Below, piece after piece: positions 1 to 64,000 of a stretch of 64,000 bases of DNA; within the stretch, counting starts at the first letter, position 1, and each line of letters opens with the position of its first letter. The position numbers and the translations under genes were made by a program. Source of the DNA: a virus; IMG/VR virus record IMGVR_UViG_3300002835_000088, positions 28,704 through 92,703 of that record; one strand, written 5' to 3'. The notes beneath the pieces are model-generated. The model had not been told where the DNA came from. It did not search any database and saw nothing but the letters and a program-made list of their open reading frames with translations.

Positions 1-2952
1 AGCGCTGGGTCTACTATGACTCTTCACCCAACATCAACTGATGCTACTAACAATACAAACGTTATTGACCTCACAACAGTTGGTACTGGAAGTAATTTCT
101 CTATATCTAGCACAGTAAAAACATTTGCTGATGCTGATGTGAATACAACTAACAACAGAATTGTTGACACTCACAATTTTGTCACTGGTGATGTTGTTAA
201 GTTTGCAGCAAATGGTGGTGTACCACCAACACCTCTAGTTGATGGTTACTACTACTATGTTCGTGCAGTTTCTAACACAGAAATTACTCTGCACACTACA
301 TTGAACGATGCTCAAAATAACCTTCAGGCTCTTGACTTCAGTACACAAGGTACTGGTACAGGGTTCACTCTTACAAACACTGTTCCAGTAGGTCCAATCA
401 TTCGTCGTATCACCGCGATTGGTGGAGATACTCAGATTACAGTGGACCGTCCGTATGCAAACGCATATAGCGCTGTTTCTTACTCATATCCAACATTCGT
501 CTATGTACGTCCTCAGGGCTACTCACTACACCGTCCATTCGATGGTGGCGTTGAGATGTCAGTAGGTGCTAAGACATCGTTTGGTCAGATTGTTCGTCAG
601 ACTCGTAAGTACTTCCGTTACCAATCAGGTAAGGGTATTCAGTCTTCTTGCGGTGTTAACTTCCAGCCTTCAATTGACCTTGAGAGTATGAGACAGTTCA
701 GCTCACTTACAGTTGAATGTAAGACTCGTCGCCCTCACGGACTTGTTTCTGGTCTCTTTATTGTAGTAAATGGTGCAGAAGATTCTTATGGAAATACAAG
801 CACTGTTTACAACGGAGAGTTCCAAGTAACAGTTGTTGACCTAACAACATTCCGATTTACTTCTACACAACCGATTATTGAAAACCGTGCTTACGGATTC
901 CCTCAGTTCTATGTTCGTGAGTGGTCAAACGGTGCTGTCCGTGAAGGTATGTTCGACTTCCAGAACGGTGCATACTTCGAGTTCGATGGTGAAGCTATCT
1001 ACGCCGTACGTCGTTCATCTACTCAGCAGCTAGCAGGTACAGCAGCTGCTCTACAAGGCTCAGAGCTTATCTTTGGAACAAACACAGCGTTCCAAGCTCA
1101 GGTTGAAGTTGGTGACTTTATTGTTATGCGTGGTCAGTCTTATAGAATTACAGAGATTGAGTCAGATACACGTATGTCGATTCGTCCTGAGTATAAGGGT
1201 TCTTCTGGAACAGAGAAGGAATTCAATCCTCAGACTCAAGTCAATACAACCACTGACATCTTTACAATTATTGGTCATGGTTTTGCTGATCGTTTACCAG
1301 TTATCTACAACTCCATTGACGGCGAGCCTATTGGTGGAATGATTAACGGTCGTACATACTATGTTGATTTGATTAACAACAACACCTTTAAACTTGTTGC
1401 TGACCCAGATTCTGAAATTAACGTAGATTTGTCTACTACAGGAACAACCACAGTCCACTCATTTGTACCTGCTAAGTCAGGTATTGTTATGACAAAGACT
1501 GTAGATACCCGAGTTCCTCAAAGCCAGTGGAACATCGACGTTTGCGATGGTTCTGGTCCTACAGGATATAACTTAGATATTTCTCGTATTCAGATGGCTT
1601 ACATTGACTACTCTTGGTACGGTGCAGGTAAGATTCGCTTCGGTTTCAAGACTACAGACGGTCAAGTACAGTACGTTCACGAGTTTGTCCACAACAACAA
1701 CTTGTTCGAGTCATACTTCCGTTCAGGTAACTTGCCAGCTCGTTATGAAGTTGTAACTTACGAGAACCCAACTTATATTCCTTACCTCTTCCACTGGGGT
1801 ACTTCGGTCATCATGGATGGTCGTTTCGATGATGACAACGCGTACCTCTTCACTGGTTCAAGCCAGACTCTGCAGGTAACTGGAACAACCGCTAAGTCAT
1901 TTGCTTCATCTGGTATCAACCTAACAACTGACTTGTTTACTGTACAGAGTCACGGTTTTGCAACTGGTGATTTGCTACAGTTCCAGTCAATTGCTACTAA
2001 CGGATTCCCAGGTAATAACCTTTTGAACCCAGCAACTCAGATTGTTGGTTCTAACACAAGAGCTAACCTGACTAACGATGCGTTGTATGGAGTTCTGGTC
2101 AATTCACCTAACTTGATTCACTTGACCCCACCTAACGTAACAATTAGCCGTGGAACTTCATATGCAATCAATCCTCAGACAATTACTAGTGCTCAAACTG
2201 GTACGACTGTAACTATCGTAACCACACAACCACACAACTTGAGTACTGGTATGTATGTCGGTGTATACGGCTCAACCCGTGTGCCAAATGGTCCGTTCTA
2301 TGTGACAGTTACTAACTCAACTACATTCACATATCAGGCAACCAACGTTTCAACACCTGTGACTGCACTAAATGATCCAGCTATCATCATCTCTGAGGTC
2401 ATTAACTTCACTACCCAAGGAAACACCCAGTACACTTACTTCTTATATCCAAATGGCTCATTGAACAACACATCTGGTCCTAACTACCAGCCATTGTTAT
2501 CAATTCGCCTCTCTCCTTCAGTATCTGAAGGTTTGACAGGTAAGCTTGGTGACCGAGACGTTATCAACCGAATGCAGCTACGTTTGCAGGAAATTGGTGT
2601 GTCTACGACACAGTTGGTTGACTGTAAGGTTCTTCTAAATCCACGTCTAAACAACCTAAACTTCGTGGGTGTAGATACACCTTCCTTGACTCAGATTGTT
2701 GAGCACACAGCTCAGGACACAGTGTCTGGTGGAGTTCAGGTTTACAACTTCCGTGCTGCTGGTGGTGCTAGCGGTGCTGAAGACACCACTGTGGTAGATG
2801 TTTCAAGCCTGTTTGAGTTGTCAAACTCTATTCTTGGTGGAGACTCAATTTTCCCAGATGGTCCAGACATCTTGACAATTGCAGTATCTAGATTGACTGG
2901 TAACGCTACACTAACCTCAGCGAAGATGTCATGGGCAGAAGCTCAGGCGTAG
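1..2952 (+). CDS. Large repeat-built tail/baseplate structural protein (5' partial)
   Basis: The reading frame is open to the left window edge. The first Met codon is at 16 but has no ribosome binding site before it, so the gene probably begins upstream. About 984 codons are visible. The protein is made of beta-rich modules with a recurring His-Gly/Asn-Phe/Leu...Gly signature (HNFVTGDVVKF, HGLVSGLFIVV, HGFADRLPVIY, HGFATGDLLQF, HNLSTGMYVGV), about five copies. They resemble the modules in the minus-strand tail genes here, which match what is often annotated as E1_FCCH-like repeats. A central segment (RQTRKYFRYQSGKGIQ) resembles large tail proteins of T4-like cyanophages, from memory. It is followed after 9 bp by a collagen-like fibre gene, so a virion tail or baseplate role is likely. 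The exact position in the particle is unknown. Confidence 0.75.
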   Translation, partial: SAGSTMTLHPTSTDATNNTNVIDLTTVGTGSNFSISSTVKTFADADVNTTNNRIVDTHNFVTGDVVKFAANGGVPPTPLVDGYYYYVRAVSNTEITLHTTLNDAQNNLQALDFSTQGTGTGFTLTNTVPVGPIIRRITAIGGDTQITVDRPYANAYSAVSYSYPTFVYVRPQGYSLHRPFDGGVEMSVGAKTSFGQIVRQTRKYFRYQSGKGIQSSCGVNFQPSIDLESMRQFSSLTVECKTRRPHGLVSGLFIVVNGAEDSYGNTSTVYNGEFQVTVVDLTTFRFTSTQPIIENRAYGFPQFYVREWSNGAVREGMFDFQNGAYFEFDGEAIYAVRRSSTQQLAGTAAALQGSELIFGTNTAFQAQVEVGDFIVMRGQSYRITEIESDTRMSIRPEYKGSSGTEKEFNPQTQVNTTTDIFTIIGHGFADRLPVIYNSIDGEPIGGMINGRTYYVDLINNNTFKLVADPDSEINVDLSTTGTTTVHSFVPAKSGIVMTKTVDTRVPQSQWNIDVCDGSGPTGYNLDISRIQMAYIDYSWYGAGKIRFGFKTTDGQVQYVHEFVHNNNLFESYFRSGNLPARYEVVTYENPTYIPYLFHWGTSVIMDGRFDDDNAYLFTGSSQTLQVTGTTAKSFASSGINLTTDLFTVQSHGFATGDLLQFQSIATNGFPGNNLLNPATQIVGSNTRANLTNDALYGVLVNSPNLIHLTPPNVTISRGTSYAINPQTITSAQTGTTVTIVTTQPHNLSTGMYVGVYGSTRVPNGPFYVTVTNSTTFTYQATNVSTPVTALNDPAIIISEVINFTTQGNTQYTYFLYPNGSLNNTSGPNYQPLLSIRLSPSVSEGLTGKLGDRDVINRMQLRLQEIGVSTTQLVDCKVLLNPRLNNLNFVGVDTPSLTQIVEHTAQDTVSGGVQVYNFRAAGGASGAEDTTVVDVSSLFELSNSILGGDSIFPDGPDILTIAVSRLTGNATLTSAKMSWAEAQA

Positions 2953-2961
2953 GAGAGACAC

Positions 2962-5355
2962 ATGCCAATTCAGCGACTTGGGATTCAGAACCCAACGGGT
3001 AATACTGATACTGTTCTTGCTACATTTTCTGAAGCGCACCTTGTTTCAGTAATTATTGCCAATAAAGGTGTAGTAGCAGTACCAGCATGTAAAGTAAGTA
3101 TTTGGATTGCACCAGCTAATGCTGTAATCGCTCTTAACTTTGCGTACATTGCTTTTAACTTAGATGTACCTGTTGGCTCTTCTTTTGAAACTTTTAGATT
3201 TGCTGTCAATCCAGGCGACACACTTTGGGTACGTTCTAGTACATCAAATGCTTCATTTAGCTGTGTAGGTATCGCTCAAGAAGACTCTGCTCTTCCTGAA
3301 AACCTCGTACAAACTTTTACTAATAAAGAAATTAGAGGTTTGTATAACACTGTTTATATTGACATTGGAACAACAGCAGAGCGTCGCTCTACTGCTGAAG
3401 TTGGTTATGTTCGATTTAATACAGAACTAAATGGTGGTGCAGGTGCTCTAGAGCAGAAGACTACAAACGGCTGGGAAATTGTAGGTACTGGTGTAACTTC
3501 TGGACCAACTGGTCCAACTGGAGCCGCTGGCGCTACAGGTCCAACTGGACCTTCAGGTGGCCCAACAGGACCTACAGGTGCAGTTGGCCCTACGGGTGCT
3601 ACTGGTCCTGTTGGTTTAGGTGGTAATCAAGGACCAACAGGTCCTACTGGTCCACAAGGTGTAGCTGGTCCGCAAGCAACTAGTGTTAATTTATTAGGTG
3701 GAGTAGCCAACTTTGCGGCACTACCTTCGACAGGTAACACAGCTGACGATGCTTATGTAACTCTTGACACACGAGATGTTTATGTGTGGACGGGGAGTGC
3801 ATGGTCAAATGTTGGACCTATTTATGGTGCTACTGGACCTACTGGTTCAACAGGACCTACAGGAGCCCCATCAAATGTAACTGGTCCAACGGGTGCGACA
3901 GGTCCAGCAGGTAGTGCAGGACCTACAGGTCCTCAGGGAGACCCATCAATTATTCCAGGACCAACTGGTTCACAAGGTGCAATTGGTCCAACGGGAGCAA
4001 CTGGACCGACTGGTGCCACTGGCTCAACTGGACCAACTGGTTCACAAGGAATTACTGGACCTGCTGGAACAAATATTGTTATGAAGGGTAGTGTTGCTGA
4101 TTTCGCTTCTCTACCATCATCAGGAAACACTTTATATGACGCTTATGTAACTTTAGATACAGGCGATACTTACATGTGGACTGGTTCTGCATGGGTCAAT
4201 CTTGGAGCAATTGCTGGACCAGTGGGTCCTACAGGTGCTACTGGTGCCACAGGTTCTACTGGTGATACTGGTCCAACTGGACCTTCAGGTGGCCCAACAG
4301 GACCTACAGGTGCAACTGGACCTGTTGGTCCTCAAGGACCAGGCAGCTCTAGTGTTGCAGTAGTTGAGACAGTAGATTCAACTACATTTGTTGGTCTTTA
4401 TGAAGATTTAACAGGTATTCAAGGTGGTAAAACTAATCAAGGAATCATCTTCGATGCTTCTACACAAAAACTTATTGTGTCTCAGATTGAGACTCCTACA
4501 ATCCTTCCTCCTGCTTCAGGAGTTGGAACATTTACTGTAAGTTCTCCAACAACTTTAACTCTTGATGCAGAGAGTGAAGTTATCTCTAACGCACCATTTA
4601 AACTTTTAAGTTCTACTGTTGCTGCTCTATCTAGCTTAACTGCTAGTGCTGGTGCAATTATTTACGTAAGTGATGCACCAATTGGATCTCAGTTGTACTA
4701 CTACAACGGGACTCAATGGGTTGAGATTGAAGGAACTGGTCAAGGACCTACAGGACCTACAGGTGCTACAGGTCCATCTGGTGGTCCAACAGGTCCTACA
4801 GGAGCAGTCGGTTCAACTGGACCTACAGGCCCTGCAGTAACAGGTCCTACAGGAGCAGTCGGTTCAACTGGACCAACTGGACCAACTGGTGCTACTGGTG
4901 CTACTGGACCTACTGGACCTGCAGGTACTACTAATTTTGGCTCTTTGAATGACATCACCTCTGCTTCAGTAACTGTTGATGAAATTTATGAACCAGCAAT
5001 TACTATGCTACGAGTTGTTAATCAAGGTACAACTGCCTATAGATTTACAAGTCACTACGGATTATCTAATAACCCAACAATTTATGCTATCTCTGGAACT
5101 ACTATTGCTTTCAATCTTGCTAATGCTGGTCACCCATTTGCAATCCAAACAGCAGATGGAAACAACTTTAGTGAAGGTTTAATTCACGTAGACACTAATG
5201 GTGTTGTTTCTACCGATTCAAATGCTCAAGGTAAGAGCTCAGGAACTCTTTATTGGAGAATCAGACAAAACCTTACTGGTGGATATAGATATCAATGTTT
5301 GTCACACCCAGCAATGGGAAACACTATCGTAATTAAAGATATCTCGGCTATTTAA
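2962..5355 (+). CDS. Collagen-like tail fibre with C-terminal cupredoxin-like domain
   Basis: A 797-residue virion fibre candidate. Residues 1-105 form a beta-rich head domain shared with the product of 7011-8597 (both contain SFETFRFA and LWV+SSTS). Several Gly-Pro-Thr/Gly-X-Y collagen-like blocks follow (from about residue 180, also near 290-365, 420-455 and 590-655). They are separated by two near-identical insert modules of the type [19 protein letters not shown]. The last ~110 residues look like a type I copper domain: His724 in GHPFAIQ, then Cys779, His782 and Met785 in CLSHPAM, the Cys-x2-His-Pro-x-Met pattern of amicyanin-like cupredoxins. Copper binding is inferred, not shown. AGGAGA at about 2951 is the ribosome binding site. 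It lies between the large tail protein and the subtilase. Confidence 0.85.
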
Positions 5356-5367
5356 TAGGACTGGTAC

Positions 5368-6960
5368 ATGAGTGAATACAAAGAGTACACAGTTACTACA
5401 GAAAGTCTAGAGCTTACTGATGCTGTGTGGGACGCTCTTCTTACTGAGGGAAGTAATCTAACTACTATTCCTATTAGAGCCGTGGAAGTGGCAAACGATA
5501 GGCCAGAAAACCCTTTAAACACTTCATACTGGCTAACAGATAGAGAAGCAGAGTTTTTAAGACAAGACCCTCGCGTTTCCGATGTACAAGACCTAAGCAT
5601 TTTTAAACCACAAAAGTTAGCTTTTCAAACTGGAACTTTTGATAAAACTACAAATCAAACTGGTCCTAAAGTTAACTGGGGATTGTTGAGACATTCAAAG
5701 CTATCTAATGTTTATGGAAGTAGTCTTTTAGACCCAGGTGGAACCTATGACTATGTTTTAGATGGTTCTAATGTTGACGTTGTAATTATAGATAGCGGTA
5801 TTCAAGCCAACCACCCTGAATTTTTATATTCTGATGGTAGTGGTGCAAGTAGAGTAAACCTTGTAGATTGGTTTGCAGTCAGTGGTGTTTCTGGAAGTAT
5901 GCCCTCAGGGTTCTATCAAGATTATGATGGTCATGGAACTCACGTTGCTGCTACTGTTGCTGGTCTTAATTTTGGATGGGCAAAAAATGCAAGAATTTAT
6001 TCTATAAAGCTTGAAGGATTAAGAGCTCCTAGTGATCCTGGAGAAGGGTTTGACGTAGCAACCGCTTTTGATGTGTTAATTGGTTGGCACAATAACAAAA
6101 CAAATGGAAGACCTACTGTTGTTGTTAATAGCTGGGGGTATGGAGTATTTCATAGAGCAGATTTAGAAGCCTTTTCATTTGGCTTAGATGAATCAGAAAC
6201 TCTTTACGCTATAAATGGAGGGGTTTACCGAGGTGTTGCTTGGGAAGGTACTGTATTAGACACTGCAAAAGGTCACACTGGTGCTCTTGTTGCTCCATCT
6301 ACTTATAGATATCCATTTAGAGTTGCTGCTGTTGATGCTGACATTAGAACTGGCGCTGAAGCTGGAATTTTATTTGTCAACGCTGCTGGAAATGAGTTTA
6401 CAAAAATTGATGTTCAAGGTGGATTTGATTACAACAACTACATCCTCACTGACTTTGGCGCTTTTACATACCACAGAGGTGGCACACCAGGAGCTAGTAT
6501 TACAGCACGAGAGAGTGTTTTTACTGTAGGTTCTGTTGACCACCAAACAGTCACTGGAACTTCAACAGACAGAAAGTCAAACTTCAGTAATTCTGGTCCA
6601 GGAGTGACAGTTTATGCCGCTGGGTCCAGAATTATGAGTGCAATGAGCCAAGTTAATGACGATAACTCTAACTACCCGTACTTTTTAAATGGCTCTTTTA
6701 AGCAGCAACTTTTGTCTGGTACCTCCATGGCAGCTCCTCAAATTGCAGGTATAGCGGCTCTTGTATATCAAATGCACCCAGACTGGACCCCAAGACAGGT
6801 CATCAACTTCATCAAAGATAAGTCATTTTCTAGTCTTTTTAAGACTGACCTCACAAATGACTATACGAATGTCCATAGCGTGCATGGTGGCGCTAACCTG
6901 ATAGCCTACGTACCTATGGCTTCACAGAGAAAATTCTCCTTCCAAAGAGCCACGGTATAG
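5368..6960 (+). CDS. Subtilisin-like serine protease (S8 family) in tail-fibre operon
   Basis: A 530-residue protein with the complete S8 catalytic set: Asp142 (VVIIDSGI), His189 (DGHGTHVAA), oxyanion Asn342 (NAAGNE) and Ser453 (SGTSMAAPQIAG). Residues 1-100 form a pro-region-like extension without an obvious signal peptide, so it is probably not Sec-exported. The location, 12 bp after one collagen-like fibre gene and 50 bp before the next, suggests a virion-associated protease. It could process fibres or digest host surface protein. Similar subtilases occur among large-phage structural genes. The start is supported by AGGA about 12 bp upstream. Function as a protease is well supported; its substrate is unknown. 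Confidence 0.9.
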   Translation: MSEYKEYTVTTESLELTDAVWDALLTEGSNLTTIPIRAVEVANDRPENPLNTSYWLTDREAEFLRQDPRVSDVQDLSIFKPQKLAFQTGTFDKTTNQTGPKVNWGLLRHSKLSNVYGSSLLDPGGTYDYVLDGSNVDVVIIDSGIQANHPEFLYSDGSGASRVNLVDWFAVSGVSGSMPSGFYQDYDGHGTHVAATVAGLNFGWAKNARIYSIKLEGLRAPSDPGEGFDVATAFDVLIGWHNNKTNGRPTVVVNSWGYGVFHRADLEAFSFGLDESETLYAINGGVYRGVAWEGTVLDTAKGHTGALVAPSTYRYPFRVAAVDADIRTGAEAGILFVNAAGNEFTKIDVQGGFDYNNYILTDFGAFTYHRGGTPGASITARESVFTVGSVDHQTVTGTSTDRKSNFSNSGPGVTVYAAGSRIMSAMSQVNDDNSNYPYFLNGSFKQQLLSGTSMAAPQIAGIAALVYQMHPDWTPRQVINFIKDKSFSSLFKTDLTNDYTNVHSVHGGANLIAYVPMASQRKFSFQRATV

Positions 6961-7010
6961 GATTTTAAAGGTATAATTATGAGAAAAGCTGACGAAGTAA
7001 GGAGCGACAA

Positions 7011-8597
7011 ATGGCAGCAAAACGCTTAGGTCTTGCTACTCCCAATGCAAACATAGCTACTCTGCTTGCTACCAACGACACAGTTGGTGTTGCTTCTGTA
7101 ATTGTTTCAAACAGAGCTAATATTCAGAGTCTTGTTACTATCTACGTTGAACCAGCCGAAGCCCTAGGTGTGGAGGCAACTCGCTCCTACATTGTTGACA
7201 ATTTGGCTGTTTCTGTGGGTCAATCCTTTGAGACATTTAGATTTGCTTTAAATGTTGGAGACCAGCTTTGGGTTAAGTCCAGCACATCTCTTGCTAATTT
7301 TTCTGCAACTCTTGTTTATGATCAAGCTGGTAGAGCAAATATAACTTATTCTTCAAATCAACCGGGATTCCCTTCTGTAGGAGATATTTGGATTGATTCT
7401 GACACTCAAGAAGTTAATTTTTATACAGGTTCAGGATTTAACACTGTAGCAAGTATTGCTCCTTCAGGACCAACAGGTCCCGCTGGTCCATCTGGTCCAA
7501 CGGGCCCATCAGGACCAACTGGTCCCCAAGGGTCTAGCGTTCGTATTCTTGGAACATACGCAACTCTTAATCTTCTTCAAGCTGATAACCCAATTGGTGC
7601 AATTGGTGATGCTTATGTCGTTGCTTCAGAATTTGTTTATGCATGGTCAGACCTTAACCAAGAGTGGGCGCTCGTTGGTCCAATTGGTGTAACTGGCCCT
7701 ACAGGTTCTACTGGACCTACAGGTCCACAGGGTATTGGTGGAGCAGATGGTGCAACTGGCGCTACTGGACCTGCTGGTGAACCAGGAGGACCAACTGGTG
7801 CTGCTGGTCCAACAGGTCCAACTGGTTCACTCGGACCTACTGGTCCAACTGGTCCTGAGGGGCCAACAGGTCCTACTGGTGCTATTGGTGAAACAGGAAT
7901 AATTTCTAGTGCAGTTCCTCCAGCAGATTTATCAATTATTTGGGTAGATACAACTGTAGATTCAGCAATTCTTACCCACGCTAGCACTCATGCTGCTGGC
8001 GGTAGTGATGAGGTGACCCTATCTACAAGTCAAATTTCTGGGTTAAACACGAGACTTGGTGATTTAGATATTCTTTCTAGTGGAGAGGGCAGTATTGATA
8101 GAAAAGCTCCTCTTACTGGTGTTGCATATGGAGCATCAGGAAACCTTATTCTAACTTATCGTCGAGCAATCAAAACAGAAACTATTACAAAACTTTCTAT
8201 GGCTTGCGGTACTGCTGCTGGTGCAACCCCAACACTAGTGAAATATGGAGTCTATTCAGTAAATGACTCTACTGGAGATTTAACTTTGGTAGCGTCTACT
8301 GCAAACGACACATCAATTTTTTCAACCGCTAACAGCGCTTTTGAAGTTAACTTAACTTCATCATTTACCAAGACAGCTGGTAATTTGTATGCATATGCAG
8401 TTGTACTGGTAAGCACACAAACGCTTCCTACAGTTATTGGTCACGCACATGTTGCATCTGCTGGTGTTAACGCAATTTTGGCCTTACCTCCAAGAATTAC
8501 AGGTTTAGTTGCGGCTCAAACAGATTTACCAAGCTCTATTTCTGCAGGTTCTGTAACAGCTTCTAACCGTGCACTGTGGACGCACGCCCTACCTTAA
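7011..8597 (+). CDS. Collagen-like tail fibre, paralogue of the 2962-5355 product
   Basis: A 528-residue protein. The N-terminal ~110 residues are clearly related to those of the upstream collagen-like protein (RLG start, [23 protein letters not shown]), implying the same attachment site on the virion. Gly-Pro-Thr/Gly-Pro-Ser collagen-like stretches cover about residues 155-180 and 225-295, split by a small module around [15 protein letters not shown]. The C-terminal 230 residues are a non-collagen beta-rich tip. It begins with [14 protein letters not shown], a motif common just before phage fibre tips. AAGGAG lies 8 bp before the ATG. The tip is a likely receptor-binding region; that is inference. 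Confidence 0.82.
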
Positions 8598-8616
8598 GAG
8601 TCAATAGGAGAATAAA

Positions 8617-9078
8617 ATGCCAGTCTTAAAAAAATATGATCTTGATGATCAAATTTGGAAACCTATTGCTGTTGGAGCTACAGGTCCTACTGGTCCTACT
8701 GGCTTTGTTGGGCCTACTGGCCCAACGGGTGCACAGGGTGTTACTGGGCCTCAGGGGGACTGGTCAACTGCTCAACCTGTTGTGACAAAAAGCGCTTCTT
8801 TTATTTTAGAGCTAACTGATGCTGGAAAAATTTTAAAATGTGATAACGGTGCTTCTATGATTGCAACAATACCTGTTGAAGCATCAGTTGCTTTTCAAGA
8901 CGGTCAAAAAATTGACTTTATTCAATATGGAGCAGGTCAGCTTACCGTCGCTGGGGCAGTCGGCGTGACAGTAAGAGCAACTCCAACCAATAAATTGAGA
9001 GCTCGCTACTCTGTAGCTTCTGCCGTAAAAATTGGAACTAACGAGTGGATTCTCGTCGGAGACTTGGCACTAATTTAA
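8617..9078 (+). CDS. Short collagen-like fibre protein
   Basis: A 153-residue protein with a short N-terminal anchor, one collagen-like run (residues ~20-50, GPTGPTG pattern) and a ~100-residue beta-rich C-terminal domain. That domain resembles small phage fibre-tip or trimerisation domains (ILKCDNGASMIATIP...AGQLTVAGAVGVTV). AGGAG is placed 8 bp before the start. It is the third collagen-like gene in 6.2 kb and directly precedes the carbohydrate-binding-like gene. Its exact role, minor fibre or adaptor between fibres, cannot be read from sequence. Confidence 0.8.
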   Translation: MPVLKKYDLDDQIWKPIAVGATGPTGPTGFVGPTGPTGAQGVTGPQGDWSTAQPVVTKSASFILELTDAGKILKCDNGASMIATIPVEASVAFQDGQKIDFIQYGAGQLTVAGAVGVTVRATPTNKLRARYSVASAVKIGTNEWILVGDLALI

Positions 9079-9080
9079 AA

Positions 9081-9710
9081 ATGCCAATTAATGTCGGGTC
9101 CATTGCTGGTGCAGGTTATTTAAAAAACCCTGCAGAAGCTTTTAATTTAGATTACAGGGTTAATTATATTAAAAACCCGACTTTTGAAGTAGACATCTCT
9201 GACTGGACACCTTTTGCTGGAACTACCTTAGAAAGAGATACAAACGAATTTAACACAGGGTCAGCTTGTCTTAAAGTTACAAACACCTCTGGAGGAGGTG
9301 TTCAAACACTTGAAAGAATCCCATTTATTGACACTTCAGAAGAGTGGACTGTCAGCGCTTATGTAAAGCTTGATGCTCTAAATGACAATGCGACTTACTA
9401 TCTTCGTCATCTTCAATACACCACAAGCAATGCTTCAGCTGCTATATCTAGTGGAAATATTGGAATTCAAGCCCTAACTAGTGCTGATGGCTGGGTTAGA
9501 TTGAGCGGGTCTTTTACTAGAACCTCTGGAGCTAATTTTTTTGCACTAAGAATTGTGACCACTTCAGCATCTAATACAGACGTATTTTTTGTTGACTCTG
9601 TTATGGCAGAAAGGTCTTCCACTTTGGGGACCTATTTTGATGGCTCACTAGACGGATTTTGGACTGGAACTCCCCACTCAAGCTATAGCGGTGCTACCCC
9701 ATACGTGTAA
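9081..9710 (+). CDS. Carbohydrate-binding-module-like virion protein
   Basis: A 209-residue protein. I chose the ATG at 9081, directly after the preceding stop, over an upstream in-frame start that would overlap the previous gene. No ribosome binding site is visible, so translational coupling is likely. From about residue 27 the sequence has the beta-sandwich CBM4/9-like pattern: NYIKNPTFEVDISDW, then alternating hydrophobic strands and a terminal FFVDSVMAERS strand, typical of domains that bind surface glycans. As part of the fibre block it probably mediates adsorption to host surface polysaccharide. The fold assignment rests on pattern recognition only. Confidence 0.65.
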   Translation: MPINVGSIAGAGYLKNPAEAFNLDYRVNYIKNPTFEVDISDWTPFAGTTLERDTNEFNTGSACLKVTNTSGGGVQTLERIPFIDTSEEWTVSAYVKLDALNDNATYYLRHLQYTTSNASAAISSGNIGIQALTSADGWVRLSGSFTRTSGANFFALRIVTTSASNTDVFFVDSVMAERSSTLGTYFDGSLDGFWTGTPHSSYSGATPYV

Positions 9711-9742
9711 TTTAAGGTAAGCTATTTTACGAAAGGACGAAA

Positions 9743-10318
9743 ATGACATATCCCAACTGGTTTGAAAATGATGGTCAAGAGAACTTTAAAAACCATCTAC
9801 TAGAGTTTTTAAATAAACCTGCTCGAATGTTGCAAATAGGCGCATACACAGGGGATGCTTCTGTGTGGCTTTGGGACAACATATTACGTCACAACCCAGA
9901 CTCGGTGTTGATTGATGTAGACACGTGGGAGGGTTCTGACGAACCTGTTCATAATCAGATGAACTGGGAGTCTGTAGAAAGTTTTTATGATGTAAAAACT
10001 TTAGTAGGGCAGCAGAGCAAAAAAATTATTAAAGTCAAGTCTACAAGTGATTGGTTTTTTAAAAATAATTTAGAGAAGTATGACTTTGTGTATGTTGATG
10101 GGGATCATACTTCCTATGGTGTAATAAAAGATGCAATAAGCGCTTACGAGTGTTTAAATGTAAATGGAATAATAGCTTTTGATGATTATCAATGGTCCGC
10201 TGGGCTTGGCTATTTAAATGAGCCAAAGTTGGCAATAGATGCCTTTAATGCAGTTTATTCGGACCGACTCGAACTTTTAGTTGACGGATATCAGCGTTGG
10301 TATAGGAAGACAAGGTAG
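9743..10318 (+). CDS. Class I SAM-dependent methyltransferase (TylF/Methyltransf_24-like)
   Basis: A 191-residue protein with a Rossmann-type motif I (QIGAYTGDAS, residues 31-40), an acidic strand (VLIDVDTW), the motif YVDGDH at 117-122 and FDDY at 146-149. This is the arrangement of small sugar or natural-product O-methyltransferases of the Methyltransf_24/TylF type. AAAGGACG precedes the ATG. It opens a three-gene enzyme cassette (methyltransferase, glycosyltransferase, halogenase) attached to the tail-fibre block. Modification of a glycan or of a virion protein is inferred; the substrate is unknown. Confidence 0.75.
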   Translation: MTYPNWFENDGQENFKNHLLEFLNKPARMLQIGAYTGDASVWLWDNILRHNPDSVLIDVDTWEGSDEPVHNQMNWESVESFYDVKTLVGQQSKKIIKVKSTSDWFFKNNLEKYDFVYVDGDHTSYGVIKDAISAYECLNVNGIIAFDDYQWSAGLGYLNEPKLAIDAFNAVYSDRLELLVDGYQRWYRKTR

Positions 10319-10327
10319 GATGCTCAC

Positions 10328-11404
10328 ATGAAAGTAGCTATATACACAATCGCATTAAATGAACGACAGTTTGTTGATAAATGGTATGAAGCTTCAAAAG
10401 AAGCTGATTACTTGTTAATAGCCGATACAGGCTCCACAGACGGCACCGTTGAGCGTGCAAAAGAGCTTGGAATTAATGTAGTCGATGTTCGAGTATCCCC
10501 TTGGCGTTTTGATGATGCTAGAAACGCAGCAATGGCAGCTTTACCAATCGATATTGATATGTGTATCTCCCTTGATATGGATGAAGTAATTACTCCTAAC
10601 TGGCGTCCATTGCTTGAAGCTGCATGGCAACGTGGAGTAACACGTCCTCGCTATAAGCATATTTGGTCTTGGAATGATGATGGGACTCCAGGTTTGGAGT
10701 TTAGCTATGACCACATTCATACTCGTAAAAATTATCGTTGGCGTCACCCAGTGCATGAGTGTTTATATGTATACGGACGCGAGGAAGTACAAGAGTGGAT
10801 TGAAGGTTTAGAGACTCACCACCACCCAGACCCAACAAAGTCGCGCTCTCAGTATCTACCGTTGTTAGCTCTTTCTGTTCAAGAAGATCCATATAACGAC
10901 CGCAATGCGTTCTACTATGGTCGAGAACTTTATTTTTATGGTCGCTACCAAGAAGCAGCAGTAGAGCTAAAGCGACATCTTGAACTCCCAACAGCTCGGT
11001 GGGCACCAGAGCGTGCTGCATCAATGCGCTTTATTGGTAAGAGTCTTCCTGCAGAAGCAGAGATTTGGTTTCGTAAAGCTATCGATCAAGCTCCAGGACG
11101 ACGTGAACCTTTTGTTGATTTAGCAGAGTTGTACTATCAACGTAAAGATTGGCAGAAGTGTTATGAAGCTGCTAAAGATGCTATTGCCATTGCTGAGAAA
11201 CCTTTAGAGTATTTGTGCGAAGCAAAAGCATGGGGAGCAGCCCCGCACGATTTTGCTGCAATTTCTGCTTACTATTTAGGTAAGTTTGAAGAAGCAGTGG
11301 AGCATGCAAAGAACGCTTTTAGCATCGAGCCAGATAATGAAAGACTTGCAGAAAATCTTAAATTTTGTCTTAGCGCTGTAAATCCAGAAGAAAAGAGTGT
11401 CTAG
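10328..11404 (+). CDS. Family 2 glycosyltransferase with C-terminal TPR-like repeats
   Basis: A 358-residue protein. The N-terminal half has GT2 (GT-A fold) features: YTIALNE at 6-12, ADTGSTDGT at 32-40, FDDARNAA at 61-68 and the metal-binding DMD at 83-85. This resembles SunS-like and other cytosolic GT2 enzymes. The C-terminal half (about 200-350) has helical TPR-like repeats (APGRREPFVDLAELYYQRKD, then a Tyr/Ala-rich repeat). It follows the methyltransferase by 9 bp and overlaps the halogenase gene by one base, so the three are probably co-translated. Likely role: adding a sugar to a virion protein or phage-altered glycan (inference). Confidence 0.85.
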   Translation: MKVAIYTIALNERQFVDKWYEASKEADYLLIADTGSTDGTVERAKELGINVVDVRVSPWRFDDARNAAMAALPIDIDMCISLDMDEVITPNWRPLLEAAWQRGVTRPRYKHIWSWNDDGTPGLEFSYDHIHTRKNYRWRHPVHECLYVYGREEVQEWIEGLETHHHPDPTKSRSQYLPLLALSVQEDPYNDRNAFYYGRELYFYGRYQEAAVELKRHLELPTARWAPERAASMRFIGKSLPAEAEIWFRKAIDQAPGRREPFVDLAELYYQRKDWQKCYEAAKDAIAIAEKPLEYLCEAKAWGAAPHDFAAISAYYLGKFEEAVEHAKNAFSIEPDNERLAENLKFCLSAVNPEEKSV

Positions 11405-12912
11405 TGAAATTTGTAGTCTGTGGTGGTGGAACAGCTGGATGGCTTACCGCTTTAACCATTCACTCTAGTAATCCAAAGTTTCATGAAGTAGTGGTTATAG
11501 AATCACAAAAAATAGGAATTATTGGAGCTGGAGAGGCTACAAGCGGTTTTCTCTACGATGTATTAGATGGCTCTACTTTATTTGGAAATAATCAAACAAT
11601 GAACCCAAACAAAGTGGCTTTTGATTTTGCAGAGTTTGCTAAAAAAGTCGATGCTGTACCTAAGTACGCACTTAAACACATCAACTGGGCTAAAGACAAA
11701 GGCTCTTATTGGGCACCAATTAACGGCTCAGAAACTTCTAAGCGCTCTCCTGACCATCTATTTAATTATGTTGTAACAGAGTTTGGTCCTGAAAAAGCTT
11801 ATCTATCTTCTGTATTAGGGCAGTCTTATGATCTAAATAAACTTCCGCCAGCGGGTGGAGGTTATGGGTTTCAGTTTGATGCCCATAAAGTAGCTAAATT
11901 TTTACGAGAGTATATAACTACAACCACAAAAACTACTCATATAGATTCAATTATCAAGGATGTTACTGTTACTAGCGATGGTCTAGTTGAAAGCGTAATT
12001 ATCGAAGATGGTCAAGTCATTGAAGGAGATTTTTTCATTGACGCTACTGGATTTGTTAGATTGTTGGCAAACAAGGTCGGGATTGGGTGGACAGACTACA
12101 AAAACCAACTTCTTGTAGATAGAGCTATGCCTTTTATAGTTCCATACAAAGAAGAAGAAAAAGTACAACCTGTAACAGTTGCAGAAGCTCTTTCTTCTGG
12201 TTGGATGTGGCGAACTCCTACAGGAGGCCGCCGAGGTTGTGGGTATGTCTACAGCAGTGCGTTTATTTCTGAGGATGAAGCTCAAAAAGAAGCTGAAAAA
12301 ATTATGGGGCACCCTATTGAGCCAATTAAGCATATTAAATATGAATCAGGCCGAGTGGACCAATTTTGGAAAGGCAATGTTTTGGTAGTTGGCCTTGCAA
12401 GCTCTTTTATTGAACCTTTAGAGGCAACCAGTATTCATGCAACTATTATGCAAATTTTTAGTTTCTGTCAAGAGTATCTTTCAGATACAAAAGAAAAAAC
12501 TTTAAACCCTGCTTCAATACAAAAATACAACGCTAAAACTGAAAAAATGTATGAGTATTATAAAGACTTCACGGTGTTCCACTATCAAGGTGGAAGAGAA
12601 GATTCCGAGTTTTGGAAAACTATTAAGTTCGACAAGATTACCTCTCCTGCTGTAGAAAACTACATCGAGAGGTCAAAGAGTAGAATTCCTAGTGCTTTAC
12701 ATTTTATGGATTTTTGGGGTGTAGATTCTCTATGGAAGTGGACCTTAGCTGGTCTTGGGTATGTTTCAAGAGAACAAGCAATGAGTGAGTTGAAACAATT
12801 TGATCAATTTGAATTTGCTCAAGCTCAATACAGAGCATTTAGAGAAGACATGAGAAAAATTCATGAAAATAGTAGACCTTTTGAGATGAATCCCAAAGAC
12901 TTTATTATTTAA
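11404..12912 (+). CDS. Flavin-dependent (tryptophan-type) halogenase
   Basis: A 502-residue protein starting with GTG at 11404, overlapping the preceding TAG. It has the FAD-binding GGGTAGW at residues 7-13 and GAGEATS at 41-47. Lys87 aligns with the catalytic lysine position, eight residues before Trp95. It also has GFQFDAHK at 155-162, WMWRTP at 267-272 (the halogenase WxWxIP box with Thr for Ile), DFFIDATGF at 209-217 and EPLEATS at 337-343. These are family hallmarks, and length is normal. It needs reduced flavin, which no visible neighbour supplies, so a host reductase is implied. Flavin halogenases are known in some cyanophages. Substrate and halide are unknown. Confidence 0.9.
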   Translation: MKFVVCGGGTAGWLTALTIHSSNPKFHEVVVIESQKIGIIGAGEATSGFLYDVLDGSTLFGNNQTMNPNKVAFDFAEFAKKVDAVPKYALKHINWAKDKGSYWAPINGSETSKRSPDHLFNYVVTEFGPEKAYLSSVLGQSYDLNKLPPAGGGYGFQFDAHKVAKFLREYITTTTKTTHIDSIIKDVTVTSDGLVESVIIEDGQVIEGDFFIDATGFVRLLANKVGIGWTDYKNQLLVDRAMPFIVPYKEEEKVQPVTVAEALSSGWMWRTPTGGRRGCGYVYSSAFISEDEAQKEAEKIMGHPIEPIKHIKYESGRVDQFWKGNVLVVGLASSFIEPLEATSIHATIMQIFSFCQEYLSDTKEKTLNPASIQKYNAKTEKMYEYYKDFTVFHYQGGREDSEFWKTIKFDKITSPAVENYIERSKSRIPSALHFMDFWGVDSLWKWTLAGLGYVSREQAMSELKQFDQFEFAQAQYRAFREDMRKIHENSRPFEMNPKDFII

Positions 12913-13453
12913 GTTGTTGCTTCTTAAGTTTTTTAGCTAAACGTTTCTTTTCTAGCTTTAAAGCTTTTTTCTCTCGAATGCGTGCTCTTTTTTCAGATTT
13001 ATCAATACGCTCTTGTTTATAAGCTTCAATAGCATTTACGCTAGTTCGACTGCGCCAAGAAAAGCCACACACCGTACATGTGACTATCTTGGCGACAGTC
13101 CACCTACCACCACCAGGAATTTCCTGAGAACTTGTTTCCAGCTTTGAAGGACGTGCTGAGCAATAAGGACAGTGCGGGTATCTACGGCGTTTTATCTCTT
13201 CACCCTTATAAGAAACAGAAAGTGCTCGACGTATTTCACTTTCGTCTTTGCCGCCCCATGTGCCCCAAATTTGTCGGTGCTCTAAAGCCCACTGCAGACA
13301 TTGCGCTCTTACGGGACATTCATAGCAAAGATTTTTTGCATCATATTTTTGCTTTGGGTCTTTGGAGAAAAACCAGTCTCTATAATGATTATTTCCTGGC
13401 TGAGCACAAAGGGCTTCAGACTGCCATTCTATGTTATTAGCTGGTTTCCACAC
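12905..13453 (-). CDS. WhiB-family iron-sulfur regulator with C-terminal zinc ribbon
   Basis: A 182-residue protein with a GTG start at 13453. Cys16, Cys43, Cys46 and Cys52 form the WhiB C...CxxCxxxxxC 4Fe-4S site, followed by IWGTWGG at 62-68, the WhiB turn. An extra CxxC...CxxC zinc-ribbon pattern (Cys95, Cys98, Cys126, Cys129) and a Lys/Arg-rich tail (150-182) extend it well beyond the usual ~90-120 residues. WhiB proteins bind RNA polymerase sigma region 4 and tune transcription in Actinobacteria; phages use them to redirect host transcription. The 3' end overlaps the convergent halogenase gene by 8 bp with no strong terminator between. Confidence 0.88.
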   Translation of the reverse strand: MWKPANNIEWQSEALCAQPGNNHYRDWFFSKDPKQKYDAKNLCYECPVRAQCLQWALEHRQIWGTWGGKDESEIRRALSVSYKGEEIKRRRYPHCPYCSARPSKLETSSQEIPGGGRWTVAKIVTCTVCGFSWRSRTSVNAIEAYKQERIDKSEKRARIREKKALKLEKKRLAKKLKKQQLK

Positions 13454-13460
13454 ACATTAG

Positions 13461-13495
13461 ACTATATACTATAAAACCATAAAATAAGTAAGCAA
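13461..13495 (-). promoter_or_regulatory. Candidate promoter for the WhiB gene, giving a very short or absent leader
   Basis: Read on the minus strand, TTGCTT (13495-13490) is followed after 16 bp by TATAGT (13473-13468). A second TATAGT lies at 13466-13461, only 7 bp before the GTG start. No Shine-Dalgarno sequence precedes that GTG. Either -10 box would place the transcript start within a few bases of the start codon, as in leaderless actinobacterial genes. The 13454-13514 gap is very AT-rich with repeated ACTATAA-type words. Confidence 0.5.
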
Positions 13496-13514
13496 CACAC
13501 TATAAACTATAAAA

Positions 13515-13853
13515 CTATAATTCAACCCAAGTGAACTCAAAAACTTCTTCTACGTACTCACCGTATTCGGTTTCACCATTTGCATCACAGAAGGTGTAAT
13601 TATTTTCTCCTTCTATAATACCTGCCCAACCAATTTCTACATGTGAATCCACAATTGAATTAAACCCATCTGACAGAGAATCGACTATGCCGTCTCTTTG
13701 TAGTGTTGATGCTAGACCCCTGCGAACTAATTCATTTTCAAGATCAACATGCTCTTTAGTATAATAAATGCTATCAGTGTAAAGTTTTTGTTCAATGTAG
13801 CCTTCACCGTCCCAGTGAATCCAAAGAGACTCGCCAATTCTTTTATCCTTCAT
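13515..13853 (-). CDS. Hypothetical acidic protein
   Basis: A 112-residue acidic protein (GYVEEVFEF-like C-terminus, EYGEYVEEV) that I do not recognise. The start at 13853 is two bases from the stop of the preceding gene, consistent with one operon. No membrane segment or metal motif is visible. It sits between a WhiB gene and a CxxC protein in a run of small regulatory-type genes. Confidence 0.65.
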   Translation of the reverse strand: MKDKRIGESLWIHWDGEGYIEQKLYTDSIYYTKEHVDLENELVRRGLASTLQRDGIVDSLSDGFNSIVDSHVEIGWAGIIEGENNYTFCDANGETEYGEYVEEVFEFTWVEL

Positions 13854-13855
13854 GA

Positions 13856-14176
13856 CTACTCCCTATCTTCCCCATAATAGCCACCAAGCTCGTCTTCTTG
13901 GTATTCATCTTCCTCATATGCTCGAGATTCTTCAGACTCGGCAGAGAAGACAATCTTGTGTTCTTTTACATCAAAGATCCCAGCAATTGTGATTTTCCCA
14001 CAGACGGAGCAGCTTTCAACTGTCCCTGTATTTATCTTTTGAGGTACATCCACACCTGACAAAGCCATTTTAATGTTGCCGTAGTCGTCCATACTGTGTG
14101 GCTCCCAGCGGGCGTGCTCTTTTAGCCAGCACTGCTCGCAGACTGGTGTAGGAGTGACTATAGGTCCACCGCTCAT
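13856..14176 (-). CDS. Hypothetical protein with two CxxC motifs
   Basis: A 106-residue protein with Cys13-x2-Cys16 (VCEQC) and Cys56-x2-Cys59 (SCSVCGKI), a likely zinc-ribbon pair, and a strongly acidic Glu/Asp/Tyr-rich C-terminus. The fold suggests a small nucleic-acid- or protein-binding factor. No family could be named. It is 9 bp downstream of the second WhiB gene and abuts the next gene. Confidence 0.65.
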   Translation of the reverse strand: MSGGPIVTPTPVCEQCWLKEHARWEPHSMDDYGNIKMALSGVDVPQKINTGTVESCSVCGKITIAGIFDVKEHKIVFSAESEESRAYEEDEYQEDELGGYYGEDRE

Positions 14177-14185
14177 ACAATAATT

Positions 14186-14464
14186 TTACGCTGTTTTCTT
14201 ATAAGGGAATGGCTTACGTTTACTCTTTATATGCTTTCTATCAACAGGGCTTAAACCGCCCCACATACCAAATTCTTCATTTTCTAGCCCCCATAAAGCA
14301 CATTCAACAAGATGTGCACAACTCTTGCATATCTTTCTTGCACCTTCGTAATTTATTTCTGGTGTTCCAGGCAGATTTGGTTCATCTCTATCTTCAGAAA
14401 AAAAGAAGTTTCCTCCTACCTGAGCACAAAGTGGGTCTTCATACTGCCAAGGAGGACGAATCAT
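14186..14464 (-). CDS. WhiB-family transcriptional regulator (minimal form)
   Basis: A 92-residue protein close to the minimal WhiB length. Cys13, Cys46, Cys49 and Cys55 form the iron-sulfur ligand set (CxxCxxxxxC for the last three), followed by FGMWGGLS at 65-72, the conserved WhiB turn, and a basic C-terminus (KSKRKPFPYKK). It is the second WhiB in 1.6 kb and lacks the zinc-ribbon extension of the other. WhiB presence is the best single sign of an actinobacterial host. Confidence 0.9.
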   Translation of the reverse strand: MIRPPWQYEDPLCAQVGGNFFFSEDRDEPNLPGTPEINYEGARKICKSCAHLVECALWGLENEEFGMWGGLSPVDRKHIKSKRKPFPYKKTA

Positions 14465-14471
14465 TTAAAAC

Positions 14472-14780
14472 TTATCCCTTCTTCTTCTTGTCTTCTCGAA
14501 GTCCTACTTCATAACCACATCCAGCATAACCAGCAATATCAATCCATGTGTCTGGTTGGAACTCACCTTTATTTGCATAGCGAGCCATTTTCAAACCAAC
14601 CATCATCATTGCTACATCTTCGTTTGAAATAGGGATTCCTAGAATTACAGACCAAATTTTTGCTGTTCGGTCAAAATTATCTTCAGGGTCCCCATAATTA
14701 GTGTTTCTATCAGTAGAGATAATACGAGCTGCTTCTCTAAGAGCTTCTATGCGTGGGGGAGTTACTTCATTTTCCGACAT
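14472..14780 (-). CDS. DUF6378-like phage protein
   Basis: A 102-residue protein with the pattern REAARIISTDRNTNYGDPEDNF...DVAMMMVGLKMARY...DTWIDIAGYAG. This matches small phage proteins annotated as DUF6378, whose NYGDP...D..K.aR....D...DiaGYa arrangement recalls MazG-like or nucleotide-binding helices. Its function is unknown. The start overlaps the end of the upstream gene by 14 bases. The C-terminus is a lysine run. Confidence 0.75.
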   Translation of the reverse strand: MSENEVTPPRIEALREAARIISTDRNTNYGDPEDNFDRTAKIWSVILGIPISNEDVAMMMVGLKMARYANKGEFQPDTWIDIAGYAGCGYEVGLREDKKKKG

Positions 14781-15018
14781 CTTTTACCTTCGCAATCACT
14801 TGTGCAGAGTATTCGTATACAGACGTAATGTCTTCTTTTTGTGTGACTATTAGTTCGTAATTGACTTGTTGAAAATTTTCTGGGGTGTCTTCTTCGTCAA
14901 AAAAATCATCTCCCTCGTCATTAGTCCCTAAAAATTTTGCAATAGCTATGTCAGCTTTTTCACGAAGCTCTTCATAACTATCACCTTGAACTGTTAGATT
15001 CAAGGTAATACTTTTCAT
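14767..15018 (-). CDS. Hypothetical small acidic protein
   Basis: An 83-residue protein with beta-strand-like ends (SITLNLTVQGDSYEEL and ELIVTQKEDITSVYEYSAQVIAKV) around a central Asp/Glu-rich stretch (DEGDDFFDEED). It is not recognised. Its ATG overlaps the stop of the preceding gene (ATGA type), and its 3' end overlaps the DUF6378-like gene, so it is translationally coupled on both sides. Confidence 0.65.
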   Translation of the reverse strand: MKSITLNLTVQGDSYEELREKADIAIAKFLGTNDEGDDFFDEEDTPENFQQVNYELIVTQKEDITSVYEYSAQVIAKVKDVGK

Positions 15019-15437
15019 GTCAAGACCAGCTTCTCTAATTTAGCTGGTGGGTAGTGAGCCCCGTCAAGAATAGGTTCTTTACCATCATTACTTTTAATAA
15101 TGACGTCTCCGTACCTAACACCCACAACAACGCCTCGACGTCCGTTGTGAATCGGCCCAAGTTCTCCATCAAAAGCATCAGCTTTGACTCGTACTTGTTC
15201 GGCTACTTTAATGAAACCTGCTTGTACTGGAATCCAAGTTTCATTTTTATTTTCTTTAACAACAATGTGACCTTTTGCTAGTGAAGCAAACATATCAATT
15301 GCTTTATTTTTAAATTCAGGAGTAAGGTCTAAAGACTCAATCAGTTCAATTAATTTCATTGTGGCATCGCCAACTGGCTTTCTTACCTTAGCTGCCTGTA
15401 ATTGGGACTTAACCCAATCCATGTCTAAGTTTGACAT
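15015..15437 (-). CDS. Hypothetical protein with SH3/KOW-like C-terminal region
   Basis: A 140-residue protein. The first ~70 residues look helical. The second half has a small-barrel pattern (QVRVKADAFDGELG...GRRGVVVGVRYGDVIIKSNDG...HYPPAKLEKL), reminiscent of KOW- or SH3-like domains; this is a weak resemblance only. A very good ribosome binding site (AAAGGAGGT) lies just upstream, suggesting it is the first gene of the small-gene run 15437-13515. No catalytic motif is visible. Confidence 0.65.
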   Translation of the reverse strand: MSNLDMDWVKSQLQAAKVRKPVGDATMKLIELIESLDLTPEFKNKAIDMFASLAKGHIVVKENKNETWIPVQAGFIKVAEQVRVKADAFDGELGPIHNGRRGVVVGVRYGDVIIKSNDGKEPILDGAHYPPAKLEKLVLT

Positions 15438-15486
15438 TTGACCTCCTTTCTTAAAGTGTATTAGTTTTTAGTTGTTTAGTAAAGGT

Positions 15487-16500
15487 TTAAGCTAACTGTT
15501 TTAGTGTTTTAGTTAATTTTTCGTTTATATCATCTTGGCTAGGAAGTTGATCAAGATATGATTGTTTTTGACTAAACGCTAGTTCTGTCCGTTCCACCGT
15601 GTCCATAAGCTCTACGCTTGTTGCAAGATGTCTCCACTCTTCTCCCATATACCCCGTGATTTTCCAATCGTGAACTACAGGAACCCCCTGAGATAGAGAT
15701 TGAGCAAGTGCAGGAGACCACCAAGATTCATTATTTCTATAGGTAGGTACAATCGTTCCGACTGCTCCACGGATATGAGTGAGAGTCTCTGATTCAACTT
15801 CCCAAACGTCTTGTTTGATTGGGACAACCTTTTTTGTCAGCATTTGAGCGTAGCTTTTTCCAGAAGAATTAAAAGAATCGCACACCCAATACTCGTCACT
15901 GAGGTAGTAGTTTTTTGTTTTTTCTGGCTGAAGAAGGATGTACGAATCCACACTTACGCCTACTAGGCTTTCTGCAGAAAGATTAGGAAGATATTTAGTT
16001 AGTAGGTCTGCAGTTGACCATGGGTAGGATGGGTAAAAAGTTGTGGGCCACGGTTCATTACTCAGATATTCAACAAAACTTTTAATCTCGGCTTTAAGCT
16101 CTGGATTGTCTACAACATCAGAATAACTTTTTCTTCTGTCATAAAAACTTTTAAAAGTTGACGCCTCGGTGGTCCAAGCATTTAGAGACGGAGGAATTTT
16201 AAAACTCTCTGGGGCATCAATTAAAAGAGATAGGTTTCCTATTTCTTTACACTTATTTGCTGTTATAAAAGCAGGATAAATTTTGTTAGCAGAGATGCTG
16301 GTTGTTGGGGCAATACCAACTATTACCAAATCAAACTTTTCTAGATAAGACTTTTCCCAGTTAATTTGAGGGGAGGCAAAAGTAACGTCAACGCCAGCAT
16401 TTTTAAAATTTTGACCTAATAAGTTACTAAAAGTAGGAGTTCTCTCTGCATGCTTTTTAGACGCTTGCTGTGCAGTACATCCAGTAATTAAAACTTTCAT
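15487..16500 (-). CDS. Glycosyltransferase-like protein (GT-B type, tentative)
   Basis: I place the start at 16500 (MKVLITG) because AAAGGA lies just upstream; an in-frame ATG at 16515 has no ribosome binding site. The product is 337 residues. The N-terminus (KVLITGCTAQQ...GVDVTFASPQ...FDLVIVGIAP) has Rossmann-like strands. The C-terminal region (IVPTYRNNESWWSPALAQSLSQGVPVVHDW) resembles the acceptor/nucleotide-sugar region of GT-B enzymes. Similar genes occur in actinophages without a tested function. It may modify DNA bases, a virion protein or a glycan. It stands alone between the replication block and the small genes. Confidence 0.55.
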   Translation of the reverse strand: MKVLITGCTAQQASKKHAERTPTFSNLLGQNFKNAGVDVTFASPQINWEKSYLEKFDLVIVGIAPTTSISANKIYPAFITANKCKEIGNLSLLIDAPESFKIPPSLNAWTTEASTFKSFYDRRKSYSDVVDNPELKAEIKSFVEYLSNEPWPTTFYPSYPWSTADLLTKYLPNLSAESLVGVSVDSYILLQPEKTKNYYLSDEYWVCDSFNSSGKSYAQMLTKKVVPIKQDVWEVESETLTHIRGAVGTIVPTYRNNESWWSPALAQSLSQGVPVVHDWKITGYMGEEWRHLATSVELMDTVERTELAFSQKQSYLDQLPSQDDINEKLTKTLKQLA

Positions 16501-16523
16501 AATGTCCTTTTTCATTTATGTGA

Positions 16524-16556
16524 AGAGCCACCCAACGCTAAACGTTGGGCGGCTCT
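16524..16556 (-). terminator. Strong intergenic hairpin (terminator or processing site)
   Basis: Arms AGAGCC-x-CCCAACG and CGTTGGG-x-GGCTCT pair around a CTAAA loop for 14 positions. The single odd pair is A-C on the plus strand but U-G as minus-strand RNA, so the hairpin is fully paired only in the minus transcript. It lies between the SSB-like gene and the glycosyltransferase-like gene. No clear U-tract follows, so attenuation or RNA processing is as likely as termination. Confidence 0.65.
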
Positions 16557-16571
16557 AACACAGATGTCACC

Positions 16572-17105
16572 TTAAAACGGTGCTGCTGGTGCCGCCGCAG
16601 GTGCAGCAGCTGGTGCTGGTGCTGGTGCAGGGGCTGGTGCAGGGGCTGGTGCCGCTGCAGCTGGTGCTGGTGGTACTGCAGCTCCTGCAGTTGCTCCACC
16701 CGCCGCTGGGTAGTAGTTCTTAATTTCGTTCTTCTTGTTACCCTGATAAGTCTTCTGACCAACCTGAGCACGGAAGCGTCGACCCTGAAGTGCTGCTTCA
16801 ATTTGTGCATTTGATGGTGCACGGTCGAAAAAGTCTTTTGTAAGACCTAGTGCGCCCATCTTACGGAAAAAGATTCCGAGAGCTGTTGGGTTTTCAGGCG
16901 AAATTGTTAGGTTGTCCCAAACAAGACGCTTTGCGAAAGCACCAGATTCAACCTGTGCCTTGAGTGAAAACATTGTCTTACCAGACTGCGTTACCTTTGC
17001 AACAGCTTCTACAACATTCAAGTCGTAGTCGCCATCTGGTAGTGGCTCATAAGATGCAGATTCACCTGCATTTTTAATGAGGTCTGCCCAATTGAGAGTA
17101 CTCAT
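16572..17105 (-). CDS. Phage single-stranded-DNA-binding-like protein (DUF669-like)
   Basis: A 177-residue protein. Residues 1-135 show an OB-like pattern (PLPDGDYDLNVVEAVAKVTQSGKTMFSLKAQV...RLVWDNLTISPENPTALGIFFRKMGALGL...GRRFRAQVGQKTYQG) as in DUF669-type phage SSB-like proteins. The rest is a long Ala-Pro repeat linker ending in Pro-Phe, recalling the protein-docking tip of bacterial SSB but without the usual acidic residues. Its start overlaps the Sak4-like ATPase gene by 4 bases, the usual pairing of SSB-like protein and recombinase. Confidence 0.75.
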   Translation of the reverse strand: MSTLNWADLIKNAGESASYEPLPDGDYDLNVVEAVAKVTQSGKTMFSLKAQVESGAFAKRLVWDNLTISPENPTALGIFFRKMGALGLTKDFFDRAPSNAQIEAALQGRRFRAQVGQKTYQGNKKNEIKNYYPAAGGATAGAAVPPAPAAAAPAPAPAPAPAPAPAAAPAAAPAAPF

Positions 17106-17890
17106 GCGTTTGCTTCTTTCTTAGTAGTGGTGGTTTGTTGTGCTTGTGGTACTTGTTTTGGTCCGAAGATAGTGTCGAGCATGACATCAATAGATAGCTT
17201 GTCTTGTTCGACAATCGAGCCCAATCGGCCTTGAACTCGTTCTCCTGCTTCATACTCATTTGTGCGTTCGACGTACATACGACGAACCTTGTAAGGAGGT
17301 GAAAGCGGGTCAGGGTTGGGGAAAGACTCGATAGTCAAAGCACCAAGAATGTCGTAGAAATATGGCGCTTGAATAGCAAGCTGACCTTGTAGGTAAGGTC
17401 TGTGCTTTCCATCCTGAGTAACACGAGACATTGCTGTAAGAACAACAGCCTCGAGTGGGTTAGTTGGGTGCATCGTTAGGTCGCGGAGGTCGCGGAGAAG
17501 GCCACCCATGTGGCGAAGTAGTTCGCCCCACTGTTGCATCTTCATCTGCTCGTTTCCAGCGATGCTGTCCATGCACTTAACTTGTAACTCTGATATAGAG
17601 TCAATAATCAATGATTTAAATTGGTGCTTACCAAGTTGCAACCATTGATATGTTTTAATCACCGTGTCGTAATCACGTACTGTGACTACGCAGGTATCCC
17701 AAGTTCCATCTGCTACAGGTGGTTCCTCTCGCAGTGGGTCCCAGTACTTAACGACGATAGGCAAGAATCTATGACCGCCTTCAACGTCAAGCATGAGTCG
17801 TGGGTATGGTGCGGTTACGGCGAAAGTTGATTTACCAACTTTTGATTCTCCGTAAACCATTACGGTCAGGGACCGTTGGATTTCACTCAT
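17102..17890 (-). CDS. RecA-fold ATPase, Sak4-like (AAA_24) recombinase
   Basis: A 262-residue protein with Walker A GESKVGKST at residues 14-22. Asp-containing strands at LMLDVEGG and SLIIDSISE (Walker B type) and the sensor-like VVLTAMSRV follow. This is the pattern of phage Sak4/AAA_24 ATPases that anneal or exchange single strands. The C-terminal tail is Gln/Thr/Lys-rich and probably flexible. It lies between the SSB-like gene and the PD-(D/E)XK nuclease, forming a recombination module. Confidence 0.85.
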   Translation of the reverse strand: MSEIQRSLTVMVYGESKVGKSTFAVTAPYPRLMLDVEGGHRFLPIVVKYWDPLREEPPVADGTWDTCVVTVRDYDTVIKTYQWLQLGKHQFKSLIIDSISELQVKCMDSIAGNEQMKMQQWGELLRHMGGLLRDLRDLTMHPTNPLEAVVLTAMSRVTQDGKHRPYLQGQLAIQAPYFYDILGALTIESFPNPDPLSPPYKVRRMYVERTNEYEAGERVQGRLGSIVEQDKLSIDVMLDTIFGPKQVPQAQQTTTTKKEANA

Positions 17891-17893
17891 GCG

Positions 17894-18823
17894 TCACTCG
17901 TTTCCTTTAGTTTCTTCTTGACCATAGTAAGCATATGGATCTGCTACTACGAAGTTATCACTGATTGCTTGTTCTGCGGCACTGCCATCATCAACAAGTG
18001 TGCAAACAGTGAAGAATGGGCACTTCCATTTGCAGTCACGCGAAGGGCGTGGATACGCATGGAAAGCTGGGTTCTCACCTTCATCCAATGCTGTTCTAAC
18101 ACGCATCATGTCGGCAATAGTGCCGTGCAGACGGTCCCAGAAGGAGCGTAGGGTGAAGATGTTGTGCCGTACTTCGATTTGGTCGTAGAACGGCGGACGT
18201 GCCGCTGCAGAACGTCGTACCTTCTTCAACATTGTGAAGATGCCTCCGTCTGAGCGTTCTGACTCATCCTTCTTGGTGGATTCCAAGAGCATGTATGTCA
18301 AAATCTGTTCATTCATTGGTGCAAGGTTTGCAAATTCGCTCAATGAACCGCCAACTGTTTTAAAGTCACGGAACATACGAACACCATCACCCTTGCGACG
18401 CACACGCATATCAAGCTTTCCAGTGAGTTCAACTTCTCCATTGAAAAGCGGTGCGGTAATAACTTCTTCTGTAGAAATCATTTCAAGTTCGGCATCAATG
18501 CCATTTTCTTCTACCCATTGCAAGTAGCCTTCAAGCATGATGTGTCCAAGTTCTCCCTCTTTTTCCAACTCGGAGACGTCTTTGAACTCTGCAAGAAGTA
18601 CTTGCTTTTCTGCGTTTAAAAGTTTTGAGTGTGATTCTAGAAGCGGTGTTCCGTTTGCGTAGTAGTCATCTAGCGCAGCGTGAATTCTTGTACCAAGTAC
18701 GAGTGCACCAGTAGAGTCTCTATACTTTGGTTGCAATCTTCTATAGTAAGTAAGCCACCACTTGCGACGGCAATCTTTAAATGTTTGAATCTCGCTGTTG
18801 GAGATTCTGACTACTTCGCTCAT
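17894..18823 (-). CDS. PD-(D/E)XK exonuclease with Fe-S cysteine set (Cas4/AddB-like)
   Basis: A 309-residue protein. His48 (GTRIHAAL), Asp138 (GKLDMRV) and Asp153-x-Lys155 (RDFKT) form the RecB-type nuclease active site. Cys18 plus Cys264, Cys268 and Cys274 (CKWKCPFFTVC) reproduce the split four-cysteine iron-sulfur cluster of Cas4 and AddB nucleases. It is probably a 5'-3' or single-strand exonuclease producing substrate for the neighbouring Sak4-like recombinase. There is no CRISPR array in the window, so a CRISPR role is not indicated. The gene overlaps the SNF2 helicase gene by 4 bases. Confidence 0.88.
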   Translation of the reverse strand: MSEVVRISNSEIQTFKDCRRKWWLTYYRRLQPKYRDSTGALVLGTRIHAALDDYYANGTPLLESHSKLLNAEKQVLLAEFKDVSELEKEGELGHIMLEGYLQWVEENGIDAELEMISTEEVITAPLFNGEVELTGKLDMRVRRKGDGVRMFRDFKTVGGSLSEFANLAPMNEQILTYMLLESTKKDESERSDGGIFTMLKKVRRSAAARPPFYDQIEVRHNIFTLRSFWDRLHGTIADMMRVRTALDEGENPAFHAYPRPSRDCKWKCPFFTVCTLVDDGSAAEQAISDNFVVADPYAYYGQEETKGNE

Positions 18824-20619
18824 AGTAACCCTGCCTTATCGTCTTTAAGTAGTTTTAGTAGTTGTGTTTGGTCTTGAACGATGTCTTCAAAGTTCTGAGC
18901 TTTTTTCTCGAGAACATCGATAACACGTTCTTCTATAGTTCCTTCAGTCACGTAATCAGTGATGATTACTGAGTCATGAATTTCGGAACCAATTCTGTGA
19001 ACTCTATCAAGGGCTTGCTTGTGGTCAACTAGCGACCAAGGGCGTTGAAGCATAATCAAACGGCGAGCAGCAGTAAGAGTTACACCAACACCACCCGCCT
19101 GAGCAGTAAATAGAATCCATTTAGTTTTTCCAGATTGGAAATCATCGATGGCTTTCTGACGTTCATCTTCTGTTTGAGCACCTGTAATAAGCCCGTGAGG
19201 GATGCTCTTCTTTGTCATCTCGGCACTTACTAAATCAATTAATTGCCGAGACACAGCGCAAACTGCCACTGAATCATCACCAAAGTCTCCGCTTTCAATA
19301 TCGTCCATGAGTGCATCAACTTTGCAAGAAGGTTCAGTCAGATATACAGCTATTTCTCCTGTTTGCTCATTTGTCTCAAGAACAGCAGAAGAACTTGCAA
19401 ACTGCAGAAGTCTTAAAGTCTGCGTCAAAATACTTGGAGCAGTGAGAGCAGAACCGTTTTCTAACTCTGCAATCATGGTGTCACGCATTTGCTCATAAGC
19501 CTTCTTCTGCTTAGGAGACATTTCAATGTCACGACGTTCGTTGATTACCTCTGGCAACCAAGGGAGCACAACAGACTTCAACATTCGTCGCATAACAGGT
19601 TGAACAGCTTTGTCGAATTCTGCTTGCATGTGAGGCTTTACTCCGATAACAAGCATTCCACCAAATGCATTTAACATGGTGTCTACCATTCGCTCAATCC
19701 AACGAGTTTTGCTAGGCCAGTCTTTTGGTGACAACCAGTGAAGGATTGCCCATAGGTCGACTACATCTTTTGCAATCGGTGTACCAGTTAAAGCAAACTT
19801 AATTTGAGCATCGCCAGTTGCAGCCCATAGAGCTCGAGTCTGCTTTGACTTTGGCTCCTTAGAGCGGTGAATCTCATCTGCAATTACAGCTTTAAAATCA
19901 ATAGCGTTCAACTCACGCTGATGCACTTCGCAGCGGTTAGCACTAACAGACTCGTCGTGACCTCCACAATCGGAGCAGCGAGTCAAAGCCACAGAGCCAT
20001 AAGGAGCAAGTCTTGAGTGGCCTCTTAAAGCCTCCCAATTGAGAACATAAACATCGGCTTGAGCATCGAATTGTTTTTTGCGTTGTACTGCTGTTCCTTT
20101 GACAACTTGAGTGGTGACTTCAGGCCACCATTTTTCAAACTCTCTCGCCCAGTTCTTTTTTAGGGTGTTAGGGCAAACGATTAGTGCTGGAAAGACCTGC
20201 TCACCGTCGTTTTGTAGTTTTTTCAAGGCTCTGATTGCCTGAGCCGTTTTACCTAAACCTGGCTCGTCAGCGAGCAGGGCACGCTTAGCGGTGCTGAGGA
20301 ACTGTACGCCCGCTCTTTGGTGTGGGAATAGGTCTTCATCCCCTTCCGCCTCTAAAACCTCTCTAAGGGCCATAGAAGGCGAAATACGGGTATTTAATTC
20401 ATTGGTTGCCCAATCATTAAGGGCTGGACCTATTTGAAGGTCATGGAGGAAGGTGGAGCGCAAAGCAAGGCAACTGGACCAGCTTAAAGGCAGTCTCCAT
20501 AGCTGGTCTTCTGTAGACCATTTAGAGCCTGGAATAGACTTACAAAGGTCTTTAAATCGCCACTCAGCTTGAATGACTATGTTGGATTTTTCAGCGTCTA
20601 AATCCACAAATACTGGCAT
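18820..20619 (-). CDS. SNF2-family DNA helicase/translocase with zinc-finger-like insert
   Basis: A 599-residue protein. After a small N-terminal domain (1-90, HARP-like appearance) it has Walker A ADEPGLGKTA at 117-126, DEIH at 248-251, ALTGTPI (motif III) and the C-terminal lobe GGVGVTLTAARRLIMLQRPW...QALDRVHRIGS (motifs V and VI), all SNF2/Swi2 hallmarks. Between motifs Ia and II is an unusual insert, Cys215-x2-Cys218...Cys230-x2-His233, resembling a zinc finger. It probably remodels forks or recombination intermediates. AGGAAG precedes the ATG. Confidence 0.9.
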   Translation of the reverse strand: MPVFVDLDAEKSNIVIQAEWRFKDLCKSIPGSKWSTEDQLWRLPLSWSSCLALRSTFLHDLQIGPALNDWATNELNTRISPSMALREVLEAEGDEDLFPHQRAGVQFLSTAKRALLADEPGLGKTAQAIRALKKLQNDGEQVFPALIVCPNTLKKNWAREFEKWWPEVTTQVVKGTAVQRKKQFDAQADVYVLNWEALRGHSRLAPYGSVALTRCSDCGGHDESVSANRCEVHQRELNAIDFKAVIADEIHRSKEPKSKQTRALWAATGDAQIKFALTGTPIAKDVVDLWAILHWLSPKDWPSKTRWIERMVDTMLNAFGGMLVIGVKPHMQAEFDKAVQPVMRRMLKSVVLPWLPEVINERRDIEMSPKQKKAYEQMRDTMIAELENGSALTAPSILTQTLRLLQFASSSAVLETNEQTGEIAVYLTEPSCKVDALMDDIESGDFGDDSVAVCAVSRQLIDLVSAEMTKKSIPHGLITGAQTEDERQKAIDDFQSGKTKWILFTAQAGGVGVTLTAARRLIMLQRPWSLVDHKQALDRVHRIGSEIHDSVIITDYVTEGTIEERVIDVLEKKAQNFEDIVQDQTQLLKLLKDDKAGLL

Positions 20620-20647
20620 TTTTACTTCCTGTCACTATGTCAAACAT

Positions 20648-20688
20648 ACTATCACGAAAAATTAAAAAACTTTAAAATTCTTGATAGT
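20648..20688. repeat. Inverted repeat in the AT-rich gap before the helicase gene
   Basis: ACTATCA at 20648-20654 and TGATAGT at 20682-20688 flank an AT-rich spacer of 27 bases between the RuvC-like gene and the SNF2 gene. It could be an operator or a weak terminator; the arms are only 7 bp. Confidence 0.35.
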
Positions 20689-21173
20689 TATTTTTCTTTG
20701 TCTAAGAGTACACGAGGTACCCATCCTTGCTTGGCTAGAGCTAGTAGGGCGTGTCGTATTGCATCATTAGCATGACCTTCCCCACCCACGTGCCAAGTTC
20801 CAACCTTTTTTAGAGCATCATTTGGGAACATGTTCTTTGCGTCTACTGGGTTTTGCATCCATATGTTTTCTGGCGAATAACCATCTTCCCTACATAGATG
20901 TTTCAAGACTCCTATTTGCTCTAGAGAGTATGGAGCCTGAGAATTTCGAACAGTGGCTGCATTTATAATAAAACGCTCACACACAACTTTGAATGAGGGC
21001 GAGTTTTTATATTGGGCCATCACTGCTCTTACGTCAGAAGCAAAGTCTTCAGGCTGAGATTCCATTGAATAAACTTTAACTGGAAAGTCATCAGCCCCTC
21101 CGCTCCATGTAATAAGAGCTATACCCGTGGCTTTACCTGGGTCTACTGCCAAAATTGCATAGTTAGAGTTCAT
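20688..21173 (-). CDS. RuvC-like Holliday junction resolvase (RNase H fold)
   Basis: A 161-residue protein. Asp11 in AVDPGKATGIA, Glu66 in VVCERFIIN and Asp137 in HANDAIRHALLAL give the RuvC/RNase H-like acidic triad in the expected order. Length matches small phage resolvases. It overlaps the DNA polymerase gene by 4 bases. The likely role is cleavage of branched replication or recombination intermediates before packaging. Confidence 0.8.
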   Translation of the reverse strand: MNSNYAILAVDPGKATGIALITWSGGADDFPVKVYSMESQPEDFASDVRAVMAQYKNSPSFKVVCERFIINAATVRNSQAPYSLEQIGVLKHLCREDGYSPENIWMQNPVDAKNMFPNDALKKVGTWHVGGEGHANDAIRHALLALAKQGWVPRVLLDKEK

Positions 21174-22996
21174 TCGTACTTTTGCCCCCAGTTCTCGAGT
21201 GGTCCTTCAACATCAGCCGTTAATGGAACAGCCCAACCTTCTCTGGTAGTCATACATTCACGAACAACTTTTTTAATTTCTTCAGCCTCTTCACGAGGGG
21301 CTTGAAGAACAATTTCGTCATGTACTGGAACAATTAAGTAGTCAGTCAAATCTGCTTGGTCTAGCTTTAAAAGATTTGACTTAAACACTTCAGCAGCACC
21401 ACCTTGAATCAAATAATTGACTAGCGTGTATGTACGCTCTTCGTCACAAGGGATTCGACGTCCAGTCCAAGTGTGAACATATCCTTGCCCTTCAGTGCGA
21501 AGTCTTTCTTGACCAATGCTGTCGATATGTTTTTGAAAAGCAGCCATACCTGGATAGTTAACGTCGAATGAATCAGACACAGCTCGCATTTGAGGTTCTG
21601 GAACACCAGCAGTTAAAGCTTGCTTAGCAACACCTGCACCATAGAGTCGTCCGTAGACAACACCCTTAATGAGGTTACGACGCTTGTCAGACTTTTGCAT
21701 AGTTGGGTCTTGATAAACCTGACGACCAATCTCAGTAAATGGATCAGAACCAGTTGCATCTGCCATGTTAAATAGATTGATTAGGTTTTCATCCCCTGAC
21801 AAAGACGAGAACATACGGAACTCGACCTGATCCAAGTCAGATGTAATAATCACATGGTCAGGGTCTTTAGGGATGAAGGCTCGACGCACAGTTGCATCAC
21901 CTTTAGGCAGAGTCTGCAATGCTGGGTCTGTAATTGACATACGAGAAGTTCTAGCAGCTACTGTTTTGATAGATGGGTGAAGAACTCCATCTATGTTCAT
22001 ATTGATAAAGTTTAAAAAGTAAGTGCTTGCTAGTTTTTCTGCTTTTCTAACTTGAAGAACTATGTCTGCTAACTCTTTAACTTCTTGGTTGCCTTCAATA
22101 GCAAGTTTTTCTAGTTGGTCTCTTGCAGCAGACTTTTGACCAGAAGCGGTGAACTCTGTAATTTCTCCACCAAGTTCTTCCAACATTCTGACAAGCTGTT
22201 GATTACTTGTTATCGAGCCACCATAACGATTGAATGCCCAAAGTTTTGTCTTCTCTGTGTAGTCAAGAAGTTCTTCATACTTTTTCTTTGAGTAATCGAC
22301 ATCAACGCGAGCGCCGTTAATTTCCATACGAGTAACGACTTTTCGTGCGCCCATCTCTAATTCGTAAGCTCGATTGTATGGACCATTAGGGCCACACTTT
22401 TCCCAGTACATCTCCCACAAACGCATTGTTAGTACTGTATCGAGAGCACCGTAAGACCAGAATGGTTCAAAAGAAATTGGAACAGTTCCCCAAGTCCAAC
22501 CATTAGCAGAAAGTTCTTCATCAAGTTTTGATTGAAGATGCGCAGCGTATGGGTCTATATGTTGAGCAGAAAGTTCTTTTAGACCACCGACACCAAGAGG
22601 GTCAACAATGTGAGCCATAATCATTGTGTCATGTGCACGGTCCCATGGAATACGCCAGCGAGATTTAATTTCAAACCAGCGAGCTTCAAACGCAACGTTG
22701 TGACAAACAATAGGACCGTCAAAACGATTCATTGCTTCATAGAAAACGCCATTCCACTCTTCCCATGGAATAGACCAGCCAGTCATTCCGTCACCAACTT
22801 GGACAAGACGTAAATCACCATGCCAAGGAGACAATGCATCTTTACGTTGACCACCTGGACGTTCTCCAGTTTCAGTGTCAATCGCTATAGCATTGTATGG
22901 ACGTCGTTCACCCAACCAATGAAGAAAAGCTTGCGCTTTTTCTACAGAGTCAACTAGATGTAGCTGAACTCCTGTTAAATCTCGTCTCTCAGTCAC
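21170..22996 (-). CDS. Family A DNA polymerase with 3'-5' exonuclease domain
   Basis: A 608-residue protein. The exonuclease motif I is Asp40-x-Glu42 (AIDTETG), with exo II-like CHNVAFEAR and exo III-like YGALDT. Polymerase motif A is SDLDQVEFR (Asp387), motif B is in RRNLIKGVVYGRLYGAG, and motif C is VHDE at 558-561 (Asp560). There is no 5'-3' exonuclease domain, as in T7-like and actinophage polymerases. Motif B has Arg-Asn-Leu-Ile-Lys with Tyr-Gly, and the motif A context is DLDQVEFR. It replicates the phage genome. No primase or replicative helicase was found in the window. Confidence 0.95.
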   Translation of the reverse strand: MTERRDLTGVQLHLVDSVEKAQAFLHWLGERRPYNAIAIDTETGERPGGQRKDALSPWHGDLRLVQVGDGMTGWSIPWEEWNGVFYEAMNRFDGPIVCHNVAFEARWFEIKSRWRIPWDRAHDTMIMAHIVDPLGVGGLKELSAQHIDPYAAHLQSKLDEELSANGWTWGTVPISFEPFWSYGALDTVLTMRLWEMYWEKCGPNGPYNRAYELEMGARKVVTRMEINGARVDVDYSKKKYEELLDYTEKTKLWAFNRYGGSITSNQQLVRMLEELGGEITEFTASGQKSAARDQLEKLAIEGNQEVKELADIVLQVRKAEKLASTYFLNFINMNIDGVLHPSIKTVAARTSRMSITDPALQTLPKGDATVRRAFIPKDPDHVIITSDLDQVEFRMFSSLSGDENLINLFNMADATGSDPFTEIGRQVYQDPTMQKSDKRRNLIKGVVYGRLYGAGVAKQALTAGVPEPQMRAVSDSFDVNYPGMAAFQKHIDSIGQERLRTEGQGYVHTWTGRRIPCDEERTYTLVNYLIQGGAAEVFKSNLLKLDQADLTDYLIVPVHDEIVLQAPREEAEEIKKVVRECMTTREGWAVPLTADVEGPLENWGQKYE

Positions 22997-23010
22997 TTAC
23001 AATCTTTCTT

Positions 23011-23481
23011 CTAAGGAATCATCTCTATTCTATAGATTGATTCTATCTTTTCATCATACTTTGCTGCTTGTTCCAAAAGCCGCTGGGCTACGTGAGTTAG
23101 ATATCTTGCCCCACCAGCATCATATTTGTAAAGAGCATCTAGCACAGGTTCTGGGTCTTCAGAAACTTGAGCCCATGTTCGGTCTTTTTCAGGGAAAATG
23201 ATAGGAAGGTTTTTACTTGGATAGCACTCCTCGCATGGCAAGGAGTCTGGTTTTAGCTCATCTGAAGGAGCTTCAACTAGCCCGTATCTCTTTACAAGAG
23301 GACAAGCTGCTCCATGAAAAACTAAAGAAACTCCAACTCTCGAAAGAATGTAAGAACCATTTTCAGTCTTGTAAAGCTTAAACTCAATCCATCGCGTGGA
23401 GCCGCGACGCCATGAAGATGAATCGCCTAGAAGACGACCACTAAATTGGAGGGTACGAGAACCGTCCTTTACTTCATACAT
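23011..23481 (-). CDS. Hypothetical protein
   Basis: A 156-residue protein that I do not recognise. It starts with a beta-rich half (TLQFSGRLLGDSSSWRRG...WIEFKLYKTENGSYILSRVGVS), has a CxxC (PCEEC) with a further Cys near AACP, and ends in a helical segment. It overlaps its upstream neighbour by one base and is followed by the DNA polymerase gene, so it sits at the border of tail and replication genes. Confidence 0.65.
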   Translation of the reverse strand: MYEVKDGSRTLQFSGRLLGDSSSWRRGSTRWIEFKLYKTENGSYILSRVGVSLVFHGAACPLVKRYGLVEAPSDELKPDSLPCEECYPSKNLPIIFPEKDRTWAQVSEDPEPVLDALYKYDAGGARYLTHVAQRLLEQAAKYDEKIESIYRIEMIP

Positions 23482-23957
23482 TATGGCTGTGTCCCCCCTC
23501 CAGAGTTTTGTTGCTCTTGTAGAGATGTCAACAGATCAGATGTTTCTTGAGCTTGTTCTGTATGTAAATCTTCATCATGTGTATGCTCAATAGTAAGCTC
23601 TTCTATTGGTACTACAATATCCGTAGCTCCTGCAGGGTTGTCTTTAAAATAGATATAAGACCACCACAAAATGCATTCTTCTTTGGCCCATTCAATTTCT
23701 GCCCATCCGCGCATAGGCCAAGGCTCAAAACCAGGATTTTCATTTAATTGAATAAGCTCTATATTTTTTGAAACATCAGTTATATACTGAACAACATTAT
23801 CCATGTGGTTGTATATTAATTCTGCAGAAAGTTCATCTCTTTCTTGAGTGTTATTTATGTTGATAGCTGTATGAACTTCTTCAGAAGAAGATGCAGTAAA
23901 TTTTTTACAGATATACGGACGGTCTTCACCGTTATATTGTGCAAGATATTCTATCAT
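23481..23957 (-). CDS. Hypothetical protein downstream of the S74 tail fibre
   Basis: A 158-residue acidic protein with no recognised domain. There is a Trp-rich core (GFEPWPMRGWAEIEWAKEECILWWSYIYF) and a low-complexity Glu/Gln/Ser tail. Its ATG overlaps the stop of the fibre gene by 4 bases, so it may be a fibre chaperone or accessory; that is inference from position only. Confidence 0.6.
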   Translation of the reverse strand: MIEYLAQYNGEDRPYICKKFTASSSEEVHTAININNTQERDELSAELIYNHMDNVVQYITDVSKNIELIQLNENPGFEPWPMRGWAEIEWAKEECILWWSYIYFKDNPAGATDIVVPIEELTIEHTHDEDLHTEQAQETSDLLTSLQEQQNSGGGTQP

Positions 23958-25504
23958 ATTACTTCCTTCAGTCTCTGAATCTCTTCCTTGAGAGAGTCTA
24001 TCTCAGATTGTTGAGTTTTTAGTAGTTCAATAACGAGTGTTGAAAGAAGTCCGTAGTCAATACCGTCTGGCTCGCCATTCTTATCGTATGAAAGGATTTG
24101 TTCAACACCTAAATCCTGAACTTCTTCAGCAATATAACCATACATCCATTCACGATTATATCTATTTTGTACCCCTCTAACAGAATTCTTGTATTTATAT
24201 TTTTTAATTTTAAGATTTAAAATATTTTTTGGTTCTTGAACTACAAAATCTGATATATCTTGCTTTACTTTTAATGTAGATGGGACTACTCCTCCAATAC
24301 TGACACCACCTTGAGGGGTAACACCATGAATGTGCGAACCATTTGAACCAACGTGACCGTGTGCACCACCAGTAATTGCCATGCTATTCATAAATAAAGT
24401 TGCGGTGTGCGTGTGAGCTGGTACAGACCCGCCAGTGTGTTGGTGGTTTCCAACAGCAACTTGATTGGAACCAGTGCCAACTGGAAGACGGGCAAAAGCA
24501 AGAGTACCACTATCAATTTTTGACGCACTAACTTGCGGAATGCGAGCATCAGCAAAAATACCTGAAGTAATTTTTCCAGCATCTAGGTTGGGAATTCTTG
24601 TAACATTTAATGTTCCTGAAGTAATTTTTCCAGCGTCTAAACCTGGAATTCGTCCAGCAGCAAATTCTCCTGAGGTAATAATAGATGCACCAAGTGATGG
24701 AATATTACCTGTTGATAAAACTCCAGATACTTGAGATGCTGCAACATTTCCTGTGATTTTATCTCCAGCAATAGTTGCATTAGTTAGAGCTCCTCTAATT
24801 TTTGAGGCAGAAATTCCACTGGTACCGTCAATTAGACCATCAGTTATAGAACCGCTAATAACATTTTCTGTGCCAACTGCATTGGCGGCTAACTCGCTGT
24901 TTCCTACAGCATCTAAAGCAATCTCTGAAGAACCAACAGCATCAACATTAATTTCGGATGTTCCTACAGCGTCTGCTGTAATTTCTGCAGAACCTACGGC
25001 GTCTGAAGAGATTTCGCTGTTTCCTACAGAATCTGTTTGAAGATTCTCTGCTCCAGCTGCATCTACACCTAACTCAGAAAAACCTACAGAATCTTGAGCT
25101 ATTTCTGAAGAAGTCACTGCATCCGAGGCAATTTCATCGTTTCCTACTGCATCTGTGAGAATGTTTTCTCGATAGACGGCATCTACAGAAAGCTCATTGG
25201 TTGTAACAGCATTTTCCACAATTTCTGCAGAACCAACTGCGTCTGTTTGTATTTCTGCAGCACTTACTGAATCTATAGCAAGCTGAGCCTCACTAATTGC
25301 AGAATCAGCAACCAACTCTCTAGTGATTGCCTGTGCTAGAATTTTATCTGTGCTGATAATTCTAGGGGCAAGATTGTTTTCATCGACAGCAAAGTTACCT
25401 AATCTAGAAGGAGATGGCCTAGCCTCTAGATATTTAATTCTGCGTTGAACATCGGAAATAGAACCTGTAATTGTTCTATTTCTACTTCTTCTTCTACTCG
25501 CCAA
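23954..25504 (-). CDS. Tail fibre with decapeptide repeats and S74 self-cleaving chaperone domain
   Basis: A 516-residue protein. Residues ~50-220 are about 14 tandem ten-residue repeats of the type SDAVGSAEIT, predicted to form a beta-helical or fibrous shaft. Residues ~225-350 continue with SGxxxxARIPxLDAGKI repeats, then His-rich HTHTATL and HGHVGSNGSHIHG segments. The last 108 residues form an intramolecular chaperone (peptidase S74). Ser409 and Lys414 in STLKVKQDI match the Ser-x4-Lys self-cleavage motif. It ends in a coiled coil. Cleavage before Ser409 would release the chaperone after trimer assembly. It overlaps the minor tail gene by 11 bases. Confidence 0.88.
   Translation of the reverse strand: MASRRRSRNRTITGSISDVQRRIKYLEARPSPSRLGNFAVDENNLAPRIISTDKILAQAITRELVADSAISEAQLAIDSVSAAEIQTDAVGSAEIVENAVTTNELSVDAVYRENILTDAVGNDEIASDAVTSSEIAQDSVGFSELGVDAAGAENLQTDSVGNSEISSDAVGSAEITADAVGTSEINVDAVGSSEIALDAVGNSELAANAVGTENVISGSITDGLIDGTSGISASKIRGALTNATIAGDKITGNVAASQVSGVLSTGNIPSLGASIITSGEFAAGRIPGLDAGKITSGTLNVTRIPNLDAGKITSGIFADARIPQVSASKIDSGTLAFARLPVGTGSNQVAVGNHQHTGGSVPAHTHTATLFMNSMAITGGAHGHVGSNGSHIHGVTPQGGVSIGGVVPSTLKVKQDISDFVVQEPKNILNLKIKKYKYKNSVRGVQNRYNREWMYGYIAEEVQDLGVEQILSYDKNGEPDGIDYGLLSTLVIELLKTQQSEIDSLKEEIQRLKEVI
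24800..25270 (-). repeat. Tandem ~30-bp repeats coding for the fibre decapeptide shaft
   Basis: The coding sequence repeats every ~30 bases (GCATCTG/TTTCTGAAG-like words), encoding DAVGSSEI-type units. Unit sequences are similar but not identical at the DNA level, so expansion is old or under codon drift. Such repeats can change copy number and so alter fibre length. Confidence 0.7.
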
Positions 25505-27527
25505 TTGTCTTTATCTTCCTCTTTTTGTCGACTTTCCAATCAGGAATAAGAACTAAATCTACCGTCTCTGGGAATGTAGGAGTATCTGGGACAGACACTT
25601 TATAAGACTCAATTTTTCTAATTAAAATGTCATCTCTGGGTTCTTGGTCGTTGCCAAGTCTTTGACGTACGAATTCATCATCAATAATTATTGAACACCA
25701 ATCACCTGGATTGTAAGAGCCAATTAATGGCGATAGAGAACCATTGACCTGAATGTTGTAAGTGCCTATTGGAGGTAAGGCTTCATAGAGATAATCCTGA
25801 GCATATTCATAGAGTGAGTCTTCATCTTCAATTTCATCTACCTGTTCTACCTGATCTAGAAGAGGCCAGCTCCTACCTTCTGTATTAGAAAGATACCCGC
25901 GGACAGCAGCACCTGCGTAAGGCTGGCTAGCATCGTCATTCATATCTTCTATACGACCGACTGCAAAGAAACGTGTAGCCGAGTCCTCTGCAGATTCTTC
26001 TACAGTAAATGTAAGAACGTTTCCTGGGTATTCAAACACTATTTGATCAGCACCTACCTCTTCTGCAGTGTAGTAATCTCCATTTGCTGGTTCAAACTCT
26101 AAGTCAGCAGAAAACACTTCAAACTTTCTTGTAAAGCTTGCAGTATCGTAGTCATAGTCGCAATCAATTCGATACTCAAATGGACCATTTATAGAGTTGG
26201 AGTATTCTTCTAAAATTTCTCCAACTGTTTTATTTTGATACCCTCGAAAAGTAAGAGTGTCTCTATAATAACCACTTTTGATAGAGCTATCAAGAGCTAT
26301 ACCAATATCTGAGTTTGAAAGATAGCTTCCATAATCTCCGTAACTTACTTTGCTACCTAGTGTTACAGTTCCACCAGCCACTGCTTTAAAATCAGCAAGC
26401 ACCGAGCCAGTAACGTATCTAATTTTATTTGCTGCTGGAACAGCACTAATTATTTGCCGTCCATCATATGTTGTGTCAAGTACACCAGTAAAAAATGAAT
26501 CTACACCTTTAACAACAGCAGAAGACCCAACCAATGAGTTATGAGTTCTATCAAGAGTTAGCTCTGCAGTTCCTCCACCATTAGGCCCAAAGATGTTGCC
26601 CATGGATCTTGAAATTACGTTGTATGTTTGAAGACCACTTACAGGGCTTGGGGGCACATCTGGACCGTTCAAGTCGTATCTAAAAGTTGTTGATGTAGGA
26701 ACTTCAGTTACAAAATGAGTACCATCCAAGTCTGAGCCAACTTCATAAACAGATACTTCTTGACCAACAATAATATCGTGTTCTTTTTCTGTAGTAATTG
26801 TTACTACGTTAGCTGAACGCTCTTTTTTAACGATTGGAACGTCAAAATCTTTAGCTGGTCTAATTGCCTCATTTGCAAAATTAACCCCACCCAAATCTGT
26901 ATTAATTCTGTAAACTAAATCTCTAGCTACATCAAAAGTATCTGCAAGTAATCTACATGCACCAGAATCGCTTGTACCAGAGGTGTTTGCAGAAGTGCTT
27001 AAATACTGAAATTGATTTGCAGCAGTTATGTTTGTAATTTGATGAGTACCATTTACAGCAGGGTTTACTGTAGTAATTTTTATAAACTGGTCTTCAGAAA
27101 AACCGTGGGGTTCTTTAGTAGTTATTGTTGCAACTCCGCCAGAGACAGAATATGCAGCAATTCCAATGTACTCGGAGCCATAAACAATAGTTTGCCAAAT
27201 ATTTCTATGATAGAGATAGCTGACGAACTCAGCGCCGTCGACTGAAAGCTCCTGACTTCTTACGTCATATCGACGTGACCAAATAATCCCGCCCCATACG
27301 CAAACCCCGTTACGCATAATGTAAATACCTGTTCTACCTGGCATAGTTGCTTCATAAAGGTCAAGGGCTTTTGTGGTTTCAATAAATGGAATAGTTCCAG
27401 AAAAAGCACCAGCTTTTCTATTAACTCTTTCATAGGAAACATTTTTAAAAGGAACTTCAGAAATAACAGTATTTGTCAGCAAATCTGTTAGATAGTATCG
27501 GTATTCGACATTAGTCTGTAGTGTCAT
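25494..27527 (-). CDS. Minor tail protein (baseplate/tail-tip type) with inserted beta repeats
   Basis: A 677-residue protein. The N-terminus (YLTDLLTNTVISEVPFKNVSYERV...SGTIPF...GRTGIYIMRNGVCVWGGIIW) and the C-terminal part (GDWCSIIIDDEFV...ILIRKIESYKVSVPDTPTFPETVDLVLIPD) resemble actinophage minor tail proteins located after Dit. The middle (about 125-380) contains roughly three of the His-Gly/VTI-type beta repeats also found in the Dit-like and major tail proteins. It probably forms the tail tip hub. The gene lies 14 bp after the Dit-like gene. Confidence 0.8.
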   Translation of the reverse strand: MTLQTNVEYRYYLTDLLTNTVISEVPFKNVSYERVNRKAGAFSGTIPFIETTKALDLYEATMPGRTGIYIMRNGVCVWGGIIWSRRYDVRSQELSVDGAEFVSYLYHRNIWQTIVYGSEYIGIAAYSVSGGVATITTKEPHGFSEDQFIKITTVNPAVNGTHQITNITAANQFQYLSTSANTSGTSDSGACRLLADTFDVARDLVYRINTDLGGVNFANEAIRPAKDFDVPIVKKERSANVVTITTEKEHDIIVGQEVSVYEVGSDLDGTHFVTEVPTSTTFRYDLNGPDVPPSPVSGLQTYNVISRSMGNIFGPNGGGTAELTLDRTHNSLVGSSAVVKGVDSFFTGVLDTTYDGRQIISAVPAANKIRYVTGSVLADFKAVAGGTVTLGSKVSYGDYGSYLSNSDIGIALDSSIKSGYYRDTLTFRGYQNKTVGEILEEYSNSINGPFEYRIDCDYDYDTASFTRKFEVFSADLEFEPANGDYYTAEEVGADQIVFEYPGNVLTFTVEESAEDSATRFFAVGRIEDMNDDASQPYAGAAVRGYLSNTEGRSWPLLDQVEQVDEIEDEDSLYEYAQDYLYEALPPIGTYNIQVNGSLSPLIGSYNPGDWCSIIIDDEFVRQRLGNDQEPRDDILIRKIESYKVSVPDTPTFPETVDLVLIPDWKVDKKRKIKTIGE

Positions 27528-27541
27528 TTATAGGAGTCCTT

Positions 27542-29869
27542 TTATCCCAGCCAGCCAGATCTATAGTAGACGCGAAGGCTAGCATCTCCATTCACATCAC
27601 CCGAGTCGGTAAACTCTATTTCATTATTTCCTGGTGCAAGCTCAATGAAATCAGCTAAAACATCAATTCTTCCTCTAGCACCGTCAACTTGACCGTTAAA
27701 GGCAACTTCTCTGTTTTTTGTATCAATTTCTAATACGTCGGCACTAAGAGTAGCTGTTGCATTGGCAATACCTGGAGTAAAGATAACGTCATTCTTTTTA
27801 ATAGCTTTTCCACTTGCCAGAGTTTTTGCAATAGTGTCAGAAACGCTTGCTGTTCCATTTGCCCCAGAAAATGGGAGGCTTCCAGAAACTGTTGCAATAC
27901 CACTTGGCGTGACAGGAACAGCTGTAGCAATTCCAAGAAGCTCTATAAACACAGTTGTAACTTCGGTATTTGGGACATCTGTTCCAGAGATAACTAGAGT
28001 AAAGGAATTTGCAGTCAGAACAGAAGCAACTGACCTAACGCCAGCACCAAAAGGTGTTGTCCCAGAGAAAGTAAGTTCAGCTCCAGTGTATAGGCCATGA
28101 GCGTTTACTGTAGTCACTGTGACAATGTTTCCAGTTCGTGAGTAGGACTTCACCTTTCGTGAAGAAGGCTCGACGAAGCCAGCTGTTACAGAGGTAGGGA
28201 TTAGATTTGCAACACTCTTTGAGTAAGCAAATGTTGTTGTACTAGGAACTGCTGTAATTGTAAATGTTCCGTCATAGCTTGGGTCCACCCCAGAAACTAC
28301 AACTTTTTCACCGACAACATAGTTGTGAGGTGTGCCAGTAGTTAGAATGACAGTGTTTGACGATGCTGACCTAATAGAAATAGCTCTTTCATTTGAAGAA
28401 GATTTCTTAAATTTAAAGCTAGTAGGTGTTGGAATTTCTGTAATTGTGTATGTGCCATTGAAGTAAGCATCAACGTTTGTAATAGAAACTAGTTCCCCAA
28501 CAATAAATCCGTGAGCAGCGCTAGTTTCTAGGGTTGCTATGTTGAGAAGCAGCTGTTTACTTACAATTTCTTTAGCATTGGTACGAGTTGCAGCATAGCT
28601 AAATGTATTAGAAGTTGTTGCAGTAATTGTGTACGAACCGTCAAAAGGAATACCTGTGTTTGTAACAGTTACAGTGTCTCCAATAATAAATTGGTGCTCG
28701 TCTGCTGTAGTTAAAGTTGCAATATTAGAGACAACTACTTTTCCTGTTACTGATTTTGGGGGAACGCGAGTTCTTGCGTAAGTAAAAGTGTTGTCATTTG
28801 GAACACCAGTAATTTTATATGTTCCATCAAAAAGACTATCTACCCCAGCAATAGTTATAGAGTCATTAACTCCAAAACCATGTGCGTTCGCTGTTTCTAA
28901 TCTAGCAACACTGTTCTGTAAAGCCTTCGTGACGACATCTGTGATAACTGCAGACTCTGTTTCAAAAGTGAAAGTGGTGTCTGTTGGAGTAGAAGTAATT
29001 AATTGCTGACCATCAAATGGGAATCCCACGTTTGAAATGTAAATCTCATCTCCAGCTTTAAAGTCATGCTTTGCTGTGGTTGTAAGAGTTGCCACATCAA
29101 CAAGTCTTGTTGTATCAAAAACAAGCTGCTTGTTTACAATAGCTCGAACAATACTTCCCTTCAACGACTGAGTAACTAAGATGAGCTTGTCTGTAGTTCT
29201 GTTGTAGATAGAAGCAGGAGATATCAAGGGTCCTGTAATTTCTAATATACATGGGACTGGATAGTTTCCAATGTTTTGAACAGAACCAATTCCGCTATAT
29301 CCCATTTCATTATTCTTTACAGGAATTTCACCAACGTTATATCCGTCAGGGCTTGCATCGTTCCAAGAGTACTTAATTGGGTCAGCAGCACGAAGACCAA
29401 TTTCAAACTCTGTTCTTCCACGAGAGTTACGTGTCTCAATACGAACGTCACCGCTTAGACGAACCCAAGAAGCACGGATAGGGTCATTACCAGTCTTTAA
29501 CCATGTTCCTTTATAAACTAAATCGCAAGCGGCAACTAACCTATCTCGAGCTGGTTCAACCTGAGAAGGATTCTGAGTCAGATATACACCTTTTAAAACT
29601 AGTTCTCGAGCGTTATAACGTCCTTGAACATCATAAGAACCGTCACCAAAACCTCGAGCAATATTAGGCATTTCTGCAGAAGGCATTGACCACCAGCCTT
29701 CAATATCAGTGACTACCCAAACAACGCCATCATCATCAATTGAGTTAAAAATAAAGTCACCAAGAATAATGTTGGCTTGAAGCTTTAATTTTTCAATGTA
29801 GTCAGGTTGTAATGGAGTAAGTCCACGATCTACATAAAAATTTTCTTGCCCTTGTGTGTAAGCAGACAT
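27542..29869 (-). CDS. Distal tail (Dit)-like protein with six inserted repeats
   Basis: A 775-residue protein. Residues ~50-170 (WWSMPSAEMPNIARGFGDG...GRYNARELVLKGVYL...RDRLVAACDLVYKG...RTEFEIGLRAADPIKY) match the Dit/phage tail family of siphoviruses. The C-terminal ~100 residues (ADFIELAPGNNEIEFTDSG...SLRVYYRSGWLG) complete the fold. Between lie six ~60-residue beta repeats of the pattern ATLTTxxxHGFxVGDxVT, then GTYTITxxPTxTTF. That makes this about 2.5 times longer than a plain Dit. It is directly downstream of the tape-measure gene, as expected. Confidence 0.82.
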   Translation of the reverse strand: MSAYTQGQENFYVDRGLTPLQPDYIEKLKLQANIILGDFIFNSIDDDGVVWVVTDIEGWWSMPSAEMPNIARGFGDGSYDVQGRYNARELVLKGVYLTQNPSQVEPARDRLVAACDLVYKGTWLKTGNDPIRASWVRLSGDVRIETRNSRGRTEFEIGLRAADPIKYSWNDASPDGYNVGEIPVKNNEMGYSGIGSVQNIGNYPVPCILEITGPLISPASIYNRTTDKLILVTQSLKGSIVRAIVNKQLVFDTTRLVDVATLTTTAKHDFKAGDEIYISNVGFPFDGQQLITSTPTDTTFTFETESAVITDVVTKALQNSVARLETANAHGFGVNDSITIAGVDSLFDGTYKITGVPNDNTFTYARTRVPPKSVTGKVVVSNIATLTTADEHQFIIGDTVTVTNTGIPFDGSYTITATTSNTFSYAATRTNAKEIVSKQLLLNIATLETSAAHGFIVGELVSITNVDAYFNGTYTITEIPTPTSFKFKKSSSNERAISIRSASSNTVILTTGTPHNYVVGEKVVVSGVDPSYDGTFTITAVPSTTTFAYSKSVANLIPTSVTAGFVEPSSRKVKSYSRTGNIVTVTTVNAHGLYTGAELTFSGTTPFGAGVRSVASVLTANSFTLVISGTDVPNTEVTTVFIELLGIATAVPVTPSGIATVSGSLPFSGANGTASVSDTIAKTLASGKAIKKNDVIFTPGIANATATLSADVLEIDTKNREVAFNGQVDGARGRIDVLADFIELAPGNNEIEFTDSGDVNGDASLRVYYRSGWLG
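27985..29135 (-). repeat. Six tandem ~60-residue beta repeats inside the Dit-like gene
   Basis: Each unit has a strand-turn-strand pattern with His-Gly-Phe then Val-Gly, and later FDGTYTIT-type and TFTYA-type strands. Single or few copies of the same unit occur in the minor tail gene, the major tail gene and the plus-strand protein at 1-2952. The family resembles domains annotated as E1_FCCH in phage proteins. Likely surface-exposed decoration. Confidence 0.75.
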
Positions 29870-29870
29870 T

Positions 29871-32800
29871 TTATGCAGCTCCCCTTCTCATTTGATAAGC
29901 AAGCTGACGTGAGACAAGATTTGCAAGTTCACGTTCATCCATACCAGCGGATGGGTAAACATTTACAGTTACTCCCTTACCAACCCCTCCACTTAAGAAG
30001 GAAATCATTGCCTTATCACGTTTTGACAATCCATCTGGGTCAAGAGGTTCAACACGCTCTGGGCGACCTGCTTCAGCAAGCTGTGCAAGAACACCGCCTT
30101 GTGTCGCAGGAATAATTCCACCTTGAGCAAGTTGAGGAATTCTGATGTCTACCTTAGGAACTTGGAAACTTCCAACTTTAAATCCACCAAGGGTGAAACC
30201 CTTTCCAGCAATGTTGCTGTTCCACCAAGACTTTGCTGAAGTCCATGCAGCTTCTAGTCCACTCTTTAAGAATCCAAAAATGTTTCCTGCACTATCAGTA
30301 AATTTCTTTGGAAGACCTCTTAAGAATGCTGGTATGTCTTTTGTAAAGAAATCAGTTACAGCAGTCCATGCTGTTTTCACTCCACCACTCATGAAGTCCC
30401 AAAGCTTGCCAGCTCCGTCGATGAATCTCTTAGGAATTCCAGTAATAAATGGGAGTATAGTTTTTGCAAAGAAATCACTAATTCCAGTAAATGCCTTACC
30501 AAGAAGATCAATAATCCATCCCCAGAATCCAGCTACAAGAGTTATATATCTCTTAGGAATTCCTAATAAGAATGGAACAAGAGTGTTTGCAAACCAGTTA
30601 CCAATATTGGTAAAGAGTGTTCCAAGAAGGTCAAAAATCCAACCCCAGAATCCAGCTACAAGTTTGATGTATCGTCCTGGCAGGGAAACTAGGAATGGAA
30701 CTAAAGTATCCATAAACCAACTGCCAATTTTTGTAAATAAATTACCTAATAAATCAAAAATCCAAAGCCAAAAACCAGCTACAAGTTTGATGTATCGTCC
30801 TGGAAGACTGATTAAGAATGGAACCAAAGTCTCTGTAAACCATGCAGAAATTTTTGTAAATAATTCACTAAACCACGTTCCTAATTTTGAGCCAAACTCT
30901 TGGAAGAATCTAAGAACCTTTGGACCAAAGTCTTTAAAGAATGCAACAATCTTGTCCCAGTTTGAGATAATAAGAGGAACAATAAGTAAAAGTAGTCCAA
31001 TAGGACCTCCAAGTAAGCGTAGAGCGCCTCCAGCCAAACGAGCAGCACCTGCTACACCTCGAAGAGCTCCTGCCTTAATTCGAGCAGCAACTGTTGATTT
31101 TTGCATGCCAGTTCTAGCACCAGCAGAAGCTGTTCCAACAGTAGTTAAGCTAGTTGCTGCTTGCTTTCCAGAGATATAAATTCCCTGCATAGCAGCTTTC
31201 TTTTGCTTATCAATAACCATCTGCTTTTGAAGCTCGGTACGTGTTAGTCCAGAGCCTTGTCTAAGTTTTCCAAATGGGTCTTTGATAAAGTTCTTTAGAT
31301 TAGTAAAGGATTTTTGAACATTAAGAATTGCTCCAATAAATCCTTTAAATACAAACCTTGCTGCCCCACCTACTAAAGCAAAAGCTCGATAAACAGCAAA
31401 AATACCACCAACAAAAGCAAGAACCTTCTGAGCAATATCACTGCCAAATATTTTTGTAATAACTTCAAAGATTGAACTTAAAGTTTTAAAGAATGTTGTA
31501 ATAGCTCCACTTTCAGTGAATACTTTTACTAACTTAGCAAAGTTAACTACAACATCTCCAAGTGCTGGTAAAGCTCCACTTAGCTCTTCTCCAACTGAAC
31601 CAAAAATATCTACAGCTTCGTTTAGTTTGTCAACAAAAACACCAAACTGTGGAGTAGCACCAATTTTTGCTGCTTCTCCAATAATGTTTCCAATAAGGTC
31701 AAGAAGCTTTGTAAAGTTAGTTGTTAGACCATTTAAGAAAGTAGTTAGCTTCTCATTATCAGCACCACCCTGAGTGAAGTCCTTCCACTTTTGGAATGTG
31801 GTATCTAGATACTTGACAAAGATATCTGCAGCACCGCCAGGAGCAATAACGTTGTCAATGATGTCGCCTAAAGAGCCAAAGCCCTTCTTAAAAGCTGCCC
31901 CAAGACCACTCGAGATGCGATTAATGTTCTCAAAGAATTCAGTAAGCTCACCTGTGGCTTGCTTGGCCTTCATGGTCTTGTCGAAAGTTTCTCCAAGACG
32001 TTGAATCCATAAACCAAACTTATCAATAAGTGGCTCAGCAGCAGCTACTAGTGCAAGAAGACCTCCATAGAATCCGTTTGCACCCTTACCAACTCTTCTT
32101 AGAAGAGTGTCGTTATTCTTCCAAACAGTTTCAAGATTCTTAAGATTTGTGCCCTCAGTAATTGTGTTTGAAAAGTCAATAGCAATATCGCCAAGCACTC
32201 CTCCAGTTCCCTGAAGTAGAGGAATTAGTTTTGGAAATAGGTTATCTACAAGATTTTGTATCGCTGTCTCAAGTTTTGGAAATAGTTCTTTTCCAGCGGC
32301 GGCTCTTAGCTTTTTAAACTCGCCTTGAATACTTAATAAGTACTTAACAAACCTCTGAGCTTCTGGTGACAAATCAGAGAGAGCGTCATTAAAAGCGTCA
32401 ACTCCAGGACCCTTTTCAGCATCTGCTAAATCCTTACGAGCGTCAGAAACATCCCGCACAGCAGATGCAATTTGACGATTAATGTCACGTATGGCTTTGC
32501 TCTTGGCTGGATCATTGGTTGCTTCATTTTTTGCATTTTCTGCAGCTTTTTCTGCATCTGCTACAGCTTTTATAGATTTTGCATAATCAATAGCAGAATC
32601 TGCTGCTGCTTCTCTAGCATTTCTTTGAGCAATAACAGCATCTTTTACTTCTTGTGAACCTTCAACGCCCGCTGCAGTAGCAGCCTTTTCTTCCTTCTTT
32701 AGGTCCTTGTTTCTATCGATAGCCTTACGAAGGTTGAGGTCTGCCTCAGCAAAAGCAAGCTCTGCTTCTTGACGAGCACGAGAGTTTGGTGGAAGGTCTT

Positions 32801-33617
32801 GAACACGCTGCAATGCATCACGAGCTTTAATAAACTCAAGGCGTGCCTTCTTTTCAGAAATTGCAGCACCCTCAGTTTCAAAGCGAAGTTGCTGCAGTTT
32901 CTCTTTTGCATCTTCTCTAGCTTTGTTGAGCTGCTCTGTTGCTTTATTACTTGCTTCAAGTGAATCTCTATAGGCTCTTTCAGAACGCGAAGCAGAAATC
33001 TTTGCGTTAGCAAGGTCTTCCTCTGCCTCAACTTGCCGCTGTGTTAGTCGAGCAAGGAGTTCTGGTTTTGCCTCATCTTGAAGACGCTTTAACTTTAATT
33101 GAGCATCAGCTAAACGACGTTTTGCTGCTGCAATTGCTTTATCATTAGAAGCAGAAGCTTTTTGAGTCTTTAAACCAGCAGACAATGCTTTAGAGACACC
33201 AGCAAAAGCTAATTTAGCTGTTAGAGCTGCTTGACCTAAGGCTCCTAAAGTAGAAGCAACTGCTACTAAACCACCTGCTGCAACTGCAGAAGCAGTCGCT
33301 CCAAGAGTTAGAAGTCCTCCACCAAGGGCACCAACAGCACCAACAAGTCCAGTAATAGCTGGACCTAAGAAATAACCTGTAGTGATAAGTCTTTGTAGAC
33401 CTAAACGAGCATCTTCTGCTTCTCGTCTAAATTTTGCACTAAAAAGACCGCCTCTATCTCGGTCACCGCTGGCTAATCCTCTTGAAAAAGAGTCAGAAAT
33501 ATTACGACCAGCGTCCTCACCAATTCCATCAAGACCCTCAAAAGCTCTTTGGATATCAGGACGAACGCGGTTGGTAATAGCACGGACAATGACGTGTGCT
33601 TCACCTACTACTGCCAT
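29871..33617 (-). CDS. Tail tape measure protein
   Basis: A 1248-residue protein, the usual longest tail gene just after the assembly chaperones. It starts with the typical ARVGEAHVIVRAITNRV-like region and RAFEGLDGIGEDAGRNI. A hydrophobic Gly-rich segment (110-165), long charged coiled coils (about 150-420), further hydrophobic helices (GGPIGLLLLIVPLIISNWDKI) and a 41-residue tandem repeat block (about 925-1130) follow. At ~0.15 nm per residue it would set a tail of roughly 185-190 nm, using the general tape-measure rule. The start is supported by a ribosome binding site perfectly complementary to the 16S rRNA 3' end. Confidence 0.93.
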   Translation of the reverse strand: MAVVGEAHVIVRAITNRVRPDIQRAFEGLDGIGEDAGRNISDSFSRGLASGDRDRGGLFSAKFRREAEDARLGLQRLITTGYFLGPAITGLVGAVGALGGGLLTLGATASAVAAGGLVAVASTLGALGQAALTAKLAFAGVSKALSAGLKTQKASASNDKAIAAAKRRLADAQLKLKRLQDEAKPELLARLTQRQVEAEEDLANAKISASRSERAYRDSLEASNKATEQLNKAREDAKEKLQQLRFETEGAAISEKKARLEFIKARDALQRVQDLPPNSRARQEAELAFAEADLNLRKAIDRNKDLKKEEKAATAAGVEGSQEVKDAVIAQRNAREAAADSAIDYAKSIKAVADAEKAAENAKNEATNDPAKSKAIRDINRQIASAVRDVSDARKDLADAEKGPGVDAFNDALSDLSPEAQRFVKYLLSIQGEFKKLRAAAGKELFPKLETAIQNLVDNLFPKLIPLLQGTGGVLGDIAIDFSNTITEGTNLKNLETVWKNNDTLLRRVGKGANGFYGGLLALVAAAEPLIDKFGLWIQRLGETFDKTMKAKQATGELTEFFENINRISSGLGAAFKKGFGSLGDIIDNVIAPGGAADIFVKYLDTTFQKWKDFTQGGADNEKLTTFLNGLTTNFTKLLDLIGNIIGEAAKIGATPQFGVFVDKLNEAVDIFGSVGEELSGALPALGDVVVNFAKLVKVFTESGAITTFFKTLSSIFEVITKIFGSDIAQKVLAFVGGIFAVYRAFALVGGAARFVFKGFIGAILNVQKSFTNLKNFIKDPFGKLRQGSGLTRTELQKQMVIDKQKKAAMQGIYISGKQAATSLTTVGTASAGARTGMQKSTVAARIKAGALRGVAGAARLAGGALRLLGGPIGLLLLIVPLIISNWDKIVAFFKDFGPKVLRFFQEFGSKLGTWFSELFTKISAWFTETLVPFLISLPGRYIKLVAGFWLWIFDLLGNLFTKIGSWFMDTLVPFLVSLPGRYIKLVAGFWGWIFDLLGTLFTNIGNWFANTLVPFLLGIPKRYITLVAGFWGWIIDLLGKAFTGISDFFAKTILPFITGIPKRFIDGAGKLWDFMSGGVKTAWTAVTDFFTKDIPAFLRGLPKKFTDSAGNIFGFLKSGLEAAWTSAKSWWNSNIAGKGFTLGGFKVGSFQVPKVDIRIPQLAQGGIIPATQGGVLAQLAEAGRPERVEPLDPDGLSKRDKAMISFLSGGVGKGVTVNVYPSAGMDERELANLVSRQLAYQMRRGAA
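30191..30880 (-). repeat. 41-residue (123-bp) tandem repeats in the tape measure gene
   Basis: At least three strong units (LPGRYIKLVAGFWLWIFDLL, LPGRYIKLVAGFWGWIFDLL, IPKRYITLVAGFWGWIIDLL) run from 30806 downward at exact 123-bp spacing. Two diverged units follow and a partial unit precedes. Each is Trp/Phe-rich and amphipathic. Copy-number change here would alter tail length in steps of ~6 nm. Confidence 0.85.
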
Positions 33618-33622
33618 GTGCT

Positions 33623-33632
33623 ATCACCTCCT
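33623..33632 (-). promoter_or_regulatory. Ten-base perfect Shine-Dalgarno for the tape measure gene
   Basis: Minus-strand AGGAGGTGAT is fully complementary to the canonical bacterial 16S 3' end and lies 5 bases before the ATG. It is the strongest ribosome binding site noted in the window and fixes the start at 33617. Confidence 0.85.
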
Positions 33633-33639
33633 ATTTCGA

Positions 33640-34074
33640 TTAGCCGAGCGGTGCGTCAAGAGTTCTGCCAAAAGGGCTTGGTGCATCAGCATCAAACTCT
33701 GTTGGCGGTACATATGGTTTTGTTACGTTATTTGATGGATCAAATGGAACTAGATCATCAAAAGAAGACGAGCTAGATGCAGTTTCTGATTTCATTCCTG
33801 TATCAACTCTGTACTTGTAAGTCGTGCCATACAACGTTCTGTAGATCACTGAACGAGACTCTGACTTTGCTGCTACCTGTTCTTGAGAGACGATATTTAA
33901 ATCATCTTCAAAATAGTAGTGAAGGACGTCGACCATATCAGCCGCATCCATTTCAACTAGTTTCAGCCCGCTCACAAGTGCCTTCCCATTAACGTAGGGC
34001 CAGAGATCTACTGCCCACTCGATGAAGGCTCTGGCTGCTGCGTAGGGCGGCTTGAATACTCCTCTACAAGCCAC
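33640..34074 (-). CDS. Tail assembly chaperone, distal (T-type) part, probably reached by frameshift
   Basis: The frame is open for 144 codons from a GTG at 34074 and overlaps the end of the upstream chaperone gene in the -1 frame. No ribosome binding site precedes that GTG. In siphoviruses two overlapping genes just before the tape measure are normally expressed as G and a G-T fusion by -1 ribosomal frameshifting. The -1 frame is open back to just after a TGA near 34090, so the shift must occur between about 34090 and 34008. The product has a helical first part and an acidic, Ser/Pro-rich tail, as usual for T parts. Confidence 0.78.
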   Translation of the reverse strand: MACRGVFKPPYAAARAFIEWAVDLWPYVNGKALVSGLKLVEMDAADMVDVLHYYFEDDLNIVSQEQVAAKSESRSVIYRTLYGTTYKYRVDTGMKSETASSSSSFDDLVPFDPSNNVTKPYVPPTEFDADAPSPFGRTLDAPLG

Positions 34075-34355
34075 GCAGTGATTTCACCAAGAGTATCGAC
34101 TGTAACGATTTTGTCTGGGTCATTAAGAAGTGCGTTGAACTTGTCCAAGCTCTCTGGAAGAAGGGTCTTCTCAAAGAAGTCGTTGATGGTACGTGCTACC
34201 GCTGCACCATCAGATTCGTCTGCACCTGCCACGATGTTGAGAAGTACCTTGCCTTGAATTGCTGGACGGCATTGGAACTCTTCACCGTGAATCTTGAACG
34301 AAAGTGGAGACTGGTCTACGACCGTTCCACCGAAGTCCTTGAATCGGTTTGTCAT
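34008..34355 (-). CDS. Tail assembly chaperone (G-type)
   Basis: A 115-residue protein with the typical actinophage chaperone pattern: KDFGGTVVDQSPLSFKIHGEEFQCRP near the N-terminus, a central helical segment (SDGAAVARTINDFFEKTL) and TLGEITAWLVEEYSSRPTQQP at the end, where the frameshift to the downstream frame is expected. It coats the tape measure during tail assembly. AAAGGAAAC precedes the ATG. Confidence 0.88.
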   Translation of the reverse strand: MTNRFKDFGGTVVDQSPLSFKIHGEEFQCRPAIQGKVLLNIVAGADESDGAAVARTINDFFEKTLLPESLDKFNALLNDPDKIVTVDTLGEITAWLVEEYSSRPTQQPEPSSSGQ

Positions 34356-34409
34356 CTTGTTTCCTTTGTTTGTGTCGTTGTCTACTACGTGTGTAGCAGA
34401 CGTTCTATT

Positions 34410-34796
34410 TTACCCTGCCAACCTAAGGTTATCGGTGAGATAACGGTTAGGTTTTGTACCTGGATGTTTTACAACATGGGCAAAAATAATCTGTCCCTTT
34501 GTTTGGAACTTCAACGTATGCTTACGATTTGGCTTAATGATGTGCGGAATAGAACCGTCATGGTGTAGGCGTGCGTAATTCAGATTTGAACCAACTCGGA
34601 CATACTGACCTCTAGTGTCACTAAAATGACGCATATGCAAAGAAGCACGAAGTGCTCCAGTTCTTACTCCTACCTGAGCCTTAGCACCTGTTAAAACTCT
34701 TATACCGCGCTGTCTGAGGTCTTTACCTACAGGACCATTCGGGCTCCTTAGCAAGTACTCCATACCTGCTCTATTTTCAATAAAAATTACAGGCAT
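34410..34796 (-). CDS. HK97-gp10-like head-tail connector/tail completion protein
   Basis: A 128-residue protein with the gp10 pattern: an N-terminal helix (GKDLRQRGIRVLTGAKAQVGVRTGALRASL), then RVGSNLNYARLHHDGSIPHIIKPN and a C-terminal HPGTKPNRYLTDNL. These neck or tail-completion proteins join the head to the tail tube. It follows the terminator-like gene with a TAA-A-ATG junction and is followed by the chaperones. Confidence 0.82.
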   Translation of the reverse strand: MPVIFIENRAGMEYLLRSPNGPVGKDLRQRGIRVLTGAKAQVGVRTGALRASLHMRHFSDTRGQYVRVGSNLNYARLHHDGSIPHIIKPNRKHTLKFQTKGQIIFAHVVKHPGTKPNRYLTDNLRLAG

Positions 34797-34797
34797 T

Positions 34798-35304
34798 TTA
34801 TGGAACCGCCATTGTGATTGTCATACGAGTTGTTTGAAATCCGCCCTCAGGAGGAGCAGAGTCAACAGTTGCAATTACTCCAAGACCGTAAGGTCCATTG
34901 GTTGCCCATGAGTCAAATTGATTAATGCTTTCCATCAAAATCCAAGCATCATAAGCTGCAACCACAGCGGCAGCCTGAATATCATCTGCTAGTGGTGGTT
35001 GTCCATTATTCTGCAGAATTGGAACAGAGCGAGATACAGAAATATTAAGAGTGACACTTCGTGGGTCATTACAACGGCGAGGCTCAGTTGCTTCATCGCC
35101 TGGAGTTCCTACATACATTTGAATCATAGAAACAACGAGCTGTTCGCAATCTACAGCTGGTGTTGCAATATTCCAGTAGCGTCGTGCTGGCAAAGGCATA
35201 CTGTATGAGTTATAAACAGTGATAACTCTGTCTAAGACATCTTGCATTAAGTTCGCAAGATTTTTTGCGTCATCTGACACATTTATTACACTTGGAAGTG
35301 TCAT
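34798..35304 (-). CDS. Tail terminator-like protein
   Basis: A 168-residue protein. The pattern (a first helix DDAKNLANLMQDVLDRVITVYN, then QLVVSMIQMYVGTPG, strands SVTLNISVSRSVPIL and GFQTTRMTITMAVP) resembles actinophage tail terminators. Its place between the adaptor and the gp10-like gene fits. It caps the growing tail tube and provides the head-binding interface. Confidence 0.65.
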   Translation of the reverse strand: MTLPSVINVSDDAKNLANLMQDVLDRVITVYNSYSMPLPARRYWNIATPAVDCEQLVVSMIQMYVGTPGDEATEPRRCNDPRSVTLNISVSRSVPILQNNGQPPLADDIQAAAVVAAYDAWILMESINQFDSWATNGPYGLGVIATVDSAPPEGGFQTTRMTITMAVP

Positions 35305-35319
35305 CGTCTATCTCCGTCT

Positions 35320-36459
35320 CTAAGGTAGAACTATTGGGTTTACAGGGTTCCCTAGTTGATAAATAACGTTGCTAGTTAGCAAGTTAATCACTTCATCTAC
35401 TTCAGGATTGCCCAAACTTGGACGTGTTGCGTACAAATCTAGAATTCCTGGGTCACGAGTGCCCAAAATAGGCAAAAGCTGTGAATAGGTAAGGCTAAGA
35501 CGAATTGTTCCTTCTATTCTATCCAAAACAGCAGCAGACTCAAAAGTTGTGCTTGTTGTGTTGGTGTAGTTGGATACAGTTGTAGATATCGCCCACTCTT
35601 GATCTTCTGTTAAGAAGTCTGCGTTTAGCTCGTCTAAATAATAGACAACTGTTCCGCCTTCTTGGTTGAAATACAAGTCATACGCAGAAAGCTCAAATGC
35701 TGGTGCCTGACCAATAATGCGGCGAGCGCGAGGTGTATCTGGTGAGAATACACGAGAACGAGCACGAGCCTTATCTGGGTTTACTGTTTTTAAAAACAAG
35801 TCAATTGCATAAACACCAGTGCGCAAATCATCAATAAAATCTTGAGAATCTAAAACTGTGTAAGTAACGCCTTGGCGAGATACAGAAGTAACTCTTTGAG
35901 GAAGGGCACAGGTGTCGTCGCCTTCATAAAGCTTTACAAGTTCAATAGCCAACATTCTGGCTGCAGCTTTGCCAGCTACTGGAGGAGGAGTTCCGTAGGT
36001 GTATGTGACCTCAACGTTGGAAGGTGTCCAAGTAGCATTTGGAGTTCCGTAAATGGTCGAGTGGTCAGCTAAATAATAAGTGTTAGGGTCGACAATATCG
36101 CCATCGCCAGTGCGAAGAGCGTGTACGCGAACTACTTTACGACCACGAAGTCTTACACGACTGTAAGAAGAAGTTCCATCACCTTGATAATCGTGATGTG
36201 AATCAAAACCAAAACCACCTTGTGGAAGGTTTTCTACCTGACCATTAATAAGGGTAGGAGAATAAGAAAGGCGAGAAGCACCAGCACGAAGATACGGGTC
36301 ATAAACTGAAACATAACGCTCCGTTACTGTTGTGCTTCCAGAAAATTTACGGCCTGACATGGCCCAAAGCATGTAAGAAGCGGTTTTAACGGCATCGTAG
36401 GCATAGTCAGAGTCGGCATAGATACCTAACTCATCTGTTTCAACCCAAAGATTGCTCAT
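35320..36459 (-). CDS. Head-to-tail adaptor with C-terminal extension
   Basis: A 379-residue protein. The N-terminal ~190 residues (AYDAVKTASYMLWAMSGRKFSG...RLRGRKVVRVHALRTGDGDIVDPNTYYLAD...VEVTYTYGTPPPVAGKAAARMLAIELVKL) match actinophage head-to-tail adaptors, where TYGTxPPxxg...A is characteristic. A further ~150-residue domain (FELSAYDLYFNQEGGTVVYYLDELNADF...IRLSLTYSQLLPILGTRD) is fused at the C-terminus and is unrecognised. Adaptors bind under the portal. Confidence 0.75.
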   Translation of the reverse strand: MSNLWVETDELGIYADSDYAYDAVKTASYMLWAMSGRKFSGSTTVTERYVSVYDPYLRAGASRLSYSPTLINGQVENLPQGGFGFDSHHDYQGDGTSSYSRVRLRGRKVVRVHALRTGDGDIVDPNTYYLADHSTIYGTPNATWTPSNVEVTYTYGTPPPVAGKAAARMLAIELVKLYEGDDTCALPQRVTSVSRQGVTYTVLDSQDFIDDLRTGVYAIDLFLKTVNPDKARARSRVFSPDTPRARRIIGQAPAFELSAYDLYFNQEGGTVVYYLDELNADFLTEDQEWAISTTVSNYTNTTSTTFESAAVLDRIEGTIRLSLTYSQLLPILGTRDPGILDLYATRPSLGNPEVDEVINLLTSNVIYQLGNPVNPIVLP

Positions 36460-36488
36460 TTCGTCCCTTTCTTCTCCAGATGTGAATA

Positions 36489-36538
36489 GGGGCGGACAGG
36501 GAACCGAGTGTTAGACACAAACGGCATCTGCCCGCCCC
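36489..36538 (-). terminator. GC-rich hairpin between major tail and adaptor genes
   Basis: Arms GGGGCGGACAG (36489-36499) and CTGCCCGCCCC (36528-36538) pair along 11 positions. One A-C mismatch on the plus strand becomes a G-U pair in minus-strand RNA. The 28-base loop contains further self-complementary words. It lies directly after the major tail gene, where it may lower downstream expression or protect the upstream message. No U-tract follows. Confidence 0.6.
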
Positions 36539-36553
36539 TTTATCCTACTATTA

Positions 36554-37600
36554 TTAGGCGGATGGATCCTCAGTCGACGCAATAATGAAGTCGATTGGTA
36601 GATCTGGGTTGTATGCATCAGAACCTGGAACGTTGTATCCAGTCTCTGAACCTTGAGCGTCAAAGTCAGACACTGCTAGGTAACCACGGTTACGAACTGC
36701 AGAACCTGCTGGGCTAACTGCTGTAGATGAAACATCTGTAGCTGTCTTAGCGAAGCGGAATGAAGTTGTTGTTGGTGTTGCAGTGATTGTGTGAGTTCCA
36801 TTGAATGTGGAATCTACATCTGCCACAGTAACAGTTTGTCCAACTTCAAAGCCGTGTGCTGAACCTGTTGTAAGGGTTGCAACGTTTGAAGTTAGAGACT
36901 TGTTGGTTACTGTCTTTGATGACAAGTCGAACCAGCGGTAGAAGCCCTTTAGTCCTTCTGGTGCCCATGATGCGCGAGCGTATGAGTATGGACGCTCTGC
37001 TGCTACTGGGAACTCCCAGCGGCCATCTAGACCAGCATTAAACTCTGGGTTTCCAAGACCGTATCCTTCGAATGTGTTTGCAAGCAAACCATTTTCGATG
37101 ACGCGGTCACCTGATTGACGAAGCTTGCAGTATGGGAATACCCAGTAGAAGTATGGAAGGCCAGTTGCACGCTTTCCATCCTTAACTGCGTAAGACCAAA
37201 CTTCAATTGCCACGCCGTTACCAGCTGGGTCATCGCCAACGGCTGGTGCGGCCCAACCGACTGACTTGTTGTCAGGTGATGCGTAAGAACCAAAATTCTT
37301 GCGGAGAAGTAGACCGCCAGACATAAGAGCTGAAAGCTCTGAGTCTGGTTCGCAAATCGCGATCTCCATTGTGATGCGCTTTAGTGTGTCTGGTGCCTTG
37401 TACGATACACATACAGTGCCATCAGCAGACTTTTCAACGATTTCGTCACCCTCTTCATATTCTGGGGTGAATGATGCGCGAAGAAACGCCGAGGTGGTGT
37501 AAGAGTCACCTGCTCCATTGAGCAAGTTACCAGCGGCGTCCAGTCGAGTGACTCGGATCGCCACACCTTGGACGCTAGCCGCGTAGTCCTGTGTAGCCAT
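36554..37600 (-). CDS. Major tail (tube) protein with one decorating beta repeat
   Basis: A 348-residue protein. The first ~235 residues have the actinophage major tail protein pattern (SAFLRASFTPEYEEGDEIVEKSADGTVCVSYKAPDTLKRITMEIAICEPDSEL...YFYWVFPYCKLRQSGDRVIENG). One repeat (TSNVATLTTGSAHGFEVGQTV...STFNGTHTITATPTTTSFRFAKT) follows and belongs to the family seen six times in the Dit-like protein. A short C-terminal tail ends it. The repeat would project from the tube surface in every subunit. AAGGAG precedes the ATG. Confidence 0.85.
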   Translation of the reverse strand: MATQDYAASVQGVAIRVTRLDAAGNLLNGAGDSYTTSAFLRASFTPEYEEGDEIVEKSADGTVCVSYKAPDTLKRITMEIAICEPDSELSALMSGGLLLRKNFGSYASPDNKSVGWAAPAVGDDPAGNGVAIEVWSYAVKDGKRATGLPYFYWVFPYCKLRQSGDRVIENGLLANTFEGYGLGNPEFNAGLDGRWEFPVAAERPYSYARASWAPEGLKGFYRWFDLSSKTVTNKSLTSNVATLTTGSAHGFEVGQTVTVADVDSTFNGTHTITATPTTTSFRFAKTATDVSSTAVSPAGSAVRNRGYLAVSDFDAQGSETGYNVPGSDAYNPDLPIDFIIASTEDPSA

Positions 37601-37629
37601 TCCAGTGTGCTCCTTATTCTTTGTTGGGC

Positions 37630-38520
37630 TTAGTCATTAGGAAGTGTCACTCGCATTGCGTAATGAATTGACGGATCTGCATACGCAGCTGCAGGGCGAA
37701 ACGCCTTAATCCGCATGTTATTAATTGTAACATCTGCACCCTGGGCTAAGTTTTCATTCACAATCTCGACCTTGCCGAGGTGAACATCAACCATTCCAGT
37801 TGCATAAATCCACTTGTTGGTAGCAGATGCGGCAGCATTAGCATCACCAATTGGACCGTTACCTGTATAACCTGAACCAATGACTACACGAGTACCAAGA
37901 CGTGTCATAGCACTTCCTGAGTTCTCGTTGTCGCCCTTCTTGTAAATAAGACGGGAGCCTAGAATTGAAGCTACATCGCGAGTCATGTGAATAACTGCAT
38001 TCTCACCAGTAGGTGATTCAGCAATAGCTTGCTCTAGAATCATTAGTGCATTCTCTGGCTTTTTAGCGCCAGAAACTGGAACGGTTGCAGCACCACTCTT
38101 ACGAAGGAACATGTTGCCAGAGGCAGATGTCTCTTCAAGAGCTGCTACGCCCTCCCAGAATTCTCTTTCTACTGCCTTCTGTGTAACTGCCTCAAGCACC
38201 TTAGTTACTTGTGCGAAGCGGTCTTCACCTGGAAGGCTAAATGTTGAATCAAAAAGTTCTGCATCTACGTAAAATGGAACGTAGTCAATGTACTTGTCTT
38301 CGCCTGAGCCATCAAAAAGCTCACCATCTGTAATTGTCTCGTCGTTTACAGTTAGAAGACGCAAATATGATGGGATTGAATCAAACTCTTGTGAAAAACG
38401 ACGAACCCATCTCTCGTCGCCTTCGCGCCCAGTGTGCTGCATAACACGGGCAACGCTTAGGAGACCGCAAGGGGCAGGAACTAGCTCATTCGCTGGAAAA
38501 ACTCCTCTGAATGGTGCCAT
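37630..38520 (-). CDS. Second capsid-type protein (possible pentamer or minor capsid protein)
   Basis: A 296-residue protein without collagen or enzyme motifs. The pattern (FYVDAELFDSTFSLPGEDRFAQVTKVLEAVTQKAVEREFWEGVAAL...VSGAKKPENALMILEQAIAESPTGENAVIHMTRDVASILGSRLIY...RLGTRVVIGSGYTGNGP...WIYATGMVDVHLG...IKAFRPAAAYADPSIHYAMRV) is that of an HK97-type capsid fold. Some actinophages encode separate hexamer and pentamer capsid proteins side by side, and this pair (with 38573-40663) fits that arrangement. A strong AAGGAG is upstream. Confidence 0.7.
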   Translation of the reverse strand: MAPFRGVFPANELVPAPCGLLSVARVMQHTGREGDERWVRRFSQEFDSIPSYLRLLTVNDETITDGELFDGSGEDKYIDYVPFYVDAELFDSTFSLPGEDRFAQVTKVLEAVTQKAVEREFWEGVAALEETSASGNMFLRKSGAATVPVSGAKKPENALMILEQAIAESPTGENAVIHMTRDVASILGSRLIYKKGDNENSGSAMTRLGTRVVIGSGYTGNGPIGDANAAASATNKWIYATGMVDVHLGKVEIVNENLAQGADVTINNMRIKAFRPAAAYADPSIHYAMRVTLPND

Positions 38521-38572
38521 TTGTTCTTACTCCTTCGTTCCTAAGCGTTGCCTACGTGTTATTTATCGAATT

Positions 38573-40663
38573 TTAGTATTCGACTGCTGCAGCTGTTGCG
38601 CCACCAGTTGTATCACGGAGAGCTGCTGCTACACCGTTGATGCTGATGGTTGAAGTGATTGCAAGACCTTCGATACCGACCTTTGCAACACCTTCGAATG
38701 TTTCTACGAACATCTTGTAGTCGTTAGTTCCGACTAGAGATGAGTCGCGGATGATTCCAAGGTCCAAAGTTCCGCCATCTAGGAACAAGAATGTTCCTTC
38801 AGCGAATAGGTACCATGTGAATGAATCGGTGAACTCAACAAGTGCTGTTGCACCCTGAGCGCCGAATACATCTTGGTCAAGTGAGTAGCTTACGACAACG
38901 CCACGAGCAGCTAGGTAGCCGTCGATCTCTGAGTAAGCGTTCAATGTTGAATCACCAGGCATGTTTAGTGCTAGGTCAGCTGCCATTGCATCCTTAACCC
39001 ATGCTGGGATAATGATGCGAAGTGATGCGTCAGCTTCTAGACGGTGACGTGAACGGTAAGCAGTTGCTGCGCGACCAACCTGTACTAGGAAGTCACGACC
39101 GAAACCGATTAGTGAAGAAGTTGTAACAGCTGTTGAACCAGCTGCAATCTTCGCTAGAAGGTTTTGCTCTGCCTCACGTGCGTGCTGAATAAGACCAAGC
39201 TCGTTGTGACGAGCGATCAACTCAGGATATGCACGAGTTGCAAGGTTACCGAACTGCATCTGTAGAGTAACAGCGTCAGTTGCGACTGTTGTCTCAGATG
39301 CTGCTGCCACTGTCAAACTTGCCTTAGCAGCAGGGTTTGGAGTGGTTGCTGCATCGTTTGCTGCAGTCCATACACCGACAGCGTTTGCATAGTCAGTTAG
39401 AACTGGTGGAACGATGTAGCGGATACCACCACGGTCAGCTTGGAAACGAGGAAGTGCGTCACGTACTGGACGTGCTGTAGTTCCTAGTCCGAAGATGTCG
39501 TAGCGAACCTCGAATGGTGCGACGTGTCCACCAGCAGCCACAATGGCTTCTGGAGAGACAACTTTTTGGATCTTTGCCCAGTTAGCTTCAGCATCTGTTG
39601 AAAGAGTGCGCTCTTCTGGGAAAGAGGTAGAGACGGATGCAACAATGTGTTGTTCTCCATCTCCGCCGTTTACACGGCGTAGAGCATGGATGCGCTTTGA
39701 AAAAGCTTCAGCTACATCGTCCATGCTTGAAAGCGGGCTGCCAGCTGTTAGGCCAGGAATGTCAGCACCTGCCGTGATTGCCACGGGAGCGGCTGATACC
39801 TGAGCTACAGGACGGCGGTCCGCTGGGACCTCTGGTGTGAGGTCGTCTGCATTTGCAGCGGCGGTCACGGGTGCCTCCATAGTTTCCTGAACCACAACTG
39901 GTTCATTTGTTTGGGTTTCTTGAATTGAAGCCTCTGCGCCATCGGCGACATCGGCTGCTGCATCTGCTGCATCATCGGATGCTGCATCTGCATCTGCATC
40001 AGAAGCAGGTGCTTCCTCTGCTACATCTGCTGAAGCCTCTGCAGCAGGTGCTGCTTCCTCTTCTGCTGATGCGGTAACTACTTGTGCCTCTGTAGCAACT
40101 GGTGCTACTTCAGCTGTCTCGGTTGTCTCAGTTGAGAGCTCGACGGTCTTCTCAGACTCTGTTGACGCTTCGGTCATTGGCTTTTTCTCCTCTTCCTTCT
40201 CTTTTTCTGCATCTGTTTCAGCAACAGGTGCTTCTTCAGCTGCAGGTGCGGAATCGGCAGGAGCAGCAGGAACTTCTTCAGCAGGAGCTGGAGCTTCTTC
40301 CTTCTTTTCCTCTTCCATTACAGGTGCAGCCATTTCAGGAGACTTTTCCATATCGGTGTCTCCTTCTTTAGCTTCATCTGATTCTGGCATTTCGCCATCT
40401 TCCTTCTTGTCGTCGCCGTAAACACGGGACGCGGCCTCAGCGGCCCGCTGGGCGAGCTCCTGAACTGCGGCTTCGCGCTGCTTTAGCTCAGTGCGAACTG
40501 AATCAAGCATGTCGGCGAGCGACTTCATAGCGTCAACTGTCTCAGGAGTGATGTCTGATTTCTCAACCGATTCGAATTCGCTGATGATTGTCTGTTGAAG
40601 ATCGGCAAGCTTATCGCTGTCGAGTTCAGACAGAGAATCCATCATTTCTGTGATTCGGTCCAC
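38573..40663 (-). CDS. Major capsid protein fused to a long acidic scaffold-like N-terminus
   Basis: I choose the GTG at 40663 because AAGGAGG lies 4 bases upstream; an in-frame ATG at 40693 has no such site. The product is 696 residues. The first ~60 residues are helical (ITEMMDSLSELDSDKLADLQQTI). Residues ~90-265 are an Ala/Glu/Pro-rich acidic stretch. The last ~400 are the HK97-like capsid domain (VRYDIFGLGTTARPVRDALPRFQADRGGIRYIVPP...LRIIIPAWVKDAMAADLALN...ALVEFTDSFTWYLFAEGTFLFLDGGTLDLGIIRD). The N-terminal part probably acts as a delta-domain-like scaffold removed by the capsid protease. Confidence 0.88.
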   Translation of the reverse strand: MDRITEMMDSLSELDSDKLADLQQTIISEFESVEKSDITPETVDAMKSLADMLDSVRTELKQREAAVQELAQRAAEAASRVYGDDKKEDGEMPESDEAKEGDTDMEKSPEMAAPVMEEEKKEEAPAPAEEVPAAPADSAPAAEEAPVAETDAEKEKEEEKKPMTEASTESEKTVELSTETTETAEVAPVATEAQVVTASAEEEAAPAAEASADVAEEAPASDADADAASDDAADAAADVADGAEASIQETQTNEPVVVQETMEAPVTAAANADDLTPEVPADRRPVAQVSAAPVAITAGADIPGLTAGSPLSSMDDVAEAFSKRIHALRRVNGGDGEQHIVASVSTSFPEERTLSTDAEANWAKIQKVVSPEAIVAAGGHVAPFEVRYDIFGLGTTARPVRDALPRFQADRGGIRYIVPPVLTDYANAVGVWTAANDAATTPNPAAKASLTVAAASETTVATDAVTLQMQFGNLATRAYPELIARHNELGLIQHAREAEQNLLAKIAAGSTAVTTSSLIGFGRDFLVQVGRAATAYRSRHRLEADASLRIIIPAWVKDAMAADLALNMPGDSTLNAYSEIDGYLAARGVVVSYSLDQDVFGAQGATALVEFTDSFTWYLFAEGTFLFLDGGTLDLGIIRDSSLVGTNDYKMFVETFEGVAKVGIEGLAITSTISINGVAAALRDTTGGATAAAVEY

Positions 40664-40741
40664 TGTCCCTCCTTGGGCAGTTGTGTAGAACAAAACAATA
40701 GTTCTATCGCTGATTTAGTCGAGGCCGAGGGACTCCGAGAA

Positions 40742-40833
40742 ACGCAATAAATGCGTGGAGGCACTCCACCTAGTTATAAATGGTACAACCACTTATAAAA
40801 GGTGATTGGACGGAAAACGCCGTGTTTCTGTCC
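40742..40833 (-). promoter_or_regulatory. Cluster of hairpins in the leader of the capsid gene
   Basis: The 171-bp gap before the capsid gene holds four dyads: ACGCA/TGCGT (40742-40756), GTGGAG/CTCCAC (40755-40769, exclusive with the first), TTATAAATGGT/ACCACTTATAA (40774-40798) and GGACGGAAA/TTTCTGTCC (40808-40833). The third is perfect only in minus-strand RNA through a G-U pair; the fourth pairs better on the plus strand but still folds on the minus. The last dyad directly follows the stop of the upstream gene and may end or attenuate that transcript. A structured leader or RNA-processing site for the highly expressed capsid gene is plausible. Confidence 0.55.
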
Positions 40834-40834
40834 T

Positions 40835-41557
40835 TTATGTTAAAAGTCTTAAAAGCTTCGCCATCTGGCTGGAAATCTCTGATTGGTTGTAGAGCTCGCT
40901 ACCAGACATGAACTTCTTTAGCTCCGCTGTGGCGATATCGGCATCCTCATCGCCAATCTTGTCTTCGACCCTAGTAATCATATTTTTCATTAGCTTACGT
41001 AGGGCTGGGGGTACATCAGAGAATCTAATCTTTTCAGCATCTTGACCGAACCCAAATGGGAGGTTAGCAATAACCTTTCCAAGCTCTGCTGAACTAGTAC
41101 GAATGTTCTCTAAAGCTTCAGGATTCAACGCTTTTGCGTCCAATCGGTCAATAATTCCAATTAAATCGTCAGCTGCTTTGGATGCTTTTCCGTAGTCTCC
41201 CGCATTATCAAGATTTTCGGCTTCTTCAACCTTTTCGATAACTCGGTCTAACCCAGCAGTACCTAGGTCAGATTTGAGTCGAGCTAGGACTTGACGGAAT
41301 TTACCTCCAGCGTCACGAGGTTGAGTCTTTGGGGTGTATTTAGCCCGCTCTTCTTCTTCCTTATTTCGAGTGGCTTTTTCCAGCTTAAGAGCTTTTACCT
41401 CTTCGTCAGTTAAACCCTCGAGTTCTGGGTCAATTTTAAAAAGTGCTTCTGATTTTTCAGAATTATCATTTTTTGACTCTGCAGAAGCCAACACCGCTTG
41501 AGCAGTAGAAATGGCTTCTCTCATTTTAGAAGCTGTATCGTCACTATTTGTAGTCAC
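40835..41557 (-). CDS. Acidic helical head protein, scaffold candidate
   Basis: A 240-residue, highly charged and almost wholly helical protein (long Glu/Lys-rich runs at 45-75 and 115-175) located directly upstream of the major capsid gene, the usual scaffold position. It carries RDAGGKFR at 81-88, a short motif also seen in the two polyproteins upstream (RDQLGKFA, RDRKGRFA). No enzyme motif is visible. It could be a scaffold or an internal capsid protein. Confidence 0.65.
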   Translation of the reverse strand: MTTNSDDTASKMREAISTAQAVLASAESKNDNSEKSEALFKIDPELEGLTDEEVKALKLEKATRNKEEEERAKYTPKTQPRDAGGKFRQVLARLKSDLGTAGLDRVIEKVEEAENLDNAGDYGKASKAADDLIGIIDRLDAKALNPEALENIRTSSAELGKVIANLPFGFGQDAEKIRFSDVPPALRKLMKNMITRVEDKIGDEDADIATAELKKFMSGSELYNQSEISSQMAKLLRLLT

Positions 41558-41559
41558 TA

Positions 41560-44500
41560 TTAGTCCTTAATTTCACTATCAGAAGTTTGAAGTTTTGCTG
41601 CAGCAGATATAGCTCTTTCTCGGAAGCTATCTACATCAATAGAAGCAGCTGCCCACTTTTGTGGAATTAAAGTCTCTTTACCAAGAGCCTTTGCTCGCTT
41701 CATAATGTGCTTTTGAACAAGACCACGCTTTCCAGCCTTAGCACGTCCATAAGCTTGAATTGCATTACGAAGGTCGGTTACATTGCGGATTGGGAATGAA
41801 CCATCCTTAAGAGCCTTGCCCTCTTCAGCAAGTTTTTGACGCTCACGGCGAGTAACAACTGACATCTCTGCTTCAGGATTCTCATCGAACATTTGAAGCA
41901 TGTACTCTGAAACAGCCTCTGCTTCTGCTTTAGCACTGGCTACACGAGCTGAAAATTCAGCCATTTTTCCAGATAGAGCAGCAGCCTCTGCACTCTTGTG
42001 GATTGCTTCAAGGGCATCAATCTTTGAATTAATCTCAGCGATTGGGTCATGCTTAAGCTGAGCAAGTACATTTGCACCTGCAGCAACAAGAGCCATAACC
42101 TGACCTGATGCGACACGAGCACGTGCGATTGGGAATCCTGGAACGTTTACTTGGCAAACAGCAACCAACTCAAGGTGTCCCTTGATTGGTCGCCAGTCAC
42201 CTGATGGAGCTGATGCACGAGCGGCTCTAATTTGCTCGGGGGTTGTGCCAGGGCGTAGAGCACCTGAAACCCAAATTCCGTAAGCATCTTCACCTGCGTG
42301 CACGTCTGCGAATGCTGATGCAGTGTCATCGTAGTGACGAACTGCTTCTTCAGCAGAAGCTTCTAGACCAGCGTGACCGCCAGCCAAAGTTAGTTGACCA
42401 ACTGGCATATCCTTACCTTCAGCGGTACGAATTACACCAGTGTGGAAATATGAATACTTAGAACGGCTACGTGGAGGACGAGTTCCAAATGCCATTCCAA
42501 TGTGGTCTACATGCCAAGCAGCAATGTGACCGAATACGCGACCCTCATCTGTGATGGTAAGTGGGGTTGCCTTGTCAAGCTTTGGATTTCCAAACCATTC
42601 TGAAGGAGGCTCTACAGGGATAGCACCAGCTACCATGCCACAAGCAACAAGTGCTGACGCATCAAGCGGGCTCACCCCATCTACATAAATACCATCTGGA
42701 ACTGACATTTCTTCCTCCTCAACTTCGTTGCCATCATCAACGATTTGGATATAACACTCTTGGAATGCTGGTTTTGGCACAATGGTGACAGCCATAATTC
42801 GAGCATTCTTGATTACTATTCTACCTGCCTCTACTTTTCCTGAGTCCTCAGAAGCCTCTTCCTCATCAGCCTCAAACATATCCATGTCAGCAGATACTCC
42901 ACGGATAAACCCATTGCGAACAAGCCTTTCAGCTTCTTTTCCATATTCGCCTGTATCGAAAACGCCTACAGCATTTCCAATTCCACCATCGATGCGCTCC
43001 ATATGCGTGATTTGACCAACCACAACGGAACCATCGTGACCTTGACCTGTTTTAATCTGCCACAGTAGAGGCAGAGGTAGGTCTCGCATAACTATTACAC
43101 CTTTATCAAAGATGCGACCATCGCCAGATTCCTTGTCTTCAGGAATAACCAATGGGATAACAAATTTTGCTCCGTGTTCTACTGGTTTAGCACCTTCACG
43201 GCCCATGAATTGAGCCTTAGCTGCTTCAGCACGAGCAGATAGAGTAAATGAATCAATAATTTGTTCTTCAGAACGTAAGGCTTCAATGCTAGAAACCATA
43301 GACTTCTTTTTCATTCCTGGATTGCGCTTATCTCCAGGCCACATGCCAGTCATCTCTTTGTGACGAAGAGCGCAGTAACCTTTTGAGCGAGGTCCAAGAT
43401 ACTTTGAAAGATACTTGTGGCAACGAGTCCAGTCTCCTGGGCTGTTCCAACGAATCTTTAATCCACCCTTACCTACTGTCCAATAACGGCGAAGTTTCTC
43501 TGCGTTACCGCGGTTTTGGTCAAGTCCTCCAGCAGCTGTAATAGCGTTAAGAGTAAGAGCCATCGCAGGGTTGATTCGAATTGAAGCAACAATTCCACCA
43601 TCAATTTGAGAAACAACTTCAGCCAATTGTTCTGTGCTTAGAACAATAGTTGGTGGAGGTGTTGGGCTGTTTAGGTCAGCAAGAATTCTTTCATCGCGTA
43701 CCCACTTACGGTCACGGCGTTTGAAAGTAGAAGGTTGATTTGTATCGAAACCTGCTGGAACAACAGCAACTAACTCCATCACTGCTGCTGGGTCATCCTC
43801 AGCGACAATTGCAATGTACATAGGAGCCACATCTGTTTTTTCAGGTGTGATTTCATAGTTAGGTTTTTTAGCCTCGGCAGAAGAGGTAATTGACATCTCA
43901 AGGTCTGGATCAAACCTCTTCATGTAATCTTCTGCGCTAATTTTTCTTACATCTTTAGCAGATTTCTTTGGTTCTACCTTAGGTCCAAGTTTTCCGTAAG
44001 GATTTTCTTTATACCAACCATCTCGGTGATAAGCATTTTCTGGAGATGCGTTCTTGTTGTACTTTTTATCCAACCAATCACGTAGTAGTGGGTTGTTGTA
44101 AACATTTTCTGTTGTAGCAGGATTCCAACCTGGCTTTGGTGTGCCATCTGGATTAAATGAACCTGTGTAGTACTGACCAAGAACAGTATTTGGGTCAAGA
44201 CGTGTATCTACAGCAGGTGAAGTTCCAGCAACTGGTGCTGGAGCATTTACTGGCTGTCCTGTGTATTCAGGAGTAACTCTTTGGTCTGACATCCAACTAG
44301 ACCAGTCAGTAAGCATTGTTTGAAGACTGTCTACTGTAAGTGGTGGTAGACGTCCTGGAAGTTTTGCTGTTGGCTCATCAATTGGAACTCGTGGTTCTCC
44401 AAGAATGCCAGAAGTGTCTAGTTCAAAACTTGGAAAGCCTTGTACAGGAAGAGGTTGATAATCTTCTGCCAACTGAGTTTGGTTTGCTGGAACTGCTACG

Positions 44501-45747
44501 ACATTTCCATTAGGAAACTCAACGTTTGCTTCTTGAGTTTGTGAGTTGATAGAAAGAATTTTTCCTGTGTACTTAGGGTCGTTTCCAACAATCACAGTGC
44601 TTCCAGCTTTAGCAAATTTACCTAGCTGGTCACGAACTTGCTGAGAAGCCTTCTCTGAACGTTCTTCAGGTGTGTAGTTTCCATCTTGGTTTGTTGGAGC
44701 TTGTGTTGTAGGAGCACCTACAGCAAGAAGGCCGTCATCCCACTCATCTACTTCAAATACTTCATCTTCAGAAAGCTGGTCAAGGAACTTCCAGTCAATT
44801 TCTGGAATTGCTTTTTCAATCAAATCTGATTCATTGAAATCAATCATTTGAATAGAAATTGAATCAAATGGGTTGTTATCCAGCATCGCTGAAATCTTTA
44901 CTGCAGATTCACGGTCTACAGGAGTGTGAATTTTTTGCACTTGGTCATAAGGATCGTCAAGTGACTTGTCATATGTAATAAAGTCATGGTCAATGTGACC
45001 AAGGTCTTCCCAGCAGCCGTCATCCCAAACGGTGCAGTAACCTTCCATATCTACTTTGTATAGACGGTCAATACCTGAGCCATCTAAACGAATTCGAATA
45101 TAAAAATCTGGCTCGTACTCTGATGGATTAAATGACTTGTAATCAATACGCTCTATCGGCATAAACTCATCGATAGATGCAACTACAGAATTGTTTGCAC
45201 GCTTTTTATTGTCGCGCTCAACAATTGCTGACGCCCAACGCTTTGCAGCATCTCCACCCCAAAGAGCCCATGCAATGCGACCATTACTTGGGTAGTTTTG
45301 TTGGCCCGGTTTGTAGCCTTTGCCCTTCTTGTCCACTTCGTGACGTGGGAAGTATTTCGCGATGTGACGAATCTTTTGGATACCAATCTGCCCACCCTGC
45401 GCCAGAGTGCGTGCAGTATTCAGGCCAACAGGTGTGCCACCTCGTTTTTCTTCTTTTCTCCAAGCGAGTCCTCTTTTTGCTTCTGAAACAACAGCATCAG
45501 GAATGGTGTACATATTGCTGCTATCACCATTGCTAAGAACTTTAATATCTAGGTCAGTAACGGCAGCGTTTGCTAACTCAACAGAAGAAGCTTCTGGTCT
45601 TTCACCATAAGTACTCCATTCTGCAGAAGCTAGTAGAACAGCACTGCTATCAACCCGAACAACTGTATTAGTAGACTCGTCAATAACTGTTGCCAAGTCG
45701 TCGTTCGAGAAGAGAACGTAATTATCGTTTCTACCTAGAAATTCCAT
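41560..45747 (-). CDS. Capsid maturation protease polyprotein
   Basis: A 1395-residue multi-domain protein. Residues ~80-175 form a small domain (YTIPDAVVSEAKRGLAWRKE...GLNTARTLAQGG...RIAWALWGGDAAKRWASAI) known in large actinophage head proteins. RDQLGKFA starts at 372. A Cys/Trp-rich segment (TRCHKYLSKYLGPRSKGYCALRHKEMTGMWPGD) lies near 795-835. The HK97-type prohead protease follows, with His904 (GHDGS) and Ser952 (RGVSADMD), spaced 48 as in that family. The third acidic residue is not evident. After it, residues ~1040-1230 (LTITDEGRVFGHIAAW...GEDAYGIWVSGALRP...VNVPGFP) are a domain often joined to actinophage capsid proteases. It probably cleaves the capsid N-terminus and itself. Confidence 0.85.
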   Translation of the reverse strand: MEFLGRNDNYVLFSNDDLATVIDESTNTVVRVDSSAVLLASAEWSTYGERPEASSVELANAAVTDLDIKVLSNGDSSNMYTIPDAVVSEAKRGLAWRKEEKRGGTPVGLNTARTLAQGGQIGIQKIRHIAKYFPRHEVDKKGKGYKPGQQNYPSNGRIAWALWGGDAAKRWASAIVERDNKKRANNSVVASIDEFMPIERIDYKSFNPSEYEPDFYIRIRLDGSGIDRLYKVDMEGYCTVWDDGCWEDLGHIDHDFITYDKSLDDPYDQVQKIHTPVDRESAVKISAMLDNNPFDSISIQMIDFNESDLIEKAIPEIDWKFLDQLSEDEVFEVDEWDDGLLAVGAPTTQAPTNQDGNYTPEERSEKASQQVRDQLGKFAKAGSTVIVGNDPKYTGKILSINSQTQEANVEFPNGNVVAVPANQTQLAEDYQPLPVQGFPSFELDTSGILGEPRVPIDEPTAKLPGRLPPLTVDSLQTMLTDWSSWMSDQRVTPEYTGQPVNAPAPVAGTSPAVDTRLDPNTVLGQYYTGSFNPDGTPKPGWNPATTENVYNNPLLRDWLDKKYNKNASPENAYHRDGWYKENPYGKLGPKVEPKKSAKDVRKISAEDYMKRFDPDLEMSITSSAEAKKPNYEITPEKTDVAPMYIAIVAEDDPAAVMELVAVVPAGFDTNQPSTFKRRDRKWVRDERILADLNSPTPPPTIVLSTEQLAEVVSQIDGGIVASIRINPAMALTLNAITAAGGLDQNRGNAEKLRRYWTVGKGGLKIRWNSPGDWTRCHKYLSKYLGPRSKGYCALRHKEMTGMWPGDKRNPGMKKKSMVSSIEALRSEEQIIDSFTLSARAEAAKAQFMGREGAKPVEHGAKFVIPLVIPEDKESGDGRIFDKGVIVMRDLPLPLLWQIKTGQGHDGSVVVGQITHMERIDGGIGNAVGVFDTGEYGKEAERLVRNGFIRGVSADMDMFEADEEEASEDSGKVEAGRIVIKNARIMAVTIVPKPAFQECYIQIVDDGNEVEEEEMSVPDGIYVDGVSPLDASALVACGMVAGAIPVEPPSEWFGNPKLDKATPLTITDEGRVFGHIAAWHVDHIGMAFGTRPPRSRSKYSYFHTGVIRTAEGKDMPVGQLTLAGGHAGLEASAEEAVRHYDDTASAFADVHAGEDAYGIWVSGALRPGTTPEQIRAARASAPSGDWRPIKGHLELVAVCQVNVPGFPIARARVASGQVMALVAAGANVLAQLKHDPIAEINSKIDALEAIHKSAEAAALSGKMAEFSARVASAKAEAEAVSEYMLQMFDENPEAEMSVVTRRERQKLAEEGKALKDGSFPIRNVTDLRNAIQAYGRAKAGKRGLVQKHIMKRAKALGKETLIPQKWAAASIDVDSFRERAISAAAKLQTSDSEIKD

Positions 45748-45749
45748 GA

Positions 45750-46355
45750 TTATTCCTCTACCGCGTACTCTGCTAAATTATCTTTAGTAATTTTTTCACC
45801 AGCGTCCCAGCGGGCTACGAGGTCTTTTCCTTTTTCAACATCAATGTCTGTGATTTCTGAGCCGTCATACTCTTCTGACATCTCAGGAGTGGCAGGAACC
45901 CACTTACCCTCGTTGCGGAAGAAAGTACCAAGCCCAGCAACCGTGAAGACAACAGCTGTGACGTCACCAGCATCGTTAGACAAAGCCTCTACGGCTTGTT
46001 CTAAACCGACTTGCTCGTCGATTACCATCATTTCCTCCATCATTTGCGGGGTTAGAGTCAGTCCATAACCAGTTAGAAGCGCAGAGTCATCCTCTGTGAA
46101 CTTTCTGATTCGATAGGTACCGTCGAACGCAGCAAACTCAATTGTACCCTCGGTTTTCTTAACTAACTCTGGATCAACTGGGTAAAACATGCCGCGTCCT
46201 CCACGAACGAGGATGCCGCTATCGGCTTCATCGTCGTCTCCCTCATATACAAACTGAACTACATCGAATAGAGGGAATTTGCTTTGGTTTTCTCCAGATA
46301 GTTTTTCAATAACACCTGGAGTCCCAAAAATTACTTCTTCAGAGATAAGAGCCAT
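45750..46355 (-). CDS. Hypothetical acidic head-locus protein
   Basis: A 201-residue strongly acidic protein. Its first half has strands around PLFDVVQFVYEGDDDEADSGILVRGGRGMFYPV; the second is helical. No family was recognised. It sits between the 3114-residue protein (TAATG overlap, with the ribosome binding site inside the upstream Lys-rich tail) and the protease polyprotein, so it is probably co-translated and packaged with the head. Confidence 0.6.
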   Translation of the reverse strand: MALISEEVIFGTPGVIEKLSGENQSKFPLFDVVQFVYEGDDDEADSGILVRGGRGMFYPVDPELVKKTEGTIEFAAFDGTYRIRKFTEDDSALLTGYGLTLTPQMMEEMMVIDEQVGLEQAVEALSNDAGDVTAVVFTVAGLGTFFRNEGKWVPATPEMSEEYDGSEITDIDVEKGKDLVARWDAGEKITKDNLAEYAVEE

Positions 46356-49300
46356 TATTTCTTAGCCCCTTTCTTTTTCTTTTTGCCAGAAACCATGTCT
46401 GCCAAATCAGTAAGACCTTCAGTCATAAGACGCTCGATGAGCTTCTCTCGGATAGCTGCTGGCATTGACATGGATGAAATGTCTGCCCATGAAAGGTTCT
46501 TCTTAAACATCAACTCTCCGTAGTTGTTGCTTAGAGACTGAACGATATCCTCTGAGTCAGATTGAAGCTGACCATACTTATCGGAGTTGTTCTTGTAGTA
46601 ATCCAAACGACGAAGAACTTTTCGTGAATCGAAGTACAAAGCAAAGCTTGTAGAAGTGCTTGAACCTTTAGATGATGGAGAGGCAAAAACATAGTTTCCG
46701 CCGTTAGCATCAATATCTGCAGATGAAGACATTCCGCTCTTGTTAATTCCGTTCATCCAACGAGTAGCAGTTGCGTAGACGCCTCCTGATGTAACAACGT
46801 TGTAAAACCAGTCAACAGTGTTGGTCTGGTCTCCACCCTTCCAATTGTGAACAATGTATGGAGAGAATCCAGTTTTTTCCATCAACTTTTCTACAGCGGA
46901 CTCTGGCATGTAATAGTTAACTCGACCACGAGCAAGTGGGTCTACGACAACTTCAACATCAGCTGCTGTGAATCCATATTCATCCTTAATGTACTCAAGG
47001 GTCTTCTCACGGAGTTCACCTGCGTAGTTCTTCTTTCCATCGGTAGAAGAGCCAAGCAACCAAATCATTTTGTTTTCAATAACACCTTGAACATCAGATT
47101 CAAGTGCTGGACGAACTTGAGAGATTCCACCCAAAGAGTTAAGGGCCTCAGCTACATCCTCAGAAGTTGCATCTGCTGGAAGATAGATTTCTGCTTTGTT
47201 GTGGAAGGAAACAGCGTATGGACTACTACTGTGGTACTTAAAGAAGTCCACTTCAGTATCATCAATAGACTTACTTGCTCTGTGAAGAAGGAAAGTTCCC
47301 TTTCCAGCAGGTCCTTCAAAAGTTACACCGTTTTTATTTGAGTCAACTGTGCTTGTATCCCAAGTGTCTTTCCAAACGAGAGAACCATCTGCCTTCTTCT
47401 CCCACTTATCCAAACGCAATGCTTTTGTTTTAGTTACATTCGGGTCAGAATCTGCTTTAGCAACTATTTGCTTTCCAGCCCAGTTAGTTAAAGTGAACTG
47501 AAGACGAATCTTCTTTTCGCCATTCTTGTCTGTAACCATTCCAACGTGGACTTCTAGGTCCTCGATTGAATCTGAGTCAAGAAGAGTAGTTGAACCATTT
47601 GCAGCTTCTCCAGCATTGTCATTCTTTGCCATCTTCAACGAGTCTTCTAGTGAAGGCACATCTGGATGTGGAGATTGCGAATAGTCAGGTGCGGCATCTA
47701 GTGTTTGAACAGCAAAACCTGGACCGTTGACAGAGAACTTATCCTTTAGAGCTTTAGCTTCTGCTTCCAATTGAGCTTTCTTCAAAGCATCTGCTTGCTT
47801 CTTTGCATAAGCCTCGCCTTTAGCCTTTGCTGCAGCCTTAGACTTGTCAAAAAGTGTTGGGTCAAGAGTAATGTCTAGTTCTTTTGCTTGCTCAGGAGTA
47901 ATAAACTTCTCACGGGACCACAACTTGTCAGACTTTGTGCTCTTAGTCTGTCCTGCAAGAGGTCCATCAAAGTATGAAACAAAAATTTCACCACTTTTTG
48001 CATCTTGTTTTGAAATTACACCGTAGCTAGTCAAGTCTTGGTCAGAATCGTTTGGGCTTACGTTTTGAACCAAAATTCCTGGAACCATGTTCTTAGAGTT
48101 TGGGTCTTTAATAAACTCGCCACTTAAAAAACTCTTGTAATCGCTGTAATCATTTGCTCCATAAGCAGCTAAGTGACCAACAGAGTTTTTTTCTACTGCT
48201 TTAGATTCAACATCTTTGATTGCAGTAGCACCAGCAAGGTCAGTACCTTCAAAAGTTGGAAGTTCAACTGCAGGTTCTGGATTGTTTACAGGTGCAGGAC
48301 TTGTTGGCTCTTTAGGAGTTGTTGGTGTTCCACCACTTCCACCAGTTGGGCCATCATCTTCTGGCTTGTCAGGCTTTACACCTGAAGTGTCCTGAATATC
48401 TAGATAGGTTGAAACCTTCCAGTTCTTCTTGCCATCATCCCATTGAACCTTGGCAACGTCTGTGTAGGTGTAACCCTGTGGATTTGATTTGCTCTTAGAT
48501 GTAACAAGCTCATCCTTAAGTGAAACAACCTTTCCAGTCTTACCAGTCTTAGTATCTTTGACAATCATTCCAACCTTAATTGGAGTCTTGCCATCAGCAG
48601 ATACATAAGCACCCTTCTTTGTTGGAATTGCAGAAGGAGCGATAGTTCCTGGAGTTTCTGGCTTAGATTTTGAGATAACCTTGCTTGGAGTTACCTTTGC
48701 TTTCCACTTCTCGTTCTCAATACGGCTAGAAAGAGCTGTGTATGAGTGCCAACGTCCTGCAAGAGTTTTAACTCTTGTAGTTCCATCAGAACCCTTAATT
48801 CTGTGATAGACACTAAAGGTGTTGTCAGAGTTGCGCTTCACCATTGTATAAATAGTTGAGCCAGCAGGTGTTACATTCTCAGCAACAACAATGTCACCGT
48901 TTTCGATGACAGAGATTCCCTTCTCATCTTTAACCTTTGCCCAAATCAAATCTGGGTCTAAAGGCTTCTTTAACTCTTCAGCAAGTGCATCAGCATCGAT
49001 TGGCTCCACTTCATCTTCTGGAGCAGCATCTTCATCTGGTGTCAGTGCTTGAGCAAGGTCAGACTGAATCTTTTCTTCAGGAGTTGCATCTGCAGGAGCA
49101 GATACAGTGTTGATGTCCTCAAGAATTGAATCGATAAGCTCATCGTTAGAGCCTTCCTGCCCCTTGAGAGACTCAAGTAGGTCCTTTGTCTTGCCCTTGC
49201 TACCAAAAAGCTTTTCTGCAAGAGCTGAAACTTCGTCAAGAACCTTTTGTTTCTCAACTGGATCAATCTGAGCAGCTTCTGGTGCCTGTGGAAGTTCCTT

Positions 49301-52300
49301 CTCAGGTGTTGGAGCAGCCTCTGGTGCTTCTGTAGCAGAAGAATCACTTTGCTCAAACTTAGAGAGGGTGTAGTTCTTCTTCACACCATCTTCACCGATT
49401 GCTGAAAGATTAATGTTGCCGTTCTGTGGGTTCTTCCACACTCCCTTTGGAGTTACAACTCTCTCTTTTCCGTTGTACTTGAACGCAATCTTCTTTCCAG
49501 CATCTTGTGCAGCAGTAATTTGTGCTTCAATGTCACCTGCAGCATCAATAACAACTGTATTGGTATCAACAACTGGCTTCTTTGGCTCTTCGGCAGGTGT
49601 TTCTTCTGCTTGTCCGCCCAAGAAACGGTCGATTAGATATTGACGACGTGCCTTAAGAGTTTCTTTAACTGACTCAGCAGTGTCTGGGTCAGAGAAGGCA
49701 GCATCTACAAGCTCATCAATCTTTTCTGGAGTTATTGCTTGTACCTTTTTAACAGACTCAGCGATTTCTTCATCGCTCATATCTCCAAAGATGTCTGCAG
49801 CCTGTGCGTTCTGCTTTGCATCACGCATCGAGTCAACTTGTGTTGCTTCAGGACCAAACTCCTTGTCAGTTCCACCCTGTGCACGGAATAGTAGAGAACC
49901 ACCAGCATCAATACGAGCGATGTTTCCATCCTTGTCAACAAGCATGTTGTCATACTCAAGGCCAACTACATCGTAGTTACCAAGCCATGCGTCAACTGCG
50001 AAGTCAGCCTGAGCCTTCTTCTTTAAATCTGCATTGTTCTTGTCAGATGCAAGAGTATTTCCATCTAAAACTGGAGAAACAAGAACAGTGTTTCCACTCT
50101 TGTCTACACCCTTGTATGCACGACCAAACTTAACGCCAGCCTCTTCATAAAGAGCACCGCCTAAGATTTCATTCTCTGCATGCTTGTCAGACTTTGGCTT
50201 CTTAACGTAATACTGATTTCCAGTGTCTGGGTCTACATAGAAAGCACCTTGATTGGAGCCAGCTTGTCCTGCAACCTTCTTCCACTTAGAAGTATCAAAT
50301 ACTGAAGTTACATCTTCAGGAGAAACTTCTTCTGCTGGAATTGGCTTGTCAGTCTTTGCATCCTCATCTTCAAGGTTGCTAACAATGTTTGGGAAAGAGT
50401 CTGCGAAGTCTGGATGCAACATTCCTGCATCAGACATCTTGTTGATTTGGTCTCCAGTAAACCAACCAGTTGCTGTGTTCTCGCCATCCTTGCTAGATAG
50501 GTCGTTGAACTGGTCTGGTCCTACTTCGAAGACAGAAGTTTCGTACGCCCATTCAGCGCCAACTTTGTTTGTGTCGACGTAGATTGGTTCGAAGGCAGAG
50601 ATATCTCCACCAACTTCTTCCATAAACTCTTCTTTTGCTGTGGCGTTAGGTGCCTTAGCAATTGTTTGGTCTTTGTGAGCTCCACCTGGAATGCCCCACT
50701 TGCCTCCACCTTGTGAAAGGCTAGATGAACGCTTTGCTAGGAAGTACTCGTACTCTCCATCTGCGTTCTTACGACGAAGCAATGCACCACCAGCACCGTA
50801 CTTACCCCAGAAGCGCTTACCATCTGTTGTAAAGAAATAACCTTCTCCAGTTTCTTGATTGCTTCCACCACCAAGAGGTGCAAAGAATGGAAGCTTTGGA
50901 GGAGTCAAACTTCCGTTGCGAAGTGCTTGAACATCTGCAGCAGAAATGTTTTCTGCGTAGAAGACACCATCAGTACCTTCTGCAATGTTGTAGTCAGCCC
51001 ACTTACCAGCGTTTGCTTCCTTCTCAGGAGCATCATCAATTTCAAGTTGTGGTTGTTCTAATTCTGGTTCTGGTTCTGGAACAGCATCTGGCTCGCTGTT
51101 GCGACGCCATACTTCGTAAGCTTGGTACTTAACCCAAGCAGATTCGTATTCTTTTCCAGTTGCAAGAAGTCTGCGCTTAACTAGTACACGCTTGTCATCT
51201 CCATCGATAGGAGTGATAGAGATGATTTCGTGGAATCCATCATGCTTAGCCTTGATGAAGTCACCTGGTTGCCACTCTTCAACAGCGATTGAACCAACAT
51301 TTGTTGTGTTCTCTGGGTCTGATACCCAGTTGTTAGAAATGTTTCCACCAAGAACTGATTCGATTTCGAAGTCTCCGTCGCCAACTTCTGTTGCCTTTGG
51401 AGTAGTTGCAGGGGAAAGCTCGTCTGATGTTGGCTTGTCCTTTGGAAGAGCCTTTGCAAGTACCTCTGGGTCTTCTGGAATCTCTTTTCCAGCCATACCA
51501 TCTGCAAAAGTCTTTGCCATAACAAGTTCTGAATCAGCCTTAGCCTTTGGATTCTTGTAAGCGTCGTACTCTGCCTTAGCCTTGTCGTAATCTGCTTGGC
51601 TCTTGTCAATGTCAAGAACATCAATGCCAGACTTTGTGACAGCCATTTCATCAAGAAGGTTGTCAAGAATTCCAGGCAATACAGCAACGTCAACAGAAGC
51701 ATCGTGCCAATCTGTATTTGGCTCTGCTAGTCCGTAACGGTTTGCTACAGCCTCAAGTTTGTGGTCGCCAGCGCTTCCATTAATTACCTTCCGAGCAAGC
51801 GAGAGTGTGTCAATCTCACCTGATGGCTTGTAATCAAGTCCATACTCAGCCATCTTGCGTCGAAGGATTTCACCATCAAAAGGCATGTTGTGTGCAGAAA
51901 CGATTGGGTTTGCACCAAGGAAGTCAGCAATCTCGTTAAATGCATCTTGCTGAGACATCTGCTTTGAAAGGAACTCATCGGAAATTGGATTTCCATCTGC
52001 ATCCTTAAGAATGTCCTTTGGATCTTTATCTGTGTAGAAGGAATCCAATGGTTGCTCTGGATTCATGAAAAGCGTCTTCTGCTCGACGATTTCACCGTTC
52101 TTCATCTTGGTCATCGAAACTTGAATTGGACTTGGAGCTGTAAAGCCTCCAGTTGATTCGAAGTCAAGGTGAACTACTTCTTCATTTGCAAGAAGTTCTT
52201 TAAACTTAACTGGGTCGCCATTTGCCTCTGCAGCAATTGCCTTGAGCTTATCTCCCATGAATGCAGGAGGAGTTGGGCGAGAAACCTTCTTTGGTGCAGC

Positions 52301-55300
52301 TGGTAATGCATCTACATCAATTGGAGGAGTAAATGTTGCAGCAGATTCCTTCTTTGCTGCATTAAAGTCTGCATACTTTTGCTTGTAATCAGCGTCGTCC
52401 TTCTTTGGACGCTCAAGTGCTGGCTTCTTTCCTGGCTCTGGAAGAGAGGAAGCTCCACGGATTACCTTGATAGGAGTTGTACCCTTCCAGCTCTTTGATT
52501 GAGACTGGTGGTCTGGATAGTAACCAGTGATTACAGCATTACCGTTTTCATCAGTTGTAACGTCTTGAACAATGAAGTATTCGTAGAAGTCATTCTTTCC
52601 TTCTTTCTTGAAGGCAATGTCTCCTGGCTTTACTTCAGTAGCAGCAACATCAACTACACCAACAGTGTTCTTAGTTGGGTCGTAAACAGGTGCTTCAGAT
52701 TCTGTGTTCCATTCTTCAACATTCTCAGGTGCAGACCACATTTCCTTAGCAGCGGCAAGGTCTTTGTTGTACTGGTCAACAGCATCTAGATACTTGCTAC
52801 GAGCCTCTGCATCTTTTGGAACCCAAAGGTCAAGGTTCTTATCTTTGTAAACCTTACCTTCAGGGTCATACTCTTTTGCCTTTGGCTTTGAAAGAACTGG
52901 AAGGTCACCCTTTGTAGGACCATCAACATTTCTAAATACAGAAATATCAGTGTCGTTGTTCCACAACTTTGTCTTTTGAGAAACGTGACCTGGGTAGTAA
53001 CCAGTGACCCAAGATTTTCCTGGAATTTCAGAAGGTTCAACAGACTCAATTGTAAAGAAGTCGTTAGTTGTAACGTCTCCTGCTTTAAGTTCAGAAGTCT
53101 TAGCTTTTAGCTTTGCTGGTCCTGTTGGTTCTCCGACGTTAACGTTGGTAACGGTTTGGGGTCCCGCTTCATTCGTCGTAGCTTGTTCCGTGCTTTCGGC
53201 AGGGACTTCTTCTTGAGGTGTTGGGGTTCCTTCTGGTGTTTCAGTATCTTCTCCTTCTAGAGCGTCACTGATTTCTGTTGGAGTAATTTCAGAATCTTCT
53301 TGACCTGAAATGCCTTCTTTGTAGATACCATCAATCAAGCTGTCGGTATCTTCACCTTGCAATTGCAGAGCATCACGGATTGCTTCTACAGGAACGTAGC
53401 CCTTGTAGTCTTCACCTGTCTCTGTTTCTTGGGAAAGAATTCCATAACCATCTCCACCTGGCTCAATGCCACGGCGTAGTTCATTCTTCAAATCTTCTGT
53501 GTCGTAGTTATTTGCAATGTCTAGAGGGTCAAAAGTAAATCCTTCTGGAGCATCCTCTGGAAGTGGGTAAAGGTCCTTGTTAAATGGATTTGTATCTAGG
53601 ATGCTATAACCATCTGGCACTTCAAACTCGGTGTTCTGTGGAAGATGCTTTGCGTAATCACCAGTCTTGGCGTACTCGTCCTTCTCATCGTCTGACAAAC
53701 CATCAAGCAGTGCAGGAAGTTTTGCTGGGTCTGCTTCTGCAGAAGGCATAGGAGCTTCTGGAATCTCTTTTCCAAGCTCGTCTTTTACATCTTGTGGAAC
53801 TTCAGGAGTTTGTTCTCCCTTATCTCCAGCAAGCTTTGCCTTAATCTTTGAGTATGCCTTCTTTACAGCGGCACCAATATCTTTTCCAAGTTCACCAAGA
53901 GTGTCACGAAGTGATTCAGCAGGAACAGACTCGTCACCATTCTCAAATGGAAGTTGAGCAGTTCCGTCACCTTCAAGAGACTCTTCTAGTGCAGAGGTAA
54001 TTTCTTCCTCGTCAAACTTTTGAGCAAGTTCTGCAGGGTCATCTGTGTAGTCTTTAGATTCAACATCAGGACCTGCACCCTGTGGGACATAAGGTTCTGG
54101 GTCCATCTTGTATGCACCTTCAGGTACGTCAAACTCTTCAGGCTTTTCACTAGCAGGAGCAGCAGGTGCTGCTGGCTTCTTTGCAGAGTTTCCAGATGCA
54201 TCTCTTTCGAGTTCACCAGTCTCAGCGTCTACGACAGAACCATCAGGAAGAACGATGTGATCTTTACTTGGGTCAAGTGGGAAGAGTCCACCGTTTTCTT
54301 CGTAATCCTTTAAATCTTTTTTGTACTGCTTCATCTCTTTCTTAAGAGCTGATTTTCCAACCTTAGGAATGAGTTGGCCTTCAAGACCTTCTGCAGGAGT
54401 TGCCTCTGGAGTTTCGGCTTCTTCTGTATCTTCAGCCATCTTTGTTGGGTCTGGGAGGTCACCCTTCTCAAACTTTGGCTCATCTTGTGAGATGTAATCT
54501 TGAACATCAGACCAACGCTGTGCAACAGCAAAAGGCTTGTTGTCATCTTCTCCACGGCGAGATACAAAGTAAACAGGAAGATTAGGGTCTAGAGAGCCAT
54601 TCTTTCCTGCACCCTCTGTAACAACATTCTGTCCTTCGTTTTCTCTTTGCTGAGCAGCTTCAAACTTATCTTTTGCTGCAGCATTAGGAGTTGAAATCTT
54701 AATGACATCGTAAGCATCATCTGTGTACTTAGTTCCAAGGTCAATCTTGGTTCCATAAAACTCTACGTCGTTATCGTTAGGTGACCAGCTTTCATCTTTG
54801 CTAAATCCTGCAGGAGCATCAATCTTTACAAGATCTGCTTCTTCGATAACAGGGTCGCCTGTTTTAACCTTTGCATTTGTCTTGCTGTATCCATCTGGAC
54901 CTTGAGCAGACTTAAGAATCGCCTTTACACCTTCAGCAGACTTTGCTGGAACACGAACCAAATCACCATTTGGCAATTCCATATCAAAGGTGTCACTGTT
55001 TTCATCAGTTGCAACGCTACGACCAGTTAAAGACTGAATAGCACCATTTACACGACGAACAAATGCACGAAGTCCTCCGCCCATGTAAGCAAAGCGACCC
55101 TTACGGTCACGGCGCTGACGCATTGCACGAGCACGACGAGCAGCAGATGAGTTTCCATCACCCAAGGCTGCTAGAAGTGCATACTGAGGGATTGAACCTT
55201 GAGGCATTGATTGCAAACGAGCAATTGAGTATTCGTACTCAGGAGATGCTGGGTGAGCAGTTAATGCAGAAGCAAGAACTGTTCTAACAGTGTCATCTTG

Positions 55301-55699
55301 AATGTGAGGGTCATCGCAAATCCACCGAGCGCGGAAACGCATCAACTCAGCGGTGCTTAGTTCATGCTTACGAGTAGAGCGTGGGTGTGAAACTGGAAGT
55401 AGGTCTGTATTTTCTACAGTAGTTGAAAAAACCTTGTTGTATTGAGCAAGTTTGATGTAGTTGTTTAGCTCTTTGATTGAACGAATACGGCGAAGAGAGT
55501 AAGACTCACCTTCATACTTGCTAAGTGAGCGGTTAAGAACAGCAAGAGCAGCACGACGTGTGATGATTCGAGAGCCAGAGAACTTAGAGTTAGATTCTTT
55601 TACTAGCTCAAGGCCAGCATCAATAATTCTCTTGTTTTGCTCTTCGTAAGAAAGAACGGGTACCTGTACTTTGCTCTTGGCAGATTCGTTTTTAGCCAT
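46355..55699 (-). CDS. Giant 3114-residue head-locus protein: exonuclease, Nudix-like and kinase-like domains
   Basis: Domain order: N-terminal helical region (1-260) with DLLPVSHPRSTRK at 99-111 and RDRKGRFA at 197-204. A long acidic Pro/Glu-rich region (~400-860) follows. Two repeats (~885-1090) share GYYPGHVSQ/GYYPDHQSQ. A DEDDh exonuclease has Asp1179, Glu1181 (LDFEST), AHNMPFD and His1332-x4-Asp1337. A Nudix-like domain has WGIPGGAHKD then KEEFMEEVGG (1689-1698), keeping Glu1691, Glu1694 and Glu1695 but with Glu for the usual Arg. A HipA/PI3K-like kinase region has YYVKKPKSDKHAENEI, GNYD (Asn1908), YDNML (Asn1918) and RIDAGG (Asp1931). Further beta modules lead to a C-terminal globular domain (~2800-3090, GGVYATATRW). 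It follows the portal block, where MuF-type proteins normally lie. Packaging and injection are inference. Confidence 0.8.
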   Translation of the reverse strand: MAKNESAKSKVQVPVLSYEEQNKRIIDAGLELVKESNSKFSGSRIITRRAALAVLNRSLSKYEGESYSLRRIRSIKELNNYIKLAQYNKVFSTTVENTDLLPVSHPRSTRKHELSTAELMRFRARWICDDPHIQDDTVRTVLASALTAHPASPEYEYSIARLQSMPQGSIPQYALLAALGDGNSSAARRARAMRQRRDRKGRFAYMGGGLRAFVRRVNGAIQSLTGRSVATDENSDTFDMELPNGDLVRVPAKSAEGVKAILKSAQGPDGYSKTNAKVKTGDPVIEEADLVKIDAPAGFSKDESWSPNDNDVEFYGTKIDLGTKYTDDAYDVIKISTPNAAAKDKFEAAQQRENEGQNVVTEGAGKNGSLDPNLPVYFVSRRGEDDNKPFAVAQRWSDVQDYISQDEPKFEKGDLPDPTKMAEDTEEAETPEATPAEGLEGQLIPKVGKSALKKEMKQYKKDLKDYEENGGLFPLDPSKDHIVLPDGSVVDAETGELERDASGNSAKKPAAPAAPASEKPEEFDVPEGAYKMDPEPYVPQGAGPDVESKDYTDDPAELAQKFDEEEITSALEESLEGDGTAQLPFENGDESVPAESLRDTLGELGKDIGAAVKKAYSKIKAKLAGDKGEQTPEVPQDVKDELGKEIPEAPMPSAEADPAKLPALLDGLSDDEKDEYAKTGDYAKHLPQNTEFEVPDGYSILDTNPFNKDLYPLPEDAPEGFTFDPLDIANNYDTEDLKNELRRGIEPGGDGYGILSQETETGEDYKGYVPVEAIRDALQLQGEDTDSLIDGIYKEGISGQEDSEITPTEISDALEGEDTETPEGTPTPQEEVPAESTEQATTNEAGPQTVTNVNVGEPTGPAKLKAKTSELKAGDVTTNDFFTIESVEPSEIPGKSWVTGYYPGHVSQKTKLWNNDTDISVFRNVDGPTKGDLPVLSKPKAKEYDPEGKVYKDKNLDLWVPKDAEARSKYLDAVDQYNKDLAAAKEMWSAPENVEEWNTESEAPVYDPTKNTVGVVDVAATEVKPGDIAFKKEGKNDFYEYFIVQDVTTDENGNAVITGYYPDHQSQSKSWKGTTPIKVIRGASSLPEPGKKPALERPKKDDADYKQKYADFNAAKKESAATFTPPIDVDALPAAPKKVSRPTPPAFMGDKLKAIAAEANGDPVKFKELLANEEVVHLDFESTGGFTAPSPIQVSMTKMKNGEIVEQKTLFMNPEQPLDSFYTDKDPKDILKDADGNPISDEFLSKQMSQQDAFNEIADFLGANPIVSAHNMPFDGEILRRKMAEYGLDYKPSGEIDTLSLARKVINGSAGDHKLEAVANRYGLAEPNTDWHDASVDVAVLPGILDNLLDEMAVTKSGIDVLDIDKSQADYDKAKAEYDAYKNPKAKADSELVMAKTFADGMAGKEIPEDPEVLAKALPKDKPTSDELSPATTPKATEVGDGDFEIESVLGGNISNNWVSDPENTTNVGSIAVEEWQPGDFIKAKHDGFHEIISITPIDGDDKRVLVKRRLLATGKEYESAWVKYQAYEVWRRNSEPDAVPEPEPELEQPQLEIDDAPEKEANAGKWADYNIAEGTDGVFYAENISAADVQALRNGSLTPPKLPFFAPLGGGSNQETGEGYFFTTDGKRFWGKYGAGGALLRRKNADGEYEYFLAKRSSSLSQGGGKWGIPGGAHKDQTIAKAPNATAKEEFMEEVGGDISAFEPIYVDTNKVGAEWAYETSVFEVGPDQFNDLSSKDGENTATGWFTGDQINKMSDAGMLHPDFADSFPNIVSNLEDEDAKTDKPIPAEEVSPEDVTSVFDTSKWKKVAGQAGSNQGAFYVDPDTGNQYYVKKPKSDKHAENEILGGALYEEAGVKFGRAYKGVDKSGNTVLVSPVLDGNTLASDKNNADLKKKAQADFAVDAWLGNYDVVGLEYDNMLVDKDGNIARIDAGGSLLFRAQGGTDKEFGPEATQVDSMRDAKQNAQAADIFGDMSDEEIAESVKKVQAITPEKIDELVDAAFSDPDTAESVKETLKARRQYLIDRFLGGQAEETPAEEPKKPVVDTNTVVIDAAGDIEAQITAAQDAGKKIAFKYNGKERVVTPKGVWKNPQNGNINLSAIGEDGVKKNYTLSKFEQSDSSATEAPEAAPTPEKELPQAPEAAQIDPVEKQKVLDEVSALAEKLFGSKGKTKDLLESLKGQEGSNDELIDSILEDINTVSAPADATPEEKIQSDLAQALTPDEDAAPEDEVEPIDADALAEELKKPLDPDLIWAKVKDEKGISVIENGDIVVAENVTPAGSTIYTMVKRNSDNTFSVYHRIKGSDGTTRVKTLAGRWHSYTALSSRIENEKWKAKVTPSKVISKSKPETPGTIAPSAIPTKKGAYVSADGKTPIKVGMIVKDTKTGKTGKVVSLKDELVTSKSKSNPQGYTYTDVAKVQWDDGKKNWKVSTYLDIQDTSGVKPDKPEDDGPTGGSGGTPTTPKEPTSPAPVNNPEPAVELPTFEGTDLAGATAIKDVESKAVEKNSVGHLAAYGANDYSDYKSFLSGEFIKDPNSKNMVPGILVQNVSPNDSDQDLTSYGVISKQDAKSGEIFVSYFDGPLAGQTKSTKSDKLWSREKFITPEQAKELDITLDPTLFDKSKAAAKAKGEAYAKKQADALKKAQLEAEAKALKDKFSVNGPGFAVQTLDAAPDYSQSPHPDVPSLEDSLKMAKNDNAGEAANGSTTLLDSDSIEDLEVHVGMVTDKNGEKKIRLQFTLTNWAGKQIVAKADSDPNVTKTKALRLDKWEKKADGSLVWKDTWDTSTVDSNKNGVTFEGPAGKGTFLLHRASKSIDDTEVDFFKYHSSSPYAVSFHNKAEIYLPADATSEDVAEALNSLGGISQVRPALESDVQGVIENKMIWLLGSSTDGKKNYAGELREKTLEYIKDEYGFTAADVEVVVDPLARGRVNYYMPESAVEKLMEKTGFSPYIVHNWKGGDQTNTVDWFYNVVTSGGVYATATRWMNGINKSGMSSSADIDANGGNYVFASPSSKGSSTSTSFALYFDSRKVLRRLDYYKNNSDKYGQLQSDSEDIVQSLSNNYGELMFKKNLSWADISSMSMPAAIREKLIERLMTEGLTDLADMVSGKKKKKGAKK

Positions 55700-55701
55700 C
55701 G

Positions 55702-57183
55702 CTAGTTCTTCCTTTTCGGCAGAAGGTCTGAGTCCATGCTGTCGTATGTCATTACTGCAAGAACAGATGCTCGCTTGAATGGGTTCTCATTGTTGCGAAC
55801 TGCACGAAGCCAAGCAGCACGGAAAGCAGGTTCGGTTTCGTAACCTAGACCTGCAAATTCTGTCATAGCAAAGATTGCTTGTTCTGGAGTTTCGTACTCT
55901 TCTTCAGACTTTAATTCAACATTAAGTTCTGCTTCTGCAACTGCAGATGCAAGAAGTAGGTCTAAATCTTCTTTGTCACGAACTGGAACGTCGTAACCAG
56001 AAACTGCACCTTCTGGAAGAACAGCAAAACGGCACTTACCATCTGCTTCAACTTCAAGAGAAATAATTTGGCATTTGTTTGGTCCTTGGAAGAATACGCA
56101 GTTTGCACACTTGACTCCAATGTCTTTGACATCGTTTTCATAAGCAGGTGTGTAGCCAGCCCAAACACCATCACCATCTTGGTCAAATGGACCATGCTTC
56201 TGAGTAATAGCAATGAGTGCTTCTGCTAGGTCTCGCTCTTCTGGAATCAAACCAGATGCAGTAATTGTGGAAGAACTCTTCTTTGTAGATTTTGGATGCG
56301 CTGCTGGTAGCAAATCATTATCTGCCTTGTATGCAGAATTTGCTGGCTTACCAGACTTAAGCAAACGAAGGAATGCGTTAACACGACCCATCGCCCACTG
56401 ATTGCGTGTCATCCCAGGTCGATGAGATACGGAATAGGCTCCTGCACCCCTACGGTAGACCGCCTTGAGTGTGGCAACAGTTGTCTTGCGACCCTTTGGT
56501 GCCTTCTCGTTGTGCTCTGCGACTTTCTTTTGAAGAGAAGACTCAATCGCAGGAGTAAAAGTGATTTTCTTACCGCCTGAAGCTGAGCCCTTTGAATTTT
56601 TATCAGAACCTTTGATACGGTCTTTTTTAGGAGCAGGAGTTTGAGAGATAGTGCGCTTTGCAAATTCACTCGCATCTGAAGAATCTTTTGGTACACAGTT
56701 TGGAACCATCTTTCCGTCTTTGCCTTTTTTCATTCCTACTTGGACGTAACCGTCCCAGCAAGGACCTTGTGCAGCGGTGATTGGTTCCACTTCGTCAATA
56801 ATGTCAACTGCAGCAACTACTGGACCGCCAGCAACCCAAGCACGGCATGTGCGTGCTGATGCACACTTAAAATCAAATGCTTCGCAGTAACCAAGTTCGC
56901 CAGCTTCGTTGATTGAATCAAACTCATCTGCGTTATCTGTCAAACCGCTTTCAATGCAAGAGAGCATCTCTGGAGTTTGAATAAAGACAGCACAGTTGCC
57001 ACAACGTTGTTTCTTTGCAGTTTCTACATCAACGCCCCACTCAGCGCCTAGTGCAGTCCAATACTCTTCGTTTGGTTCTGCAGGGTTAAGTGGTCCATAC
57101 ATTGCACTATCAATTGCCTTCTTGCGGTTGTCAAGATTAAGTGCAATATCCTGTGTTGCTGGAGGGCAAGTCTCTTCAGCCAT
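55702..57183 (-). CDS. Cys-rich head-locus protein with DUF5872-like segment
   Basis: A 493-residue protein. Residues 61-113 hold six cysteines (CGNC at 61-64, then Cys76, Cys100, Cys107, Cys113) followed by RAWVAGG. A second set (KCANCVFF...CQI...GKCRF) lies near 360-390. Both look like small Fe-S (HiPIP-like) or zinc sites. Residues ~215-295 (TLKAVYRRGAGAYSVSHRPGMTRNQWAMGRVNAFL) resemble DUF5872-type phage/virus segments and end in DLLPAAHPKSTKK from residue 290, a linker also found at the start of the giant protein downstream. Its place is between portal and giant protein; the function is unknown. Confidence 0.65.
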   Translation of the reverse strand: MAEETCPPATQDIALNLDNRKKAIDSAMYGPLNPAEPNEEYWTALGAEWGVDVETAKKQRCGNCAVFIQTPEMLSCIESGLTDNADEFDSINEAGELGYCEAFDFKCASARTCRAWVAGGPVVAAVDIIDEVEPITAAQGPCWDGYVQVGMKKGKDGKMVPNCVPKDSSDASEFAKRTISQTPAPKKDRIKGSDKNSKGSASGGKKITFTPAIESSLQKKVAEHNEKAPKGRKTTVATLKAVYRRGAGAYSVSHRPGMTRNQWAMGRVNAFLRLLKSGKPANSAYKADNDLLPAAHPKSTKKSSSTITASGLIPEERDLAEALIAITQKHGPFDQDGDGVWAGYTPAYENDVKDIGVKCANCVFFQGPNKCQIISLEVEADGKCRFAVLPEGAVSGYDVPVRDKEDLDLLLASAVAEAELNVELKSEEEYETPEQAIFAMTEFAGLGYETEPAFRAAWLRAVRNNENPFKRASVLAVMTYDSMDSDLLPKRKN

Positions 57184-58941
57184 TTACTGCTGAACCTCCT
57201 CGGTTGCAGGTGCTGGTTCTTCGGTAGGTGTTGCTGCTGGAGCTTCTCCAATTGCACCATCAAGAAGGTTTTGTAGTTCTGGAGACATTGGAGCAACAGA
57301 AGACTCTTGGCTTACTGCTTGAACTGCTTCCATAACTTCAGGAGCTACTGCCTTAAGCATTGCTTCTGTGAGTTCTGGAGTAATTGCTCCACGCTCTTGT
57401 AGAAGTCGAAGTGCAACTTCTGTTGGAGTTGGTGCATCTTGGTCAGAGAATCCATGTGCACGACGCCATGTATCGCCAGAGATTGCCATGCGGTCAAAGC
57501 CAGCATCTGCATCTGCAGCACGGTCGTTTCGAGTTGAAACCGCTGATGGGTCATACCAAACAGTAAGACGGTTTACTTCAGACTCTGTGAATCCATTTGC
57601 AAGAAGATATGGACGAAGGTAAACAACAGTCAAAGAGTCACAAATCAAAAGCATCAATGGCTCGATGTGTGCTTTGTAAAGTGCTTCGTCAATTTGCAAT
57701 GCGTTTGAGTACTTAACATTTGCAAGACCTGTTACAACATCCTTTGGAACATCTAGTCCCTGAAGGATGCGCTCTAGTACACGGTCTGAACGCTCAGCAA
57801 GTGCTGGGTCGAATGAACGCTCAAACTTGAACTGCTTAATCTTGTCGCCAAGTTCTGCAGGTCCACGAATGATGAGAGGAACAACGGCGCTCGCAGATTC
57901 TTCATCGCGAATCGGAGTTGTCATCGCATCGATAAGTTGCTCTTCAAATTCATCTTCTGCTTCTTCAGCAGTGAAACCTGAACCAAGACCGTCTTCTGAA
58001 TCGTATGGATAGTCTGGGTCACCTTGTGCTGCAACAGAAAGTCCATCTGGAAGATAAAGTGCTCCTGCATTGAGACGAGAGCGTGCAGTTGCACGGAATG
58101 TTCTGTTGAGGAGAAGAAGTTCTGCGCAAAGATCTAGTAGACCGCGAAGTGATGAATCTGCTTCATCAGAAAAGCGTGGGTGTGAACGCCAAATGCGTCC
58201 TACGAATGCATTCTTTTGAAGTCTACTTACTCCAAATGATGCACCGCCACCTTGTCCTGCACCTTGTTCACGACGACCAATAACATTGAAACCACCACGT
58301 GCATCTGTAACAACTTCATCTACAGAGCGAACATCCCAAGACTCTGGTGTTCCAGTTCCTGGACGTGCTGGCATTTGTACTAAATAGCATTCACCAGCAA
58401 CAGAAAGATTTAGTGCTGCATCCTTAAGAAGACCTGCTTGTCCTCCATATGCAGAGTTAAGGCGTTCTAGTGCACGCTCTGCGGCAGATGCAAGACGCTC
58501 TTCAATAACTCGAGATTCGTTTACTGAAACTGGAGCTTGCGAAGCATCATCAATTGCTGCTGCGTAAATGCGAATGCGTGAGACAACAGATGCAACAAGA
58601 TTAAATGCGTATTTAATTTCACCAATTGCGTCGTAGTATTCCCAAGCTTCTGCTTGCCATGCGCTAGAAGATGCACTTCTGCGATTTTTAAATTGTTCAA
58701 ACTCGCCTTTGTCATTTACTTTAACTTGAACTGCTGCTGCAGTAAGAGAACGAGGAACGTTGTATGCAGCAGATGAGGCAGGAGTGTTAGTTGTAAAAAC
58801 TGAAAGAATGCCTGATGGTGTTGGTGTTGGCGCTACAACCTGACGGGAGCGATTAGTCCGAGGACGACGAGTAGAATTAGACTTTGCCTTAGGTGCAGCC
58901 TTTACTGGCTCCTGTGGTTCATCTTTCTTGAATACAGCCAC
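57184..58941 (-). CDS. Portal protein
   Basis: A 585-residue protein with a GTG start at 58941. The pattern fits actinophage portals: WQAEAWEYYDAIGEIKYAFNLVASVVSRIRIYAA near the N-terminus, GECYLVQMP, an arginine- and Trp-rich wing, then GLDVPKDVVTGLANVKYSNALQIDEALYKAHIEPLMLLICDSL, the conserved stem/crown region. Low-complexity Ala/Pro/Thr tails lie at both ends. It forms the dodecameric DNA gate of the capsid. It is followed directly by the Cys-rich protein gene. Confidence 0.9.
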   Translation of the reverse strand: MAVFKKDEPQEPVKAAPKAKSNSTRRPRTNRSRQVVAPTPTPSGILSVFTTNTPASSAAYNVPRSLTAAAVQVKVNDKGEFEQFKNRRSASSSAWQAEAWEYYDAIGEIKYAFNLVASVVSRIRIYAAAIDDASQAPVSVNESRVIEERLASAAERALERLNSAYGGQAGLLKDAALNLSVAGECYLVQMPARPGTGTPESWDVRSVDEVVTDARGGFNVIGRREQGAGQGGGASFGVSRLQKNAFVGRIWRSHPRFSDEADSSLRGLLDLCAELLLLNRTFRATARSRLNAGALYLPDGLSVAAQGDPDYPYDSEDGLGSGFTAEEAEDEFEEQLIDAMTTPIRDEESASAVVPLIIRGPAELGDKIKQFKFERSFDPALAERSDRVLERILQGLDVPKDVVTGLANVKYSNALQIDEALYKAHIEPLMLLICDSLTVVYLRPYLLANGFTESEVNRLTVWYDPSAVSTRNDRAADADAGFDRMAISGDTWRRAHGFSDQDAPTPTEVALRLLQERGAITPELTEAMLKAVAPEVMEAVQAVSQESSVAPMSPELQNLLDGAIGEAPAATPTEEPAPATEEVQQ

Positions 58942-58975
58942 TGTCTAACCCTTCACTTTGTTACGGAGCACGAGA

Positions 58976-59260
58976 TTATTTGTCCTCATACGCAGTCAAC
59001 AGACCTGCTACGGCTGATAGTGCGAATGGCACGACAACAATAACAGTTACTGATGTAATGATAAAGCATCCGTAGAGAAGTGATGCTGTCCAAATTGACA
59101 TACACCACTCACAAGTAAACAAGTACCCAAGCTTTGAGGACTCTGGAGGGTACTTCTTCCACACTCGGTTTCGGATTGATTCGGTAATAACGTCTCGCGT
59201 TATTAGTCTGGTGATGCGATAGGTTGCCAGAGCGAGGATGGCGAACTCAAACCAAGCCAT
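58976..59260 (-). CDS. DUF1360-like small membrane protein
   Basis: I use the ATG at 59260 (MAWFEFAIL) because GGAGGA lies upstream; a longer in-frame start lacks a clear site. The product is 94 residues. The pattern is FEFAILALATYRITRLITRDVI...GYLFTCEWCMSIWTASLLYG, then a hydrophobic segment, as in DUF1360 proteins common in actinobacteria and their phages. TCxWCxSxW is the hallmark. It has at least two membrane segments. Its role is unknown; the position by the portal genes is common for it. Confidence 0.82.
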   Translation of the reverse strand: MAWFEFAILALATYRITRLITRDVITESIRNRVWKKYPPESSKLGYLFTCEWCMSIWTASLLYGCFIITSVTVIVVVPFALSAVAGLLTAYEDK

Positions 59261-59618
59261 TTGGGTCCTCCGTTGATGAGACGACATTGCCAAATGGGTT
59301 CCAGCTTCTTAGGCGAGAGCCACAGCCGCAGTTGGTGTCCTTCACAAAGGCAAGCATCTTGCCTGATTCTGTCTTTACGCGGTCTAGACCCTTCTCGTTA
59401 ATCATCTCAACAACCTTCTCACGGAAGACCAGCTTGGGACCTTCTGGGGAGTCAACAGCAATCAGAATCGTGTCATTGACAATTGCCACCCGACACCTAT
59501 CCAACTTCCTTGTCCCTTGAGGTAAATCCCCTGTGACATTGGCGAGGCTAAGATCGGAAAGAGAGCCCGGAGAAATGACTTTTACAATGGCTGGAAATAC
59601 GTCTAGTTGCTTTCTCAT
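59247..59618 (-). CDS. Hypothetical protein
   Basis: I choose the ATG at 59618 (MRKQLDVFPAIVKV) because it overlaps the upstream stop as TAATG and has AGAGGA before it. The product is 123 residues. It has a beta-rich core (CRVAIVNDTILIAVDSPEGPKLVFREKVVEMI) and ends with a CGCG and Trp/Pro-rich tail. I do not recognise it. It overlaps the DUF1360-like gene by 14 bases. Confidence 0.65.
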   Translation of the reverse strand: MRKQLDVFPAIVKVISPGSLSDLSLANVTGDLPQGTRKLDRCRVAIVNDTILIAVDSPEGPKLVFREKVVEMINEKGLDRVKTESGKMLAFVKDTNCGCGSRLRSWNPFGNVVSSTEDPNGLV

Positions 59619-59959
59619 TATTCCTCTGTGTATTCGGTAGGGATGTAGAAATTGTCCCAACCGAGAGCCTGTTTGGCTATAGTCATAGGAATAATCAAAG
59701 GGACGCTTCTATGACTTTTGGGTAGGAGAGTAAAGACATCATTGGATGAATTAACGAAGGTGGCATTCTTCCACTCTCGTCTCTTTTTTAATAGTGTAAT
59801 TGGAAAAACCATAGGCAGGGTTGAATCATCGGTAGTCATAGTCTCTAAAGCTCTGACTTGCTTACCTCTGCCGTTTTTTATCTTTGGGTTGGACCAAACA
59901 ACCACAGCCAACTCCTCAGGGGCGTATGAGCCTGTCTTATTCTTAAAAACGGTATTCAC
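59618..59959 (-). CDS. Hypothetical protein
   Basis: A 113-residue protein with no recognised domain. It contains SYAPEELAVVVWSNPKIKNGRGKQVRALETM and two similar hydrophobic turns (LPMVFPITLLKKRREWKNATF and VPLIIPMTIAKQALGWDNFYI), which look like a duplicated short unit of ~20 residues. It overlaps both neighbours by a few bases and so is translationally coupled. Confidence 0.62.
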   Translation of the reverse strand: MNTVFKNKTGSYAPEELAVVVWSNPKIKNGRGKQVRALETMTTDDSTLPMVFPITLLKKRREWKNATFVNSSNDVFTLLPKSHRSVPLIIPMTIAKQALGWDNFYIPTEYTEE

Positions 59960-60450
59960 TTAGCAATCCTTCGAGCCATGGCTCGGTAGGAGACTCCAGC
60001 GGCCTCTGCCAACGCTTGGGTAGGTACACCCAAGGTGTAGAGGGTCTTCACCATCGTAGTCAACTGCTGATTGGCTACAGATACTGGGTGGTTATCTGGG
60101 GTCCTTGCTCTATAACGCTTTGCTTGGTCAGAAAGCTCTCGTAGTTGGTCTTTTACATTGGGAGGGACGCCCGGAGAAATGGTCCTCAAACGAGGCGCTG
60201 TCTTTACAGGGGTAGAGACAGTGAAGGAGCGGGGTGGTGGAGAAGGCACTGGTCTGTGCTGCTCAACAATCTCAGCACGACGTACCCAGAAGTGGATGGT
60301 TGTCTTTGGCTTGGCAGGTTCCAAAGAAGAGCCAAGAGCTTGTAGAGACCAACCTGCTTCCCACAAAGCGCGAAGGCGCGACTCAGCGGAAGCTTTATCT
60401 AAGGAATTGATAAAAGCCACTTCATCTGCTGAGAGGTGAGGGATTTTCAT
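59956..60450 (-). CDS. Small terminase-like HTH DNA-binding protein
   Basis: I place the start at 60450 (MKIPHLSADEV), where a -10 box ends 6 bases upstream, suggesting a leaderless message. The product is 164 residues. It has a first helical domain (ADEVAFINSLDKASAESRLRALWEAGWSLQALGSSL), a Pro-rich linker and a C-terminal helix-turn-helix (LYTLGVPTQALAEAAGVSYRAMARRIAK). It is first in the head operon, before the portal genes, where small terminases sit. An operon regulator is the alternative. No large terminase follows. Confidence 0.55.
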   Translation of the reverse strand: MKIPHLSADEVAFINSLDKASAESRLRALWEAGWSLQALGSSLEPAKPKTTIHFWVRRAEIVEQHRPVPSPPPRSFTVSTPVKTAPRLRTISPGVPPNVKDQLRELSDQAKRYRARTPDNHPVSVANQQLTTMVKTLYTLGVPTQALAEAAGVSYRAMARRIAK

Positions 60451-60456
60451 TTCTAT

Positions 60457-60506
60457 AGTGTACAGGATTTTAGAGGTGCCGTACGGAGCCAATACATTGT
60501 ACGGCA
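60457..60506 (-). promoter_or_regulatory. Candidate promoter and dyad operator of the long minus-strand operon
   Basis: TACACT (60462-60457 on the minus strand) fits the actinobacterial -10 form TANNNT and ends 6 bases before the ATG at 60450. No good -35 box exists at 17 bp. Instead a perfect inverted repeat, TGCCGTAC (60477-60484) and GTACGGCA (60499-60506), lies over and above the -35 zone with its GTAC centres 22 bp apart. That is two helical turns, as for an activator or repressor binding as a dimer pair. The left arm is part of the palindrome CCGTACGG. Confidence 0.55.
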
Positions 60507-61104
60507 GCAGCGATTTTATGAACCTTAACGTTTTTTACTTTTGGCCTGTCAGACGGCTCTGCTATTATTTGGCCTTTCGCCAAATCGTTCCGGGCTTTTT
60601 TTGCTGGCCCTGGCTTTTTTCTTTTCAAAAACTTTTTCTTGTTCTCTGGTTAATGCCTATGTGCTTTTTATTTTTTTCTTGAGGCAGGGGGGTAGGTGTA
60701 GGAAAGGCAAGGCAATGTTCGTGCATCTTTTTTCTTTTGCCTCTGGTCTAGGGGGCTAAACAATGTTGAGATGTTAGGTCAAGGCTTGCTTTTACTTGTT
60801 GTCAGGCTTGCTCTTGCTTGTCTAGGTGGGCTTGACTTGTTGAGGCTAAGAAGTTGTTAGGTTGTTGATGGTCTGGGCTACTAGCAATCTTGGTTGGGCT
60901 GGCTATGTTGTTCAGTTGTTGATAGTCAGACTGGTCAGCTGGTTACTGACGAGTAGCAAATAAGTTGATGACAGGTCAAAACAACTTGTCAAAGTTTGAC
61001 CTGGCAGCCAGGCTGCCTAGCACCTGGCGACTGCCTACAATCTGGGGAGTTATTGTGATGTCAGGGCTAGCACTATGGCTATGAGACTGCTAGAAACTTG
61101 TTAC
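60507..61104. other. Non-coding divergent control region with short repeats
   Basis: About 600 bp without a credible gene; the small open frames here have no ribosome binding site and are hydrophobic only because the strand is T-rich. Content: a perfect hairpin ATTTGGC/GCCAAAT (60567-60585), T-tracts, and two tandem 22-bp imperfect repeats starting AGGCTTGCT (60782-60803 and 60804-60825, 16 of 22 identical). Two copies of a GTTGTTGAT-containing block lie near 60853 and 60907. It lies beside the candidate small terminase and between divergent operons. A replication origin or packaging site is possible. Confidence 0.5.
60972..61017. repeat. Nested palindromes (operator- or origin-like)
   Basis: CAGGTCAAA (60972-60980) and TTTGACCTG (60995-61003) form a perfect 9-bp inverted repeat. 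Its right arm runs into CCTGGCAGCCAGG (61000-61012), a 13-bp palindrome, itself overlapping GGCAGCCAGGCTGCC (61003-61017). Three dyads within 46 bp, about 120 bp before a strong plus-strand promoter, suggest a regulator or replication-protein binding site. Confidence 0.6.
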
Positions 61105-61163
61105 CAAAATGTGATGTAATAAACAGTAAATGGACTTGACATAGTGCAGGAAGGTGCTAGATT
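61105..61163 (+). promoter_or_regulatory. Strong sigma70-type promoter P1 with shared upstream block and spacer element
   Basis: TTGACA (61136-61141), a 16-bp spacer, then extended TGC-TAGATT (-10 at 61158-61163). Upstream, a 21-bp block (61105-61125, starting CAAAATGTGATG) is repeated at the second promoter. The spacer contains GTGCAGGAAGGT (61144-61155), also found in two other promoters. The 53-base leader has a perfect hairpin GGTGAG/CTCACC (61172-61186). It drives the two small genes at 61217-61752. Confidence 0.8.
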
Positions 61164-61216
61164 AAGCGTGTGGTGAGAGGCTCACCGCATAAACGACAAA
61201 ACGAAAGAGGCACAAA

Positions 61217-61426
61217 ATGAAGACATACGGAATTTCAATCACCGCAGGTGGAGCGCAATACAACTTCCACGTGGACACTATCAAGAAGGTGCGTGAGTTA
61301 TTTACAGGCTCTCGCTACATTACAGAGTTCACCGTATACGAGCAGACACACACAGGCACCGCAATGACTTACCGCACTATGACAGATGAAGAAGTGCAGG
61401 ACATTATCTGGGGAAGGGCTGCCTAA
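61217..61426 (+). CDS. Hypothetical small early protein
   Basis: A 69-residue protein with strand/helix alternation (YGISITAGGAQYNFHVDTIKKVRELF...TEFTVYEQTHTGTAMTYRTMTDEEVQDII). It is not recognised, but the pattern is of a compact globular domain. AAAGAGG lies 8 bases before the ATG. It is the first gene after promoter P1 and overlaps the DUF3846-like gene by one base. Codon use looks more GC-rich than in the tail block. Confidence 0.72.
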   Translation: MKTYGISITAGGAQYNFHVDTIKKVRELFTGSRYITEFTVYEQTHTGTAMTYRTMTDEEVQDIIWGRAA

Positions 61427-61752
61427 TGAAGGCTCTAGTTCTAACCGCAACAGGTGAAGTCAAGGAGCTTGACGGCATTACTCTTCAGGACTTACAGTCC
61501 GCAGTAGGTGGCTGGGTTCAGGCTATTGACCTAGCAGAAGACTTGACTATGTGGCTCAACGAGGAAGGCAAACTTGTAGGGCTACCGCACAACACAACCG
61601 CACAGAAACTCTGGGACAAGACTTTCTGGGTTGGTTCAGATTTCGTCGTTGGTGATGTCGTTCTCACTGGTGGCACAGGGGAAGAGGGTGAAACCCTTCC
61701 TCTGGGCGACGACACCGCACAACGAGTCCGCAAGATACTGGTTGCCTCCTAG
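61426..61752 (+). CDS. DUF3846-like protein
   Basis: A 108-residue protein matching the DUF3846 pattern: LQSAVGGWVQAIDLAEDLTMWLNEEGKLVGLPHNTTAQKL...VGDVVLTGGTGEEGETLPL. The GGxVQAI and MWLNEEGKL words are hallmarks. The family is common in actinobacteria, their plasmids and phages. Its function is unknown. It is second in the P1 transcript and is followed by a strong terminator. Confidence 0.85.
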   Translation: MKALVLTATGEVKELDGITLQDLQSAVGGWVQAIDLAEDLTMWLNEEGKLVGLPHNTTAQKLWDKTFWVGSDFVVGDVVLTGGTGEEGETLPLGDDTAQRVRKILVAS

Positions 61753-61765
61753 TATCTAGGGAAAG

Positions 61766-61799
61766 ACCCCTCTGGCTTAGTTCACCAGGGGGGTTTTTT
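61766..61799 (+). terminator. Rho-independent terminator after the DUF3846-like gene
   Basis: A ten-pair stem ACCCCTCTGG / CCAGGGGGGT (one T-G pair) with a 9-base loop, followed by a run of Ts on the plus strand. It separates the P1 unit from promoter P2. Confidence 0.88.
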
Positions 61800-61805
61800 C
61801 GTTAT

Positions 61806-61864
61806 CAAAATGTGATGTAATAAACACCGAATAGACTTGCAAAAGTGCAGGAAGGTGTTATTGT
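61806..61864 (+). promoter_or_regulatory. Promoter P2, near-duplicate of P1
   Basis: TTGCAA (61837-61842), a 16-bp spacer, then TGT-TATTGT (-10 at 61859-61864). The 21-bp upstream block (61806-61826) is identical to that of P1 and at the same 10-bp distance from the -35. The spacer again carries GTGCAGGAAGGT (61845-61856). It drives the gene at 61898. Confidence 0.75.
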
Positions 61865-61897
61865 TCTACTTAGAGGCAAACGACGAAAGGAAAACAA

Positions 61898-62131
61898 ATG
61901 TCAGGCTACTACCCAGAAGGTGTTACAGGAAACGAATACCAAATCGCAGGGGCTCAACACGAGTGGAGTGATGTCCGTGCAGAGGCTTGCTACAACGAAG
62001 ACTGCAAAATGTTCGAGGTTGAAGATGTAGAGGCAGAGGTTGAAATCGAATTGTCACACGACACCGAATACTACGAGTGGAAGTGTCCAACTTGTGGAGC
62101 AACTAGAGACATTGAAAGAAATGTCGAATAA
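61898..62131 (+). CDS. Small zinc-ribbon-like protein
   Basis: A 77-residue acidic protein. Cys51-type NEDCKMF region upstream and a clear CPTCG near residues 63-67 (WKCPTCGATRDIE), with a further Cys in EACYNEDC, suggest one zinc site. AAAGGAAAAC precedes the ATG. It is a single-gene transcript between P2 and a bidirectional terminator. Possibly an early host-takeover or transcription-associated factor; the function is unknown. Confidence 0.72.
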   Translation: MSGYYPEGVTGNEYQIAGAQHEWSDVRAEACYNEDCKMFEVEDVEAEVEIELSHDTEYYEWKCPTCGATRDIERNVE

Positions 62132-62145
62132 GGATTAAAAAGAAA

Positions 62146-62177
62146 AACCCCGCCCAAAGAGGCGGGGTTCTTTCTTT
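62146..62177. terminator. Bidirectional rho-independent terminator
   Basis: A nine-pair stem AACCCCGCC / GGCGGGGTT (62146-62169) with a 6-base loop. It is flanked by an A-rich run on the left and a T-rich run on the right, so it works for both the plus-strand gene ending at 62131 and the minus-strand gene ending at 62183. Confidence 0.92.
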
Positions 62178-62182
62178 TACGA

Positions 62183-62680
62183 CTATGGTAGGACTTTTAC
62201 AGATGTCCCAGCGAATACTGCCTCAATCATCTCTTGGGAGTAGAGGCTATGAGTCACCGCATTGTCAGCCTTAAAATCTTCAAGGGCTTTAGCAGTTCCT
62301 GCACTAATCCAACCTTGCTTGTCATCTCCAGCAGAGACATAACCTAGTTCAACTAGGCGAGACTGAAGAAGAGCAACAGAGTTACTGTTCTTCGCATAGA
62401 GGGATTCAAAAACGATCTTCGACAAATAGACCGCAGAGCCATCGGCGATCTGAGTTGAAACAGCTTGAGGCGTAATTTTTTTACCCTTGCTCTTCTTCTC
62501 AGCTGCTGCGTCTTCTTCAACTACAGCAATCACTTCAGGCTTTACTTCTTCAACTACAGGAGTCTTAGGCTCAGCCATTACTACAGGCAGAGTCTCAGGC
62601 TCAACGGCGAGCGCAACAGGCTCAACCGCAGGAACAATAGGCTCCTCTAAGTTATACAAACGCTCTGGTTCTTGGCTCAT
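62183..62680 (-). CDS. Peptidoglycan-binding-domain-like protein
   Basis: A 165-residue protein. The first ~75 residues are Pro/Glu/Val-rich and disordered-looking, with a Lys-rich stretch (KKSKGKK). The second half (VALLQSRLVELGYVSAGDDKQGWISAGTAKALEDFKADN) has the PG_binding_1 pattern, in which LQxxLxxLGY...G...T..A...F is typical. It overlaps the stop region of the lysozyme-like gene (AAAGGATAG before the ATG lies in its end). It may supply wall binding to the separate catalytic lysin, or be virion-associated. Confidence 0.7.
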   Translation of the reverse strand: MSQEPERLYNLEEPIVPAVEPVALAVEPETLPVVMAEPKTPVVEEVKPEVIAVVEEDAAAEKKSKGKKITPQAVSTQIADGSAVYLSKIVFESLYAKNSNSVALLQSRLVELGYVSAGDDKQGWISAGTAKALEDFKADNAVTHSLYSQEMIEAVFAGTSVKVLP

Positions 62681-62682
62681 AA

Positions 62683-63336
62683 CTATCCTTTGGTTGGGTA
62701 TTCAGCAAGGAAAGATTCAAATCTTTCACTACCCTGATTATACCCTTGGACTTTCCAAGCCGAGAAGTCAGTTCCTTTAGCACTCATGTGAAATGCAATC
62801 TCTGCATTAGTCACAGGGTCAAGCAACTCTTCGTTCTTCTTGAGTTCAAACTTCTCAAGACGAGCGTCTCCAAGTGCTCCTATCATGTTGATTTGGAACA
62901 ACCCGTAAGAATTGTCTCCAGTTCGGGTATTCGAGTTATGGGCTTTAGGGCGACCATTGGACTCAGTCATCACAACAGCCCATGCTGTCTTCAAACCTTG
63001 ACCTTCGAACCCAACGAGCTTGAGCAAGTTCTTCAGCTCAAGCGGCGCAAGAGGGACAGTTCTGTCTTCAAATAGTTCGAGCTGTATCTGAGTCTTCAGA
63101 TTTTTTACCTCTTCAAGCTGCTTGTCACGGGACGCAGTTTGGGTAATCCGCGCTGTTGCTACTTGGAACAACCGCACTTCTTCAGCCGCGGCTACTTCAG
63201 CCGCCACTATTTGTTTCTGTTCTTCGTTCTCTGTTTCTGCATTTGCTGCCGCGCTCCACACGACTGCTCCTGCTAGCACTGCTGCTATCACACCAAACGT
63301 AGTAGTTTCGGCATGGCGAAATAAGGGCTTTCGCAT
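62683..63336 (-). CDS. Lytic transglycosylase-like lysin with N-terminal membrane/signal segment
   Basis: A 217-residue protein. Residues 14-31 are a hydrophobic segment ending in ANAE, so either a signal-arrest or a cleavable signal. Residues 35-90 are helical. The catalytic domain (110-215) has Glu125 in AVVMTESNGRP, NTRTGDNSYGLFQINMIGALG (about 137-155) and AFHMSAKGTDFSAWKVQGYNQG, an SLT/lysozyme-like core. It would act on peptidoglycan glycan strands from outside the membrane. AAAGGAG lies 5 bases before the ATG. A partner wall-binding gene is directly downstream. Confidence 0.85.
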   Translation of the reverse strand: MRKPLFRHAETTTFGVIAAVLAGAVVWSAAANAETENEEQKQIVAAEVAAAEEVRLFQVATARITQTASRDKQLEEVKNLKTQIQLELFEDRTVPLAPLELKNLLKLVGFEGQGLKTAWAVVMTESNGRPKAHNSNTRTGDNSYGLFQINMIGALGDARLEKFELKKNEELLDPVTNAEIAFHMSAKGTDFSAWKVQGYNQGSERFESFLAEYPTKG

Positions 63337-63441
63337 TTGCTTCTCCTTTGTTAGGGGACATGGGCAGGTTGCTAGTTACTCGCAACCAATGGGCTGAGGC
63401 GCCCTTCGTTTTGTCTAAGGTGTCGTTTCATCACTAAAACC

Positions 63442-63469
63442 ATAGCACACGTGCAGGAAGGTCTGTCAA
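63442..63469 (-). promoter_or_regulatory. Promoter P3 with the same 12-bp spacer element in reverse
   Basis: On the minus strand TTGACA (63469-63464) is followed by ACCTTCCTGCAC (63462-63451), the exact reverse complement of the P1/P2 spacer element. Just beyond lies an extended TGC-TATGGT with a 19-bp total spacer. The leader down to the lysin start repeats GACAAAACGAA (63415-63405), also present in the P1 leader (61195-61205). The leader also carries the dyad GGTTGC/GCAACC (63367-63387). Confidence 0.65.
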
Positions 63470-63484
63470 ACACAGACACGCACG

Positions 63485-63880
63485 CTACGCCTGAGGCAAA
63501 CTGTATTCTTCGTCATACCAGCGTGAACCTAAAGTGCTTCCTTTTTTGGTCTTTTTACGCTTGTCAGACACTTCGAGCATCTCATACCAGACTCCGTGCA
63601 GAGGCTCCGCGAAATCATAGCCGCGAGTCTTCGTCACCTGAGTCTTGAAGTTGTCGTAATCCATCTGCTCGATGCGACTTGAAATCCATTGAGTCAGTTG
63701 TTCCTTTGTGAGGTAGACGCGATACTCGTAGTCACGATGCTGTAACTCCACAATTTTTACCTTGAACATCTTCACAAAACCTTCAAGGGACTTCTTATCG
63801 CGAGCGCGAACAGAAATCTTGCTTCGGTCTTCCTTTGAAACAACCGCACTAACAAACCCTGTATCAGTAAATAACCACAT
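63485..63880 (-). CDS. Hypothetical phage protein
   Basis: A 131-residue protein with a two-layer alpha/beta look: MWLFTDTGFVSAVVSKEDRSKISVRARDKKSLEGF, then EYRVYLTKEQLTQWISSRIEQMDYDNFKTQV and a C-terminus with GVWYEMLEV and SRWYDEEYSLPQA. Proteins like this (short, starting MWLFT..GFxSaV) are frequent in actinobacteria and their phages, of unknown function. GGAAGAGAG lies before the ATG. It ends 15 bp before promoter P3. Confidence 0.7.
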   Translation of the reverse strand: MWLFTDTGFVSAVVSKEDRSKISVRARDKKSLEGFVKMFKVKIVELQHRDYEYRVYLTKEQLTQWISSRIEQMDYDNFKTQVTKTRGYDFAEPLHGVWYEMLEVSDKRKKTKKGSTLGSRWYDEEYSLPQA

Positions 63881-63882
63881 AA

Positions 63883-64000
63883 TTACTCTCTTCCACTCAA
63901 GATGGCAGATGAAATTGCTACTGCACCAAATGCCATCACAAAATTTGGTGAATTTAATACCGCAGACAACACCGCACCAGCGCTTGCGAGCGCCGAGACT
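63883..64000 (-). CDS. Partial small hydrophobic protein at the window edge (holin-like?)
   Basis: The minus-strand frame is open from the right edge to a TAA at 63883-63885, giving 38 visible C-terminal residues. They are rich in Ala/Val/Ser/Leu (SALASAGAVLSAVL and VMAFGAVAISSAIL). This looks like a membrane helix or two. The stop lies 2 bp before the next ATG, consistent with one operon. The nearby lysin makes a holin possible, but the start is outside the window. Confidence 0.45.
   Translation of the reverse strand, partial: VSALASAGAVLSAVLNSPNFVMAFGAVAISSAILSGRE

Follow-up and report, generated by a model that had tools for sequence, protein, structure and literature searches.

Methyltransferase-glycosyltransferase gene pair with an optional flavin-dependent halogenase at the end of a phage fiber module

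A gene pair encoding a methyltransferase (MT) and a glycosyltransferase (GT), joined in about one-half of the related loci by a flavin-dependent halogenase (HAL), lies directly behind the fiber genes of a probable actinophage and its relatives. We propose, with a probability of roughly 0.48, that this cassette modifies the adhesion apparatus of the phage itself, GT glycosylating virion proteins and MT and HAL tailoring the resulting glycan or the fiber. What has been observed directly is the identity and synteny of the genes, the purifying selection on them, the catalytic residues of the enzymes, the two halogenase lineages, and the architecture of GT. The DNA analyzed here, referred to as the window, is a stretch of 64,000 nucleotides from an IMG/VR virus record (IMGVR_UViG_3300002835_000088, positions 28,704 to 92,703).

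Gene order in the window and in related contigs

The three enzymes are encoded on the plus strand (Table 1), and the Pfam and PHROG matches agree with their identification, in an earlier note on this DNA, as a GT2 enzyme, a small methyltransferase, and a flavin halogenase. The one-base or few-base junctions described there can be read from the sequence: a 9-nt gap separates MT from GT, and the GT stop codon and the GTG start codon of HAL share a single nucleotide at position 11404. The gap between MT and the preceding gene, which encodes a carbohydrate-binding (CBM) protein, is 32 nt. At the other border, HAL and a convergent whiB-like gene overlap by 8 nt at their 3' ends; the latter gene marks the virus as a probable actinophage, whose host probably belongs to the aquatic actinobacteria. 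A scan for promoters and terminators gave results at the chance level and thus no information on an operon.

Table 1. Genes of the fiber module and the adjoining cassette in the window
Feature	Coordinates	Strand	Matches
Virion structural protein, 5' of the fiber genes	16..2952	+	phrog_5838 (E 8.5e-143)
Collagen-like tail fiber protein, candidate glycosylation target	2962..5355	+	Pfam Collagen (1e-19); phrog_819 (tail protein)
Subtilisin-like (S8) protease within fiber module	5368..6960	+	PF00082 (E 2.7e-30); phrog_9158
Collagen-like fiber protein	7011..8597	+	Pfam, PHROG, triplet count
Short collagen-like fiber-tip protein	8617..9078	+	Pfam, PHROG, triplet count
Carbohydrate-binding (CBM4_9) adhesin	9045..9710	+	PF02018 (E 1e-9)
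MT, class I SAM-dependent methyltransferase (Methyltransf_24); cassette core	9743..10318	+	PF13578 (E 9.5e-13)
GT, family 2 (GT-A) glycosyltransferase, TPR domain at the C terminus; cassette core	10328..11404	+	Pfam GT2 (1.3e-5) and TPR; phrog_13126 (6.6e-117)
HAL, flavin-dependent halogenase, lineage A; accessory member	11404..12912	+	Trp_halogenase PF04820 (2.6e-83); phrog_2928 (1.1e-90)
WhiB-like regulator, convergent cassette border	12905..13453	-	PF02467 (E 4.3e-17)

The earlier note had placed the cassette after five fiber or adhesin genes. It does lie directly behind the fiber module, but the gene content needs correction: rather than five plain fibers, the module encodes four fiber or virion structural proteins, one CBM4_9-domain protein, and one subtilase, the gene for which is retained in many relatives. 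By triplet count, the first collagen-like protein contains 69 GXY triplets with Thr in the third position in 61% of them, and the second contains 33, with Thr in 52%. Judging from 209-aa homologs in contig L004 and others, the true start of the CBM4_9 gene is probably near position 9081.

Approximately 20 other viral contigs carry homologs of all three cassette genes, arranged as in the window. The comparison set comprised 41 GT clusters, 39 of them with both flanks, to which the following counts refer. MT lies upstream of GT in 34 clusters, forming with it a stable core (inverted relative to the fibers in L084 and L085), and a whiB gene is found downstream on the opposite strand in 32. HAL is present in 21 clusters and missing from 18, and so appears dispensable for the core function. 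It follows GT in 16 clusters and precedes it in 5, at a distance of no more than 15 nt, often with translational overlap, in 20 of the 21; in the remaining one, phrog_7084 lies between the two genes. A trio conserved as a single unit is thereby ruled out in favor of an MT-GT core with two slots for an optional HAL, and coconservation with the fibers holds for the MT-GT pair, which sits between them and whiB in most clusters, and only in part for HAL. The dN/dS values of the cassette genes are approximately 0.02 to 0.09 where dS could be estimated, and the catalytic residues of the enzymes are invariant among the relatives, which, together with the recurrence in some 20 contigs, argues against a chance assembly.

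The same layout of fiber, halogenase, GT, and WhiB genes is seen in the Actinomycetia phage DSL-LC01 (“Nanparkviridae”) from the Dishui Lake metagenome, the proteins of which are 62% (GT), 56% (WhiB), and 26% (HAL) identical to those of the window. Its halogenase belongs to the other lineage and is encoded ahead of GT with no MT alongside; the published annotation treats it as a stand-alone metabolic gene, and a search with it against viral contigs returned no matches.

A glycosyltransferase of the GT2-TPR type and its methyltransferase partner

SunS is a peptide S-glycosyltransferase, and GmaR is a flagellin GlcNAc-transferase. Pfam matches and the predicted model show that GT shares with these proteins and with ThuS a GT-A (GT2) catalytic core followed by a C-terminal helical repeat domain of the TPR type. 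Its DxD-type motif (D83-M84-D85-E86) is invariant in 18 sequences, and an HHH motif is invariant among the aligned relatives. Profile searches matched GmaR (E 3.5e-5) and SunS (E 2.6e-3), and the best structural matches of the model were ThuS (Z 18.8) and SunS (Z 18.7), the relative orientation of the two domains being uncertain at a pTM of 0.65. On its domains and DxD motif, GT is thus of the GT2-TPR type, all three named members of which have polypeptide acceptors, and transfer of a sugar to a polypeptide is predicted for it as well. The TPR part of GmaR, which modifies flagellin, has been proposed to recognize the protein substrate (PMC9638930). Differences from these enzymes include an identity of only 12 to 16% to SunS and ThuS in the structural alignment, the nature of the acceptors (a bacteriocin peptide for SunS, which is prophage encoded, and ThuS; flagellin for GmaR, which is also an anti-repressor), and the gene neighborhood, as only GT is accompanied by MT, an optional halogenase, and fiber genes. 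We consider protein glycosylation by GT to be moderately supported.

The model also matches the polysaccharide glycosyltransferase WrtF (Z 17 to 18) and the teichoic acid glycosyltransferases TarS, TarP, and RmlT (Z 15 to 16). GT and MT, with HAL where present, might therefore alter glycopolymers or glycolipids of the host envelope and so block superinfection, a role often assigned to phage glycosyltransferases (PMC7029224, PMC10202952) and one that would suit DSL-LC01, which also encodes UDP-galactopyranose mutase and another glycosyltransferase. However, the alignments with SunS and ThuS score slightly higher and cover more residues, reaching into the helical domain; the cassette sits at the end of the fiber module; and such a scheme offers no obvious role for HAL, which makes it an unlikely explanation.

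Modification of virion proteins by phage glycosyltransferases has precedents. According to the accessible text of two reports, the actinophages Che8, Corndog, and Myrna use their own glycosyltransferases to glycosylate capsid or tail tube proteins, and that text mentions no methyltransferase or halogenase partner (PMC12363180, PMC11256854). A tblastn search with GT (E 1e-5) had no mycobacteriophage among its matches. Sugars on collagen-like repeats are known from the Bacillus glycoprotein BclA, and the mimivirus collagen glucosyltransferase L230 provides a viral precedent (PMC9614988), although L230 hydroxylates Lys and adds Glc, whereas the fiber repeats in the window are rich in Thr. Genes for Thr-rich (GXT-rich) collagen-like proteins accompany GT at 35 of the 38 loci examined, including loci without MT or HAL, and the three exceptions are all truncated contigs. 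As collagen-like fibers are common in phage tails, this co-occurrence is weak evidence for the target; still, these fibers would be the most likely one.

MT scores 49.4 bits against PF13578 (cut-off, 26.3), with conserved GAYxGD and DGDHT motifs. Its matches in PDB are weak and limited to caffeoyl-CoA O-methyltransferases; it also weakly matches PHROGs labeled DNA methyltransferase.

Halogenases of two lineages

Flavin-dependent halogenases are widespread in cyanophages, and one of them, VirX1, has been well studied in vitro; we know of no native substrate for any phage enzyme of this kind and of no flavin-dependent halogenase that acts on a sugar. HAL is a clear member of PF04820 (280.8 bits; cut-off, 21), and its AF2 model (pLDDT 86) matches SttH (Z 46.3, 473 residues aligned), BrvH (Z 44.4), and VirX1 (Z 34.3). 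The FAD-binding GxGxxG motif reads GGGTAG, and K87 and E337, which from their motif context we take to correspond to the catalytic K79 and E346 of PrnA, are invariant in 60 of 60 aligned halogenases. At the WxWxIP position, HAL has WMWRTP and the L018 protein WMWRTD; the canonical motif is present in L047, L050, and L061. The substrate motifs of tryptophan halogenases, as defined in PMC8269204, are missing from HAL, with ATSGFL in place of ATIPSL (Trp1), approximately APING in place of HLFGN (Trp2), and no Trp4. HAL thus does not qualify as a canonical tryptophan halogenase of the PrnA/RebH/PyrH/Thal type, the label “tryptophan halogenase” is unsafe, and a substrate other than Trp is likely; from these motifs, free Trp seems an unlikely one.

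In the phylogenetic tree, the cassette halogenases form two lineages located on opposite sides of GT. A single clade, and with it one origin, was rejected by the AU test (P = 0.004), with the caveats that few outgroups were sampled, that branches were long, and that the tested group had been named after a first tree was seen. Lineage A, which includes HAL, groups nearest to the enzymes of cyanophages Syn1 and S-PM2, whose genes sit among tRNA and metabolic genes. HAL shares with VirX1 and other cyanophage halogenases the PF04820 fold, the FAD motif, and the Lys and Glu residues, but the tree rules out a VirX1-type identity, as the enzymes of Syn9 and Syn10 (the VirX1 source phage) fall on a separate, distant branch. 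In the inspected flanks of cyanophage halogenase genes, no GT or MT is annotated.

Phage members of PF04820 are usually annotated as tryptophan halogenases and such genes have been treated as metabolic (PMC10452541, PMC10611076), as has been proposed for those of cyanophages. With the kinship of lineage A to Syn1 and S-PM2, this raises the idea that the substrate of HAL is a free metabolite of the host, be it Trp, indole, or some other aromatic compound, with MT and GT derivatizing the product or being there incidentally. The missing Trp-binding motifs speak against it, as do the lack of a biosynthetic pathway around the cassette and of a flavin reductase (PF01613) in the six related records searched, and two halogenase lineages at one GT argue against incidental placement; we regard this auxiliary role as rather improbable.

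The boundary between the fibers and whiB also harbors phrog_7084, a protein of the DUF6171 family, one with a CMD domain, and small proteins. Further, phage G003, which is nearly identical to this one, has another halogenase gene, past the left end of the present contig and approximately 59 kb from the first, adjoining phrog_7084, a family with no significant profile match in PDB and a C-terminal GTPIxQ pattern that may resemble that of dUTPases. Such variety would fit an insertion hot spot in which HAL is cargo unrelated to a virion-modifying MT-GT pair; yet HAL abuts GT specifically, on either side, often with overlapping reading frames and from two lineages, so that we give little credence to separate functions. 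Modification of phage DNA bases to evade restriction, suggested for glycosyltransferases of Nanopelagicales phages (PMC10202952) and in line with the weak PHROG matches of MT, is highly improbable given the GT-A/TPR type of GT, the assignment of MT to Methyltransf_24 by Pfam, and the grouping of the genes with fibers rather than with replication genes.

A possible pathway of fiber decoration

Modification of the virion surface, which the earlier note had deduced from gene position, gains from the conserved placement at the end of the fiber module and from the resemblance of GT to polypeptide glycosyltransferases and loses in that the trio is not a fixed unit. Under the fiber decoration scheme, GT would transfer a sugar from a nucleotide donor to a phage-made polypeptide, the likeliest acceptors being Thr residues in the GPT and GAT repeats of the collagen-like fibers encoded just upstream. 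MT might next act as an O-methyltransferase on either the newly added glycan or a side chain, although the order of the steps could differ. HAL, supplied with FADH2 by host reductases, may halogenate an electron-rich group, which we infer to be a Tyr or Trp residue of the fiber protein or an aromatic substituent of the glycan. Halogenation would be an optional tailoring step, the enzyme having been gained by different phages from two lineages and inserted before or after GT. A variable virion surface, affecting adsorption, protease resistance, or escape from host recognition, would be the probable benefit.

A bolder form of this proposal, that phages acquired flavin halogenases on several occasions to serve a protein glycosylation cassette in a tailoring role, yielding halogenated and methylated glycoprotein tail fibers, is tentative and, in our estimate, somewhat doubtful. 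Even so, the gene neighborhood offers a concrete candidate for a halogenase substrate, namely, a collagen-like fiber or its glycan beside a GT that looks protein directed, and close relatives with HAL, without it, or with a HAL of the other lineage provide natural controls. If true, this would give a phage halogenase a native role for the first time and be the first case of a halogenated virion, with phrog_7084 as a partner associated with halogenases in both these phages and cyanophages. Halogenation would then join the known virion modifications, and a halogenase acting on polypeptides or glycopeptides would be of interest for biocatalysis.

Source phage and cassette layout

The window (G000:28704-92703) comes from a 92.7-kb viral contig that, judging by its WhiB-like gene and close kinship with DSL-LC01, belongs to an actinophage. 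DSL-LC01, an Actinomycetia phage assembled from Dishui Lake water, its host being a prediction (PMC10611076), has helicase, nuclease, and RecA-like genes 72 to 84% identical to those of the window phage. At 9743-12912, the fiber module is followed by three plus-strand genes, encoding a methyltransferase (MT; 191 aa), a glycosyltransferase (GT; 358 aa), and a halogenase (HAL; 502 aa). The GT stop codon shares one base with the HAL start, and 8 bases are common to the 3' ends of HAL and the convergent WhiB gene. On the 5' side, the module encodes a virion structural protein, three collagen-like proteins, and a CBM4_9 protein. The earlier note placed five fiber genes here; the fiber module is confirmed, but one apparently counted as fiber is a subtilase, which might process fibers or attack host surface proteins. 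Elsewhere, the window has a 3,114-aa minus-strand open reading frame (46355-55699), unusually large for a phage.

Coordinates of cassette genes and related features
Feature	Location	Remarks
MT	window 9743-10318 (+)	
GT	window 10328-11404 (+)	
HAL	window 11404-12912 (+)	
Subtilisin-like protease (subtilase)	window 5368-6960	Embedded in fiber module; retained in many relatives
Second B-lineage halogenase	L181:8319-9953 (G003)	Far from GT
Second B-lineage halogenase	L182:8552-10120 (G001)	Far from GT
Second B-lineage halogenase	L183:8054-9619 (G002)	Far from GT
B-lineage halogenase	L184:8166-9734 (G005)	Far from GT
phrog_7084	L063:7077-7787	
phrog_7084	L075:5221-5964	
phrog_7084	L181:7684-8388	
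phrog_7084	L027:7490-8278	
phrog_7084	L099:4588-5325	

Conserved core and optional halogenase

Searching viral contigs with HAL yields 21 loci at 54 to 100% identity, and the order MT, GT, HAL, WhiB is kept in all whose contig extends far enough. The 67 loci found with GT merge, at GT identity of at least 97%, into 41 clusters, of which 39 show both flanks. Of these 39, 34 have MT upstream of GT and 32 have WhiB downstream on the opposite strand; a halogenase adjoins GT in 21 and is lacking in 18. It follows GT (slot A) in 16 clusters; in the other 5, DSL-LC01 included, it separates MT from GT or immediately precedes GT (slot B). The cassette is real and conserved, not an artefact, and these counts make MT-GT the core and HAL an accessory, so that conservation of the trio with fibers, which the earlier note suggested checking, holds for MT-GT and only in part for HAL. 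Among close relatives where dS is estimable, dN/dS is about 0.02 to 0.09 for all three genes, rough figures because dS is near saturation. Two loci (L084 and L085) carry MT-GT in the opposite orientation to the fiber genes, convergent with them and co-directional with WhiB. Two phages without MT have another glycosyltransferase beside GT, Fringe-like (PF02434; L089:5279-5968) or GlcNAc-type (PF11397; L091:3880-5322).

Glycosyltransferase and its candidate target

By Pfam, GT combines GT2 and TPR domains, and its family profile matches the flagellin GlcNAc transferase GmaR (3.5e-5), whose TPR domain is proposed to recognize its protein substrate (PMC9638930), and the prophage-derived peptide glycosyltransferase SunS (2.6e-3). 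The top matches of the GT model (pLDDT 86, pTM 0.65) are ThuS (Z 18.8) and SunS (Z 18.7), over ~260 residues at rmsd 4.4 to 5.0; polysaccharide and teichoic acid glycosyltransferases match the catalytic domain at Z 15 to 18, a margin so small that a protein acceptor is no more than favored. Of 38 loci, 35 encode collagen-like proteins close to GT and the remaining three are truncated contigs; in these proteins, Thr occupies the third triplet position in mostly 40 to 70% of triplets across loci (52 to 61% in the window). This suggests the collagen-like fibers as a likely target, suggestive at most because such fibers are common in these phages. Glycosylated collagen-like repeats have precedents in the mimivirus glucosyltransferase L230 and, in bacteria, BclA (PMC9614988), and virion glycosylation by phage glycosyltransferases is among the findings reported for mycobacteriophages (PMC12363180, PMC11256854). 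Protein-directed glycosylation and methylation at the fiber module is the best-supported part of the reading, and a probable one. A 342-aa window protein (15487-16515, minus strand) without a Pfam match shows weak similarity (22%) to a glycosyltransferase that adjoins UDP-galactopyranose mutase in DSL-LC01.

Halogenases of two lineages

The AlphaFold2 model of HAL (pLDDT 86) is closest to SttH (Z 46.3), BrvH (44.4), and PrnA/RebH (~43 to 44), with VirX1 at 34.3; the FAD motif, Lys 87, and Glu 337 are invariant among 60 aligned halogenases. The Trp-binding motifs of PMC8269204 are not seen in the HAL alignment (ATSGFL for Trp1, approximately APING for Trp2, Trp4 missing), and the same paper notes no interaction with tryptophan for halogenases without Trp4, BrvH among them. 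HAL should therefore be named a flavin-dependent halogenase, with no substrate in the name. Its FADH2 is presumably supplied by the host, since six related records yielded no PF01613 flavin reductase.

In the tree, slot A halogenases are nearest to those of cyanophages Syn1 and S-PM2, and slot B ones cluster with the enzyme of Pelagibacter phage HTVC008M; the bacterial relatives identified come mostly from Pseudomonadota (~30% identity). A single clade of both is rejected in a constrained tree (AU P = 0.004), in an analysis with long branches, few outgroup phages, and a grouping picked after a first tree.

The long relatives G001, G002, and G003 each have a second, B-type halogenase, and the sole one of G005 is B-type and distant from GT; none was seen in G006 (118 kb) and others. 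G003 and the window contig are collinear (98.8 to 100% identity across the left part that was compared); the second halogenase of G003 is situated ~18 to 20 kb past the left end of the window contig, so the window phage probably has one too. There, the halogenase lies between phrog_7084 and a gene for a 313-aa protein, with a virion structural gene a few small genes further. The B-type halogenases of G001, G002, and G005 likewise adjoin phrog_7084, at a distance of a few genes from a virion structural gene. phrog_7084, a phage protein family, also adjoins halogenases of cyanophages Syn9 (E = 1.8e-71), Syn10, and S-CREM1 (E = 1.8e-56); it separates GT from HAL in L063 and, with no halogenase, MT from GT in L046 and L075. 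Haloviruses carry it as well, without an annotated halogenase nearby; in HF2 it lies near virion genes, and the annotation of the stretch viewed lists no halogenase. For one cyanophage copy, the annotation reads nucleotidohydrolase.

Halogenases at the fiber/WhiB border may be hot-spot insertions; that different halogenases arrived next to one and the same GT is the strongest argument for joint action with it. That HAL tailors the product of GT and MT is plausible on genomic position, at slightly less than even odds. The virion surface modification by the trio proposed earlier is partly supported, in its glycosylation and methylation core, and we put the whole reading, phage-encoded virion modification by GT, MT, and HAL, at about 0.48. 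Such modification is already known, and the cassette would be a variant of it whose interest lies in the halogenase link.

Follow-up and report, generated by a model that had tools for sequence, protein, structure and literature searches.

A Giant Head-Locus Protein of a Probable Freshwater Actinophage Is a Likely Polyvalent-Type Multi-Enzyme Effector

Results and Discussion

We propose, with a probability of about three in four, that a 3,114-residue protein encoded in the head locus of a tailed phage of probable freshwater actinobacteria is a polyvalent-type effector, in which several enzymes are bundled for delivery with the phage DNA. Polyvalent proteins are very large multi-enzyme polypeptides of phages and conjugative elements that are predicted to be injected with the DNA (Iyer et al. 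2017, J Bacteriol, PMC5512222). The protein studied here, referred to as the giant, combines domains of disparate predicted activities in one open reading frame (exonuclease, Nudix, and HipA-like kinase folds and a predicted DarT-like ADP-ribosyltransferase fold) and is phage-encoded between the portal gene and the genes for the protease and major capsid protein, both in the 64,000-nucleotide stretch of DNA that we analyzed (the window) and in its relatives. Its domains are modular, their order and content varying among relatives, and they include a Nudix cassette that has been transferred. With these properties, the giant and its homologs fit the polyvalent protein concept as a new family.

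A Single Gene at a Constant Position in the Head Locus

The giant gene (46355..55699) is one ATG-to-stop open reading frame of 3,114 codons, which agrees with the original prediction of a single uninterrupted gene; the strand, which that prediction had not given, is the minus strand, and all other features described here lie on the same strand. This long reading frame is not a product of chance: many contigs in IMG/VR, as well as phage DSL-LC01, carry conserved homologs of 2,286–6,094 aa at the same place. The giant gene is preceded by genes encoding the portal protein (57184..58941; phrog_776, 2.9e-108) and a 493-aa head-locus protein with a DUF5824 domain (55702..57183; Pfam, 8.3e-9). It is followed by a gene for a 201-aa protein (45750..46355), the start of which overlaps the giant stop codon by one base and homologs of which are found at the same place. 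Two genes downstream of the giant, as a separate gene, is the head maturation protease, a Peptidase_S78-like protein fused to other domains (41560..45747; phrog_859, 1.5e-89; phrog_18402, 3.7e-58; a weak Peptidase_S78 match), and the major capsid protein is encoded at 38573..40693 (phrog_777, 9.1e-89). The order portal, 493-aa protein, giant, (201-aa protein), protease, 240-aa protein, and major capsid protein is constant among relatives.

The N-terminal domain of the giant (residues 1–300; 54800..55699) is common to the locus relatives in which the N-terminus is covered, and it is related to two neighboring head-locus products: residues 181–256 are homologous to residues 355–425 of the head protease (E 7e-7) and residues 33–111 to a segment of the 493-aa protein encoded upstream (E 6e-5). 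The first of these regions contains the motif RRDRKGRFA (residues 196–204; 55088..55114), which is followed by a small β-rich segment. The core Q-R-R-D-R-x-G-[RK]-F-A is invariant among relatives (alignment A3), and the motif recurs as RDQLGKFA in the head protease and as RDAGGKF in the 240-aa head protein. We consider this region a candidate capsid-targeting or docking element. Between the N-terminal domain and the enzymes, a small domain is present in two copies matched by one profile (approximately residues 870–945, 52865..53092, with an internal repeat at approximately residues 1027–1104, 52388..52621), and this profile also matches upstream of the exonuclease in other architectures.

Three Enzyme Folds and a Predicted Fourth in One Polypeptide

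The original prediction, made from sequence, had placed an exonuclease, a Nudix-like domain, and a HipA-like kinase in the giant, and structure comparison with Foldseek matched all three regions to these folds. Residues 1168–1376 (51572..52198) form a DEDDh 3'-5' exonuclease that has an RNase H-like exonuclease fold with the D-E-D-H-D set. It is matched by sequence (Pfam RNase_T, 8.4e-12; phrog_192, 1.2e-22) and by structure (DinG, 8.5e-8; the PolC exonuclease 2p1j, 9.8e-7; DnaQ 8h18, TM 0.79). The catalytic residues, of which D1179, E1181, H1332, and D1337 had been numbered correctly and a third Asp, D1275, had not been listed, are kept in 31–32 of the 32 sequences, near-duplicate contigs included.

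Residues 1600–1775 (50375..50902) form a Nudix domain that is nearest to RenU (6uuf) both by sequence (phmmer, 2.3e-9) and by structure (Foldseek, 4.8e-9, TM 0.73). The glutamates E1691, E1694, and E1695 are invariant in 29/29 sequences and the canonical Nudix arginine is replaced by glutamate (E1690 in the giant) in 20/29, both counts including near-duplicate contigs, so that the proposed Arg-to-Glu substitution is both real and conserved. The canonical box GX5EX7REUXEEXGU is not matched in these 29 sequences, in which the arginine is mostly glutamate and the spacing and the first glutamate differ; based on the replacement of the arginine, activity may be altered.

The HipA/CtkA-like kinase (residues 1800–2040; 49580..50302) has a kinase fold with the N-lobe lysine, helix glutamate, catalytic aspartate, and metal-binding asparagine and aspartate. 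These residues (K1833, E1844, D1910, N1918, and D1931) are kept in 138–142 of 142 sequences (near-duplicate contigs counted). Given that comparison of the sequence with the PDB gave weak matches (LepB, 0.19; CtkA, 0.08), the identity of this domain was settled by structure search, in which CtkA was matched (3akk, 2.1e-7; 3akl, TM 0.55). No HipA_C or HipA_2 match exceeded the Pfam cut-off, the best subthreshold values being 0.0007 (L077) and 0.002 (HipA_2); subthreshold matches were found in 20/74 (HipA_C) and 16/74 (HipA_2) of the homologs. The giant thus shares the fold and the kinase catalytic residues of CtkA and HipA, but its kinase lacks a full-score Pfam match and is found in phage head-locus and MuF proteins. 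The kinase matches at least 591 viral stretches in IMG/VR, and our literature search found no paper on a HipA/CtkA-like kinase in phages.

The C-terminal domain (residues 2650–3114; 46358..47752) is constant across 37 viral loci. Because its profile matched nothing in the PDB or Pfam, the fold was assigned from a structure model (AF2 pLDDT 84.5, pTM 0.88). The top three Foldseek matches in the PDB are all DarT (7omv, 6.1e-3, probability 0.99; 7omx, 1.8e-2; 7omw, 3.7e-2), and the match to Mycobacterium tuberculosis DarT (7yk3) has a value of 0.52. These matches are moderate (best E 6e-3; TM 0.41–0.44 on the target), and we predict with moderate confidence a DarT-like (DNA ADP-ribosyltransferase) fold, the ADP-ribosyltransferase part of which spans approximately residues 2935–3090 (46430..46897). 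As in the DarT proteins of DarTG systems, a conserved H...R...E set is present: H2951 is kept in 56, R2980 in 57, and E3062 in 54 of 57 sequences, near-duplicate contigs among them. Unlike those proteins, the domain is embedded in a phage giant and has a weak fold score, and a Pfam scan of the adjacent head genes found no DarG macrodomain.

Cassette Exchange between Constant Ends

The alignment used for folding started from 54 rows, from which four exonuclease fragments misplaced on the kinase and some other rows were removed; folding was performed without the annotated GenBank phage rows (L001–L004) and the rows from plant-associated Pseudomonas (L083, L084, L092, and L102). Exonuclease, Nudix, UvrD helicase, and further ADP-ribosyltransferase modules have been gained, lost, and reordered among relatives, the additional modules being a UvrD helicase, a second Nudix domain, and ADPrib_exo_Tox ADP-ribosyltransferases. 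The homolog in phage DSL-LC01 (Actinomycetia; WJZ48510, 3,289 aa, annotated as hypothetical) follows the portal in the same locus and has the same N-terminal, kinase, and C-terminal domains but lacks the exonuclease and Nudix cassettes. In two architectures, one Nudix cassette is 81% identical, although their other four domains are 27–39% identical; based on this incongruence, the cassette was exchanged between the two with its catalytic glutamates intact. Relatives therefore swap enzymes between constant ends, and the giant looks like a customizable multi-tool. The DarT-like domain, the cassette behavior, and the constant ends had all been absent from the original prediction.

An alternative reading is that the exonuclease, and UvrD in relatives, serves the phage DNA in repair, recombination, or end protection, which would make the giant chiefly a starter for replication and repair rather than an anti-host weapon. 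The closeness of the exonuclease to PolC, DnaQ, and DinG and the placement of UvrD after the exonuclease in long architectures favor this reading; however, relatives with both ends covered retain the kinase and the DarT-like ADP-ribosyltransferase, whereas the exonuclease can be absent, and we consider it unlikely.

The variation in cassettes, the presence of unrelated enzymes including ADP-ribosyltransferases, a kinase, and nucleic-acid enzymes in one polypeptide, and the head-locus (portal/terminase) context are all shared with described polyvalent proteins. The kinase is not: that of the polyvalent proteins is a truncated form of the Ser/Thr/Tyr-kinase superfamily, mostly from elements of the Verrucomicrobia–Chlamydia group and Bacteroidetes, unlike the HipA/CtkA-like kinase of the giant. 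The main text of the same paper does not mention DEDD and mentions Nudix once, in another context (PMC5512222). A zincin-like metallopeptidase is a common, although not universal, theme of polyvalent proteins (PMC5512222), and Pfam found no zincin-type peptidase in the giant.

Delivery and Proposed Function

Three observations suggest that the giant is packaged and injected: its position in the locus, the homology of its N-terminus with the head protease, and the fusion of its kinase to MuF or minor capsid domains and ADP-ribosyltransferases elsewhere. In prophages and bacterial genomes, we found MuF–kinase–ART proteins (L058 and L081), a Phage_min_cap2–kinase–ART protein (L070), and a protein in which MuF and the kinase are followed by the C-terminal domain (L075); kinase–ART proteins are also present in Pseudomonas and Enterobacter phages. 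MuF-type effectors and polymorphic toxins are head-associated proteins bearing toxin domains. The giant has its own N-terminal domain instead of MuF, and given that Pfam matched neither Phage_Mu_F (PF04233) nor Phage_min_cap2 in its sequence, we reject a MuF domain and with it the "MuF-type" label previously applied to this protein.

The giant may instead be made late and act unpackaged in the infected cell, in host shut-off, lysis timing, or superinfection exclusion, its locus reflecting late transcription only. The Enterobacter and Pseudomonas kinase genes, which are not visibly beside head genes in the annotated stretch, agree with such a role, but the invariant position between portal and protease in the window and relatives, the homology with the head protease, and the MuF and minor capsid fusions all argue against it, and we judge it rather improbable. 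Least probable is a mainly structural protein, a scaffold or core protein that lies inside the head or is associated with the portal and in which the enzyme folds have turned into noncatalytic binding modules: the constant terminal domains, the repeated small domains, the replaced Nudix arginine, and the great length would suit this role, but the active sites of four different folds are near-invariant, the exchanged Nudix cassette kept its catalytic glutamates, and the absence of exonuclease and Nudix from some same-locus relatives means that they are dispensable for assembly.

For the preferred reading of a delivered effector, we posit that the giant would be made as one late head-locus polypeptide and carried into the prohead by the N-terminal module that it shares with the head protease, which might cut its linkers; the giant or its pieces would then exit with the phage DNA. 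In the host, the kinase would phosphorylate host proteins in the manner of HipA, the C-terminal ADP-ribosyltransferase would modify DNA or protein, the Nudix domain would hydrolyze a nucleoside-diphosphate compound, and the exonuclease would trim DNA or RNA ends or destroy short signal oligonucleotides, with early takeover, counter-defense, or both as the net outcome. The nucleotide signals and host factors named in the original prediction as substrates are guesses.

We are evenly divided on a broader proposal, namely, that the family is a virion-delivered chassis, with a capsid-docking N-terminus, a DarT-like C-terminus, and an always-present HipA-like kinase, in which actinophages exchange whole enzyme cassettes (exonuclease, Nudix, UvrD helicase, and additional ADP-ribosyltransferases) within one gene. 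If so, freshwater actinophages would have a platform for protein delivery, in which a HipA-type kinase would be the core anti-host enzyme and the cargo would evolve through the swapping of cassettes. The best-known enzymes injected by phages are those of T4-like and N4-like phages, to which this family, centered on a widespread HipA/CtkA-like kinase, would add examples from probable freshwater actinophages. Our literature search found no paper on ejected proteins with Nudix or ADP-ribosyltransferase domains. A protein with exchangeable cassettes would also be a source for mining anti-host and counter-defense enzymes. Packaging is testable in cultured Gordonia phages, one of which, Forza, encodes an ADP-ribosyltransferase (gp80) and a 734-aa version (gp78, annotated as hypothetical) with the kinase directly after the portal gene.

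Organization of the head locus

The 3,114-residue protein (the giant) is encoded on the minus strand at 46355-55699 of the window, itself part of a 92,703-base IMG/VR virus record, in an ORF of 3,114 codons with an ATG start, confirming the single uninterrupted gene of the original prediction. The minus-strand gene order is composed of the portal (phrog_776, 2.9e-108), a 493-aa protein (DUF5824), the giant, a 201-aa protein whose start shares one base with the stop of the giant, a large head protease (phrog_859, 1.5e-89; Peptidase_S78, weak), a 240-aa protein, and the major capsid protein (38573-40693; 706 aa, phrog_777). The N-terminal ~300 residues of the major capsid protein are acidic and Ala/Glu-rich, perhaps a fused scaffold.

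Three enzyme folds and a probable fourth

The exonuclease, Nudix-like, and HipA-like kinase domains initially proposed are real, by sequence and by the best PDB matches of an AlphaFold2 model that covers residues 1160-2040. Linkers lower the mean pLDDT of this model to 69.8, and values within the domain cores are mostly 80-95. The DEDDh exonuclease matches Pfam RNase_T (8.4e-12, residues 1176-1340), phrog_192 (1.2e-22), and NCBIfam PolC (4.8e-22) by sequence, and the exonucleases of DinG (8.5e-8) and PolC (2p1j, 9.8e-7) and DnaQ-type exonucleases (TM up to 0.79) by structure. The Nudix domain matches RenU both by phmmer (6uuf, 2.3e-9, residues 1617-1770) and by structure (4.8e-9, TM 0.73). The kinase has no Pfam call from the single sequence of the giant; its homologues match HipA_C (20/74) and HipA_2 (16/74) below the cut-off, and its modeled fold matches CtkA (2.1e-7, best TM 0.55). 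In tallies that take in nearly identical contigs and do not represent independent events, D1179/E1181/D1275/H1332/D1337 of the exonuclease are conserved in 31-32 of 32 relatives, E1691/E1694/E1695 of the Nudix domain in all 29, and K1833/E1844/D1910/N1918/D1931 of the kinase in 138-142 of 142. The Nudix arginine is replaced by glutamate in 20/29 relatives; the earlier remark on this residue is therefore correct, and the change is conserved.

Relatives from 37 viral loci share a C-terminal domain that corresponds to residues 2650-3114 of the giant. The best three PDB matches of its good AlphaFold2 model (pLDDT 84.5, pTM 0.88) are all DarT (7omv, 6.1e-3, prob 0.99; 7omx; 7omw), and M. tuberculosis DarT (7yk3) ranks fifth. 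H2951 is conserved in 56 of 57 sequences, R2980 in all 57, and E3062 in 54. We consider the domain a probable (roughly 75%) DarT-like ADP-ribosyltransferase (ART), a fourth fold of the giant.

Conserved core and exchangeable cargo

Profiles built from each part of the giant were mapped over the collected loci of relatives (L numbers). Relatives with both ends keep the N-terminal domain, kinase, and C-terminal domain in that order. Proteins of the window type (about 3,100-3,200 aa) add a segment present twice, two small repeated domains, the exonuclease, a small domain, and Nudix, with several small domains downstream of the kinase. The long type (L017, L041, L047, L050, L054) contains the kinase, a small domain, the exonuclease, a UvrD helicase, and Nudix domains; the 6,094-codon ORF of phage contig L017 (6539-24820; 6,094 aa) encodes a kinase, exonuclease, UvrD helicase (Pfam 9e-11), two Nudix domains, and at least one ART domain. 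In this type, ADPrib_exo_Tox ARTs are present in L017 and L053. The short type (L037-L040, 2,286-2,492 aa) lacks the exonuclease and Nudix. This comparison of architectures defines the kinase and C-terminal domain as the core and the remaining domains as cargo. The kinase also occurs without the N- and C-terminal ends of the giant in other viral proteins.

The Nudix domains of L017 and L014 share 81% identity, versus 34% for the N-terminal domain, 27% for the exonuclease, 39% for the kinase, and 29% for the C-terminal domain; L017 and L041, which have one architecture, share 50% (N-terminal), 49% (kinase), and 45% (Nudix). Transfer of the Nudix cassette is the best explanation for this incongruence.

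Two loci encode the giant in two ORFs, broken exactly at the domain border before the C-terminal domain (L009:9884-19290) or exactly before Nudix, with a 140-base overlap (L052:1708-10405), reflecting either sequencing error or real gene fission. In an Actinocatenispora comari contig (L063:3-12212), the kinase comes immediately after Nudix in a protein of 4,070 or more residues, an arrangement shared with the window. IMGVR_UViG_3300047564_003843 (160,704 bp) carries two complete giant loci (L116 and L119) ~136 kb apart; either its assembly is concatenated or chimeric, or the phage has two head loci.

Proposed virion association and function

The giant fits the polyvalent proteins (Iyer et al. 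2017, PMC5512222), for which injection was proposed, in combining several enzymes in one phage polypeptide in a head context; it differs in its kinase type, exonuclease, and DarT-like end, and the zincin peptidase of polyvalent proteins was not detected in it by Pfam. A survey of NAD-ADPr systems (PMC9503650) had already described head proteins with fused Nudix domains and ARTs, which supports the concept in general. The MuF-type label given originally does not apply: no MuF domain was found in the window protein, which is thus not a MuF effector.

Several observations suggest that the giant is packaged. Relatives retain the order portal, 493-aa protein, giant, protease, major capsid protein, although the 493-aa and 201-aa genes can be absent or lie elsewhere. 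In the giant, residues 181-256 (RRDRKGRFA and a beta-rich segment ending PNGDLVRVPA) have a homologous counterpart within the head protease (E 7e-7), as do residues 33-111 within the 493-aa protein (E 6e-5). Fusions join MuF, kinase, and ARTs in prophage-type proteins of Contendobacter and Thioalkalivibrio, Phage_min_cap2, kinase, and ART in Acrocarpospora, and MuF, kinase, and C-terminal domain in Methyloversatilis. In Gordonia phage Forza (L004:11671-17203), the portal gene is immediately followed by kinase gene gp78, whose product begins with a GADGRF..KGG segment, and gp80, two genes further on, is annotated as an ART; this cultured phage is a practical test system.

The mechanism we propose as most likely, which supports the original interpretation in part and extends it, builds on observed features of the giant: sequence, folds, conserved catalytic residues, place, and modularity. 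The N-terminal module would dock the giant in the prohead, the head protease might cut its Pro/Ala/Glu-rich linkers, and the giant would be ejected together with the DNA. The kinase would then phosphorylate, the C-terminal domain ADP-ribosylate, the Nudix domain hydrolyze nucleotides, and the exonuclease process ends or degrade oligonucleotides. The kinase and ART, always kept in relatives with both ends, point to host modification as the core function; the exonuclease and Nudix would be swappable tools for counter-defense or DNA handling.

Two features suggest a freshwater actinobacterial host: the window has a WhiB gene, and its closest relative among annotated phages is DSL-LC01, an Actinomycetia phage from Dishui Lake (PMC10611076). 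The window also encodes a tryptophan halogenase (11404-12912; Pfam 2.6e-83) with a glycosyltransferase-like gene and collagen-like proteins as neighbors; DSL-LC01 has a tryptophan halogenase as well. A subtilisin-family protease (5368-6960; Peptidase_S8, 2.7e-30) is flanked by two collagen-like GPTGPTG proteins in what is presumably the tail-fiber region.
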